A stretch of DNA of 64,000 bases from NCBI RefSeq assembly GCF_042242105.1, contig NC_092019.1:22124828-22188827 (forward strand), given 5' to 3'. The notes under the pieces are model-generated. The model had not been told where the DNA came from and ran no database searches. It was given only the letters and a program-made list of their open reading frames with translations. Shown piece by piece: positions 1 to 64,000 of this stretch (its first letter is position 1; each line of letters starts with the position of its first letter). This DNA is from Pempheris klunzingeri. Lineage: Eukaryota > Chordata > Actinopteri > Acropomatiformes > Pempheridae. The position numbers were made by a program, and so were the translations under genes.

Positions 1-516
1 AAAAGAAAAGTATGAGAGACAATCGAAAGGGAAAGCAGTTGTTTACAAAAGGACAGAATATGCATACAGTTTCATTATGCCAAAAAAAATTCCATTCCAG
101 TGAAATCTTTTATTATGAAATACAGTAATTATTTCACAGTACAGGAGCAGAGGATGAGGGCTTGTTTTGTCTTATAACCAGGATATAGAGAAAAAAGCTG
201 TGACAGAAATAATGAAGCTCTGTAATGATCTATAACCTAATAGTGATTACAGTATGTTGTATACAGTTAATTACTGATGGCCCTAGTAACCTCGACACAT
301 GCATGTGTTTGCTTGTTGCATTGTACAGCTGTACCTACAGATGTATCAAGAGGGGAAGGGGGGCCACTCGAGCTGCGTAGCTACAATGCATAGATTTTGG
401 TGGTACGCTGATGTAGCCAGTTTACTCCATTTGGATCCTATTCAGATTTCTTGTGTTAAAAATGCTCCAAATAAAGACAACTGGTGGGCGACACAGTCAC
501 TGAATAGCAGACAGCA

Positions 517-557
517 AGTATTATACAATGTGTCTTGAAGCCACATTGTATAATACT
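517..557. repeat. Perfect 16-bp hairpin in gramd1a intron
   Basis: Arms 517-532 and 542-557 (AGTATTATACAATGTG and its exact reverse complement) flank a 9-nt loop. It may be the end of a decayed MITE or an isolated palindrome. The rest of 1-991 shows no exon. Confidence 0.7.
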
Positions 558-991
558 CCATTGAGGCTACTGTCAGTGTAGAAACTACTGTCTGCCTTTT
601 CTTTTTCACCGGGAAATGAAAGCAACATCACCAGTAGATGTTTACGTACAGACTTTTTTAAGCAGCAGGAAAGCAGCGAGGGACAGTGGATGAAACAAGC
701 AGAGAGCGCTCTGCACTCACCAGAGGGAGTTTCTGGTCCCCATGGGGAGGGACTTACTCAACCACAGTTTGCATCATCTATTTTGCTGCAATCTGACAGC
801 ACATGTTTAAAAAGGATCCTGTGGATCAAATGTAAAGAGGTTGGATTTCTGTGTCATGCTTACAGGAGACTGAAGAGTGGAAAACCCAAAACCTGCATGT
901 GCAGAGAGTGGTCCTGAGTATGACTGTCACTTGTGGCTCTCCTGTTTTGTCTGTGGTTTTCACATCAGTGGGTCAGCAACAACAAACCTAC

Positions 992-3388
992 CTGAGCCGG
1001 CTCTTGTGCTTGTTGATGGAAGTGAGGCAGTATCTGTGGACGGTGTAGAAGTAGTCCTGGTAGGGGATGCCTGAGGTGATGACCTCCGAGTCCACCACGT
1101 AGCACTCGCCCTGTGCGCTGCTCTTATGCAACGTCTGGAGGCAGGAAGAAAAGTGGAGGGTAGATTGTTCGTGACATGCAAACTTACTGGTTTCCTGTGA
1201 TACACAACAAAACCATCAACTGACACCAGAGACACACAGGACACACTCGGAAGCGAGTAAATCATTTAGTGTTCCAAGTAAAATGTAGTCAGTACTACAA
1301 AAACACCACTTCACATTGTTGAGCTTTCAAAAAACCACTTGCACAATATGTACATACAACACTGACATGTCTCAACAGTTCACCAGTCAGCTTTGGCTCT
1401 GTATGAATATAGTAGTACCAGTATAGCACCGCACACTGAATTCCTCATGTTCAGAATGTGTATGGTTGATTTTTCTTTTTGTTACAACTGATAATCACTT
1501 TTAGCACCTGCACTGGATTTCAATCAAGGCCCAAAACTGGAACCATAACAAAGCAAAAATTAAAAGATCCCAGGCACACAACTGCATACAACTATAGAGA
1601 GTGTTCCACTCCAGTTCACTCAAAATGAGCACAATGTTTCTGTCCCGTTAGTTGCCTTTAGCAAAGCCTGTTCAGAAAAGGGAGAAATAATGAAACTAAA
1701 GAAGGCGGCTGTTTGTCAAGGACTGACCTGCGTCTCCACTACAGGGGCGGTCTTGGGGCCGAGGGGGTTGTTGAGGGCGATGGTGTAGCTAAGCACACGG
1801 GTGGTATTCCCACTGTTGCTGTCCTGCTGCCATTCACCCACCGACAGGTCTAATAACAGAGAGAGAAAAGAGACGGAGAGCATGAAACAACAAGTTCCAA
1901 GAGAATTTTAGAAAATGAGAGTGTGAAAGGACAGGGGAGGTTGAGAATCGATAAATGAAAAGAAGAGAGACCACAAGATTCAGAGTGGATGAAGACAGCG
2001 AGAGAGAAAAAGAGAGGGTCAATCCCCACTCCCTCATAAAAAGGAAAGAAAGAAATGTCCCAATTAGAGCCACACAATGTTCCCCTGCGGGCTGGGCCTC
2101 CAACTGGGGTAGCCACTGGCCAAATCAACTGCATGGTTCCACTTCTGTCCTCATTTAAACTACTACAGAAAAATATCCAAAATATACATCACACTTATGC
2201 AACAACGGCCTTACATATCTGTCATGTCTGTTGAATTAAAAAAAAAAAAAAAAAAAGAGTACTGTGAGCAAGCAGGGCAAGAAAAAACATAACTGCAAAG
2301 AAAAGAACTGATGGTGGAGGGTGGTTAACACAGCGTAAGCAGCTAGTGTGGCACCCTCATTAGTGGCACAATACAGTGGGCTACAGAATGTCTGAGGACT
2401 GGGGAAACACCACTACCACGTTAATATTTATCAGCTGGATAGCATAGCTGCTTCATAAGAGCAACGATACATTCATAGCATCACCAAAAACTCTGTTTTA
2501 AAACTAGATACGGAGCTAAGGCCAGAGTTTTAAATGTCAGAAAGGTGGCGCTCTCTTAACCCATCTAGATCGCATCACAGTTACTTATGCTTAACCAGGT
2601 TATGCACAGATTTCAGATATAAATTGGTTGTAAAAATTGGCAAACTCTTTCACCGTACGTTAGTAATGCCACCGAACAAAGCCATGCAAATACAGTAGTG
2701 CAAACTGTTTGCATGCCGTTGTCACAGGAATCTACATGCATTAATTTGGTGCATCATCCATACAGTAAAAGAACGGTCCAGACACAGCAGGTTCACACCA
2801 CTTTGGATTATGTTTTTATGCTAATATCCACAACAAACATCAGGCTCTAGTGGCAGACACAATGAAAGCATAAGTGATTTTTCCACTTAAAAGCAGCCTC
2901 AATAGTCCAGTAAGCAGCAGAGCAACAACAGGCACTGGGCTGTAACTGTGACTGTCTCAACAGGAAAAACATGCTTTCTTGCTCTTAATGTTATGCAACA
3001 AGTTAATGCAAGTTCTGTGCTGGTTGCTAAAAAGTATTCTGGGCAATTTCAAGAACATCACATCATCATCAAAGCTGAACAATTTCACAGCATGAGAAAG
3101 AGCCTAATATTTCATACTGAAAAGTTGACAATTCATTTAAGTTGTGTAACTAGAGCAATCTGTATTTTTCTCAAACCCACTGTATACAAGCGGTTAAAAA
3201 CTTTTCACCATCATGTGTGTGTAGGTGTGCGTTTTACCTACCAGTAAAGTGTCGCTGGGAGAAGAGGTGCTGGATGAAGTGTGTGTCAGCAGAGAAGAGC
3301 AGGTCGTACAGCTTGTCTACACTCATGCGTACTGCAGTGTTGATGTGCAGCCGCCCGCTCAGGTCAGTGCAGAACGACTCCACTTCGC
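992..3388 (-). CDS. gramd1a: gramd1a VASt (ASTER) domain exons, start of domain
   Basis: Exons 3388-3242 (FCTDLSGRLHINTAVRMSVD, then KLYDLLFS), 1849-1728 (RVLSYTIALNNPLGPKTAPV) and 1134-992 (CYVVDSEVITSGIPYQDYFY, then TVHRYCLT) form the first part of the VASt sterol-binding domain. The preceding exon 4385-4232 is acidic (NLEEGGDSQSES ... PSNSSDTQEES). The last visible exon ends in phase 2 at CTCAG|GTAGG, so the gene continues to the left of position 1. Confidence 0.9.
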
Positions 3389-4402
3389 CTGGAGGTCAGA
3401 GAGAAGTTTCTGTATCACTCAGTATTTTTAGCTGTTGTTAAACATGTATCCCTGTTTAGCTCTGAGTCATCAATCCTGTGCAGTGTTAAACTTCGGCCAC
3501 CGAGTGTAAACATTAAGATATCTATGTAGGTTTGATTTAGAGGTAAATTTGACATTTTAATAATCACACTTACTCTATCCATGGTGATTTAATTGGCAAA
3601 TAAATTTGGGGGAAGTACAGATTTCTGCTGCATGTCTTTGCTTACTTCTGAAGCGGTTCAGGCCTGCTGAGCAGCTTCTGGTTCACACATCAACATTTTC
3701 TGAACTATGTGCTTAATATCAAATCTCCAGGCGATCGTATAATTATCTTGTCAGCTGTAAGGGAATTTAAGGTTAGTCATCTGACTGTGCCAATGCTACA
3801 TGCATTAACTTATCGTTCACAAAGATCAGGAGGAAGTGAAATAGAACTCACAGCAATAACTTTTAGCACTTTTATAAAATAAAATTAGCTCACAGTGAGA
3901 TTAAAGCCTCTCCATCAGCGGTGTCTACTCAAGTGTGAAAAATTTGCATAACCGCATAAAAGCCATCCTAATAGAATTTATTCAAATAAGTTTTAAGACG
4001 CAATTAAAACCCAATCTGAATGTGAAATCTTAAGTCCTGGGATAGATTTTTAAAAGCCTTGAGTGCCCTGATGGTATCTTGGCTATAAGTTCAGAACAGC
4101 TCAGTATTGACTTATGTCTAGTTTTTAGTTTAAAATTAAATGTTGTTAAAAAAATTAAAAACAAACAATATATCTATATCCATCTAATATTGATATAGAT
4201 ATGGTGGTCTGTTTACTCCAACACTACTCACTCTCTTCTTGCGTGTCAGAGGAGTTGCTGGGGTCTGTGGGCAATTCCTCATCGTTGGTGATGTCCAATG
4301 AGGAGAGATTTCCCAGACTGGTGGTTGGTGGGGGCAGCATGTGATTGGCTGACTCAGACTGGCTATCTCCACCCTCTTCCAGATTCTGATGCAGTCAGAA
4401 GG

Positions 4403-4445
<43 letters not shown>

Positions 4446-7400
4446 AGAGGACAGTTGGCAAGAGGTTCGCAGGGAAATCACCCCATTGTCATATGACTTG
4501 AGAGGAAAGAGGACTCAGCTGAGCTGACTTGGTGTTGACGCAGCCGGAGCAGACATACCACTGTAGCCATGCAATTAATGTGAAGCCGACACACAGTCAA
4601 CACAGCACTCCATTTATTCACTTTAGCTTGGCTTTAGCTTGATCTGTCCATATCAAGATCAAGACTGTCAAGACTGCAGAGTGAACAACCACAGCAGCTA
4701 CACAGAATTCCATGTCTTTACTTATATAGATTCTGCATTGCTTGTCTACAATTGTTTGTCTTTTTTATATTATACTTTCATTCACTTTGTTTGTGTTTTT
4801 AAATGTTGACCTAATGCATTATTTTTGCCTTTACTAGGCTTATACGCTGTGTTTGAAAAGCGTAATGTTTTGTAATGTGTAATGTTTTACACAGTATACT
4901 AATTTAAATCCAGTTTCTAAACTCGGGCCAGATTTACATCAAAGCTTTAAGTCAGAAATCCTTCATGTTTGTTCACCTCAAGAGCCACAAAAGGTTGATG
5001 AAGCAGAACAACTCCAGCAGATGGATTCAAGTAGTAATTTCAGTGTTAAAATGGAAGCACTGAGCACTGCTGGATTCAGCTTGTACTGGACGAGCTGGCA
5101 TTTGTTTATCAAATACAACATGAATCGCTGGCTAGATACTATTGTTGCTGACATAACACATACACAGAACGTACCAGATCTATCACTAGAACAATGATTC
5201 CACTGCACCAAAAAGGTGCTCAGAGTTTGTTTTTGCACAGTTTGTTACCAAAACCAAAATCATGACTTCAACATGATACCTGCCTAAATATCTTGATACT
5301 GATACCACAGCAAAAACCTAAAAACCATCAGGAAAAGTAGAACTCAGTAGAGCGTGAGAGGGTAAATGAGCTCAGTAGAGCAAACACCTCCAACAAAGGT
5401 CTATTAAGTCATCTGTGTTCTGTCTGCTTTAGTGCACTACTGTGGTGTGAGGACTAATAATCCTGGTTTGACTTTCACTTAAAGTCACTTATGTTTATTA
5501 TTTTCCTGCTCAATAAAAGTGTAGCTTATGTGCTGCTGAGTGTTTTCTTGTTTGTCCTTCATGCATGTAAGTGTGTTTTTAACAATGAATAATATATAAC
5601 ATGAATAATTGGATTTTTGCAACTATCAAAGTCAGAGTGCTATAAAAGCTTTTGCATGTATGCAGTAACCTGATGTCCCCTATTCTCGAGTTTGTTTGAT
5701 TTCTTTGATAGTTAACATAACTAACACTGAACACAAACGATTCAATACACTTCCTCAACAGAGGTCTGCGCTCTACTGAGGACATGTGCTGGTAATTGAA
5801 ATAATTATAGAGAAGATTGAGAGTTTTGCCACATTAGTAAGTAAGCTATAAAGCTAAAGCCAAATTAAACAGTTATGGTAGCTCTTAATTGTCTCAATGC
5901 ACTTTGAACTCCTTGAACAGGTCACCATGTCTGTCCACGAGGTGTCTTGCTAAGCTGGACGTGTGAGCTCCCTTGGTCTGTTTGGGTTTAGAACACCTTT
6001 TACAGACAAGCTTTGTGGTGTCCATTGGATTGTCCTGACTGTCGTCTATGTAAGTGAACAATGCCATATTCGCTCTGTGCTTCTCTGTGCTTACGAGAGC
6101 CGCAGTGAGCATATGAGGGAGGAGGACACACGGACACACGGGCACACGGACACACGGACACACACACAACCCTGCTGTCGCTGAAATATGGCTCTAATTC
6201 AAACACTGTCATTCTTAAATTATCAGTACTATGAAAATGGTGTATAATTCAGTGGTAGGGTAGCGCAACACTTTTCTAGTAACATCTTGAAAATGTATAC
6301 AAAAGGTTATTTTCAGTCCGAACCTGACAAAGATGATAGCTGCTACATTAGCTGTCGTGAGTCACAACAGTCCTGTAAACTGTGATGAGAATAGTTCCAA
6401 TCCCTGACACAGATTATGAGACAGTCACAGTCTGTCTCCAGGTGGCTAGCTGGCTCTGGCTACATCTACCAGCAGGACTGACGGAAAAAAAGTCTGCACA
6501 CTGGTCTGAGTTCTTGGTTTGAGTTTTTTTTTTTCCTGGTTACAAGAGGTGAAGCCATGGGAGCAACGTGTGGATTCTACTATACTCAGTCCATCTACTG
6601 TCCATAGCTGTGGGAGATAGTCTGTCCTTTAAAAAATAAAACATTTAAATGCAGGTCTTTTATCATTTTTGCTCACCTGTCTTGCACATGACGTAATAAA
6701 AGACACGACATCTAATGTGATCAACCTGTACATAACACTACAGCGAAGAAAAGCTGTTGCAAGGTTAGTACACGAGGATGTGAGAAAGAACACTTACAAA
6801 GGATGCAGCAGCAGAGGCCGGGGCAGAGGCAGAGGCGTTGGTGGGAGTGGTCGATGGAAGCGAGCCGTGGGAGCTGGGTGAGCTGGGTTCAAAGGGGTCA
6901 GAGCTGAGTCTGCGTCCAGATGAGGAAGGCACCTCTATCGGCAAACAGGAGGCGGAGGAAGGGGGTGAGGAGCCCCCAAGGTTAGTAGCTGAGGGAGGGC
7001 TGGCTGGACCGCAGGGCACCAGGGGAGGGGGAGAGCTGCCCGTGGAAGGAACCGACACTGAGCTCAGGTCTAGTAGATCTGTGACCGACACCGACTCGTC
7101 TCCTGGCCTGTGAAACGGAGGGAGGGGAAGTGAGAGTGAGTGAGACAGAGACATACAGAGAAAGTCACAGTGTGAGAGAAAGACACAGAGAAAGGGTCAT
7201 GTGTTTGTTGAACTTTAACCGACCAGGCATTTAATGCATTTGTTATTCTAGCTGACATAAAAAAAAAATAGTTTCAACTTAAATTATTAACTTAGATAAG
7301 GTCTGCAAAACAAAAACGTACTCACAAACAACCCGTGTCCTTATAGGTGAGGATTTGCTTGTTCAGTTAAAGAGAGAGCAAACTAACCTGTGAAGCTACA

Positions 7401-10400
7401 TGTCTGTCAGTTTGTCAAGCTGCATGTATGTCAGTTGAGCTGGTGGTGCTACCAGGGAACCTGATGAGGATTGTTTTTATTCTACTGCTCCGGTTTAGGT
7501 AATAACCACAGTTTAAGTACAACTTTGGCCCCCCTGTCTTCCCTCCCTTCCTTTGTAATACTAGTGATGAAAGCTGATTTTGAAAAAAGGCAATTCCCAA
7601 AGTTGGCAAAGGAAGACTCAGCACAAATAATGATGCATAGCAGTTTTTAACTTTGAAAAATACATTTTTAAATAGTATTTAGTAAAAACAAATACAAGAA
7701 GCACACTCTTGCCCTAGCTTACACAAGCTTTACCCCAAAAATGTTTCTAGTCTGTTAACATGTCTGCACACATACATAAACACCATGAGTCTAACATAAC
7801 GTGCACTGCATCATGAATTAGTATGTTTAACACACGAACACTCACAGTAGGCCGTTCATGTGTTCGGCAGTGGGGGAGACGTAGTCGTCGTCTTCACTAG
7901 TGAGGCCTAGTTCAGTGCCATAGCACTGGTGTACGATGTGCCAGAGCTCTTTGGGGGACAGAGACTGCAAAATACACACAAAGCTCTTATTCAATAGTTA
8001 ATTAGGATCCAATTAAAATGACTTATTTCATGATATCTACATTCCTGCATTGCCATAATTTATTACACAACAGCTCTCCATTTCCTGCATTCACAAGATA
8101 TATGCCGGTGTATTAACTAGTCTGAGACGCCTCTGTTCATTGTGTAATATAGTGGGAGAGTTTTGATTGATTCTCAATGCTCCCTGAATGCCAATGAGTT
8201 CTCTAAATAGGATACATGATGAGGTGGTGCTTAAGCTGCCAATGTGATATGACAGAGTGAAAATGGGGATACAGTCACTTTGTTACCTACATAATACAGT
8301 GAATGAATTAAGAAGGGTCACACCTCTGAGAGACTTAGCTTTTAGAACTAATGACATTTAAATAGTCAGTTGACATATTTTGGTTTGACAGCCTTTTGCT
8401 GGTGAAAGACAAAGACAACTCCGAACACTGATATAGAGTCAACATCTGGCTATGTTTGCTCTGCATGTTTCACCAACTGTTGCCATGTGCTTTAATACTA
8501 AGCAGTTGTGTTTCTGCATCCGCGCTGTCCAAATCAATGTCTATAGTCAAGCTCAGCAAATAACAGTGATTAAAATTGCTCTCCCAAGCCTGTGGTTTTG
8601 GCCATCTCCGGCTTCTTGACAGTGTTCTTTTCTAAGATGTTAACTACTAGCCGTGCCGCACGAGGCAGCAGCATAAACCAGTAGGGGGGTGGGTGAGGAG
8701 GTTGTACCTTTTCCAGCAGTGCGTTCTGCCACAGACGGAAAATCATCATGAAGCTGCGATCCCGTGCTCCGAAAGACGTGAAGAAGTGCTGAAGCGGTGA
8801 ATATCGGTCGGCCAGGAAGGAAGGAGAATAAAGAAAAATGTGACAGTGGATTTGACAGATGGTTTCCCTCTGAAGGGATGTTTGCTTTGTCATGGTCAGG
8901 GGAGATAAAGTTGCTCATTTCATACTGCTACACTGACAGAAAAAATGGATTGCTTTAAGCTAACACTTTACAGATAACTACACTGTAAAAGAGAGAGAAT
9001 GTGTTTCTATACAGAATACAGAAATCTGCTTTCAAAGTAAGAGACTAAAATTAAGTCTTCAGGTCTTTGAAAATGTCTTAAAGATTATTTGTGTTGAGTC
9101 TGACCTTCTCATTGTCAGTGGTGATCTGGATGGCGTTTGGAATGAGCTTGGCAGTCTTCTCCTTGGTCATAGAGGTCACGTCTTTCAGCAGGATAGTGAT
9201 CTGAAAAGAGAAGGGAGAGCTTTACTCTGCGTATGCTTCAGCGCGTATTTCTGTGTGCAATACTCTTATCTCACTGGGGACCTGAGCGAATCTATATTGA
9301 TCTGCAAACAAGTACATTAAAAGGACTGCTTATCTGATTGCAGGTGCGACAATAACCGAGTTACAACGGGCGTGTTTGACTGTGCGCATGCCAATGTGTA
9401 CACAGCGTGCTCACGACTTACAGTGGTTTCCCAGCGGAAGATGTTACTGTAGAAACAGAGCCAATTCTCTGACAGATAAAGGCGACCCTGAAGCAGTATG
9501 TCCTTCTGCAGAGCGCAAGAGTAGTCTGAAGGAAGAAAAAGGAGAATAAAAGAAGGTTAATTGAGAGAGAGACCCCTGCTTGTATCAGGAATTATTTTAA
9601 CAATTCAAGGGGTTGACTTTTAAGTGTTCAACCTTCTTGTCGATCCTCTCAGAGTTTATCATATTCCAATATGTCTTAGTCACTTAACTCACCCACTATA
9701 AGCCGCTCTGTGTCAGGAAGTTTCTTGAAGAGTTTTCGAAAATCCTCGTTGCGCTGTTTGTATGTAGGACTGAGAACCTGATGGTGTAGACAGAAAGGAG
9801 AACTTCACAACTATCCTACACAAAACGGTCGACAACCATGGGGCTGGACAGCGATATTTGGTGAAGCAAGTGAGAAAAACACTGCGTTTATATGAAGGAT
9901 AAACACTAAAATTCTTCAACACCAATAATTAGCATTTTACTATGTCAACAGGTTCCACCCGCCTGGAGCTACAAGCACAAAAACATCAGCAAAGTCAAGT
10001 ACCCCGGAGTGAAAATGCCTAATGAGGGGCTGTTAATGCATACTTACATTGTACCAGCTCTGCATTTTCTGTAAAGAAAAGAACAGCATATTTAATATTG
10101 AGCAGTACTCAAATTTCTCAGTTAACAAGAAAAAAGGTTCAGTACAAATTGATTTTACACAGGTATGGAAGATCTATGAGCACTTTGATAAAGTAACCCA
10201 CTTCAATATTTGTGATCCTGCCAGTCCGGTACCCAGCCTGTCTGTTTTGTAACCTTGAGGTTTTGAAGTTTTCAGAGGTGTCAAAACAGTCCGTACTTCT
10301 CCATTTTAACAAGGTACTTGTTATCAAACAGCTGTAATGAACAGTCAATAGTTTACAAGCTGTTGTTTTCACAACAATGAGCCTGAAATAACACCATGTG

Positions 10401-13400
10401 AAAGCTTAAACACAACCCTCAGGCAGACAGAGTTACGGACAATGTCTAAGTCAATTTACAGAGAGCAAACATGCTAACATTTTACAGTTTGCTGACAGAA
10501 ACAGTCAACACTGTAATAGCCCACGCGGCTAAAATGGAAGGCAACCAAAATACAAAACACTTACATTCATTCAAGATATCTGGTGTAGGTGAGATGAGGA
10601 AAAGTCATATCTCCCTACTCGGAAACATTTCTGGCATTCAAGCTTTGTATTGATTAATTTGTGTGCCTGAAAATGTAGTTGAATGGTCAGGCTGATTGAA
10701 AATTGTGCCTAATTGTGCATTCAACAGTTTGCTAGCTTGCTGTTTTACACCAAACTCCACAAAGTCATCATGGAAATGATTCAAGACTTGAACACCATTC
10801 AACATAACATAAAACATGTAACATAAATGGTCTTGGAATAATAACATGTTTGATTCAGTCATGCCAGTGCTCACTGGGATCACATGACAGAGATTGGAGT
10901 TTTTTTTTTACTCACACACATAAAGCTTACATAGCAACCTCACTGTATATTGAACTGGAACACTGGTAGTAAGTTCTTTCCTTTAGCCCCTCAAGCGTCT
11001 CAGCAGCAGCAGCAGTTTTAAGATTTAAGCTTGGAACCCATCTACACAACACCACTGTGATCAGTGGATACTTTGACTTACCTTGGCATTGCGGCTGAAG
11101 TGGCGAGAAGCAAGAGGGTAGGCGGACGTGAGGGAGGAGGCAGAGGGTATGGAAGGTAAGGGGCTATCTGAACCTCCTCCTCCTCCTCCTCCTCCTCCAC
11201 CACCACTGCTCTTCTCTCCTCCTCCTTCGCTCTCACTGACCCTGCCACCCCCAAGGACCCTGCGCCGCAGGGAGGGAGAGCTGCCGGGGGTGCTGCGTGG
11301 AGAGTTACTGGCCGTACTGGAGACAAAAAAAAAAAAAACAGAGCGCTTTAGCTCAGGGGAGAAAAGAGGAAACTCTTTCATATTTAATCACTAAATTTTG
11401 CTCTGTAATGCATTTGATGTCATGCTATGAAGAAAGGCTGCAGGCGTTTCAGATTTGATAATAGCATGCCGTCTCACAGCGACTGCTGAAGACCAAAGAA
11501 AGGCCATGCAAGGCCAGTGTTATCAGCTGATCTGATTTTGACTGGTACAGCAGCAAGGCATCCAGGATACTTAAAGCTGTTCAGTAATGGGTCCTAAGAC
11601 TGTCCAACCATTACTGTAACTGTAAAATAGACGACCTGCAGTTTCCTTTTGAATAAAAAACAACGAAGGCAGAACTTTGAGTTCACTAAGAGAAAATGAC
11701 TGCAAAATAAACATTATTAGACACACACAAAGACAGTGTGGTCAGGGCTCAAACAACTAGCCCACTGACAGAAATGTAATTGATAATAACCATGACAATC
11801 AACTGTTCTAAATAAGCAAGTTAATGACACTTGAGAGCCAATGAAATGTTTCTGACATGGCTCAGGTCAGTGACTCATGAAAATGGTCCTATTTACACCA
11901 TTAACGGTTTCTATGGTTGCACCTCATTCCAAGTAAAACAGCCCCAATATTCACCATCAGTCAACTTAGAAAATCTGCCTCTGTGTTTCAAACACACACA
12001 CACAGCTATGTACCACTGTCCATTCCATTATCCCGAGCAGACGCCATGAAACAGATGTAGATGCCCATGAGCCAGCTTTGAACTCTGTAAACTCCCCACT
12101 TAAGACTGCCTCCTATTTGATGAATGCTCTGCTCACTCTCTCCATTGTATGTTGCAGTGACTCCTCCTGGGCTGCACCAATTTCATTAATGAAGCCAAAC
12201 CAACAATTCATCACTTCATTTACTCCCTTAGAGCCAAACCTCTCTTCGCACTCAAAACCACCTCTTTCCATCTATCTCAATGTTAATGAATGCAAGGCAG
12301 CTTTCTCTATCAAAATGACTGCTCATGTTTCCACCCCCCTCCCCTCTCTATGATGATGACATTGATGATAATGACAACTTCTCTACCATCTCCCACCCTA
12401 ATTTATGCTGTGAGTCCTGGGACAATTTAATTCCTTTCCATCAATCTCTCAGGAGTCTGAGCTGGCCCGAATACTGTTAGGATGGAGATGGATAAGACAT
12501 TTTTAAATACACGGCCCCTTTCCCCTGTACAATGTGCAGAAGGAAATTAAATTAAGTTGACAACTGATATTTAACCTTTTTTCCTACACTGTTGGTGAAT
12601 TCATGCATGCTCAATTCAGAAATAACCATTTTTACTGTATTTACACTGGAAACTCATAACTTTGTCTTGATTTTAAAGGAGCATACAGCTAAACTCTTCT
12701 GTAGAGTGTGGCAGTCATCTTGACCCGTGTTGTCTGTGCTTATCATTGTAACAGTGTTATCATAGTGCCTTCATCGTTAGTTCTCTCTTACAAAGGAACC
12801 ATTTACCCCCTAAATATTACGTTATCTACCGCAGCACCGTTAGTCAGAGGGCTCAGTGGCGAGTAGCATGGAGCCATCTGTAGGTGAGGGGACGTCCTGT
12901 AAATAGGTTTGGACGGTGCGACCGAGTGACCAGGACGCTCAGTGATCAGTGAATCTGTGTCAGCGTGTGTTTACCATCCGCCAGCAAAAGAAAAAGAAAA
13001 AGAAGCACACTCTCTGTGTGTGTGTGTTTAGCATTAACACAGGATCGTCCTCTCTCCAGTCACACATGACAGTGAAGCGAACTCGACAGCTAATGAGCAG
13101 CTAGCACACCGGCGGCTAACCAAAACAACCCAGTCACAACACTGTAAAATGGACCATTACATAAGAAACGGGAGAAGAAAAAACACGAGTGGTCTGGAGA
13201 GAGAAGCATTAGGTTGTGCAGGGGTGGAGGCTGCTATGGTCAGTGAAACGGGATGGAGGGGTGGGGGCTCCGGTGGGACAGTGTGGCCGTCTGTGCACCG
13301 ACCGGACCAACATAGACACACAGGCAGCTGGCTATCGGTTTAAAGAGCTAATATCAGACACCTGTGCTCCTACAGGAGCCATGCCTGCCCCATCCATATC

Positions 13401-13541
13401 ATCAGCGGGATTTGCAAGCTGTGTCACTTGACCACAGCAGACGTGCACGAGCGGCGTCTGAGGACCACAGACGGATCACTGCATAGCATATGCCATTTAT
13501 CACGCTAGAGGAGACTCTTTACATGTCACTTACTCGAACAT
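992..13541 (-). CDS. gramd1a: gramd1a (GRAM/VASt sterol transporter, Aster-A), canonical form, 3' part beyond left edge
   Basis: GRAMD1/Aster proteins sit in the ER at plasma-membrane contacts and move accessible cholesterol to the ER. Visible exons, 5' to 3': 13541-13534, 11316-11082, 10068-10048, 9777-9693, 9525-9422, 9200-9105, 8788-8708, 7964-7846, 7107-6798, 4385-4232, 3388-3242, 1849-1728, 1134-992. All junctions are GT-AG and the phases join without a stop, giving 541 residues. Order: Ser/Gly-rich N-terminus, GRAM domain (about 89-210), Pro/Ser-rich linker (250-404), start of the VASt sterol-binding domain (from about 405). The paralogue call rests on the first exon encoding Met-Phe-Asp, as in mammalian GRAMD1A, and on scn1b next door. 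The rest of VASt and the membrane anchor must lie to the left; 1-991 is intron. Exon boundaries are hand-called. Confidence 0.9.
4407..4444. repeat. (CA)n microsatellite
   Basis: Nineteen AC dinucleotides, about 20 bp upstream (in gene sense) of the gramd1a exon that starts at 4385. Confidence 0.95.
5897..6103 (-). pseudogene. BED zinc-finger fragment, hAT-transposase/ZBED type
   Basis: Inside a gramd1a intron the minus strand encodes a short stretch with CKRC, then KGAHTSSLARHL and a final DRH. This matches the C-x2-C ... H-x4-H pattern of BED fingers in hAT transposases and ZBED proteins. Upstream the frame runs into a CA/CG-rich tandem repeat and a stop follows soon after the finger, so only one finger remains and no catalytic part is visible. 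Most likely a relic of a hAT element. Confidence 0.55.
6118..6170. repeat. CACACGGA-type tandem repeat
   Basis: Imperfect copies of an 8-bp ACACGGAC-like unit grading into CA repeats, next to the BED-finger relic. Confidence 0.8.
6798..7107 (-). CDS. gramd1a: gramd1a Pro/Ser-rich linker exon
   Basis: A 310-nt exon, phase 2 in and phase 0 out, encodes about 103 residues of Pro/Ser/Thr/Ala-rich, probably disordered sequence between the GRAM and VASt domains. It is poorly conserved against remembered mammalian proteins and is identified by its open frame, clean splice sites (cacag|G and TTT|GTAAGT) and matching phases on both sides. Confidence 0.8.
8708..10068 (-). CDS. gramd1a: gramd1a GRAM-domain exons
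   Basis: Six exons lie here: 10068-10048 (KMQSWYN), 9777-9693 (VLSPTYKQRNEDFRKLF), 9525-9422 (DYSCALQKDILLQGRLYLSE), 9200-9105 (TSMTKEKTAKLIPNAIQI), 8788-8708 (HFFTSFGARDRSF). The sixth, 7964-7846 (LSPKELWHIVHQCYG), follows outside this span. They give the PH-like GRAM fold, which in Aster proteins senses phosphatidylserine and accessible cholesterol in the plasma membrane. Residues are almost the same as remembered mammalian GRAMD1A/B, so this is the most conserved part of the visible gene. Confidence 0.92.
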
Positions 13542-14000
13542 GTCATGAGGCGTTTGCGATCCAACAGATATCCACAAAAAACACACACACACGTTGCCGC
13601 TCACTATTGTATCAATATGGCATCGGTGTCCCCGGTGTGTGTGCAGCTAAAGCAAGCCAGGCGCTACGGGGCTGTTTGTCCGCTATTCTGCCTTGTTCTC
13701 CTCGCTCAGCCTCGGGGTACAGATGCACCCATTTCGTCCACCGTCCCACGGTCGGATGTTAATTTCCCATCGTGGCCGACGCCCCTGCACCTCACAGCCA
13801 GGTACCGGACGGACCGCTGCTCCCTGTGCCGCTCGCAGGACCCGTTAACGGGCTGCAGTCTCTGCGTCCATCCGTAATCCCCTTTGCAACGAGAGAGCGG
13901 GGGGTGGGGGAGGAGGAGGAGGAGGAGGAGGAAGAGGGAGGAGGAGGAGGCTCAATGTGTTGAGTGAGGCCTTGCTTTTTTTTTTTTTTTTTACAGTGAG
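12830..14000 (-). promoter_or_regulatory. gramd1a: CpG-rich promoter/5' UTR block of canonical gramd1a
   Basis: This block is visibly richer in G+C and CpG than the introns around it, densest at 13430-13870. It contains the 8-nt first coding piece at 13541-13534 (ATGTTCGA) followed by a strong donor GTAAGTGAC. The 5' UTR and start sites should lie between about 13542 and 13950. A homopurine run (GAGGA repeats, 13908-13950) and a T run (13976-13993) sit at the upstream edge. Transcription start positions are not visible. Confidence 0.6.
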
Positions 14001-17000
14001 GTGGTGCTGAACTGAGGGGCGCCGATAAGGATGATAAGGCTGAGTCAAAACGGAGGGGTTTTATCTGAATTCAGAGGGACCAGAGCCCCACAGACAGCAG
14101 GTCACATAAACATTTACCAACACCGTTATCTTAGACAAATGTGATGAATGCCCTTTTCCACGTGTGAATTACTGACATTTGCAGGCTCTGTATGCTTCTT
14201 CTGTTCAGTTAATCCAAGAGATGCTCAAAACAAGCTTCAGCATCACTCCTCCCATTCATTTGTGTGCATTTCTAACAAGACAAAGCAACACAACTGGTAC
14301 TGTGTGTGTTTTAAATGATGGATTGATCAACCTCATAAGTACACAATGAGTCAACTATTTTGGTAATCAATTCATGGTTCCTTCTTCACAAATGTGAATA
14401 TTTGCTGGCTTTACTATCAGTGATAGTACATTGAGCATCTTTAGATTGTGGATTCATGCAGACATCACCTTTGCATCTGGGAAACTGTCACGGGCACTTC
14501 GGACTACTTTCTGCCATTTTATAGACCAAATAATCAATCAAATAAATTATCTGCAAATTAATTGATGAGAATAATAATAATAATAATTAGTTGAAGTTGG
14601 GTTCTCCGCTTTTTGGGATGAATACGCTCACACTATCAGATGGAAGGCCTCGAGTAGAGCATCATATTACCGACAGGCTAAAAATGACTAGCATTATTTA
14701 TACAGTGACCATGGCCGCCTGCAGTGAATCCACCTGGCCAAAGCCCAGAGCCCATGCAATCCCTTAACCCTCAATCTCTCTGTCCATCCCTCTGGATTAG
14801 AGTCCACATCATAATCCACGCTGGGCTGAGCCAGGCCCACATCTCCACCATTCTGTCTCCCTTTGTGTAATCTGCTTTTCTGAGGTTCACCAATGGCCCA
14901 TAATAATGTCAGAGTTTCATGGGTTGGGGAGGCATCGAGAGAGGGTCAAGAGACAGAATGCAGCACAAAAGAAGAGCCGAGAAAAGCGTACAGGATGACG
15001 GTAAACAGGACAAGTTGTAAAGGTGCATTTTCCTTCCTGTCAACAGAGAAGCTCGTATTTCTACAGAGTAAGAGAAAGGACAACAGTGCAAGTGAACTTC
15101 TATGAGAGCACGGATCAATGTCTGGGCTAACGAAGATATTGTAAGTTCAGGTATACACATGGTGCAAATCTAAAGAGTCTATGGTACACGTTCTCCATAA
15201 TACAGAACAAACAGGTGATCCACAAACAGGTTCAAAGTAGATACAAATGTACTGGACATGAGATACTGACCAGGTGCAGCGAAAGAAACTCGAGAAGAAC
15301 CACTGAAATCAGGTTACTATCAAAAGCGAGTAATAATCAGACAGAGTGCATGTAAACACACCAACTGAATGCAGACTATGTCAACCAGGAAATGTCACAA
15401 ATTTGCACGGATACGGTGTGGCGGAAGGGGGGGTCACAATTACAATCAATCACAATCAGTCAGCAGGGCCGTGTCTACATCTGCTCAATACTCAACCTTC
15501 GGGCTGATTGATTACTCCGTTGATCTACAAAAATGTGCAGTTGTTTCCTTTCGACACATTTCCTACACAAACTGTCACATAAAGCATTAAAGTTCAAGAA
15601 GCTTGACAGATTAGAAATATTTAAAGATGACTATCAGAGGCCTGCCAGTCTACATATTTGTAAAGTTAAAATTATTATAGTTATTATGACAGTTTAACAT
15701 GTAAACATCAAAGTAAGAAGAACAAAGTCCCTGTGCAAGTGATGGCAGCCCAATTAACTTCCAACAATGACATTTAAAGGCTGGGAACAAGTAGTGCACT
15801 GAGCAAATGGGAATCTAGAAAGTGATGAATCCATCAAATGGAGTTTTGACTTTATTGGCCACTGTTTTAGGAAGAAAACAACCCAGATTCCAGCTTAATG
15901 ATTCACTTAATAGATTTTGCCCTCACAAACATACATAGACACTGACCTGGTGGATGTTCCAAGCTCCAAACTTTGGCGACCGCTTTGAAATTGTTTTCCT
16001 TGTACTGCAAGTAGTCACACTAGCAAATTGAAAGATTTTATGGTTGAAAAAAAATTTGATGTGCTTAGAATAAAATACCTCAGTTGCCCATGGTGGAAAC
16101 TGACAGGCATATAAAAACACAACCAAATACGCGCGAAAACTATTTTAGTCACCTGATCGTTTTTTCAGGAGCTACAGCTTCTTTGACTAATGTCGCTGAT
16201 GCATCTCCCTTGAGTAGTGTCCATGGTGGGCCTGGCTTTAAGGAAGGATCTGGACAAACCGCAGCCTTTATTAGGCTCTGTTCAGACGTATACACTGTAA
16301 CATGTGACAAACAACGACCTGTGTTTAGGTTGCCAACAGTTGATGATTTTATCTGCAGGAAACTTTCCACTGTTATTTTCCAAAAGAAAAATAAACATTT
16401 GCTATACAGCCGCAGGGGCAGCTTAGCACCCCACCTTTGAAGTAGACTACGTTACAGCCTTGTCCAAGTTATTTGGCAAATGCAAATCAACTGTTTATGG
16501 AGCTTGTCATGCTGTACAAACACCTCAAAGTTGACTAGAAATTTCTTCAGTGTGGTGGAGAACGCATTTGTATTGTGTGAATAGGGTCATTTACTTTATC
16601 AGAATTATGGCTTACAAAATAATAGATATTTGTTTGCTGTACCCTTATTCTGAAAAGGCAATTATGTGCTTTAATTTACCCAACATCATTGAAACCTGAA
16701 CCAGTCACTTGCTTTGTTAGCTATATAAACATATGTTTTTCCACTCCTTCATTGTCAAACCAGTTTAAAGAGGGTCATAACTCAGATCGGAATGCAAGTT
16801 TCATTGATATCCACCAAAAACAATATGACTGGGTCAATAAAATGATGTGTAAATGAAGGAGACAAGGGCACAGCTGTTACTACATACTGAGCACAAGAGA
16901 GAATCACCCTCTGCTTGCCCTCTGTAGCCCGCTGCAGTGTTGCCCAGAACCTCCTCTGATTGGACTCACATGACATCATCAGACTAAGAGCCCGCTCTCA

Positions 17001-17853
17001 TTGGCTGAAAGTGATGTCATGCTTCAGAGGTAGGATAAATGGCACATGAACCCTGCCTCTAGCTCCTTGTGACTGGCCCAGCTCTGTTATTCCTTGCTGC
17101 CACCACAGCAGTCTCACTGTATTTGTTTACATTTTACATAACCTTGCTGTTTTGCTTATTTAAAAGCTTATACTATTCATTTGGAATACAATTAAAAATG
17201 CCAATCATAGGTCATATGTAATGTGTGTGTTGTCTTTTTTAGTTTTTAGTACAGGGTAGCGATTTCTTGCTTCACCACTGAAATTCTACCATTTGAACAC
17301 TCCATGAATCAACTCAGCTTAATCAAGATTTCAACAGTGCAATCTGTCCTCACTCGTTTTAGACTTAAGCTAATTAACTCCACCCTGTTCCAAAATAGTT
17401 GACCTCTTGTGGCATTTGAGAAAAGTCAACTAAGCGTAAATCTGTCAGATTTACAGCCTTTTTGTTCCCCACCAACATGCACAAATGAGAGGCTACTCAC
17501 TCGAGTCAGCCACTGCAGGCAAATCTGGTCTCAGAAGGCCTGAATGCAAATTGGCTGAGGTTTTAGAGAGCTATAAGCATAAAATGCCCATGAGACAGTC
17601 AAACATAGTGCTGACGCTGTGGACGCTCTGTTCTGAGCCACTGAACTCTATGTGTTGCTGTTGCTCTAAGATAACTGAGCCCATCTGCAAACAGAGAACG
17701 GATAACTGAATGAATGAAGAGAAAAAAACCTTTAGTTTGGGCCTCTGCTCAGGAGGGAGTAAACACATGCTGCACCCCAGGACTTCACTTATTTCTTTCA
17801 TGATAATTTTTTAATCACCGGCTGGTGGATTGGGATGAATCCAGGACACTAAC

Positions 17854-18356
17854 CTGCAGCTGTCCCAGTCAGAGTCTCTGCTGAGCAGGCTTCTGAGGGA
17901 CCAACGGGAGCGCCGGCTGGGAGAGGGACTACGAGACCAGGAGCGAGACGGTGGCAGGAGGAGGTCCTGTGAAGGGCTATTCCGACCTTGCTCTTCCCCC
18001 TCCATCTGACTGGCCACAGAGGGGGAGGGCGAGGGGCTCCGATGTCGTGTGATGCCCTTCTCTGCAGTCTCTTCTATTACAATTTGCGTTTTTTTACCCC
18101 ATTGTCGTTTAGGAGTGCAGCCTTGCTCTTCTTCGTTACGTTTCTTGGTCCGGGTCCTGCTGCGGTGGAATCGACCATGGCGGCTGGAGCGTGATGGTCT
18201 TGGACTAGGTGAGCGAGACCAGGACTCTGTATCTGAGGATGGTGGCAGGACAGTCAGCGTTGGGACAGGGATAGGTTGAGCCACAGTGATACCTTCTGGT
18301 CCCACGGGAGAGGACATAGTCATTGTCCAGGGTTTAATTTTCTCTTTTAATGGCAT
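17854..18356 (-). CDS. gramd1a: gramd1a alternative first coding exon, Arg/Ser-rich
   Basis: This 167-residue open exon starts at an ATG directly preceded by an in-frame TAA and ends at donor AG|GTTAGT in phase 2, the same phase as the canonical first exon. It therefore joins the 11316 acceptor in frame and would add about 165 residues to the N-terminus. It is rich in RS and SP dipeptides (SRSPSPRPSRSSR, RHRSPSPSPS, SRSWSRSPSPSRRSR), resembling SR-protein low-complexity tails, with a basic KKRNEEE/KRQWGKK stretch that could act as a nuclear signal. No domain is recognised. The matching phase argues for a real alternative transcript. Whether it is transcribed or conserved in other fish cannot be told from the sequence. 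Confidence 0.65.
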
Positions 18357-19740
18357 TTAGGGCACCAACAAGTGCTTGTTGCATCACAGTTGAGGCTGAC
18401 CCATGACTAATTGAGATGTTCTTGTCATGCTTGCGCAAACAGGATGAAGGGGTAAACACAAAGTACTCCCTCCACTCAAACCAGCACTGCTTAATAATGA
18501 TCCACTCATTAGGCAACACTAACCACAGTTAAAGACGATTCAGTGTTCTTCATATTTCCTGTAAACTAAAGGAAGTGTCTTCACATGAGAAGTAAATTTC
18601 CTCGTAAGTTGTAAAACCACAGAACAGCTCACAAGTAGGCGTTCCTTTACAGTCAGATACAATGCAGCAATGAGTGTGAAGCTAGGTGGGGGGCCTTTCA
18701 CATATTTTCACAGGGGCTCTGCATTTGTGTTCTTTGGGCGATCCTTTTCCAGTTGTCCAGTCAGTATATATGTTAGCTGAGAGTGACTAAAATGCTCTAT
18801 CGCCCCTTTTCTCTGTTTAGCTTATGTGCCTCACTCCACTGCACCTTTAACACTGTCCGCTGTCACTCTCCATCTTCAGTACTTCTCCGCTCTCTCTTCC
18901 TTTGGCAGGCTTCAAGCTCGCATTTGTACCATCTGGCTCATCTGTTCAAGAGCTGAAGTCTCAGACAAAGACAGATCTGTGTTTAGAAGAAGCTACCTGA
19001 GGAGTGAAAAGAGCAGACACTTTGCATTGAAAAAGTCTGGCCTGCATCTGACTACTGAAGTTAGGATCGTTTAACTTCCACACTAAAACAAATGATTGCA
19101 AGACTAGTGCTATTTCTGTCTGGTCTTTGATACTGCCTGCTCTGCCAGTTCTGGGAATATGTACATATCATATGACAGTGATGATGATTTGCAGTGATAT
19201 ACTGTTCCCGTTAGAGGGCTGATCAATAGGATTTCTTTATGGTGGGGTAGTTTATGTTATGTGCATTCTTTTGCCCGGGATTGGGGCTTTGTTACAATAT
19301 TTTAGCAGCATTTTTCAAGATCGTCTCCCTTCAAGTAACTCAGAAATATCCAAAACTGGGCGAACGTGAGACTGACTGTCACCAATAACAGTGCATTTAT
19401 TAGTGGATAAGAAAACACCAAGAGACATCTCATCTCTGTGTGTTCCAGCGAAAGCCTGTACAGATAAGACCATAGACAATAAAAAAAAATAAGTGCTTCA
19501 TCTAAATGCCAGCATTTCCAGATCTTGATTTACAAAAACAGCTGGTCATAAAACTGACCAGATAGAAAAAACACACCATCTCACACACCAACTACAAGAC
19601 ACTGTAGCAGACATGAACAACCCCCCCCTCCCGATAATATGTAGTTCATACAGCCAATAACAAGGTCTAGTTGCCACCAGAGGCAACCAAGGTCACAACT
19701 ACATGAAAACACTGCAGATGTGTCCTCAAACAGGGAAGGG

Positions 19741-19841
<101 letters not shown>

Positions 19842-20399
19842 ACTCCATTGTTTGCCATCAAAGCACTCACTTCCAAGGCAGAGGGCCCGAGCACGTCTGA
19901 CAGTATTTGCTGTGATTTGCTTGAACAAGAACAATCTTGGCACTGACTTGTTTGTCCAGAGTAATCAACCATAATCCTCCGTGCAGCTTTCACTCTTAGC
20001 TCCACACAAGCCTCAACTCGTTATCTCCAGCCATCACCGTACAACATTACACACCGACCAAAGCCGTGTCAGATGCTAAGAGCTACAGCACAAAGGAGCC
20101 AATACAAGCGTTGGCAGTGTGAAACAAGTGCTCGGGAACAGCCGATCCTGTGATATAAAGTTCATCGCTCGACACTGTTGTCGCTGCTCACTTTGGATTG
20201 AGAAACGCATCACTTGAATGATCTTCATTTAAGTCAAACGCCGCCGACCACTGATATCTGCTGACATGATGTGTGCAGTCTAACACCAAAGGACAAATGG
20301 AGAAGGTTAACGGTGTGCAGAAAGAAATCGGTTGGTCTTTAACTCGATATGGCACGAAGGGGGGGGGGGACTTTGCAGCCAAAGAAGACTTAAGTTGTA

Positions 20400-20900
20400 A
20401 CTCCTACCTCCCATTGGATGAGTTTCCTCCGTTTCTGCTATCTTGCTCGGCCTCGAAAACAAGCCGAGCTACGGTGCGGGGAGTAATGTTAAAATCCACT
20501 TTTTCGCAGGAACACATCAACATGCTTAGCGGCGCAAAGAAGCATCAGCCGGCTGCAGCTAACAGTTAGCCTTTAGCCAGCTAGCGCTAAGGGTAACCAA
20601 GTTTAGCTAGCGTTACCCCCCGACCTCTGAAGGCCGACAGCTCACAAAAAGATGACTATCCGGCTAGCAGGCTTTAATTTTCAGCAGGGAAAGCACTACG
20701 CCGACGTCTTCCATTTTCACCTTAAAAGCCACCCGGTATAAAACACTGTTATCAAATACATTTAAAGATAACAGCCGGAATTAGCTTAGCATTAAAAGCG
20801 AACTAACTTAGTTGGTAAAAGTAACATACAGTCTGTTTTATTGTCGAAAAGTGAAAAGGAACGAAGTCAGGCGATTAACTTCGTACGTGGGGGGGTGACG
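20400..20900 (-). promoter_or_regulatory. Possible distal gramd1a promoter region
   Basis: A locally CpG-richer block with GCTAGC/GTTAGC-type motifs, lying 5' of the RS-rich first exon. It could carry the upstream start site for that transcript. No TATA box or convincing noncoding exon could be fixed. Confidence 0.3.
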
Positions 20901-21668
20901 ACAAGTCTCATCATAACAAGTATCACCTTTGTTACGTATTTTTAATACGGAATAAATCCACCTACACTTTTCTCAACACATATTATATAAATTATATTTA
21001 ACATTTGTTAATATACAGTAAAATACACACAGCCACCACAAAAACAAGACGAGCACCCCTCTGGCAAACTTTGTGGTCCAGTCCGGTAAAATAACTGTTC
21101 AGAGGATGTGGCTAGAGGAGCAGAGGAGTGTTTACCTCCAACTAGTCCACAGAAAGCCTGATTTATCCCTCATCTACTATTAATCTCCCGATACACTTTA
21201 AACAAAGCGGTCGCGTCGCATGTTTGAACCGGTTCTCTTATTATAGTTAAATTGTTTTATTCCGAAAACGACCGAAATGAGCAGTCTCATGCAGTCTTGG
21301 TAAAAAAGTCAAAAAAGTCAAAGTCACCACAACAGGTTTCCTCAACACGCCCTGAGCTACAAGTTCAGGTAAATCCACAGATTTAGCACAATTCCTGAGT
21401 TTATTTGAAGGGAGCCTTTATGTGACTAAAGTGAATGGACAGAAACATTGCGACCCCTTGTGTCTAACACGGCTGCGTGCAGTCACGTGATAACTTTTGC
21501 CTCATCACTTAATTGTTCATTTTTACTTCATTAAATTGCTATAAAACGATATGTGAGTTTTTTTGTTTTTTTTTTGAGTCTATGTTATTTAGAAATCCTC
21601 TTAAATTCATTGATCACAGAGCTTCTTGTATGTATGACAAACGGAAACATTCATCTCACCCCTGGCCT

Positions 21669-21669
<1 letters not shown>

Positions 21670-21698
<29 letters not shown>
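21670..21698. repeat. (CAG)n trinucleotide run
   Basis: Nine CAG units, intergenic; the Gln and Ala frames it creates look like chance frames. Confidence 0.95.
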
Positions 21699-21699
<1 letters not shown>

Positions 21700-22988
21700 G
21701 GCTTCATGTGGCCTCATGAGCTCTTATATGTAGGATGCAGCCTGCAAGAGATTGGATATCTCTTCCCAAAGGACACATACAGTGAACGGGGCCGGCGCCA
21801 GGTCACCTTGTCTGAAGCTGGAAACAGGAGAGCACACGATGTCAAAACACTTTCATTTAAGATGATGCATGAATGTAGAGACTTCAACCGACAGGCTGAA
21901 ATGCTGTCGATTGTTAGGGCTGTAACTCATGGCTCTTTCTGCTATCTGCATATTTTTAAATCATTTTCCAAACTTAACTAGGAATATAATTGTAATTTTT
22001 GTGACTATTTAAGAAAGTGATAGCGTTAATAGTCCAAAATTTCCATTAACGCCAAATGAATGGCTTCAGATATCTTGTTTTATCTGACCAGCCATATCTT
22101 CGATCCAAAATCCAAAGATCTTTGGTTTATTATCACATGAGACAAAGAAATGCAGCAAATCCTCACAAATGAGAGGCTGGAACAAACAAATGTTTGGCAT
22201 TTTTGCTTGCAGAAGAACCTAAATAATTATCTAAGTAGTTGCTGCTTAGATCTGTGTTAATCAGCTGATCAGTTAATCATCATTTCAGCTCTTGTGGCTT
22301 AGTGTACTGCACAGGAAGCACTACTTTGCCTCATCTCTAATGCTCACACCCCATCATATGCACACACTTCATATGTTTCAGTCTTAAAAATACATATTAG
22401 GGCGTTCTCCATCAACTACATTTTAGAAGCTATAAAACAGAGACATTTACAGCCCTGATAGGAACAAAGTCATAGTTATTGTTTAAAGTAGTTTTCTAAA
22501 AGTATTATACAATATTTAACAGCATATATCCAGAAAATCTGCTCATCTTTTGCTGCAATAAACGCGCCTTTACCTTCTTGTCAGTTTTAACCTTCAGCCA
22601 GCAGTAGCTTCTGTGTCCTTTCAAATCAATGGCAGAGCATCACAATGACTTGGCAATTTCAAATTCTCCGATGGTTTACCAGACATCTCCTGTCGTCTCA
22701 CTCCCTGTGACCGCCTCCTGCAATCAACACTTCACCCACTGGCTCCACTTCAAATCAGAGAGCCGAGCTCTCTGTCACATATGCAGCCCGGGCAAAGAAA
22801 CTGCTCCAGGATCCAGGGAGTTGTGTTGCTGAGCACCTCTGGCTGCTGAATCGGGGACTGGAAACTCGATCTGAGCTAAAAATAAAAAAAAAAAAAAAAC
22901 ATCACCAGCATAGGGAGAAAGGAGGTGTGTCACTCACTGTGTGTATGCGTGTGTAGGCTCACAGAGGTGCAGCCTACCCCATATACAC

Positions 22989-22989
<1 letters not shown>

Positions 22990-23030
<41 letters not shown>
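22990..23030. repeat. (CA)n microsatellite
   Basis: About twenty CA dinucleotides in intergenic DNA. Confidence 0.95.
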
Positions 23031-23032
<2 letters not shown>

Positions 23033-25025
23033 GTTTGCCATATATCAACATTTCCTTGAAGTTTCCCCCCTCATGTGTGCGCCAACCCAAGGTCTCTCCT
23101 TCACCCCGTCCTGCTCATATGTGTGTGATTTCCAAGATTGCTCCGACTGATTTTTATTTCATCCATCATAGGCTAACACAAGGTTAAAAGAGGCAAGGTC
23201 TATTATAAAGAGCTCAGTGCTTCACTGTGTCATCTGGTTACATCACATGACAACATCTCTGACCTCCAGCGCAGCCAAAACACACAAACACACAGCCTGG
23301 CTGGCATAAGCACAGCTTATATCCTCGCCCTGTGCACTGCACAACTTGGTTTGTTTAATTCCTCTTTAAAAAGATTTTTTAAAAAAACACCTCATTACAT
23401 TTATCATGTCGACACGCTGACTGTACCAACCACGTCAGTCTCTCTGTCACTGTAGTCAGCACCAAGGTGAGGCCTTCAGTCAGCGTCTGTTCTGTCAGCC
23501 TTGACTTCAGAGGCCTTGTGTTTCTGTCCGTCCAGCTGGCATTGACTGACTGTCAGACCCTTTGATGGCAGATATCTAAACTTGATAGGAAGAGAAACTA
23601 CATACGACACTATACGTCACTTTTACTGTTTTCTGTGAACTGGAGGAAAAAGCATGAAATGCGTGGGTGAAGGATTTATCGGTATAATTAACGACGTTTT
23701 AATTACTCAATGACACCTTCATATTGAGAGGAATGTCAGAGAGCACTTATTGATACCAAATTACTACGTAAAACAAGACTAATGAATAAGCAATAACAAA
23801 GAATGTCAAGCACATTCAAATAAATTAAACACAGTCAAACTGGACTGTGATTGTGGGGGCTAAGGGGAAAGAGCAAGAGAGAAGACAAATTGCATTTGTA
23901 TAGTTTGTTTCCTCTGAGGTCATTTCCAGATATTTAAGTCTACTGGAAAATGAGCACAGTGTAGTTCATTTCTATGATGGCCTCAAAAACAAAAGACTGA
24001 GGACGTCAGGTTAAGCCGGCTCACTACAGGGAGTGATAGAGAATGGATGAAAGTGGTGTGAGAATCCTCAGAAAAATGATTTTCATTAGGGTTCATCCCT
24101 GCTGATGTGTCCTTGAGCTACTTCTGTGGCTGACCGTGACCTTTGGCCTGTGGAGGGTGGGGGGGCAGAACACAGCATTTATCTACAGGCAAAAATAAAG
24201 CATCACATTACACTGAAATGCATTTATGTATCTGTGTTCAGTCCCTTTAAGCCCTGCATGTGTTTGTCCGAAAGAATTTGTTTAACAAAAGGACTGATTT
24301 TGCATGGCAGAGCTGCTGCTCCTTCTCATTACAGAATGAATATAGAAGCCTCCAGCCTACATAGTACCACAACATGAATATATGTGAGAAAAGATGATAT
24401 TAAGGAAAGAATAGTTGATAACCAAAGCCCGCATAGCATTTCCTGCTTTACACTAATAGCCTCTTAGTAATATCTGCATTCATGCTCCACTAACAAAGAA
24501 AAACAATCTTTGGGGTTTGTCAGAAACTTTTGTCTGTCTGAGAGAACTTTCCTTTGTCAGTCTAGAAATCAGAGGAAACATGGCTGCAGTCTGTAGGCTG
24601 TAGACGCTCATGCTGTGGTTATGGATCAGGTCTCATCTTCTCAGGTTTCCTGCTGGCTTTCAGCACTCTCAGCGTGCATCTCTCCTGGATTCACACGCTC
24701 TAATTATAGCTGCCTTAAAGTCAGCCGGGACTGCTGGGGAGACTTCTGCGAAGACACACAGAGACTCAAGTTTTTTTTTTGGAAAACATTTCCCAGTTCT
24801 GAGGCTTTTGGGCATTTTTGGCCTTTGTGGAATGGAGGATTGTTAGAACCGATGGACTGACAATCTGGTTTAAAGGTTTTTTTTGGACTGCTTTGTGGTG
24901 GGATTAAGCAGGAATCAAGAGGCATTATGTCAGTAATGTAGCCCCACAGATATTTCTCCGCTGGTTTATGCCAAGGAAAGGTCAATATTTTGTTCAATCG
25001 CCGGCTGTAAGTTGCTCCAGCAGAA

Positions 25026-27786
25026 ATGATATGCAACTTGTTTCTTTTGGTCGTCTTCAGTCTGTTCGGTGAGTTTAAAATCGTCTATGTCCTTCCCTTT
25101 AATTATGAGGAAGACTTGATGTTGGTGGTTGAAGTTACATGTTTGAAAGTGAGTTCCTGAACTGAATTTCTTGTTTTTTCCCAGAGCTTTTTCATAGAAT
25201 AAAATGTCAATCAGTGAAAATGTCTTTTGTTTAAGTTTAAGTTTTTATTTTACTGGATTAATAAAATAACAAATAATAATAATAATAATAATAATAAATC
25301 AGAGTTATTACTCTCAGACATGAAATATCGTCTTACAAAACTTGCCTAAAACTTCAAAATATCAAAATATTCGTGTGACTGATGAATAATCCAAAAACAA
25401 GTATTTATTCATATTAAATTAAATATATCAAATTAAACTTGGGCCTAATCTCTCACTGCAATGTAACTGCAAAGTGATTTCATCCTCTTTTTTTAATTTC
25501 GAATTCCTCCATTTTATTTCACTGTATTTAAATCTGATTTCTATGTGTCTTTTCATATTGCGGTGCTTATTTTCTCTTGTGCTTTAATGCCTTTGAAAGG
25601 TGCCACACAAATGAACCTGCTTTAAAAACACACAGCATCAATTTTTAGACAAATATTCACTTCACTGAGAGCTCCAAGCGCTTCATTGGTGGTATCAAGA
25701 AAAAGTTCTACTTTATAGCTCCTCCGTAACTTAAACATATATAAAGTCTGGATGGTTGGTGGACAGTTGTCGCTACACATGCACGTTCTTCCTCTCTGCT
25801 TCTTGATCATTTCTAGCATTGATCCTTTCTACTCCTGTGTTTTTGTCTTCTTCCTCTCCTCCTCTTCCTCCCCTCCTTCTTTTTTCCTGCAGTGTCTCAG
25901 GGCCACGGCGGCTGTGCGGAGGTGGACTCCCTGACGGAAGCCGTGGCAGGAGGAGGATTCCTGCTGGGCTGCATCTCCTGTAAGAGAAGGGAGGAGGTGT
26001 CAGCCCGGGCCACGGTGGACTGGCACTTCAAACCGCTTGGAGAGGAGGAGTTCATACATGTGAGTTCACCAAAGAGATTGAGGGAGCAGGCGGATCTGGC
26101 TGGGGTTTGTCAACGAAAACTCTCTTCTACTGTCAAGATGCCTTCAGCAACTCTGAAAGGAAGTACATTTTACAGGGCCAGTTCTTTACATTTGTCATTT
26201 TTATCAGCTCTGTATGAACACTGGAAACTCAACAGCTGTTAACTGAACATTTTTTGTCTCTAAATAGAAGAAATCCATATTTATGCTGTTTTTGCATTTA
26301 TTTTCTATTCTATTTTCTATTTTCTATTCTTATTTACATGTTTATTAAGTTTCCTATCTGTCCCCCCTCAGATTTTCCACTATGACCACCCCAGAGCCGA
26401 CATCCTCCATGAACATTTCAGCGACCGCCTGAAGTGGCACGGGACAAAAAAAGGCGATATTCAGATAGGAGCCATTTACATTCATAACGTCACCTTCAAT
26501 GACACAGGCACGTACCGCTGCACAATCCACCGCACCCTCTTCCTGCCACAGTACGATGAGCACGTCACTGTGGAGAAGGAGGTGGAGCTCAGCGTGGTGT
26601 CTGTAGGTAAGCTGGGCTGGACCTGTGAGAAGGCTGGCCCTCTTTTACAAGTAAAAGTCCTTCATTTTACATCTTAGATACCTAAATATAAGTACGGAAG
26701 TATTATGAGTATTATGAAATCAGAAGTAAAAGTACTCATTCTGTGGAAAAATGCCCTGAGTGGTTTTGTAACTACATTATATACAGTTTGGTAGTTTAAC
26801 CCAGTGGCTCCCAAACTAGAGGTCGGGCTCCTCCAAAGGGTCAGAAAATGCATCTGCATGAGATGATTAATGAGATTCGAAAGACGACAGTTCTGCTCCA
26901 CAGATTTTTGTTTTTCTCTAAACTTTGCTCTTTTTTAAAAAATATTGGATAATTTTACCTCTATGGGCCTTTGAGTGAAACATCATTTTTTTGGTGGAAC
27001 TAACTACTGCTGGATATGTGAAGTAGATATCGAGGGGCCTGACAAAGACACTGTTTTTTTTAGAAGGGGTCTCATGAGCCAAAAAGATCGGAAGCCACTG
27101 ATCTAGTACATATGACAGCTCTGTTTGTTACAAACTTTGCCTTTTATTTTGTATGTAAATCCAAACCGTAACTATGAACTCAAACTAACAGAAGTGGAGA
27201 TGAAGCATAAAGTGGTGTAAAAAAGTTAAGTTAAGAACAAGAACCTCAAAACTGTACTTGGGTACAATACTTTAATAACTTAATTCCACTACCTTGTCAG
27301 ATTTCCTCTAATTTTTACTTGAATCTGTCTTTTGTTGAGGCACATCTCCACCACTGAGAGGATTTCTGACTTCAGAGCTACTTTACCTTCAAATGTTTGT
27401 GATAGTCTGCACGGAAAACAGTCTTAACCCTGGTGGACCTGCTTCCTCTGCACTGCTACATTGTTGGCTCTTCTCTCTCTCAGCCAATCGGGAGCTGACA
27501 GCGGTGATCGCAGAGATTATAATGTACGTGCTGATTGTGGTTCTGCAGTTGTGGCTTGTTGTGGTCCTGGTCTACTGTTACAAGAAGATTTCAGAGGAAC
27601 ACGAAGCTCGGGAGGCTCGTAAAGCTCTCAAAGCTCAGGCACAGTGAGTGATTTGTCTTTTGTGTGATGTATTACTAAACTGATTATTTCACATGAATTA
27701 AGCAATATAAGTAATCCACCTTTTGTTCTTATATTTCCAGGCTTTTGGAATCAAAAGACAACTGTGACGGGGTGCAGCTAGAGTAA
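25026..27786 (+). CDS. scn1b: Voltage-gated sodium channel beta-1 subunit
   Basis: A single-pass Ig-domain auxiliary subunit that modulates Nav channel gating and cell adhesion. Exons: 25026-25068, 25893-26059, 26372-26606, 27484-27643, 27741-27786. All are GT-AG with matching phases, giving 216 residues (human SCN1B has 218). A signal peptide (MICNLFLLVVFSLFG) is followed by a V-type Ig domain with CISCKRR and YRCTIHR cysteines, an N-glycosylation site NVT, a transmembrane segment in EIIMYVLIVVLQLWLVVVLV and a YCYKKI juxtamembrane motif. The end, SKDNCDGVQLE, parallels the mammalian SKENCTGVQ tail. Teleosts can carry two scn1b copies and which one this is cannot be told. It sits beside gramd1a as in mammals. 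Confidence 0.95.
25272..25297. repeat. (AAT)n microsatellite
   Basis: Short AAT/ATA run in scn1b intron 1. Confidence 0.9.
26645..27300. repeat. Dispersed teleost repeat in scn1b intron 3
   Basis: The ends carry AAGTAAAAGTCC ... AAGTAAAAGTACTCATT and GTACTTGGGTACAATACTTT. These resemble a common fish interspersed repeat built on AAGTAAAAGTAC motifs, possibly a non-autonomous hAT. Boundaries are approximate and the family call is from memory. Confidence 0.45.
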
Positions 27787-27866
27787 CTTTACCGTGAGTC
27801 AGATCGATCTTTCAAGTCGCCATTATACACATTTACAGGCTCGCACAACATCCGATTTTTATATAA

Positions 27867-27872
27867 AATAAA
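27867..27872 (+). terminator. scn1b: Candidate scn1b poly(A) signal
   Basis: AATAAA 81 bp after the stop codon; a further AATAAA-like site lies near 28685. Confidence 0.5.
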
Positions 27873-30111
27873 ACCTTAAACTGTTTTTATGTTTGTTTGT
27901 CATTTTGCATCCACCAGGTGAAAAGATCATCTCTGCAAGAGTCAAGTAACAAATGCTGTGCCGTGATTTTGCCAACAAAGGCACAATTATTGTTTGTGCA
28001 AAGAGGTTGATTTTGAACGCCTTGGTCACGCTCAGTCCTATATGCAACCTGTGTGAGTATACATAGGAGCTGATGGTGCAGATGGCCGTAGGCAGGGCAG
28101 GAGTCCTTTGGATGTCAGGAAAACAGGGTGTCCAAGGCAAAATCAACTACTGGAAGCAGTGAGACGTGTAGAAACGCACGTGTAACCTGCTGCAACTGTG
28201 GGACATGGCAGTTCATCAGGTATCCAAATGGTCACTGATGAATTTTCTATTGATGAACTAATCAGACGATTGACGCATCAATTCAGCTTCACTTCAAATG
28301 CTTGAAAACACTTTAAAATGTCCCAGTAGCAGCCTAAATTGTCACTACACTTGTTTTAGAATAAATGGCTTCAGGCCCCCCCCCCAATCTATGCAATGAG
28401 TTTGCCATCGTTTGAAAATGACATGCAACAAATGTGGCCTCTAAATGTTGAATTTTGAACGACTGTCATGTCTAAATCCTACCAAAGAAGAGCTTCTAGG
28501 TAGCCGTGAGTGGAACGGCAACCCTGATGTCTTGACACTGGCCTCACTCCTAAACCAGCTCCAGTTAATGTTAAGCACAAGCAGCATGGCTTAATTTACA
28601 AGTCAGCCAAAAACACAGTTCGAGTCAATCTAAACTTATCTGACCATCCTAGTCCTTCTCTGTGCAAGATTGTAAATCAACTTGAATAAAGAAAATGTTT
28701 TTGTAAATCACTTGCCCACTGCACTTTGACAGTGATCCAGTGTTGAGGAACTACATCTGTTTTGCAGATGTTGCCTGAGATGCTTCTTCATTCTGTGTGA
28801 CGTGTTTTAGAAAACAAACCTGGACTGAAAATGCTTTGCTGTGTTTGCCAAATCCCACAACAGAATAAGTGTACGTCTCTGTCTTAAATACACACACACA
28901 CACACACACACACCTACAACGGTGAGTTAAAGGACATTTGGAGGTGACTGTGTGGTAACTCAATCTAGTGTGAGCAGTGCTGCAGACTGTCCAAACTACC
29001 TGTGTTCTGAAAGCAGCTTTGTTCTCCTGCTGCAGCCCTGCACCGTCCTCAAAATGACCACATGCTCCTACTGCAAAAGGTGAACAATGGAGATTCTGTC
29101 AATACACAACACAATACAAGCCACACCCTGGGATTTAACATCAGTCTAGAGCCACAAAGGATGATGATAATCCTTCATGTTTGTTTATCCCTGCTTACTA
29201 GTGGCACAAAATTAGTAGACTTTTCCACATGCAGGCGTAACATTAAAGCTAATTAATTCTTTTCATCTGATTTTCAAACCATTTTACCAGATTAACGCCG
29301 CTTGAGTGAGGTCAGATGTAATGACAATATCCTACCTCCAAACATGCTCATCTGAACCGCACCACTATAGGACACTGTTGTAAATCATGCTACACCACCG
29401 CCCCACTATACGGAGCTCCCGACCTTGCCCTGTGACCTCCTCGTTTCATTAGACGTGTTGACATGCTGAACATGCTGCGGATCTCTTCCGCGTGACAGTA
29501 TGAGAACGAAGGAGGGCACATTATGACCAGGAGAAGCGGGGGGGGGGGGTATGTTTCTACCAGAGGTGTAGTCTGGGACCAGCTGCTGGATACACATGAC
29601 TTGAAATAATCGTCTGCAGGACAGCAGGAGCTGATTCCACAGCCTTGACAGGTAGGCTCGTCCGTCTACTGAGCAAAGCTTGAATAATGTTGATATCATT
29701 TTGTGGGAATCAATTAGGTCACCTTACCTTTACTCCAAAAACACCAAAACTAAACCCTGAGAGCTCAGCCAAATTGAGAAAAAAGGCTCTTCAGCATTCA
29801 AGCTCAGTTTGTTGGGTAGGAGTCAGAGAATACTTTTCAAATCAGACGGGATGACATACTTAAGTGTCACTTAGTGCAAATTTAAAGTGCAAAACTGATT
29901 TCTCCTTACGTCCTTCTCCTGGATGACTGAGTTATATAGCAAACCTCTCAGATGCCTGATACTTTCTTGGACTCTCACTGCGCTTCCTTTCCTTTTTTTC
30001 TAGTGTTTTAACATGCACTTTCTTTACTCAAGTGAATTTTGAGGGAATATTTTCCCACATAAACACACTAAAGTGAAATATAGTATATTTTTTCCTAATC
30101 TTTCCTGAGAG
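27873..30111. other. Intergenic, scn1b to kcne1-like
   Basis: No gene recognised. Contains a CA microsatellite (28890-28913), a C-run (28377-28385) and a G-run (29539-29549). A noncoding first exon of the KCNE gene is expected here but was not located. Confidence 0.5.
28890..28913. repeat. (CA)n microsatellite
   Basis: Twelve dinucleotides, intergenic. Confidence 0.9.
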
Positions 30112-30189
30112 ATGAGTCTTTTCCTCACAGTCTCCTCCTCCTCCTCCTCCTCCAGTTGCAATTCGCTGAGTGTGCAGCAGAGGTCAGCC

Positions 30190-30633
30190 ATGTCCCACAT
30201 CAACGCCACCGAGCTGCAGTCACTCCTGCTCTCCTTCCTGCAGCACTGCCTCAACAGCACGAGCCCGCTGTCTCATGCGACTCCTCAGAACTACACTACC
30301 CAGCAGGCCGCGCACCACGTGGCTGGAGCCAGGGCCCACGCTCAGTCTCAGGGCATGATGTATATCTTTCTGGTGGTTGGCATGTTCAGCTTCTTCACAT
30401 TCGGCATCATGCTCAGCTACATTCGCTCCAAGAAGCTGGAGAGCTCTCACGACCCGTACCACCAGTACATTGCCCACGATTGGGCCAAGGTGATGACTCC
30501 GTCCAGGGTCGTCACTCAGGCTCTGCACAGGGAGGCGGGAGGTAACGGGGCCAGCAGCAAGGAGCCCATCGTCATCTGCAACCCTGGAGCAGCTGCCAGA
30601 CTAGAGGGAGACGCTCAGCTATTCAAACACTGA
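30190..30633 (+). CDS. kcne1: KCNE1-like potassium channel beta subunit
   Basis: KCNE proteins are small single-pass partners of Kv channels; KCNE1 with KCNQ1 makes the slow delayed rectifier. The coding region is one exon, as usual for the family, with 147 residues. Three N-glycosylation sequons (N5, N22, N34) precede a transmembrane helix at about 57-78, which holds the FTF triplet aligning with the KCNE1 activation triplet. [14 protein letters not shown] is nearly KCNE1-identical, but [11 protein letters not shown] resembles KCNE2. I chose the ATG at 30190 because a 3' splice site (CCTCCTCCAG) lies just upstream. The upstream in-frame ATG at 30112 would place the splice tract in coding sequence. 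kcne1 is the best fit; a kcne2 orthologue is the alternative. Confidence 0.85.
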
Positions 30634-31010
30634 CCACTTTCAAGAATGTAATACTCTGTAACACAAGATTTTTTATCTACCTTAAATTTTAATGTCACAT
30701 AGCAACCGAAAGTTACAGTGTTAGGTTCGTATTGACAGATCAGTGACTTCACAGAAGCAACTTGTATCATAAAATTGCCTCGTGTTCATCTTGGTTATCG
30801 ACACATGCAGTTCCTGGCACTTCACAGTCACGCAGCCATGATTGCTCAGTGCTGTTCTTCTACTAACAGCTGCTGACACTCCTGCGTATCTGGACAATAA
30901 CAGTAGTAACAGAGTCAAAGTGTTGAAGTGGTGCCATTGTATTTGATTCAGAGTGATGAACAGGTCTGTCTGAAGTATTGCCTCGTGGACTGAAATGATT
31001 GGTTTAAGTG

Positions 31011-31016
31011 AATAAA
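31011..31016 (+). terminator. Candidate kcne1-like poly(A) signal
   Basis: AATAAA about 380 bp after the stop and 63 bp before the end of the convergent dnajc28 reading frame. The two 3' UTRs probably abut or overlap. Confidence 0.5.
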
Positions 31017-31078
31017 ACAAATGAATCACTGATCCCAAATCATTTTTCTGTTTGCTTAGATTCAAAGCTTTAGTGTTT

Positions 31079-32230
31079 TCATCTCAGCAAATTCTTCATC
31101 CAAGACATCAGGCCTTGTTTCATATTTGTGGGCTTAGTTCTGACATTGGATCTTTTTTTCTCCTCCTTCCTCCTCTCTCTCTCCCGTTCTCTCTCTCTCT
31201 GCCGGTCCAGCCTGTGTTGGTGGGCTCCTTTCACAGCGCGGTCAATCTCTCGCGACAAACTGAAGTGAACCATTTGCATGTTGAGCATCGGTACGATGAG
31301 GTTGTAGTTGTCCACAATCTTGTTAAGTTTTACCAACTCCTCCTGTACAGATGCACACAGCTGCTCCCACTGGCTGTGCTCGTCGGGGGTCATGGGCTCA
31401 CTGAACCTCGACCTCCCCTCCAATAACCTATTTCGGATCTGAGCCACGGCCTCCCGGATGTCGCGTTGTGTGATGACCCAGGGTGGCTGGTAACCATTAT
31501 CTATGAGGATGCGGTTGAGGTTGTGGGTCATAGGATCAGCGTATGGATTGTGGTCAAACTTGTTGAGAGGTTTTCCAGCTCCACTCAGGTTCCTGAAGTC
31601 TCCCCGGGCCATGGACTCCTGGATCAGGTCCTCCACAAGTCGTTCCACAGCCTGGGTGATCTTGATCTTTCGGCTGCGCTGACGCACGTCCCGTTCCACC
31701 AGCGCCCCCTCTGCAGCAGCTGCCCTCTCGTGCTCCCTCTGCCGGTAGTTTAAAACCTGGTCTGAAGCCCGGTCCACACGAATCTGACGGTACTGACGCT
31801 CACGCTGGCTGGGCGTGCCTGAACCCAGACCCTCATAGTTGAGGTATTGTCTGTGTGCGAGTGCGGTACCTCTGAACTTATCCTCATCTACCACCTCCTT
31901 CCCTTCATCAGGTTGCTTGGTCTTGCTCTGATGTGCTAGCACAGCACGGTAGGCCTCCTCAACCCGAGCAAACAGCACTGCATCTGCGGTCGGCGCCCCA
32001 GAGTCCGGGTGGTAGAGCTTTGCTAGGCGCAGGTAGGCCTCTTTCACCTGCACAGGACTGCTGAGTCCCTCATCAGGCAGCTGCAGAAGCCTGTAGCTCT
32101 CTTGCAGACTCCTGCTGATCTGGGGCCTGGAGCTGAGAGCTCTGAGTAACAGGGACTTGGACAAAACGAGCAGAAAACGGCCATGGTAAAAGTTACCGCG
32201 GGAGACCAGGAGGTGGAAAGTGCAACTCAT
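31079..32230 (-). CDS. dnajc28: DnaJ homolog subfamily C member 28
   Basis: A J-domain co-chaperone with a conserved DUF1992 region. Single coding exon, 383 residues. The N-terminus (MSCTFHLLVSRGNFYHGRFL) is basic and hydrophobic without acids, suggesting mitochondrial targeting (inference). The J domain is about 45-100 with HPD at 74-76. DUF1992 (about 193-265) includes ARGDFRNLSGAGKPLNKFDH. The C-terminus is basic with an RERERERERRKEEKK coiled stretch. A GTG three codons upstream keeps the frame open but the ATG is preferred. A 3' splice site (AAATCCACAG) ends at 32244, so upstream noncoding exons are expected. Convergent with the KCNE gene. Confidence 0.93.
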   Translation of the reverse strand: MSCTFHLLVSRGNFYHGRFLLVLSKSLLLRALSSRPQISRSLQESYRLLQLPDEGLSSPVQVKEAYLRLAKLYHPDSGAPTADAVLFARVEEAYRAVLAHQSKTKQPDEGKEVVDEDKFRGTALAHRQYLNYEGLGSGTPSQRERQYRQIRVDRASDQVLNYRQREHERAAAAEGALVERDVRQRSRKIKITQAVERLVEDLIQESMARGDFRNLSGAGKPLNKFDHNPYADPMTHNLNRILIDNGYQPPWVITQRDIREAVAQIRNRLLEGRSRFSEPMTPDEHSQWEQLCASVQEELVKLNKIVDNYNLIVPMLNMQMVHFSLSREIDRAVKGAHQHRLDRQRERERERERRKEEKKRSNVRTKPTNMKQGLMSWMKNLLR

Positions 32231-33197
32231 TTCTGGCACACTCCTGTGGATTTGAAAAACATTATTATTATCGTTATTTTTAACTAGTTAATAGTTTTTT
32301 AAAAAAGTTATAAAAATATGAAATATCTAGCCTGCTCTGTCACTTAAGAGAAATCTTACAGAAATAAACTAAATCTTTTCACCAGGAAGCAATTATGTTT
32401 CACAATAGACCACTAGTAGTACAAATAACCTTAAATAAAGATGGAATAGTTCTGTCAAATTAGCAAGTCAAATAATAAAAGCCTGGTCCAGCTCTGAATA
32501 TCTACTGAACAGGAAGTCTGAGTCATTGCTTGTCACTTTAGGGTTGCAGTTGGATACACTAAAAGGACTAATTCATCCCTCATGTCTGGTGCAGCAGGCC
32601 TGTTTAACTCCCATTGTTTCTCCATTTTCATGAATGTAGGTGCTGGTAGTACATTTTAATAAATATTCACCACATTTCAAAATGAAATGTCACACTTGAC
32701 ATGACGTTCTTTCCTCGCAGGCATCTCTGCTGTATGTGCAGATCTACTTAATATGTTTTCCTCTGAATTGATTAAAGCCCACTGTATAGGAAAGTCTTTA
32801 AGCGTGAAGTCACTTTTCCAGTCACTGAGTGTGCACATTTGATGAAGGTGTCTATTAATGGAAATGATCATAAAGCATTGATATCACAACAAATAAGGTA
32901 ATGATTTCCTCACTCACAGTTTATAATTCTACATTCACGTTCATTTGGTGTTAATCAGACCCCAAAGAGGTCGATAGACAGGATGAGAAATCTAACTTTA
33001 TGTGCCTCACTGTTAATCCACTGGTGGCTAATGGACAACAGCTGCTAAAATTGTGACTTTTTTTTAAATCCTAAAAGTTAAGATCACACAGCTGAATGAC
33101 ACCATCACGAGGGCTCCATAACAAAGCTGATTAGATCCTGTCTCACTGTCACAAATCACTGAAATGAGCAGTGCATGCATTTGAAGGTGTATCTTAC

Positions 33198-33235
33198 CTT
33201 TAATGGTCAGGGCCATCCGGGCTCCACACAGATCA
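33198..33235 (-). other. dnajc28: Predicted 38-nt noncoding exon 2 of dnajc28
   Basis: On the minus strand, acceptor CCTCTGTCTGTAACAG and donor AAAG|GTAAGAT bound 38 nt. It contains an ATG that, spliced to 32243, opens an 11-codon upstream frame whose TGA overlaps the dnajc28 ATG. A first exon ending at 34464 (CAACAAG|GTAAAC) would place the minisatellite in intron 1. Splice-consensus evidence only. Confidence 0.4.
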
Positions 33236-33245
33236 CTGTTACAGA

Positions 33246-34400
33246 CAGAGGTTAGATTATAGTTAGCTGGTACAGGTGTTAGATTATAGTTAGCTGGCAC
33301 AGAGGTTAGATTAAAGTTAGCTGGTACAGAGGTTAGATTATAGTTAGCTGGTACAGAGGTTAGATTAAAGTTAGCTGGTACAGAGGTTAGATTATAGTTA
33401 GCTGGTACAGAGGTTAGATTAAAGTTAGCTGGTACAGAGGTTAGATTAAAGTTAGCTGGTACAGAGGTTAGATTATAGTTAGCTGGTACAGAGGTTAGAT
33501 TATAGTTAGCTGGTACAGAGGTTAGATTAAAGTTAGCTGGTACACAGGTTAGATTAAAGTTAGCTGGTACAGAGGTTAGATTATAGTTAGCTGGTACAGA
33601 GGTTAGATTAAAGTTAGCTGGGACAGAGGTTAGATTAAAGTTAGCTGGTACAGAGGTTAGATTATAGTTAGCTGGCACAGAGGTTAGATTAAAGTTAGCT
33701 GGCACAGAGGTTAGATTAAAGTTAGCTGGTACAGAGGTTAGATTAAAGTTAGCTGGTACAGAGGTTAGATTATAGTTAGCTGGTACAGAGGTTAGATTAT
33801 AGTTAGCTGGTACAGAGGTTAGATTAAAGTTAGCTGGGACAGAGGTTAGATTAAAGTTAGCTGGTACAGAGGTTAGATTATAGTTAGCTGGTACAGAGGT
33901 TAGATTATAGTTAGCTGGCACAGAGGTTAGATTAAAGTTAGCTGGCACAGAGGTTAGATTACAGTTAGCTGGTACACAGGTTAGATTAAAGTTAGCTGGC
34001 ACAGAGGTTAGATTACAGTTAGCTGGCACAGAGGTTAGATTAAAGTTAGCTGGCACAGAGGTTAGATTACAGTTAGCTGGTACACAGGTTAGATTAAAGT
34101 TAGCTGGCACAGAGGTTAGATTAAAGTTAGCTGGCACAGAGGTTAGATTACAGTTAGCTGGTACACAGGTTAGATTAAAGTTAGCTGGCACAGAGGTTAG
34201 ATTACAGTTAGCTGGCACAGAGGTTAGATTAAAGTTAGCTGGTACAGAGGTTAGATTATAGTTAGCTGGCACAGAGGTTAGATTAAAGTTAGCTGGCACA
34301 GAGGTTAGATTAAAGTTAGCTGGTACACAGGTTAGATTACAGTTAGCTGGTACAGAGGTTAGATTATAGTTAGCTGGTACAGAGGTTAGATTATAGTTAG
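33246..34400. repeat. 27-bp minisatellite, about 42 copies
   Basis: Tandem 27-bp units with plus-strand core GAGGTTAGATTAAAGTTAGC. Variants: TAAAG/TATAG/TACAG at one site, GGTAC/GGCAC/GGGAC at another, and AGAGG/ACAGG. Because 27 is a multiple of three, the minus strand stays open as a 9-residue NLTSVPANF repeat for about 350 codons. There is no gene support for that frame. Confidence 0.95.
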
Positions 34401-34463
34401 AGGTTACCGCTGATGAGCCCTGAAGACAAGATGACAGAGAGCTGCTGACCTGTCAGTGTTTAC

Positions 34464-34758
34464 CTTGTTGCTGTTACGAAGCCTGCCCTCCTCCTCTTCC
34501 TCCTCCTCTTCTTCTTCGTGGTTTTCTCTACAGTTGTCTTGTATTATCGCCCTCTGCCGGACGTCGACAAAACATCTACTTTTCTTCTTCCTCCTTAGTT
34601 TTAATGGCGGGCTAAAACATCCAATCATCAAACTGAAGATACTTGGTGCCTGCCTCAATAATAATGAACAGAGATAAATAAAGAAGTCCTGAGGACGGAC
34701 GGACGGACGGACGGACGGTCACTCTGCATTAGGAACGGCAGCGGACTGGATGACGTCA
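34464..34758 (-). promoter_or_regulatory. dnajc28: Putative dnajc28 first exon and promoter
   Basis: A donor at 34464|34463 ends a possible noncoding first exon. About 290 bp upstream is a full palindromic CRE, TGACGTCA, at 34751-34758. A GGAC tetranucleotide run (34693-34718) and CTCCTCTTC tracts lie between. The assignment depends on position and motifs only. Confidence 0.4.
34693..34718. repeat. (GGAC)n microsatellite
   Basis: Six GGAC units and a partial seventh. Confidence 0.95.
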
Positions 34759-35177
34759 CCACCTCAGCCTCAGCAGTTGTCGTCATTAAAATACACAGTT
34801 ACAATTAAACGAAATATAACATTAAACACAACTCCGCCTCGTTTGTTCCCATTTTAAAAACCACACTAACATTTAAAAATATAAATGTGTGTATATATTT
34901 CGTGTTCAAGATCCATAGCCTGTGTATAAAAAGCCAGTAGCGTGAAAAAAGTTTGTGGAGAGTTGTTGTGGAGTGAATGAATGAGTTGCCAGAAGGAAAA
35001 AAAGAAAGATATTCGACAAAAAGCATGGATACTGGTTGCTGTTACCGTCGGTATCCTTTACATGGAAGCTGAGGAGGAGGGTCAGGGTGCAGAGGAGACC
35101 TGTTAGCATGTCTAGCTAACTCTGTACGTTTGTCTGATTATTGTACTGAACTGTTGGATTACATTGATCTGTTTCTA

Positions 35178-35574
35178 CACTGAACAAAAATATAAACGCA
35201 ACACTTTTGTTTTTGCTCCCATTTTTCATGAGCTGAACTCAAAGATCTAAAACATTTTCTATATAGGCCTACAAAAAAACAACAACATTTCTCTCAAGTA
35301 TTGTTCACAAATCTGTCTAAATCTGTGTTAGTGAGCCCTAATCCATCCCACCTCCCAGGTGTGGCATATCAAGATGCTGATTAGACAGTATGATTACTGC
35401 ACAGGTGGGCCTTAGTCTGGCCACAATAAGAGGCCACTCTGAAATGTTCAGTTTTATCACACAGCACAGTGCCACAGATGTCGCAAGTTTTGAGGGAGCG
35501 TGCAATTGGCATGCTGACTGCAGGAATGTCCACCAGAGCTGTTGCCCGTGAATTGAATGTTCATTTTTCTACCC
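35178..35574. repeat. Left terminal inverted repeat of the Tc1-like element
   Basis: About 397 bp, inverted match to 36475-36871, including the plus-strand mirror of the transposase start ([20 protein letters not shown]). The match stops after TTCTACC. Confidence 0.85.
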
Positions 35575-35606
35575 CATTGGGGAGGTCTGAAAACCAGTCA
35601 GTAGGC

Positions 35607-36573
35607 CTATCTGGTGTGACCACCATTTGCCTCATGCAGTGCAACACATCTCCTTTGCATAGAGTTGATCAGGTTGTTGATTGTGGCCTGTGGGATGTTG
35701 GTCCACTCCTCTTCAATGGCTGTGCCAAGCTGCTGGATATTGGCAGGAACTGGAACACGCTGTCGTATACGACGATGGGTGACATGTCCGGTGAGTATGC
35801 TGGCCATGCAAGAACTGGGATGTTTTCAGCTTCCAGGAATTGTGTACAGATCCTTGCGACATGGGGCCGTGCATTATCATGCTGCAACATGAGGTGATGG
35901 TCGTGGATGAATGGCACAACAATGGGCCTCAGGATCTCGTCACGGTATCTCTGTGCATTCAAAATGCCATCAATAAAATGCACCTGTGTTCGTTGTCCAT
36001 AACATACGCCTGCCCATACCATAACCCCACCGCCACCATGGGCCACTCCATCCACAACGTTGACGTCAGCAAGCCGCTCACCCACACAACGCCACACACG
36101 CTGTCTGCCATCTGCCCTGAACAGTGAAAACCGTGATTCATCCGTGAAGAGAGCACCTCTCCGACGTGCCAGACGCCATCAAATGTGAGCATTTGCCCAC
36201 TCAAGTCGGTTACGACGACGAACTGCAGTCAGGTCGAGACCCCGATGAGGATGACAAGCATGCAGATGAGCTTCCCTGAGACGGTTTCTGACAGTTTGTG
36301 CAGAAATTCTTTGGTTATGCAAACCGATTGTTGCAGCAGCTGTCCGGGTGGCTGGTCTCAGACGATCTTGGAGGTGAACATGCTGGATGTGGTTACACGT
36401 GGTCTGTGGTTGTGAGGCCGGTTGGATGTACTGCCAAATTGTCTGAAACGCCTTTGGAGACGGCTTATGGTAGAGAAATGAACATTCAATTCACGGGCAA
36501 CAGCTCTGGTGGACATTCCTGCAGTCAGCATGCCAATTGCACGCTCCCTCAAAACTTGCGGCATCTGTGGCAT
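35607..36573 (-). pseudogene. Broken Tc1-like transposase
   Basis: It begins [20 protein letters not shown], followed by an HTH stretch ([20 protein letters not shown]). A central piece carries VMVWAGVCYG and an LQHDNARPH segment holding the second catalytic Asp. After AYSPDMSPI the frame shifts: the short segment that should hold the third catalytic acidic residue appears deleted (near 35775). The original frame resumes as RRIRQRVPVPANIQQ and ends at 35607. More than one frame change separates the N-terminal and central parts, so it cannot make active transposase. Confidence 0.85.
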
Positions 36574-36871
36574 TGTGCTGTGTGATAAAACTGCACATTT
36601 CAGAGTGGCCTTTTATTGTGGCCAGACTAAGGCCCACCTGTGCAGTAATCATGCTGTCTAATCAGCATCTTGATATGCCACACCTGGGAGGTGGGATGGA
36701 TTATCTCAGCAAAGGAGAAGTGCTCACTAACACAGATTTAAACAGATTTGTGAACAATATTTGAGAGAAATGGTTTTTTTTTGTATATAGAAAATGTTTT
36801 AGATCTTTGAGTTCAGCTCATGAAAAATGGGAGCAAAAACAAAAGTGTTGCGTTTATATTTTTGTTCAGTG
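36475..36871. repeat. Right terminal inverted repeat of the Tc1-like element
   Basis: Mirror of the left repeat; contains the first ~35 codons of the transposase in its proper place and orientation. Confidence 0.85.
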
Positions 36872-37647
36872 TATTTTGTCCAGCGCATTCATATCGATGA
36901 ATGACAGAAACACCTCAGCAGCACCACAGACTAGATCGTCCCATGTGACCGCACAGGTCAGTATAGACCTCTTTAAGCAGTTCAAACACAAACTGAACAT
37001 TATAACCTTCACGAAGAAGGATTTATTGTAGGGCTGTTGTCTTAGACAAGTTCAGTTGGTGGACCAAAGTCCCTTGAAAAGGTGCGCAAAATTAAACAAC
37101 AACGTGCCGATCCTTGTTGCCTTTTTTGTGGAGCTCAACTCTTAAATAGCTCAGCACAACTAATATTACAGGTGGTTTCTCCACATTCAACACAATATGA
37201 CACACAATAATGACCACTGCAGTCTCAAAATTATTCAACCCCTTGGTCTTGTGCTTCTGGGTCAGTAGTGGTGAACCTCTTGGAGTTCAGTCATGGAGTC
37301 CTTCAGTGTTCAGTATACTGTTACTGTAGAAACTGAAAGCTCACTGCCTGCTGCCACCAAGTCTTGCTGCAGGTCTTTTGCAGTCACTCAAGGGTTTTTG
37401 GCCTCCTGCCTCCTCAGAAATCTGGTGGCAGCCGCTGATAGCTTCCTCTTTCTGTCACATCCAGGTAACTTCAACTTCAACTTTGCCTGTTCCAGGTAAA
37501 AACAGAAATTTTTCTTTTGTCACGGCTGTAAAACAAAGTTTAAAAACCAACATTCAGGCATTAAAAACACCCCCACACATCAAAAACACAGTACAACAGG
37601 TGAAAACAAATAAAATAAACTAAAAACACAGTGCAGTCTATTTTGTG

Positions 37648-37902
37648 TTATTGTAGCGTTAGCGTTCCTTTAGCTTTGGACTTGTGAACTCTGTTTCCAA
37701 CAGCATCTACAGGAACATTCAGTGCCTTTGCTGTCTTTTTGTATTCTTTTCCTTGTTTGTGCAAAGCAATCATCTCCTCTCTTAACTTTCTGAACAGTTC
37801 TCTTGACTCACTCGTATTTCTAACATGTAACCGAACGTCACTGTGAACAAAAAACCCCCGAGCCAGTCTGAGTATTTGATTTGAGTTTTCTATCTCAAGC
37901 AC
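37648..37902 (-). pseudogene. Tc1-like transposase N-terminal fragment
   Basis: Contains SRELFRKLREEMIALHKQGK followed by EYKKTAKALNVPVDAVGN, the paired-like helix-turn-helix that starts Tc1 transposases. A stop follows soon after and no DDE part is present, so this is an internally deleted copy. Confidence 0.75.
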
Positions 37903-37954
37903 ACCTGATGCAGCTAATGAGGCTCTTGATTAGTTACATCAGGTGTGCTTGAGA
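37893..37954. repeat. Palindrome in the truncated Tc1-like element
   Basis: Perfect 18-bp arms (TCTCAAGCACACCTGATG) at 37893-37910 and 37937-37954, with a 26-nt spacer that is itself partly self-complementary. Confidence 0.85.
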
Positions 37955-38201
37955 CAACACCTGGTTTGTAAATGAGTCTCCTATGAGGATTCTGTTCAGG
38001 GGGTTGAATAATTTTCAGACTGCAGTCATTAAAAGTGGCATATTGTGTAGAATCTGGAGAAACCACCTGTAATATTAGTTGTGTTGAGCTATTTCAGTTG
38101 TTCTTGTTTGAGCCGTTCATTGAACACAGCTGAAAGTTTTGTACATTTTTGCCAATAGACCTAATTTGCAATGGCGTTGAATAATCATTAGTGCAACTGT
38201 A

Positions 38202-38498
38202 TTTGTGATAGGCCCATATCAGCTGAATGATGAATCAGGCTCTACTTCTGTTCCTTTTCTATGGAAATATATTGTTTCATAAGAAAAATATTACCCAATA
38301 TCTTTTCTTTAAAGAGCATTTTGTACACATGGTTTTGCACATTTTATCCCAGTTATAAGGCTTCAAGTGTATAGTAATCATTTACTTTTAAGAGACTTAA
38401 ACCTAAAATCAGCTGAAGTTACAAATTACATTTATTAAATTAAGATAATGAGCACTATCTATAATATTGAGCTAACAAGATTGAGATTTCTACAATGG

Positions 38499-38535
<37 letters not shown>

Positions 38536-39678
38536 AGAACTGCAACTAGAGCCCGGGGAAATGGGAATGTGGCTGGAGGAAGGGATAGATGCAGACTGCA
38601 ATCATGACCACTCTGCTCCATGTGATCCTCAAATTAAACTAAACATTTTACCAATATTTGGCAATACACAGCAGATGCACTGTATTCTAAAAGGAGGTCT
38701 TTTGTGCCTCTCGCCGTTTTCTTGAAAGATTCTTGTACTTTAACTCCGCATTACAAAATCATGTGTTTTTACACAAGTTAAAGATTGGATATGACCACAG
38801 GGGTCAAAACTTCTTTTAAGTGTTCATCGAAAAACCAGACGGAAACCTCACACTCAAGCCAACACAAGAAAATGAGCGTCAGCCAGTGTGGACGAGTGCA
38901 ACTCGAAAAGGTCTGTTTGAAACAACACCTCAAGTAAACTAAATAAAATATAAATAAAGACAATTACTTAAAATACAATAATGAAATCAAATTTTAAAAA
39001 AAAGGAGTGAACATACATAAATACAAAGATATTCAGTTGGAGGTTTCAGGTGAAAAAGTACAACAAATGGTCTAAAAGATTACTTTTGTTGTCTAGATAT
39101 TTAAGTTCTAGGAGAAAACATAAGTAGGTGTTGATTTTGGAAAATAACCTTTTGTGAGAAGAATTTTACATATAGGATAATAAAATTAATCAGATATTCA
39201 AGACCACCATCATCTGGATTATAATAACAGATCATGTCTAAAGTGCAATATGCCAACATTACCATAGCATCTTACTATTGATTACAAACAGTCATCTCTC
39301 ATCAAGACATTCGACACTATTCAGCACTCTTTCCTCCAAATTATGCTTGTCCTCGTTTTTCTGTATATCTGTATATAAGTGCATGACAGTAATGAAAAAA
39401 AAGTAAATTCCCTGTATGTGTGCACATACTTTGCAATCAAAGCCACCTGTTGCTCGTTGAACAGGCATGCACAGGTGTAGACTACTGTAATTTGGGGGTG
39501 CGAGAGCCTAATTAGTCAGTCAACAAGTCACAACTTTGAGGATTTTTGAGTAGGTTGGATAGTTAGAAAATTACAGTAGTGATAGAGTGTGATGGTTTGT
39601 ATTAGTTTGTGTATTTTGTTGTATGCGTTGTGTGAGAAAAGGGGAGGGGAATCAGGAGGAGGGACAGATAAGGCCACC
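38202..39678. other. AT-rich intergenic stretch
   Basis: No gene recognised. Holds a TG microsatellite (38502-38534) and AT-rich DNA. Confidence 0.6.
38502..38534. repeat. (GT)n microsatellite
   Basis: About sixteen GT dinucleotides. Confidence 0.93.
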
Positions 39679-41126
39679 ATGGATCCCAGAATTGTTCAAG
39701 AGGTGCTGGATCTCAGAATGCACAAGCGTTATCCCGAAGGTTTAACCAGCAAAGATACATTTGTTAAGAGAAGAGTTGACACCTTCAGGATCAAGGGTAA
39801 AAACGCATGCCATATAGACTTTAGAAGACTGTCTGCTCTGGTATAACTCACAACAAACCTAATAATGACATTGAAACACCAGATGGAGACCTCCACTACA
39901 TCTGTAGGCACAAGAGATATAGGTCAGAGCACCTAGCTAAAGTCACTTCAACTGCAGAGGCAAAGACCATCTTCGAAGAGTTTCACTCCAGCCATTTAGG
40001 GGGACACTGGTGCGGTGAAAACGCATGGTGCAATCATCACCCGGTATTATTGGCCCGGCATGGAGGAAGATATTCAAAAGTTGATGAGTTGGCCACATTA
40101 GAATTTGACTTAATGGAGCACAAAGGAGAGTAATGTGCAGTTTTTGCGGTTATGGGAAGCCTCTGAATGTAACACTAAAGTAATGTTCTGCAGCCTTCCT
40201 GGGCTGATTCGACGATGCCTGCTGACATTGTGCACTTAAAAGCCTGCCATTAGTTTGCAATATGAGCAATAATTGATAGTAACATATTTGTCATAATGTT
40301 TGTGTGCCGCTGTCCCCAGTGCTGATCAAAGAGAGCCAGTATTAAAAAGAAAAGTGCGAGTACAACCCAATTGAGCTAAAGGAAAGAGTGGCATACATTG
40401 CCAGCTTCCGAACACACAGTGATACAACACTTGAGTCTGTTATCTGTCCATCATCTTCCCAGGTCGGGGGACTGACCTAGTGGGAAAACTCAAACAGATG
40501 GTGGCAACCAGTACATGTGTCGTGGTGGATTATTTCACCAAATGGGCAGAGGCCTACCCACTAAAGAGTAAAACAGCAGATGAGGTGACTGTATACTGTA
40601 CTGATTGTATACTTGATTTCTTTTACAAATTTGGTGTACCTAAAGCCTGCCAACAGACCAGGGCTCAGAGTTCTACAGCCTGTGTGAGGCTTGGGATTAA
40701 AAGAAGCCTCTGTGCACCTTACCATCCCGAGACAAAAGGCCTTGTAGAGAGACTAAATGGCACGATACAGAGGTACATTGGGTTTTTAACACTTCTAGAT
40801 TTCACAGAACATTTACATTTCCTCTATCTGAACATGTGAAGTACTGACACCGTTTTATTGTACCTCAAAACCCAAGTTCTCTCCTGCTTCTTCATGCCCG
40901 TACTTGATTTCTGCATTTTAAGAAAAAAAAAAAAAAAAAAAAAAAAAAAGGTCCCTCAACAAAATGGTGGCTGATAAAGTGGGACCCATTTCTACAATCC
41001 ACAATGTTTGGCCTTCACAGGAAAAAAGCAGTTGACAACCAAATACAGCTCCTACTATTTGATGTTTGGGATGGAGGCAAGGTATCCATCAGAAGTTCCA
41101 CTCAAGTATGAAGTAAGGTTCTCATC
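39679..41126 (+). pseudogene. Gypsy/GIN-type integrase pseudogene
   Basis: Pieces in several frames follow the order of a retroelement-type integrase. A start region (MDPRIVQEVLDLRMHKRYPE) has a perfect GCCACCATGG context. A broken zinc-binding region (FEEFHSSHLGGH, then WPGMEEDI in another frame) follows. A core at 40480-40839 has VVDYFTKWAEAYPLKSK and LCAPYHPETKGLVERLNGTI, and a C-terminal piece reads LMFGMEARYPSEVP near 41060-41100. Stops, frameshifts and a 29-bp A-run (40921-40949) interrupt it. It resembles the gypsy-derived GIN/KRBA2-like integrase genes of vertebrates; whether this copy was a host gene or a retroelement cannot be told. Confidence 0.75.
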
Positions 41127-41879
41127 CTCGGGGGGCGTCGTCTTATAAGCTACATTTTTAACAATATTCAACTGAGCTTGATTAGAAAAGGATCTCACGT
41201 AGGCTTGAGTTAAAACTGGCAAACTAACCAGTCTGTGTTCTGTGAAGAGCACTTGTCCGCAGACATTACCCTGCCATTGGGAGATGGGAATGTGCCACAA
41301 TAGCAGGACTCAACATCAAGTGGCGTCTTTGTGTGCAAGGTGACAATGTGGTGATCTCTGTGGCCATCCACCATAGAAACAGTCATCATGACCACACCTG
41401 TCAGAAACTTGGTAGCTTGCAGAGCAGATCCTGCAAAAACAAAATGCTGAGTAGCTTGTGGACCAGTGGCCGGGTTGAGGCCTGGGGTCTTTGCTGCATG
41501 ATGCAGGTACTCACTACTCTTGACAAGTAATTAGCATTAGACTGCATTAATGCCTGTATAATTGTTACAGATGGCCTGTCCCAGCTGTGTTGGGAGGAGA
41601 GCTCAGCGCCATACTGACTTTTGGCAGGAACACTGGGGATCTACATTGGACGGGTTACCTCAGCATCACTGGGTGATCACACATTTGATGATATTGTATA
41701 GTAAAGTCTAAGTTTAAACAGCTTCCTTTTTATTTCTCTGGATGAGCAGTGTGCACCTGATGTTATCAATTAGCGGCCTGTTTTGCTTTTTCCCCCTTTT
41801 AGATTGGTGCCACGCTGTGTGTTGGCCATCCCTCCACAGAGGATGTCTTTTTCTGCAAGGCATGCAGCCTTTACAATAA

Positions 41880-42475
41880 AACTGTGACTAAATCAATATT
41901 GTTGTCTTTCAAGGCGCCTGACCTCTCCTGGACAGATAACATCACAGCTGTCACCAAGAAAGCCCAGCAGCGACTACATCTCCTGAAGAACAACCTGGAC
42001 ACTACACTGCTGCTGACTTTCTACCACTCGTCCATTGAGAGCCTGCTGACATACTGTATTGTAGTATGGTTCGGGAGCTGCACCGAGAAAGACAGGAGGA
42101 GGCTTCAGAGGGTAATCAAAGCAGCACAGAAGGTCGTTGGTTGCCCTCTCCCCTCCCTGATGGACATTTACACCACAGCACAAACTATCACCAAAGACAG
42201 CTCACACCCTGGTTTCCACATGTTTGACCTAACGGGTGCATCAAGGCAAGAACAAACAGACTTAAAAACAGTTTCTTCCCCAAAGCCATAAGCACTCTGA
42301 ACTCTCACATGCACTGACACAGACTCATCCCCCAACATTCACGCACTTCTTTCCCACCTACTGTACAATATATTTATATATGGATTTTCTCCTCAGGGAG
42401 CAAATGTTCTCTCGTTACACATTGTATAATGACAATAAAAGCATTCTATTCTTCTTCTATTCTATATCAACAATT
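41880..42475 (+). mobile_element. L2/Rex-like LINE 3' end
   Basis: An open stretch encodes the post-RT C-terminal region typical of fish L2-type LINEs: DLSWTDNITAVTKKAQQRLH, then SIESLLTYCIVVWFGSCTEK and LQRVIKAAQKVVGCPLPSL. A 3' UTR follows and ends ACAATAAAAGCATTCTATTC with short ATTCT repeats. 5'-truncated, as usual for LINE copies. Confidence 0.8.
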
Positions 42476-43825
42476 AGAATTATCCTATAACTAGAAACAA
42501 AGCATATATCCACAAATGTATTCATGGCCATGAGCCCTGTAAAGTACACCTATATGTTTGGATAGTGTTTGGACGCTAACAGCAAATAAACAAAAAATTC
42601 CAAAAATTTGGAAAGAAATAGTCACTGTTTTTTATTCTCTGAAACGTGTTCTTTCATTTGGTCGAGGCATCATTGCTGATAAACTCAAAGGACACAGCAA
42701 ATTCATATGCAACACAATACCAATTGTATAGCATCTTTCAACAACAAGGCAATTTGAAGTGCTTTATGTCTGAAGAAAAGGCTTAAAAAATATATATATA
42801 TATACACAATTAAAAACAAGGGGAAAAAATAGGAAATATGATTTTACAGTAACAAAATATATTTCAATAAAAAAAAGAATAAACCAAAATATAAAAAACC
42901 TACATCAGGGCATATACCATATTTACTTTACAACAATAATCAAAGATTTATCTCTGCGAGTCTGAAAACGAGAGGCGTGTAGGTATCTCACAAGATTTTA
43001 GGTAACCTGAGAAACCTCTGACTAACTAACTAACTGTCCTTTGTTTTGGTCCTCAGGGCGGCTGTGTCTGCATGTTAGTCCATGTGAGTCTGTGCCCTGC
43101 TGCCCAGCAACACTGTAGCACAGAAGCTACGAGAGGTTGTGTACAGAGAATATCATATAAAGAAGCTTTAAGTTCTGTAAACTGGTCAATATATTTCAAT
43201 GTTTTATATTATATAAGTCACACATTATAACGGTAGAAAACACTGGAATGAGACGCCTGATCTCTGAGTATTCTATTCTGTATTTGAACTACTACGTTGT
43301 TTTCATGCTTAGAAAGTGTTCTAACAACTTTACACTTCTCTTTTAAAAACTTTAAAAACAAAATTCAGTTTGTTGACTGACATGAATATAAAAGTCACAC
43401 ACTCATGTCCCCTCTTGTCTTCCTCCGTGTGAGGAGATCGTTTTCTTGCTGCGGAGATAAACCTGAATACGGCCTCTCTTTCTGTGACAACTTTATCAAG
43501 ATGAAGATAATGACTAATGGTTCATTATGGTTTGGCTGATGATGACCAGCATGTATTGAAGGAAGGTTGTTGCTGATATGCCTTTGCTCTCTGGATTGGT
43601 GGAGACCACTGTTCATCCAGAGTGTTTGTCTGGACAGGAAGAGGATGAAAAACATCTGTTACTTTCAGTTAGCTGCTTTTTAAGAAAAAACTCATTCACA
43701 GTCTTCATTGAAAAAGTGACACTAATATCTGATCAGAAGTGAAGCCTACAGCCCAGAGTGGTGTCGGCATGGACACAAGCAGCGAAGAACATGGCTTTAA
43801 AATCACAGAGTGATGCTTGCGGGAT
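42476..43825. other. Intergenic, downstream of the PYD-FIIND gene
   Basis: No gene recognised. Near 42715-42790 a short stretch (TGTATAGCATCTTTCAACAA, AAGTGCTTTATG) resembles a common fish dispersed repeat. A TA run lies at 42790-42804. Confidence 0.5.
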
Positions 43826-43831
43826 TTTTAT
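43826..43831 (-). terminator. Candidate poly(A) signal of the PYD-FIIND gene
   Basis: TTTATT on plus, AATAAA in gene sense, about 380 bp past the stop codon at 44209. Confidence 0.4.
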
Positions 43832-44208
43832 TGTTTTTGGTGTCTTGATACGTTTTGCACAAACCCCACTCTGGTGTTTACACCAGATCCTGAAGCTGCA
43901 ACACTTTTAATGAAAATTCAAACAGGGCTAAAAGCAGCCAAATTCAAACTGTAGACCAAATGTTCCTCGTGTTTCTAGTAAAGCAGAACATAATTAACAA
44001 CTAAATAATTAAAGCCCTTTCAGAGATGGACTACCAAACATTACTGGCTTCAAACCTAAACAAACCGACCAAAACCAAACTCTGCATGCAAAGTTTCAGC
44101 TTTATAATTTCATCTAAACACTTGTGGATGAATGCCACTAAACACGCCCCTTTTTGTTGTTTTGTTTTCTTTGTTCCACAACTCACCTTTGGATGCTGAG
44201 CTGGTGTC

Positions 44209-44472
44209 TCACAGCCTCTGCATCAGGTCGTTCCTGTTTATTTTCTTGAAAATGTTCTTGGTCACCTCCACAGACTGTTGTCCGTAGGTCTGCAGCATCA
44301 GATCCACCAGGTCCAACACGTCACTCTTCTCCAGTTGCCCTGCTGAGATGCAGGGGAGGCCCGTCCCGATGTCACAGTCCTGCAGGAACCACTTGAATTC
44401 TTTGAGTTCCTCCGGTTTCAAATCCTTCAGCGTTTTCAGAAGCCTCTCTCTGTCTGTTGTTATTGTTACTGC
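44209..44472 (-). CDS. PYD8, terminal pyrin exon
   Basis: Acceptor GAATCCATCAG at 44473, then 87 codons: DRERLLKTLKDLKPEELKEF ... SVEVTKNIFKKINRNDLMQR-L, stop. It would be the effector PYD of the C-terminal UPA-PYD fragment. Past the TGA the sequence still matches the 3' end of PYD7 up to an intact donor (CAAAG|GTGAGT at 44187). Confidence 0.85.
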   Translation of the reverse strand, partial: AVTITTDRERLLKTLKDLKPEELKEFKWFLQDCDIGTGLPCISAGQLEKSDVLDLVDLMLQTYGQQSVEVTKNIFKKINRNDLMQRL

Positions 44473-47400
44473 CTGATGGATTCAGAGTGAGCAAACAAAG
44501 GGATATGAGTTCACTATAAGTTTGGTTTGCTGCACAGTTTAAATATTGGATTTCAAGTCTGCATTCAGAGTGATGTGACAGTACTCACTTTCATCCCTGC
44601 AGATAGGAGTTCATCCTCACAATATTTCTCTGAGGAAAAGAGGAAGAAAGCATTTTGTATCAGGCTATTTTGATTCATGAAGACCTACAGTACAAACAAT
44701 AGTAATAATAGTTTCTGTGCTTCCAACAAATTGAACAGAGCGATACGCCTTCTGTCTTGCACACTGCAACAAGCTGAATGTAAAATTCTAAATCAAAGGT
44801 TGGTGTAACAGTTTTTCTGCACTGCTTCACGATCAGAAACTCACTGTCAATTGAACCCTGTTTGGTGGATTGTCCATCCGACTCTTGCGCTACAAAAATG
44901 AGCATACACAAAATTCAGCTTTAAAAGAATAGTTTAATTTAGGACTTGAATGACATAAAAGTAGTGAAAATATAATTGACACTGCATCCTGGTAAAACCA
45001 AACACTGTGTCTTGAAAACAACTGTGAAAATCTTGAAATCCAGATAGTGCGTAGTAGGAGTATTAACATAGTGCATACATTAAGGTGATGAAGTATGGGC
45101 AGTCCTACATTTTCATAACCAAGATTATCTGAGTATTCAGTCAACTTTAACTTTCAGGAAACATACAAACTTTAATACGTTCACATTTTTGCAGTGTACC
45201 TACCTCCTACTAGAGCACCACAGTACAGTTCAGTTGATGATTCTGTAGCTGAAGTGAAACGACAGAGATGCAGATATTATTGTAGAAGACAAAAATACTA
45301 CAGTGGGCTAGCCAAAGCCCAGTTCAGTGATCAGCAGCAACTATATAACACTGCTGTCACGGTGATGTAGTAGACAGAGGCTGATTTTTTATTGAACAGG
45401 AACATTACAGTGTATTCATGTAAATACTCAGTTCCACACTACTATAATCATACTGCAGTATCTTACCTTCTAAATGAGCAGAGTTTCGGTAGTCATCTGA
45501 AGTTTTAAAAAAAAAAGGAAGGTAACAAAGGTAGTAAATTATTTCTCAATGCATTTGGTCCCTTTTCTCTCATATAACACTGTAGCTGCTGCAGGGAGGG
45601 ACCTCACATCACTAATATTTCAATTACAGGAGAAAGTAGTAGTTGTGTGTACGGTAAGTCACGGTTGGGAACAAGTTTTCCCTGATTATCAAGTATCAAA
45701 TGGAAGGAAAGCACATAAACTAATTGCTCCAATCAGATTATTACACAGAGCAGCAAGTTATTTCTTTAATATGCTTTGGTGTTTGGATATAAAGTGTGTT
45801 TTGTCCCTCTTTCACCTATTATTGACATCTATTAATTGAAGGGAAAAGACTTGAAGCTTGAGGCAGAATACATCAACTTTTTTTATATAGGGCAGGTAAT
45901 ATTGTTTAAAAACCACTGACCTTTTCGAATTTCACAGGTCCATACTGGTTCACACAATGTTCCACCCTTATTTGTGCAAAGTTGTGAGAGCGTGAGGTGG
46001 AAGTTTCTCTCTGGATTCTCGATGTACACTTCGTAGAAATTTGGGTCTTGGCTATCATATCTGAGAGTTATTTTCTGTGTAAAAAAATAGAAGCGGGAGA
46101 GGAGTTAGTAATAGAGTGAATACTAAAACTCTACAACACATTGTGCAAACCTACATGTATCATGGAGATTTTCTGGGGCAAGCGAGGTCTTGTCATTAGA
46201 ATATACAGGTTTCTGGGCTCACTGCAACCTAAACATGACAGCCTGAATTATGTTTTTATAGAATGATTGTGTTTACCAACCCTGTCACCAGCTCTTGCAG
46301 CCAAACAACCAGCCTGGCCCACCAGAAACTGCCCTGTGTCTCTCCATGAGCCACTCTGTGCCTGAGTAAGATGTAATGCACTGTTGGGCCTTCACCAGAA
46401 AATGGTGGAAACTACAAGTTTCTGTGTCTTTTGAACAAAGACATCCCTCTCTGCACTCAGTCTCCCAGAGTCCTTAAGTTTTCACACATACGTGCTAAAC
46501 GCACCCCTGGACTCAGCTTTACAGTCACCATTGGCCAGTGTGTGACACATGATCCTACAACCTCAGGTCAACAAAACCAGAGCTACCTGATGTTAGTTTG
46601 CTCACACTGACACAGGGTCTTGCATGCAGCTAACCATCCCTTCCTAACCTGGCACCTTCATCCTACACACTTACAAATACAGTGTGTAGGATTATTGGTG
46701 CCCCAGAGCACTGTGCACAACAGCAGCCACTCACGCCTCTGTAAGGCTCTGTCAGTCTAGTGTGATAATATTTCCAATAAATATTGTGGTTGGACAGATT
46801 TGTGAGTTGGCTGCTGAGCTCCATGCGCCTCAAGTGTTAGCAGCCCAGTTGATTAACATCAGTATGTGTCCCTAGCTTAAGATGTATCATGTTATAGTTG
46901 CTGTTGATAGTTGGAATGAAGGTTGAATGTTATCTAGATTGTGCTGGACCAGTAGACGGGAATGGTTGATTGAAATTCACACACAGCCTTGCATTTGCTG
47001 TGATCCCTACAGTACCTTAAATATGTCTGAATTACAATTCACTACAAACCATCTAACTCAAAGGCCGGCTTTGTATTATTGTCAGTCAGCAGTTGAACAA
47101 ATGAGAACGAGAAACCTGGCCTGTGAAGCACACATACATTTGCTGCTACGTTGTACTGAGAACCTTGAATTTGTCTCATGGATTATAGAAAGTCACCCAA
47201 CTCCGTTTTAAATGTTTCAAAACCAGGAAGAGCCAGGAGAGTGAAATGTGCACAGAATGACAACTCAAACTGTCACTGAGTTTTTCTTTGTGTGTTGGTT
47301 CCTATGCCAAAACAAACACTCTGTCACAATGTTTTTGCTCCTGGTATAAAATTCAAATGCCTGTGGATATCTTAGTCAGTCAGATCCTGATTTTTTCACT

Positions 47401-49791
47401 GTGTAAGCTGCGCATGCCACACACACTGTCCAGCGTGTTTGCCGCCTTTGTCTTCCAGGGAATCCCGTGTTACATACTTAGATTTAATTACTGATGGACA
47501 GAAAAAAATTTACCTTTGGTAGAATTTTTGCTGCATCTATGTTTGCTGTGAGGGTGAAACCCTGATGCATTTTCAGGTACTTGTCGGGCCGTGGCTTCGA
47601 TTGGATTACTTTGTATCCTTCAGAGAGTTCCTTCTCGTGCACTGTCTGGAAAAAAGGCACATGAGGCACAGAGCTGCTTCAGGGTTACAGTAGCAAACAT
47701 AGTTATCTGTATTTTAAAGTACGTTCGTGAATGTACTGAGAATCTTTAACAGTATGAATCTTGTCATGTTATGTTTATTTGACAGTAAGATATTTAATAA
47801 CCTGTTTTAGAGCAGGATCAAGCGGGATCATGTAAACATGGAGTTTGAGGAATGGCGTGTTGGGTTTATAGTAGATTAAGACAATACATCTGATTTTCAC
47901 AGGAAAGCCGATTTTCATCAAAACTGCTCGTGGAGAAAAAAGTGGTTCAGACAGCTTGGCATGGGCTGATGTGACCTCAGCCGCTTTTTCCACAACATCT
48001 CCACAGTCATCGATGTGTAGGACTGCAAACTTGTCTGTTATTTCAGGGTTGTCATCTGTGCAAAGTACAAGTACATACACATTAATGAGGAGAACAGTGT
48101 TGCATAAATGTTTTTATACACATATTATCCAACACTAATTAAGTCCACTTACCTATGTAGATCCAGTGTGGCAGGTACACTTCATCAAACTTTCCAGCAA
48201 TGACTATGATGTCAATTAGGGGGCCTGCAGGCATGTATTCGATGCTTTCCATCCTCTCCATGTGTTCCCCCCAAGAGAAATACTGGTACCTAAAGCTGAC
48301 TTGTTCCTTACAGACCCAGCGCAAGCCAGAGACACAGCATTCAAAGCTTCCTGCTTCAGACTGTAGGCTAAGTCATGGAAAAGAGAATGTCTGTCTTGAG
48401 TTTATTTGGTGTAAAGTGTATTGCCACATTATTGTCGTGTTGCATTGGTGCAGCAAGCTTAAACTGTGTGCTATAGCTCCAGTTTGCTGTGACAAAGTAT
48501 TCAGGATGTTATTTTTACCTGTAAGTTGCATCTGTACTGTTCACTTCAGGTCCAAGTTTAGTCCAGTCATTGGAGTCCTGCTGCAGAGGACAATCATTTG
48601 AAACAAATAAATGGAGAGTTTCTTTTTGCAACACCACCTGAATGAACAAATAAATGGAATAAATGAATGAATGAATGAAAGGGATTACCATCATGCTTCC
48701 ACAACCCTCAAGTTCCAAGCTTCTTGAAGGCCCTTGTGAGGACACATTGGAATTAGTTTTAAATGATGTTATGTTGATATACAAAATCATATGGTAATTT
48801 GAAGTATTCACATATGTAATGGCTGTTGATGCTGCAGTCCTGCTTTATGGAGTGCATTGGCATTCACTGCATTAACCAGGTTACTCAGAGAAAGCAGATT
48901 AAGCTGATTATCAAAGAATACATGAGAGAATGAGTCAGTCTGTACCGATCGATCCTGTCAGCTGTCACTCAGCAGTCACTTTCCCTGTCTGAAGTATTTT
49001 GTCCTGTACAAGTGTGCCTGTAAAAAGCACGTTAGAAACATGACCCCCACAGCTTCAGGTCAATATATGCAGAGTTCCCCCACTGCCCTTTCTCTCTTTT
49101 GGAGGGTCCAGCCCCGGGTCCATCTCCAGGCCTGCAGCTTTCTCCTCCAGCTCCAGCCTCAGTGAGGTCTGTACCAAGCAGACCACCTTTTTCAAAGCAG
49201 CAACACAAAGTACTGCCTGAACCGAGTTTATTCAGGTACGACCGGGCGCCTCCAGCCTGAAACCATGACATCGCAATACAAAGACCAGCTTTTCACTGCA
49301 GATCCACAAACCTTCTTCCCACCGGGCTCATCAACAGATTTGCCAGTTAAGAAAGCAGCACAGTGAGGGACCTCTTTCTCTTCTCTTTAAGGACGGGTAA
49401 CAAACTCTAACTGGGCATACATAGCATAGCATAACTGTTTACATGGCTATGTTTAACCTTGTTAATGTATTGGTTTTGATTTGCTTTTGATTTGCTTTTA
49501 TGTCGTTTTAAGTCATTTAGTTTGATTATCCTGCTGTATTGTTGGTTTACTGTGGAGCCATAAAGTTATGTTGATGTTATCTCTGGTCACAGGCAGAGGG
49601 TCTTCCATGCAACTCATCATCCTTTCTTAACCAAGCACCTTTATCCTACACACTCACATATAAACCAATGTAAGTTGGCCTTCCGAGAGACAAAACAGTT
49701 CACAGGCTTGGGCCTTTGTTTACCTCTGACCCACACACCACAGGTTTTTGCAGGCTTTTGTAGACCTCCATCTTCCCTTCGTTTGCATATT

Positions 49792-49887
<96 letters not shown>

Positions 49888-52800
49888 ACACACACTTTTT
49901 TCTGCACCAGAATGTAATGTGCTAGCAATGCAGTTTCACTGAGTGAAACAATACTGTAACGAAGAGTCGGTTTACTTTTTTCACTTTCACTTAATGGAAA
50001 TGTTTTGCGTTGCTGTAGCGCATTTGGCACTGAAACTTCTGCAAACACACAAATCCAAATGGCTGCCTGACTGTCCGCATGTATTTTGACTTGAGAAAAA
50101 AAGTAAATGTTATGTTGGAATAATATTTTCAATATTTACCTTTGGATGCTGAGCTGGTGTCTGACAGCCTCTGCACCAGATCTCTCCTGTTCATCTCCTT
50201 TAAAACCTCTATGGTCACCTCCACAGACTGTTCGCCATAGATCTCCACCATCAGATCAGCTATTTCAGCTCTGTGTGCCATCTCCATTGGGATTCTCGGG
50301 AGGCCTTTTTTCTTAACTTTAGAGTACAGCAGGACATGCTTGAATTGTTCGAGCCCCCCATAACTTAGATTTTCCAGTGTATCCAAAAGCTTCTTCTTAA
50401 CGGATGTCATGGGTTCCTGATGGATTCAAAATGATCAGAGAACATTTAGTAATATTTCCACTGTAGTGATCACACATTAATTTCTTTGCATCAATGTAAA
50501 TTCATGAGAGATGAGAAAGTCAAGAGAATATTGTAACACCTAACATTAACCACATTAGGTACTATGAGACATTTGGTGTGATCAGATTCTAAAGGTCATA
50601 TGTATGATGGTAAATGGTCTGTACTTGTATAGCTCCTTTCTAGTCATTTCGACTACTCAAAACACATTAAACATTACATTAAAACTTCATTCCCCCATTC
50701 ACACAACATTCATACGGGAGGAATTTAAGATGGAGGAGACTATTCTTTCACACACATTCACACATGTGGGGTAAGTTGGGGTTCAGTGTCTTGCCCAAGG
50801 ACACCTCCTGATTGATGGATAATGTAGCAGAAAACAGCTGCATTGTCACATACTGTCATGTCCCGTCGTATTTGTTAAGTTTGTCTAGTTCACTCATGCC
50901 TAGTCTTGTCTCCCACTTCCTGTTTTATTGCTAAGTCTAAACTCTCCTCTCGTTTCAGGCTGTTTGACTTCCTGCCCTTGTGTGTTTCCCACTGTTGATT
51001 GTCTGCCCCGCCCTAATTGTTTCCACCTGTCACCCATTATCTAATGTATAAATAGTCTGCGTCTCCCCTTGTCCTGTGCCCGATCGTCTTGCTCACATCC
51101 AGGCGTTCAAAGTGGTTCAGCTAAGAGAGGTGGTCAGTCAGCAGATGTGTGTGTTCTATAAACTTTCTATTTGTATTTGTGCTTTTTTGACTTTTTTGTC
51201 TCTTGCCCCTATTTCAATGGTCTATAGTCTAAAGCGGTGTTTCTCAAACATGGTGGTGGGGGCCCACTGCCCTGCAGGTTTTAGACGTTTCTCTGCTCCA
51301 ACACATGTAATTCAAATGGGTGGGACTTCTTCAGGCTTTTGCAGAGCTTGATGACAAGCTGATCATTTGAATTGAAAGTGCATGGCACAAGCATGTAAGG
51401 TGCATTTAAGGCGTTACCAACTCCACTCCACTCCATTCCACCACGCATAATCTAGGAAAAAAGTAAGTTTTAGTCTCTTGACTAATCGTGGGTGTGTTTG
51501 GGGCGTAAAATGAATTAAATCAGAGTGTCATCTCCCATTCTATTTAAAAGCCAGCTGCACTGCTATTTCAATGGTGGACACAAACATGGTTCTTGGCCAG
51601 TGGACCCTCTACCCCTGCCGTTTCCCAATCCTCTGTCCCATCAGTAACTCCATTTAACTGCATACAGTATGAGCAAATGCATACTGAGGAGGAGGAGCAC
51701 TGCTGCACATCCGTTCTGCTTCACATAATTTAAAAATTGGTGGTGGAGGGATGATTCATGCAGTTTAGATATTTTCAGACCCTCTTTGCATTGGGTGTAA
51801 GATAGGGATCTTTGCTACCAAAAGCAGGAATGAGCCACCTGTTTACATGATCTTTTCTACAGTTAAATGTGAAGTTTGAAGTTTTACTGTCAAGATGAGA
51901 AGAATTTGTTTTACAATTAAATGAAAGCTGTGCTGTTTAATGTCTGTCTGGTGTAACGTTACTCACTTTCTGGAGCAGGTCAGACTGATGTTTCTCTGAG
52001 GAGAAAGAAAATAGAAAATGACATGACATGATTCAGAATCAGTTCACAGACAACTTTAGTCAGATTTAACTGCTTGTGAATGAAACGTGACATGAAAGAA
52101 TACCTGCCTAATAGCACTAAAATCTGCTTGGTCACAGACAAAGACACCATGTCAGTAACACCCATTGAATCTAAACAACAATACAAAAGCCCTGCAACAA
52201 ATATTGCCTTTGTAAAGACTATTATGTTCAAACATTGTCAAAATATATCCCTCATGTCAGAGAGGTGCTGATTCAAGTCAATGTAATTTTTAATTTTAAT
52301 TTTTCTTTTGGCCTTGATGCACTGTATTGTACTATAAACTGCACCAAATATTTTGCTCTTCCTAAATAAGGTTCAGTTGCAGTTCTGCTATCTACAACTG
52401 ATCTGGTCACGCAGGGTAAACAACAACAGATTCCTGTTCTAACCATGTGGGTTTGGTGGCTGAGTTGTTTAGATCAGGGCCTTTCACCAAGGTGGACAGG
52501 GTTTGAATCCCACGTGAGACCAATAGTAAATCATATATCAACTCAGTAGAGACATCATGAAAGTCAAAGAGGCTGGATTCAACTCTGTGATTTCTGCAGT
52601 CAAAGTAATGAATGTGTTGTTGCACTGTGATCAGACTGACTCTCTCCTACAGTGCATGTGACAGTCATCTTCCTCATCTTACCTTTGGGTCCAGGGCTGC
52701 TTTCTGGCAGCTTCTGCAACAGATCAATCCTGTTCATGTCCTTTAAAACCTCCTTGGTCACCTCCACAGACTGCTGGCCGACCATCTCCACCATCACATC

Positions 52801-55800
52801 CACCAGTTCTTCTGTGCTGTTTACCCTCATGTGTCGTTCCCATGGCATGCTTGAAAGGCCCCTCTTGAAGAACGTGAACCTCAGAAACCACTTGAAGTTG
52901 TTCAGCTCTTTATGACTCAAATCACTGAGTGTATCCAAAAGCAGCTCTTTAACGGCCGACATTGTTGCTACCTGAAATAATCAATACATGTAACATATAT
53001 GGAACATATATTTAATTGCAATTCAAATACAAATGTCTTTTTGCATCTCATCAATGTAAGTGTGGACTTGGATGTTTCTGCTATACCACACGAGGAAGAG
53101 ATCTGATTTGGTAATTACTGTGACATTTATAACTGCATGTTCATTTTTTAATGATTGGTTAGTTTGTGATTTTTATTATTTTGGAAAACACAAAGCACAA
53201 AGCAAAGATGACTGTACCCTTTAATTGTTAGAGACTTTTTTATAATTTTTTTCTTTGAATTCACCTGTTGCAATTCTTCTCTCAAACACTGAAATGAGTC
53301 GCAGTGGTTCAAAGACACCATTTTCCTTATTTCAAGTTTTAAATTTTGTTCACTGCTTTGAAAAATGGTTTACAGTACAATACATAGAGGTTTCTGATGG
53401 ATACATTTCTCTATACTAGTGAAGAAAAAAGCAGGAGAAAAGCATATGCTGACATTTCCTCATCTCATCCTCAGTGGTAAAGACATCAGATCACTACAGT
53501 TAGATTAAAGTACTGCTAAAGAGCTCCACCTGAATGCAGCATCAGATCAGTGAAAAATAAATCATGAGTTTGAGTCGTATCATTGTTTAAAATGTTCAAG
53601 ATGACGACAGTTTTTAACCTGCGTCTGATGAATGAAAACTGTGTTGCATGAAGTCAGAGAAATGTGGCATTACTTACTCTCAGGATCAGTGCAGACTGAT
53701 GATCATCTGCAGAGTGTTTCTCTGAGGAGAGAAGTGGAATAAATGGCAGACTGATCTAACATCAGACAATAAACACGACTATCAGGCAATACTGCTTTGT
53801 ACACGTTCATAATGCACAACATGCTACCTCCTAATCAGTGACATATAAATAATCATTTTCACCTCCTCTCAAACCCTTTTTTCATATTTCACATTAGTCA
53901 TTGAATACATTTTGTACACTAGACGATGTGTTTTCTTTTGTCTACATTATAAATACTACTTAAAATGGTAAGAGAAGGAGACAAAGCTTATAGTCATAGA
54001 AGACATGGACTATTTTTATGATTCTAACATGTTTTTGTCTTTATTGTCTTACGTTTAGGTGCTGAGCAGTCGCCTGACAGCCTCTGCACCAGATCAGTCC
54101 TGCTGATCTTCTTTAAAGCCACCTTGGTCACCTCCACAGACTCTTGGCCGAGGATCAGCATCATTAAAAACACTATCTCCTGCATGTCTGTTTTCATGAG
54201 CCACCATGGGAAGTCAACGTGACGTCTATGGAGACGAACTGAACTCTTGAAGACCTCCTTGAATCTATGCAGCTCCTCGTTACTCAGATCAGCCAGAGTT
54301 TCCAAAAGCAGCTCTATAACAGACGCCATCGTTTCCACCTGGTGAATTCAAAGGAAATGTTCGTGGAACAAAAGTGCAATTTCTCAGCTGAGATGCTGAC
54401 AGATTTTTCTGTTCACATCTCATCAAAGTACATGTGTGTTTATAAATGTGGATGTGATAAGGGTCCATTAGCCACAACACACAAGGTAATAATAAGGTAA
54501 TAATATTTGTCCGATTGATCGCATGTGCCTGTCTTTTGTGAACCACCTGGATGTCTATACATTTCTTTAGCATCACTGTTGTCCTCTTTCACAGTTGTTT
54601 TATTTCTGTTAACAGGTTCATGACTTTTATGTCTTTACAGGCCTAAGACGTTCCTCATGTGAACAGACAATACAAACTGAACCCTAAACTAAAATATGAT
54701 TAATTGAGTCGATTTATTTTCTGTTGATTGATTCATTATTTCAGCTTAAGTTTACAGTCAGACAGATGTGACATCACTCACCTTCAGGATGGGTGCAGGC
54801 TGATGTTCATCTACAGAGAGTTTCTCTGAGGAGAAAGGAAATATAAATGATTGATTGATTTAACACCAGGTTTTACAATCAGACGCTGTCAGACTGTAAG
54901 AATTCTAATATTAAGGATTCATTGCAAAATCAACAGAAAATCTACTTAATAACAGCATCAAAATAATCAATAACCAGTTTCACCTGATAAACTCTTCATG
55001 TCATTTTATTTCTAAGATGAAAGACAGCTAACTCTGTGATGCTATTAAATACTATTAACCAGTAACCATGTATATATTTCATTATTCATTGTTATTTCAT
55101 CAGGACAGACTGATGTGACAGTCATCTTCCTCATCTTACCTTTGGGTCCAGGGCTGCTTTCTGACAGCCTCTGCAACAGATCAATCCTGTTCATGTCCTT
55201 TAAAACCTCCTTGGTCACCTCCACAGACTGCTGGCCGGCCATCTCCACCATCACATCCACCAGTTCTTCTGTGCTGTTTACCCTCATGTGTCGTTCCCAT
55301 GACATGGTTGAAAGGCCCCTCTTGAAGAGCGTGAAGCTCAGAAACCACTTGAAGTTGTTCAGCTCTTTGTGACTCAAATCACTGAGTGTTTCCAAAAGCA
55401 GCTCTTTAACGGCCGACATTGTTGCTACCTGAAATAATCAATACATGTAACATATATGGAACATATATTTAATTGCAATTCAAATACAAATGACTTTTTG
55501 CATCTCATTAATGTAAGTGTGGACTTGGATGTTTCTGCTATACCACACGAGGAAGAGATCTGATTTGGTAATTACTGTGACATTTATAACTGCATGTTCA
55601 TTTTTTAATGATTGGTTAGTTTGTGATTTTTATTATTTTGGAAAACACAAAGCACAAAGCAAAGATGACTGTACCCTTTAATTCTTAGAGACTTTTTTAT
55701 AATTTTTTCTTTGAATTCACCTGTTGCAATTCTTCTCTCAAACACTGAAATGAGTCGCAGTGGTTCAAAGACACCATTTTCCTTATTTCAAGTTTTAAAT

Positions 55801-58413
55801 TTTGTTCACTGCTTTGAAAAATGGTTTACAGTACAATACATAGATGTTTCTGATGGATACATTTCTCTATACTAGTGAAGAAAAAAGCAGGAGAAAAGCA
55901 TATGCTGACATTTCCTCATCTCATCCTCAGTGGTAAAGACATCAGATCACTACAGTTAGATTAAAGTACTGCTAAAGAGCTCCACCTGAATGCAGCATCA
56001 GATCAGTGAAAAATAAATCATGAGTTTGAGTCGTATCATTGTTTAAAATGTTCAAGATGACGACAGTTTTTAACCTGCGTCTGATGAATGAAAACTGTGT
56101 TGCATGAAGACAGAGAAATGTGGCATTACTTACTCTCAGGATCAGTGCAGACTGATGATCATCTGCAGAGTGTTTCTCTGAGGAGAGAAGTGGAATAAAT
56201 GGCAGACTGATCTAACATCAGACAATAAACACGACTATCAGGCAATACTGCTTTGTACACGTTCATAATACACAACATTCTACCTCCTAATCAGTGACAT
56301 ATAAATAATCATTTTCACCTCCTCTCAAACCCTTTTTTCATATTTCACATTAGTCATTGAATACATTTTGTACACTAGACGATGTGTTTTCTTTTGTCTA
56401 CATTATAAATACTACTTAAAATGGTAAGAGAAGGAGACAAAGCTTATAGTCATAGAAGACATGGACTATTTTTATGATTCTAACATGTTTTTGTCTTTAT
56501 TGTCTTACGTTTAGGTGCTGAGCAGTCGCCTGACAGCCTCTGCACCAGATCAGTCCTGCTGATCTTCTTTAAAGCCTCCTTGGTCACCTCCACAGACTCT
56601 TGGCCGAAGTTCAGCATCATTAAAAACACTATCTCCTGCATGTCTGTTACCATGAGCCACCATGGGAAGTCAAAGTAACGTCTACGGAGACGAACTGAAC
56701 TCTGGAGGACCTCCTTGAATATATGCAGCTCCTCGTTACTCAGATCAGCCAGAGTTTCCAAAAGCAGCTCTGTAACAGACGCCATCGTTTCCACCTGGTG
56801 AATTCAAAGGAAATGTTCGTGGAACAAAAGTGCAATTTCTCAGCTGAGATGCTGACAGATTTTTCTGTTCACATCTCATCAAAGTACACGTGTGTTTATA
56901 AATGTGGATGTGATAAGGGTCCATTAGCCACAACACACAAGGTAATAATAAGGTAATAATATTTGTCCGATTGATCGCATGTGCCTGTCTTTTGTGAACC
57001 ACCTGGATGTCTATACATTTCTTTAGCATCACTGTTGTCCTCTTTCACAGTTGTTTTATTTCTGTTAACAGGTTCATGACTTTTATGTCTTTACAGGCCT
57101 AAGGCGTTCCTCATGTGAACAGACAATACAAACTGAACCCTAAACTAAAATATGATTAATTGAGTCGATTTATTTTCTGTTGATTGATTCATTATTTCAG
57201 CTTAAGTTTACAGTCAGACAGATGTGACATCACTCACCTTCAGGATGGGTGCAGGCTGATGTTCATCTACAGAGAGTTTCTCTGAGGAGAAAGGAAATAT
57301 AAATGATTGATTGATTTAACACCAGGTTTTACAATCAGACGCTGTCAGACTGTAAGAATTCTAGTATTAAGGATTCATTGCAAAATCAACAGAAAATCTA
57401 CTTAATAACAGCATCATAATAATCAATAACCAGTTTCACCTGATAAACTCTTCATGTCATTTTATTTCTAAGATGAAAGACAGCTAACTCTGTGATGCTA
57501 TTAAATACTATTAACCAGTAACCATGTATATATTTCATTATTCATTGTTATTTCATCAGGACAGACTGATGTGACAGTCATCTTCCTCATCTTACCTTTG
57601 GGTCCAGGGCTGCTTTCTGACAGCCTCTGCAATAGATCAATCCTGTTCATGTCCTTTAAAACCTCCTTGGTCACCTCCACAGACTGCTGGCCGGCCATCT
57701 CCACCATCACATCCACCAGTTCTTCTGTGCTGTTTACCCACATGTGTCGTTCCCATGGCATGGTTGAAAGGCCCCTCTTGAAGAACGTGAACCTCAGAAA
57801 CCACTTGAAGTTCTTCAGCTCTTTGTGACTCAAATCACTGAGTGTTTCCAAAAGCAGCTCTTTAACAGCCAACGTTGCCATCTGGAAGCAAGTAATAGTA
57901 ATCCAAGTAAAATATGATATTATATGAAATATCATATTTCACTGTGTTCATCAAATGAATAAAAGCTGCCCTGTGTAAACTCAGAGTGATGTGACACTCA
58001 CTTTCTGGGTCCCTGAAGGTTTCTGCTCAACTAAAGAGTGTTTCTCTGAGGAGAAAAGAAATAGTAAAAGGCCTTTTAGTAATATTGATTTTTACATAAT
58101 AAAATGTAAAATGTACATTTTCACATATCTCCGTCTTCTTTGCCTTACCTTTGGCTCCTGAGCTGGTGTCTGACAGCCTCTGCACCAGATATCTCCTGTT
58201 CATCTTCTTTAAAACCTTTTTGGTCACCTCCACACACTCTTGGCTGTACGTCTCCACCAGCAGCTCCACTATGTCCTCTGTGTTTGCCACTTTCAGTTGC
58301 CTCCTGGAGGAGGCTGGGAAACCTCTCTCCAGTTTAATGAGCGACTTGAATTCATCAAACTCCACGAAACTCAAATCATTCAGCATTTCAGAGAGCATCT
58401 TCTCAGCCGACAT
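44209..58413 (-). CDS. Multi-pyrin FIIND protein: PYD x7 - FIIND - PYD (NLRP1/CARD8-like, no NACHT/LRR)
   Basis: Coding exons: 58413-58149, 58045-58002, 57881-57596, 57281-57238, 56794-56509, 56177-56134, 55428-55140, 54825-54782, 54338-54053, 53721-53678, 52971-52683, 51995-51967, 50416-50140, 48732-48689, 48580-48519, 48367-48153, 48055-47802, 47645-47514, 46074-45921, 45496-45467, 45248-45204, 44889-44845, 44629-44589, 44472-44209. All are GT-AG and in phase, totalling 3,513 nt (1,170 residues). PYD exons are phase 0 to 1 and linker exons phase 1 to 0, so each pair is a symmetric module. PYDs assemble inflammasome filaments; a FIIND self-cleaves in NLRP1 and CARD8. Every PYD exon also carries its own ATG, so shorter products or several genes remain possible. 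Linker 7 (48732-48689) is the least certain join between array and FIIND, yet has the usual 44-nt length and phase. Inflammasome sensing is inferred. Confidence 0.82.
44589..45496 (-). CDS. Short linker exons between FIIND and PYD8
   Basis: Four small exons: 45496-45467 (DDYRNSAHLE), 45248-45204 (TESSTELYCGALVG), 44889-44845 (QESDGQSTKQGSID) and 44629-44589 (KYCEDELLSAGMK). Phases run 1-1-1-1-0, so the first three can be skipped individually without breaking frame, which allows linkers of several lengths. The last resembles the linker exons of the PYD array. Confidence 0.7.
45921..48580 (-). CDS. FIIND (ZU5-UPA) exons with F|S self-cleavage motif
   Basis: Exons 48580-48519, 48367-48153, 48055-47802, 47645-47514 and 46074-45921 encode about 272 residues (758-1029). 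The ZU5 half has FECCVSGLRWVCKEQVSFRY, then EYMPAGPLIDIIVIAGKFDE and VYLPHW. Residues 888-893 read LFSPRA, aligning with the Phe|Ser-Pro cleavage site of NLRP1 and CARD8. His863 (FAVLHIDD) sits where the essential His is expected. The UPA half has VLIYYKPNTPFLKLHVYMIP and QSKPRPDKYLKMHQGFTL. This is a complete-looking FIIND; cleavage itself is inferred from family knowledge. Confidence 0.88.
49795..49895. repeat. (CA)n microsatellite, about 100 bp
   Basis: Long CA run with a single break near 49887, in the intron between PYD7 and linker 7. Confidence 0.96.
50140..50416 (-). CDS. PYD7 exon
   Basis: Reads EPMTSVKKKLLDTLENLSYG ... EIADLMVEIYGEQSVEVTIE ... EMNRRDLVQRLSDTSSASKG. Divergent from types A and B; its 3' end matches PYD8. 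It joins linker 48732-48689 (PSRSLELEGCGSMM), which leads into the FIIND. Confidence 0.8.
50605..50830. repeat. Dispersed teleost repeat
   Basis: TGGTAAATGGTCTGTACTTG, ATAGCTCCTTTCTAGTC and CATTCCCCCATTCACACA resemble an abundant fish interspersed repeat; family from memory, edges approximate. Confidence 0.5.
52683..52971 (-). CDS. PYD6 exon (type A)
   Basis: Type A pyrin, VATMSAVKELLLDTLSDLSH ... KDMNRIDLLQKLPESSPGPK. Left edge of the tandem duplication. The following linker exon 51995-51967 is shorter than the others (29 nt, KHQSDLLQK) but keeps phase 1 to 0. Confidence 0.85.
54053..54338 (-). CDS. PYD5 exon (type B)
   Basis: Type B pyrin, VETMASVIELLLETLADLSN ... RLHRRHVDFPWWLMKTDMQE. 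Linker exon 53721-53678 is base-for-base the same as that after PYD3. Confidence 0.85.
55140..55428 (-). CDS. PYD4 exon (type A)
   Basis: Type A pyrin, VATMSAVKELLLETLSDLSH ... FLSFTLFKRGLSTMSWERH. Duplicate of PYD6 with about nine base differences, eight of them replacing residues. Linker exon 54825-54782 is identical to that after PYD2. Confidence 0.85.
56509..56794 (-). CDS. PYD3 exon (type B)
   Basis: Type B pyrin: VETMASVTELLLETLADLSN ... DFPWWLMVTDMQEIVFLMML ... EALKKISRTDLVQRLSGDC. Ends in phase 1 at CCTAAAC|GTAAGA. Linker exon 56177-56134 (KHSADDHQSALILR) follows. Duplicate of PYD5, with about 12 base differences, all changing amino acids. Confidence 0.85.
57596..57881 (-). CDS. PYD2 exon (type A)
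   Basis: Starts ATGGCAACGTTG right at the acceptor. Type A pyrin: VKELLLETLSDLSHKELKNF ... STEELVDVMVEMAGQQSVEV ... RIDLLQRL. Partial third copy of the 2.46-kb duplication. At several replaced sites it agrees with PYD6 rather than its neighbour PYD4. Linker exon 57281-57238 (KLSVDEHQPAPILK) follows. Confidence 0.85.
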
Positions 58414-58422
58414 GGTTTCTAC
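58149..58422 (-). CDS. PYD1 exon with start codon
   Basis: Acceptor AACTTTCCAG, then GTAGAAACC and the ATG at 58413. Encodes MSAEKMLSEMLNDLSFVEFD and onward to KKVLKKMNRRYLVQRL, the six-helix pyrin pattern with an EVTKKVLKKMN-type helix 5-6. It is divergent from the A and B types, so probably an older module. Linker exon 58045-58002 (KHSLVEQKPSGTQK) follows. Confidence 0.85.
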
Positions 58423-59844
58423 CTGGAAAGTTAACAGTACAGTAGGACTGGATGAAAGCTATTTGTGTGATCTACTTCCCAGGGGCGGAAACTGATCTTT
58501 GCCTTTTATCAATGCCAGAGTTATTGGCATTTGGCTTGTTTTTTAAAACCAATGTTACGCACTGTGATAATATCTTTCAAAAAAATCGACATCTATTCTA
58601 TAAAGGGAAAAAAGGAGGAGGTCATATTAGCGAGCATCTACAGCTAGATTCCCCGCGGGCAGTGACAGAGAACATCTTGCAGGCCATGCACTCATCATCC
58701 ATGTAGCATCCATGGCTTCTCTGCCTGGCTCCAGGGTGAACCGGGGTCCCTTCCCCTCTACTGGGTGTCTGTTGACTGAGCATATTCTTTGAGTATCAAA
58801 GAACATAGGGTTATTTTGTTATTGGTGGGTTATTCAAGTTGTATTTTACACCGTGTGCGATATCTGCAGTTAAAATGCCAGCCTTTTAAAAGCTTAGATC
58901 TTTGAAAATGTAAGGGTAGTTTGGTGGAATAGATAAATATAAATACATATATATATATATTTTTTATAGGTTATCTTTGTTTCCGTGCTCGATAGTTGCT
59001 AAAATGCTACCTTTATTAGCATGTTTGGTCTGTTTTGGATCTGCTGTGACATACTTTACAGGGCTCAGACGAGTCAAACTTTCAACTGTGGCACCAATGC
59101 ACGTCCAGGCGTCACAGTGACATAATGAGCCGTCCTTTTTTTGATGTTTTCAAGGAAAACAACTGCATTTAAAATGTTGGTGCTGTTTCTCTGAAGCCTG
59201 TTCTTTTACATGTTAGAGGCATTTCTCCATTAAAGGTCATGTAGTGCATACTGTATGTCAGGTTTTAGTGTTCTTCTCTCCATGTGTCTCCCACAGACTT
59301 CAGTAGAGGAAGCAGCACTGTGGCAGGAAGTTAAGAAAAGTGTGGAGACTTTGGAGCTGCGTCAGTGATTTTACTGCCTAATGATACTGTCAATATGGGT
59401 GACAAACAGTCCAAAGCAGGAGCTAAAATCAACCTGTAATTGGTTCACCAGACATTAGGGTGAAAGTTTAGCAAAACATAATAAAAAGCAAAGACTTAAA
59501 AACTATAATAATCAAAGCAGAGAGAATTTGAAGGTCCTTTGCTCTCCTTTTTCTAGTTCAATGAGTGGTTTAATTGTCTTCAGCTAACAGTTAGCTAGCA
59601 AACTCTTCTTGACACAGTTAGCTAACGTAGACTATCAATTGTATTAGCCTGTTATCATGAGCCACTTTCACAGCTCGACAGAGGAAGTAGGACTTTAAAA
59701 ATGAAAGTAAAGAGAGCCAGGCAGATGTTGTCACTCACTACAATTTTAAAAACAGCTCGTAGCTTCAGTGTTTGGAGCAGAAATCCGTCCACCTCTGTCC
59801 AACAGTCCTTCACCGTTGTATTTGAACGAGCCTCTGATAGTAAC

Positions 59845-59880
59845 GTTTCACTTTAGTGAAGTTTTCATGAGGAAATGAAA
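59845..59880. promoter_or_regulatory. IRF-like and ETS/IRF-composite motifs beside the first exon
   Basis: GTTTCACTTT (59845-59854; minus AAAGTGAAAC fits AANNGAAA) and GGAAATGAAA (59871-59880, fits GGAANNGAAA) lie within about 40 bp of the donor of a predicted noncoding first exon. Such motifs fit interferon or myeloid control of an immune gene, but short motifs occur by chance. Confidence 0.35.
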
Positions 59881-59885
59881 CTCAC

Positions 59886-60117
59886 CGACTGTCTCTCCCT
59901 CCTCCGTCAGTCAGTCTCTTTCAGTCTCTGTCAGCTTTAATCATCAGAGAGAGTTTAAAGTCCAGCCATATTTCTACATTAGAGCCGTTCAGCACCCTAA
60001 AAACCGCAGATAAACTAGTTTGTTTGGTCCTCCTGTCTGAAGTTACGGTGGTGCTGAGTTCACGGTCAGGCTGAGGCTCTCTGCCTCTTCCCTCCTCAAA
60101 CCAACGCCCTCTACCGG
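59886..60117 (-). other. Predicted noncoding first exon and promoter of the PYD-FIIND gene
   Basis: Donor GACAGTCG|GTGAGTTTC at 59886|59885 would splice to the acceptor at 58423, nine bases before the start codon. The 5' boundary is unknown; the minisatellite begins by 60118. Confidence 0.4.
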
Positions 60118-62090
60118 TAACACTGTTTAACACTGTTTAACACTGTGTGAAACTGTTTAACACTGTTTAACACTGTTTAACACTGTTTAACACTGTTTAA
60201 CACTGTGTGAAACTGTTTAACACTGTTTAACACTGTTTAACACTGTTTAACACTGTGTGAAACTGTTTAACACTGTGTGAAACTGTGTGAAACTGTTTAA
60301 CACTGTTTAACACTGTTTAACACTGTGTGAAACTGTTTAACACTGTTTAACACTGTGTGAAACTGTTTAACACTGTTTAACACTGTTTAACACTGTTTAA
60401 CACTGTGTGAAACTGTTTAACACTGTGTGAAACTGTGTGAAACTGTTTAACACTGTTTAACACTGTGTGAAACTGTTTAACACTGTTTAACACTGTGTGA
60501 AACTGTTTAACACCGTTTAACTCTGTTTAACTCTGTTTAACACTAATACTGCGTGAAACTGTTTAACACTGTTTAACACTGTTTAACACTGTGTGAAACT
60601 GTTTAACACTGTTTAACACTGTGTGAAACTGTTTAACACTGTTTAACTCTGTTTAACACTGTTTAACACTAACACTGTTTAACACTGTGTGAAACTGTTT
60701 AACACTGTTTAACTCTGTTTAACACTGTTTAACACTAACTCTGTTTAACACTGTTTAACACTAACACTGTTTAACACTGTGTGAAACTGTTTAACACCGT
60801 TTGACACTGTTTAACTCTGTTTAACACTGTTTAACACTAACACTGTGTGAAACTGTTTAACACTGTTTAACACTAACACTGTGTGAAACTGTTTAACACT
60901 GTTTAACTCTGTTTAACACTGTTTAACACTGTGTGAAACAGTTTAACACCGTTTGACAGTGTTTAACACTGTTTAACTCTGTTTAACACTGTTTAACACT
61001 AACACTGTGTGAAACTGTTTAACACTGTGTGAAACTGTTTAACACTGTTTAACTCTGTTTAACACTGTTTAACACTGTGTGAAACTGTTTAACACTGTTT
61101 AACACTGTGTGAAACTGTTTAACACTGTTTAACACTGTGTGAAACTGTTTAACACCGTTTGACAGTGTTTAACACTGTTTAACACTGTTTAACTCTGTTT
61201 AACTCTGTTTAACACTGTTTAACACTAACACTGTGTGAAACTGTTTAACACTGTGTGAAACTGTTTAACACTGTTTAACACTGGTTAACACTGTGTGAAA
61301 CTGTTTAACACTGTTTAACACTGTGTGAAACAGTTTAACACCGTTTGACAGTGTTTAACACTGTTTAACACTGTGTGAAACAGTTTAACACCGTTTGACA
61401 GTGTTTAGCACTGTTTAACTCTGTTTAACACTGTTTAACACTAACACTGTGTGAAACTGTTTAACACTGTGTGAAACTGTTTAACACTGTGTGAAACTGT
61501 TTAACACCGTTTGACAGTGTTTAGCACTGTTTAACTCTGTTTAACACTGTTTAACACTAACACTGTGTGAAACTGTTTAACACCGTTTGACAGTGTTTAA
61601 CACTGTTTAACACTAACACTGTGTGACACTGTTTAACTCTGTTTAACACTGTTTAACACTGTGTGACACTGTTCAACACCGTTTGACAGTGTTTAACGCT
61701 GTTTAACACTAACACTGTTTAACACTGTGTGAAACTGTTTAACACCGTTTGACAGTGTTTAACACTGTGTGAAACTGTTTAACACTGTTTAACACCGTTT
61801 GACATTGTTTGACACTGTTTAACTCAGTGTAACACCGTTTGACACTGTGTGACACTGTTTAACACTGTTAAACACTGTTTAACTCTGTAAAACTCTTTTA
61901 AACTCTATTAAACTCTGTCTAACACTGTCTGACACTATTAAACTCTGTTAAACCCTGTTAAACTATGTTGAACTCTGCCTAACACTGTCTGACACTATTA
62001 AACTCTGCCTAACACTGTCTGACACTATTAAACTCTGCCTAACACTGTCTGACACTATTAAACTCTGTCTAACACTGTCTGACACAGCCT
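60118..62090. repeat. Decamer minisatellite, about 2 kb
   Basis: Nearly 200 copies of a 10-bp unit in two main versions, TGTTTAACAC and TGTGTGAAAC, with rarer TCT and CCG variants and AACACT spacers. The left ~400 bp is almost pure; the right end decays into TTAAACTCTG and TCTAACACTG forms. Confidence 0.96.
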
Positions 62091-63545
62091 AATGAAATTC
62101 AGATTTGTTTAAAGTAATAAGCATCCTCAGTAGTTATTCTGCTCCAACAGTATTTCTGTTTTTAGTCAGGCTCACTTAAATATTGTTTTCGACAGTCTGA
62201 GCTCCACTATCAAAGCAAAATGCAACTTTTCACTAGTTGAATAGATTTAACTCACAAACCTGCACTGTTGCTTCTAACCTTTGTTACCTCTGGTTAGATA
62301 AACTACTTTTTACTTTAGGCTGTAAATAAATGAACTCTTGTCGGCTGCTTATTCTTCAGACAACCATGAAAAGTTGTGTGTCTGATGAAATATTGGTCAG
62401 GATGGGTACAAAAGTCCCATGTGGTTATTACAGTGTGTCTTTGAGCCTCGGTCTTTTAGTTAAGAGGGAAAAACACACTCTCAATCAAACAGATGTAACT
62501 CTACCCTGATATACCATGATATGATATCAAACTGTCTTCATGTCTTCCCTTCGAATATACTGTACGCTGTAGATCTGATGATGGCATTCCTGAAAAAAAA
62601 CTCTCACCACATCTTGTCTACATTGTCTTTCAGACAACATGTACATTTGGGTCTGAAGTTCAAATCGAACACACCACATGCATGCACACATACACACTTC
62701 ATAATAACCTCTCAGGTGTCACATAGTGTTGACTCAGCCCGAACCAACAGTATTTATCAGACAGCTCTAGAGATGCAAACGGTTTAACAACACTGTTTTC
62801 ACGTATGTAATAGTGCTCCAGTTTTCAGGACCTGCAAACAGACTCCATGTATAAAACTGCTGCACTTCTCCTTTAAAACAAGATTCTGCTTTCAGCCTCC
62901 CTCCATCTGGCCAGAAACAGATTCTTAATGGGTAAAAAGCTGAGGACAGAACACCTCTGCACCGTTTACTGCCAGTCAGACAAGAGAAAACTGTGTTTGT
63001 GCCTTTTTAAAACCTGCAGCATAGATATGAGATGACAGTATAACATTTTAGAATATTTGGGCTTTCAGTACAACACAATCATAACAGAGGTAGTTGGTCA
63101 GTAAAATGTTTGTGGCGAATATTCAAAACTACGACATTCTTCTAGGGATGTGTGAGGAAAACAAGCTTTTGAAAAAGGAACACAAAGTTGTGAAAAATAA
63201 TCTTCCTACAATACACGACAAGCGTCGATTAAACTTGAATATTTCCTTACTAGTAACATCCACCTTCATACCATCACATCAGTGAGGACTTAAAACCTCC
63301 TCTGGAAGGAAAGACGTCATCATTTCTAAACTCCAACACACACTCCATTCACTCAAAAACGTAGGAACCACACACATCAATCAGAAGATTTTATTACAAA
63401 TTTAAAAATAGAAAGCATTAGAGCATAGAAAAAAAGTAAACTTTTTCTTATTGGACAGAATAAAAGCGATAAAACTAGATAAAAACAATCTTTTAGCACC
63501 ATTGGCATAAAGGGAAGTTTAAGCCTGCTTGACATGTGGTGTACT
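62091..63545. other. Right-end intergenic DNA
   Basis: No gene, RNA gene or recognisable element seen; AT-rich with short frames only. Confidence 0.5.
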
Positions 63546-63548
63546 TAA

Positions 63549-63819
63549 CCCTTTATAGGGCACTCATTGAAATACTTAGAAATTCAGACTAGTGGTCATT
63601 ACAAGACTTTTTTACTTTTGTGAGTTTCTCAACAAAAAATTTAATTTTATGGTGAAAATCAAGGTCAGTGAAGTTACCATATATGGTTTCTTGCCGGTCT
63701 GTCATGTAGCCTGATTGTCGCTGATTGGCTTGGAGAAATCTTGTAGTTCTGCTGCCTCATGGTGCGGCAGTAGAACTCCCACTTAAGTTACCGAATATGG
63801 CCCCTTGCCCGATAAAGGG
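63549..63819. mobile_element. TTAA-flanked MITE, piggyBac-like
   Basis: Inverted ends CCCTTTATAGGGCA (left) and TGCCCGATAAAGGG (right) are flanked on both sides by TTAA (63545-63548 and 63820-63823), the target duplication of piggyBac elements. About 271 bp with no coding capacity. Confidence 0.75.
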
Positions 63820-64000
63820 TTAAAAATGAAAAATGAGATTAAAAACAGACCCTCATTCCATTTGTTATTTGCTGGGTGGAAACATTAGGTAATGACAACA
63901 TAACATCCGGTGGGATCCTGCGTTCATTTCTTACATAATTAATCAAAATGAAGATATTAAATGAGCCTCACTGATCAGGGCAGTGAAGGCACCACACACC

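Follow-up and report, generated by a model that had tools for sequence, protein, structure and literature searches.

Knowledge of FIIND sensors is most advanced for mammalian NLRP1 and CARD8, whose effectors are CARDs. The locus described here raises the question whether a single fish gene can place an array of PYDs in front of a FIIND and end in a further PYD, and what such a protein might do. It lies in a window of 64,000 nucleotides of Pempheris klunzingeri (contig NC_092019.1, positions 22,124,828 to 22,188,827), where 24 exons on the minus strand, from 58422 to 44209, join into a single open frame of 1170 amino acids with the domain order PYD x7, FIIND (ZU5-UPA), PYD, and with neither NACHT nor LRR. 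This bears out an earlier note on the same DNA, which had read 24 exons in one frame over 14 kb; its span of 44209-58413 runs exactly from the stop (TGA, 44211-44209) to the ATG (58413-58411) of the final model. The features are given below in window coordinates, all on the minus strand (-), with their evidence in brackets.

58149..58422 (-): PYD1 exon, phase 0 to 1 (PYRIN 6.4e-16; splice sites)
58002..58045 (-): linker exon 1, 44 nt, phase 1 to 0 (splice sites; in P0005)
57596..57881 (-): PYD2 exon (PYRIN 4.8e-15)
57238..57281 (-): linker exon 2, 44 nt (splice sites)
56509..56794 (-): PYD3 exon (PYRIN 1.1e-09)
56134..56177 (-): linker exon 3, 44 nt (splice sites)
55140..55428 (-): PYD4 exon (PYRIN 3.2e-14)
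54782..54825 (-): linker exon 4, 44 nt, absent from the annotated isoform (splice sites; P0005 comparison)
54053..54338 (-): PYD5 exon, absent from the annotated isoform (PYRIN 5.7e-07; P0005 comparison)
53678..53721 (-): linker exon 5, 44 nt, absent from the annotated isoform (splice sites; P0005 comparison)
52683..52971 (-): PYD6 exon, absent from the annotated isoform (PYRIN 4.1e-16; P0005 comparison)
51967..51995 (-): linker exon 6, 29 nt (splice sites)
50140..50416 (-): PYD7 exon (PYRIN 5.3e-18)
48689..48732 (-): linker exon 7, 44 nt, with the conserved GPSRSLE.E.CGS.M (family consensus; P0005)
48519..48580 (-): FIIND exon 1 (splice model; P0005)
48153..48367 (-): FIIND (ZU5) exon 2, with H845 (FIIND 1.5e-23)
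47802..48055 (-): FIIND exon 3, with H863, E872, the predicted cut F889/S890 and the start of UPA (FIIND 2.7e-08; UPA-FIIND 6.8e-07)
47514..47645 (-): UPA exon 2 (UPA-FIIND 4.6e-22 in the joined protein)
45921..46074 (-): UPA exon 3 (splice model; joined protein)
45467..45496 (-): UPA-PYD connector exon a, 30 nt (splice model; P0005)
45204..45248 (-): UPA-PYD connector exon b, 45 nt (splice model; P0005)
44845..44889 (-): UPA-PYD connector exon c, 45 nt (splice model; P0005)
44589..44629 (-): linker exon 8, 41 nt, of the array-linker kind (splice sites)
44209..44472 (-): PYD8 exon, conserved terminal putative effector PYD, with the stop (PYRIN 2.3e-23; P0005)
52656..57877 (-): recent tandem copy, period about 2.46 kb (57877-55113 versus 55421-52656, 98.5% identity)

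The splice phases are compatible, as array PYD exons begin in phase 0 and end in phase 1, and linker exons do the reverse (linkers 1-6 and 8 measure 44, 44, 44, 44, 44, 29 and 41 nt, linker 7 measures 44 nt). Removal of linker 4, PYD5, linker 5 and PYD6 from the 1170-residue model yields, letter for letter, the annotated P. klunzingeri protein P0005 (949 aa, "isoform X2"; PYD1-4, PYD7, FIIND and PYD8, hence PYD x5-FIIND-PYD), the representative of a cluster of three sequences and the one member used in the comparison. Because of this identity, a single transcript model covers both the array and the FIIND. A gene with a PYD array, a FIIND and a terminal PYD in one frame is therefore confirmed as real. 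For linker 7, a position chosen by splice scores (49017-48980) was dropped in favor of 48732-48689 on the basis of P0005 and the family consensus; the searches for domains in the joined protein and for homologues were run with the earlier linker 7, on which the domain outcome does not depend. An array-type donor is still present 22 nt past the PYD8 stop (last base 44187). The interferon-response motif GAAANNGAAA is not in excess in the window (5 found, 4.3 expected).

Taken stretch by stretch, the eight PYD-exon open stretches all pass the Pfam PYRIN cut-off (E 5.7e-07 to 2.3e-23), the array units covering the profile at nearly full length, and the FIIND profile matches two exons, one of which is also matched by UPA-FIIND. 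A profile search of the joined translation, as proposed in the earlier note, returns PYRIN (1.3e-109 over eight stretches), FIIND (PF13553, 7e-36) and UPA-FIIND (PF23679, 4.6e-22), with no NACHT and no LRR at E<=0.01. There is no C-terminal CARD, the C-terminal domain being PYRIN (2.3e-23).

With part of the joined protein as query, a PDB sequence search matches the FIIND to NLRP1 (7crw, 1.8e-24) and CARD8 (7jkq, 1.1e-19). CARD8 self-cleavage is described as needing an F/S cut site, two histidines and one glutamate (PMC3210808). In the alignment to CARD8, through which the CARD8 numbering is carried over, the P. klunzingeri protein has F889, S890, H845, H863 and E872 at these places. Among the 108 single-FIIND proteins in the matches listed, the equivalents of H252, H270 and F296 are found in 108/108 and that of E279 in 107/108, while S297 corresponds to Ser in 102 and to Thr in 6. 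Directly ahead of the cut-site Phe, the P. klunzingeri protein has Leu instead of the Ser of the mammalian SF/S motif; most family members have Val or Ile at this place, and 6/108 have Ser. With the FIIND and UPA domains and the cut residues in place, the protein is a predicted autoproteolytic FIIND (ZU5-UPA) protein, and the claim that a self-cleaving FIIND would yield a UPA-PYD fragment is sound, because the residues needed for CARD8 self-cleavage are present.

The PYD at the end of this predicted fragment, PYD8, has an intact PYRIN match and belongs to the PYD class that is most conserved across species. In a midpoint-rooted tree of 202 PYDs it clusters with the other terminal PYDs, and all 17 that were recovered fall into one clade of 18 (support 0.835); they represent 18 chosen PYD-ending genes, since PYD matches under about 50 residues were excluded from the tree. 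The mean pairwise identity between species is 53.2% for terminal PYDs, versus 39.1% for first, 43.2% for last and 42.7% for middle array PYDs, the window contributing PYD2 and PYD3 only to the middle group. The nearest relative resides in the same protein for 50/133 middle, 5/26 first, 6/26 last and 0/17 terminal PYDs, a contrast that is partly built in, since middle PYDs have more partners per protein.

The architecture is not a peculiarity of this locus. PYD arrays beside a FIIND, which the earlier note suggested seeking in other percomorph genomes, are present in 47 species among the matches listed, where 106/120 proteins (that of P. klunzingeri included) have one FIIND behind at least three PYDs; 46 of these end in a PYD, 55 in a CARD and 5 in neither. 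The CARD-ending sister form makes up 55/108 single-FIIND proteins among the matches listed, every one with at least three array PYDs. Proteins were counted as 90%-identity clusters, with same-species isoforms and paralogues counted separately, and 12/120 with more than one FIIND match were omitted from the array-length, cut-residue and architecture counts. The longest array has 13 PYDs among the matches listed and 14 among the 296 proteins collected. Shorter forms are annotated too (FIIND-PYD in 16 and PYD-FIIND-PYD in 9 proteins with a FIIND match among P0121-P0234). The relatives are percomorph and go by the names "uncharacterized protein", "NLRP1 homolog" and "NLRP1b allele 2-like". The claim that the architecture was undescribed stands in part: among the open-access papers listed (subscription papers and preprints lay outside the scope), no title or abstract start mentions a FIIND combined with tandem PYDs, although databases do contain the proteins, annotated as "uncharacterized" or "NLRP1 homolog". 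By sequence, the locus is a member of a percomorph set of PYD-array FIIND proteins, for which we found no established name.

The length of the P. klunzingeri array is less sure than its existence. PYD2-L2-PYD3-L3 and PYD4-L4-PYD5-L5 form a tandem copy (98.5% identical, 2.46-kb unit), and among the matches listed, in two listings of 120 proteins each, none is an isoform with the complete seven-PYD array and none carries PYD5 and PYD6; the repeat and the lack of a full-length isoform among these matches make the copy number of seven less certain. Of the seven PYDs claimed earlier, all are in the assembly sequence, but the annotated isoform has five. We therefore speak of five array PYDs annotated in one protein, and of seven as the count in this assembly.

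The introns of the copy differ at 11/1820 bases, whereas PYD3 and PYD5 differ at 12/286, each change being nonsynonymous; at the intron rate, 1.34 nonsynonymous and 0.38 synonymous changes would be expected, and 12 and 0 are observed. The strong test is that of exon versus intron (Poisson P 2.1e-8 for the excess over the intron rate; Fisher P 1.1e-5 for 12/286 versus 11/1820), while the 12:0 ratio, judged inside the exon by site proportions, reaches about 0.05, no more than a borderline value. Pooling of PYD3/5, PYD4/6 and PYD2/4, the latter without its first five codons, which are misaligned by an indel, gives 25 nonsynonymous and 2 synonymous changes (P 1.7e-12 with the intron rate, 1.7e-7 with the upper 95% bound of that rate, 0.054 exon-internally), and the raw comparison is 30/857 PYD bases versus 11/1820 intron bases (Fisher 6e-8). 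Because PYD4 is counted twice and differences between PYD2- and PYD6-type exons may predate the copy, the pooled count is non-independent, and only PYD3/PYD5 carries the selection claim. The changes are not enriched at AIM2 filament contacts, which account for 2/11 changed residues in PYD3/5 and 0/8 in PYD4/6; one PYD2/4 change at such a contact lies inside the misaligned start, and three further PYD3/5 changes sit in a loop missing from AIM2 in the alignment. This excess of amino-acid change in recently copied array PYDs over introns is new here, and suggests that the array is under diversifying selection, at one locus. The strongest signal falls in an exon of unproven use, since the annotated isoform lacks PYD5; if the copy is allelic, the signal would stand as allelic divergence. 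The earlier suggestion that the PYDs are baits gains genuine support from the excess, as evolutionary evidence from a single locus.

Together, our data suggest that the gene probably encodes a FIIND-type inflammasome sensor that operates, like NLRP1 and CARD8, by functional degradation, with a pyrin-array front and a UPA-PYD effector for ASC. Judging by the conserved residues, FIIND self-cleavage would fall at F889/S890 and leave the halves associated. The N-terminal array may be the sensor, a tripwire or lure for pathogen proteases, ubiquitin ligases or PYD-binding antagonists, a role that we infer from the diversifying selection on the array and its amplification in particular lineages. If the N-terminal half were damaged or degraded, this would set free a 281-residue UPA-PYD fragment, whose UPA would oligomerize and whose terminal PYD would nucleate ASC PYD filaments, leading to caspase activation, if the UPA-CARD precedents apply; in the sister form, a CARD would replace the PYD as effector. 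With more doubt than confidence, we extend this to a percomorph family of self-cleaving sensors in which a renewable, diversifying pyrin-array lure or tripwire for PYD-targeting pathogen factors may be combined with a conserved, releasable UPA-PYD or UPA-CARD effector. Unequal crossover at the level of exons would multiply the array units and positive selection would diversify them, making the array a modular counterpart to the ligand-binding end of NLRs.

The array could instead signal or scaffold, its seven tethered PYDs serving as a pre-formed ASC filament seed or amplifier that is freed or exposed by FIIND cleavage. ASC recruitment via PYD contact is established in other sensors, and the units do fit the PYRIN profile nearly end to end. 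We nevertheless consider such a seed improbable. A seed should keep its contact surfaces, yet conservation is lower in the array than in the terminal PYD and change is fastest in the recent array copies, although the changes are not concentrated on AIM2 contacts; moreover, the CARD-ending sister form retains the array, so that the effector type is not set by it. Harder still to credit is an array that acts as a negative regulator and damps inflammasomes by sequestering the PYDs of ASC or NLRPs. Pyrin-only proteins, described as known regulators (PMC7555848), provide a precedent, but the conserved cleavage residues and the separate, conserved terminal PYD speak for a releasable effector, which would be superfluous in a pure sponge.

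Other alternatives concern the gene itself. The PYD exons might be alternative first exons or separate small genes ahead of a FIIND-PYD gene, since all seven array PYD exons have an in-frame ATG near their start, and the shorter annotated forms mentioned above would fit. However, the PYD8 exon has no such ATG, the linkers between all PYDs are phase-compatible, and the 106 array proteins join their PYDs to a FIIND; P0005 unites array, FIIND and terminal PYD, which argues against separate genes at the level of annotation and upholds the earlier reading as one gene. This alternative is very improbable. An inflated array, with an allelic PYD4-PYD5 copy wrongly set in tandem and five as the true number on a chromosome, is unlikely but deserves more weight. 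An intron divergence of 0.6% is, in our judgement, plausible for alleles, and the array of the annotated isoform counts exactly five PYDs, with PYD4 joined to L6 and none of the isoforms listed having PYD5 and PYD6. On the other hand, the contig behind P0005 measures 28.9 Mb, and reads of such an assembly class, again in our judgement, usually span 2.5 kb. Unequal crossover of the ordinary kind, with PYD2- and PYD6-type exons as partners, would also account for the exon breakpoints, although a misjoin would look identical.

If the sensor model applies, a fish family with a PYD/CARD effector swap and up to 13-14 front PYDs would show how a degradation-triggered design can be retuned, and would offer natural constructs for probing what the FIIND N-terminus senses. 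A further implication is that PYDs may serve as a sensing surface besides signalling.

By domain content, the P. klunzingeri protein is neither an NLRP1, with NACHT, LRR and CARD, nor of the FIIND-CARD layout of CARD8. With CARD8 it shares a FIIND without NACHT or LRR, the same self-cleavage residues, and a C-terminal UPA followed by a death-fold domain. CARD8 differs in its N-terminus, described as unstructured and about 160 aa long, and in its effector CARD (PMC11760013), in place of which the P. klunzingeri protein has a PYD array and a terminal PYD. With NLRP1 it shares FIIND homology (its best match) and the Ser-Pro that begins the predicted C-terminal fragment, but it has several PYDs rather than one; fish NLRP1, as outlined in one review, is NACHT-LRR-FIIND-CARD, with no PYD in that outline (PMC9978379). 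In both NLRP1 and CARD8, UPA is reported to lower the threshold for CARD filaments (PMC7794386). The ZU5-UPA-death-domain proteins PIDD1 and UNC5 likewise have ZU5-UPA followed by a death-fold domain, and PIDD is described as self-cleaving too (PMC3210808), but their effector is a DD rather than a PYD, and neither is among the 36 PDB matches at E<=0.001. The annotated percomorph FIIND proteins have the same architecture, with a PYD or CARD end, and differ from the P. klunzingeri protein only in array length and sequence.

Twenty-four minus-strand exons, from 58422 to 44209, join in a single frame that encodes 1170 amino acids followed by TGA, which upholds the earlier proposal of one reading frame through an array of PYDs, a FIIND and an eighth PYD. 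A Pfam scan of open stretches found PYRIN in all eight PYD exons. In the joined protein, scanned in a first model that differs from the final one in linker 7, Pfam matched PYRIN over eight stretches as well as FIIND and UPA-FIIND, with no match to NACHT or LRR, as the earlier note had claimed. The repeated module consists of a PYD exon running from phase 0 to phase 1 and a short linker exon running from phase 1 back to phase 0 (44, 44, 44, 44, 44, 29 and 41 nt for L1-L6 and L8, and 44 nt for linker 7). This symmetry of the modules allows the gain or skipping of entire units with the frame intact.

A homology search with the FIIND region (E ≤ 0.001, best 120 of 287 proteins) listed P0005, which is annotated in P. 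klunzingeri as a 949-aa protein ("isoform X2") and whose FIIND is identical to that of the window gene. Removal of exons L4, PYD5, L5 and PYD6 from our model gives P0005 exactly. The annotation thus places PYD1-4, PYD7, FIIND, UPA and PYD8 in one transcript, which speaks for one gene rather than separate genes. The absence of these exons may come from genuine alternative splicing, from a shorter allele, or from an effect of read mapping to near-identical exons. A PYD5-PYD7 search found no P. klunzingeri protein besides P0005 among the best 120 of 249 proteins; as P0005 represents a cluster of three sequences, one of which was compared, a longer isoform is possible.

The surroundings of the gene contain the following features.

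Features of the window outside the PYD-array gene
30109-30630, plus strand: neighbouring gene for a KCNE-type potassium-channel subunit (PF02060, 9.6e-21)
31082-32287, minus strand: neighbouring DNAJC28-like gene (PF09350, 5.6e-21)
33067-34452, minus strand: 462-aa open frame of repeated NLTSVPAN-type units, by its look a minisatellite and not a gene
35672-36178, minus strand: transposon remains, DDE_3 endonuclease (4.4e-10)
40435-40836, plus strand: transposon remains, integrase-core (weak match, below cut-off)

For the 33067-34452 frame, Pfam gave whole-protein scores only (DUF6470 and SpaA_4), with no single stretch passing. Just upstream of the 5' end of the gene lies a long tandem-repeat block (60118-62085) with many shifted self-matches of about 76-87% identity.

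The architecture is a family, not a curiosity. Among the best 120 of 287 proteins (P0005 included; clusters at 90% identity, with isoforms and paralogues of one species counted apart), 108 have one FIIND match and 12 more than one. At least three PYDs precede the FIIND in 106 of the 108 single-FIIND proteins, from 47 species, so that other fishes, which the earlier note proposed to search, do have annotated arrays joined to FIIND. These 108 proteins end in a PYD (47), a CARD (55) or neither (6), and 11 of the 47 species have both PYD-ending and other forms. Pfam confirmed the CARD in all four tails tested. The longest array has 13 PYDs among the best 120 of 287, and 14 among all 296 proteins collected. 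We take the species among the best 120 of 287 to be percomorphs, and Centroberyx gerrardi, present among the best 120 of 154 short proteins, to lie outside them.

Several proteins deviate from the common plan. With the array query, a FIIND match is absent from two of the best 120 of 249 proteins, the PYD-rich annotated P0284 (Acanthochromis polyacanthus) and P0296 (Oreochromis aureus), by real loss or through cut gene models. In the PYD-ending P0016 and P0022 the best CARD match lies close to the N-terminus, at residues 118-200 and 17-97, respectively; P0016 has two CARD stretches. P0194 of Epinephelus coioides (693 aa, best 120 of 154 short proteins) combines PF00656, the caspase domain, with FIIND, UPA-FIIND and CARD; it may be a fusion of sensor and protease or the product of a gene model that joins two genes.

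We built a tree, rooted at its midpoint, of 202 PYDs; they come from the window and from 25 other proteins that were picked for about one isoform per gene and for species spread. All 17 recovered terminal PYDs sit together in a clade (support 0.835) whose only other member, the 18th, is an Acanthopagrus array PYD. PYD1 is closest to first PYDs of other fishes and PYD7 mostly to late array PYDs of other fishes; PYD2, PYD4 and PYD6 are nearest one another, as are PYD3 and PYD5. First PYDs are not all grouped (best clade 14 of 26). Among middle PYDs, 50 of 133 have their nearest neighbour in their own protein, against 5 of 26 first PYDs, 6 of 26 last ones and 0 of 17 terminal ones, a contrast partly built in, since a protein has many middle PYDs and one of each other kind. 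Our reading of the tree is that the ends are older and the middle has been renewed within lineages. The PYD8 exon keeps an array-type tail and splice donor past its stop (PYD7 ...CTGTCAGACACCAG... vs PYD8 ...CTGTGAGACACCAG...; window 44212-44186, minus strand; donor 22 nt beyond the stop, score 12.0, strong), so that this last PYD seems to have once been a module of the array type.

Segment 57877-55113 is repeated at 55421-52656 with 98.5% identity. The copies differ at 11 of 1820 bases outside exons and at 0 of 88 in linkers L2 and L3; PYD3 and PYD5 differ at 12 of 286, all 12 nonsynonymous. At the intron rate 1.34 changes are expected (Poisson P 2.1e-8; Fisher exact 1.1e-5; one locus, this gene), an excess suggestive of diversifying selection in the array. 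PYD4 and PYD6 differ by eight nonsynonymous changes and one synonymous, and PYD2, PYD4 and PYD6, three related exons, each have private changes. Relaxed constraint cannot lift the rate of change above neutral; the changes could, however, have been brought in by gene conversion, from a relative that had diversified before. With the PYD helix limits that we assumed, 7 of the 11 residues changed from PYD3 to PYD5 fall in the loop that joins helix 2 to the short helix 3. This loop is the most variable region in array PYDs of PYD-ending genes (entropy 2.30 for first, 2.23 for last and 3.08 for middle PYDs, the latter inflated because the group mixes paralogues) and, at lower entropy (1.54), in their terminal PYDs. 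The PYD3/PYD5 changes are not concentrated at AIM2 filament contacts (taken from PMC4646227).

PDB sequence matches link the FIIND to NLRP1 and CARD8. Residues that matter for CARD8 self-cleavage (S297, F296, H252, H270 and E279, according to PMC3210808) align to S890, F889, H845, H863 and E872, and are near-invariant in the 108 single-FIIND proteins from the best 120 of 287. In six of the 108 (P0031, P0077, P0078, P0082, P0111, P0115), Thr replaces the cleavage-site Ser. We infer self-cleavage at F889/S890, with a predicted fragment of 281 amino acids comprising UPA and PYD8. Mammalian UPA-CARD is set free once the N-terminal half is lost (PMC8081665), and UPA lowers the threshold of filament formation (PMC7794386). 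By this precedent a UPA-PYD fragment would be released, and by analogy it would nucleate ASC via PYD contacts. The array would serve as a lure or tripwire.

The earlier note regarded the architecture as undescribed. Among the papers listed by searches of the open-access literature there is no account of PYD arrays with FIIND, but databases already list the proteins, with names that are placeholders or NLRP1-like. A survey of metazoan NLRs (PMC11508797) describes fish NLRPs as built from NACHT, LRRs and either a PYD or an unknown domain, and in some cases also FIIND-CARD. The gene resembles CARD8 in its self-cleavage residues; the residue before the Phe is Leu here, not Ser. Fish NLRP1 is NACHT-LRR-FIIND-CARD according to a review (PMC9978379), whereas the window gene has neither NACHT nor LRR and ends in a PYD.
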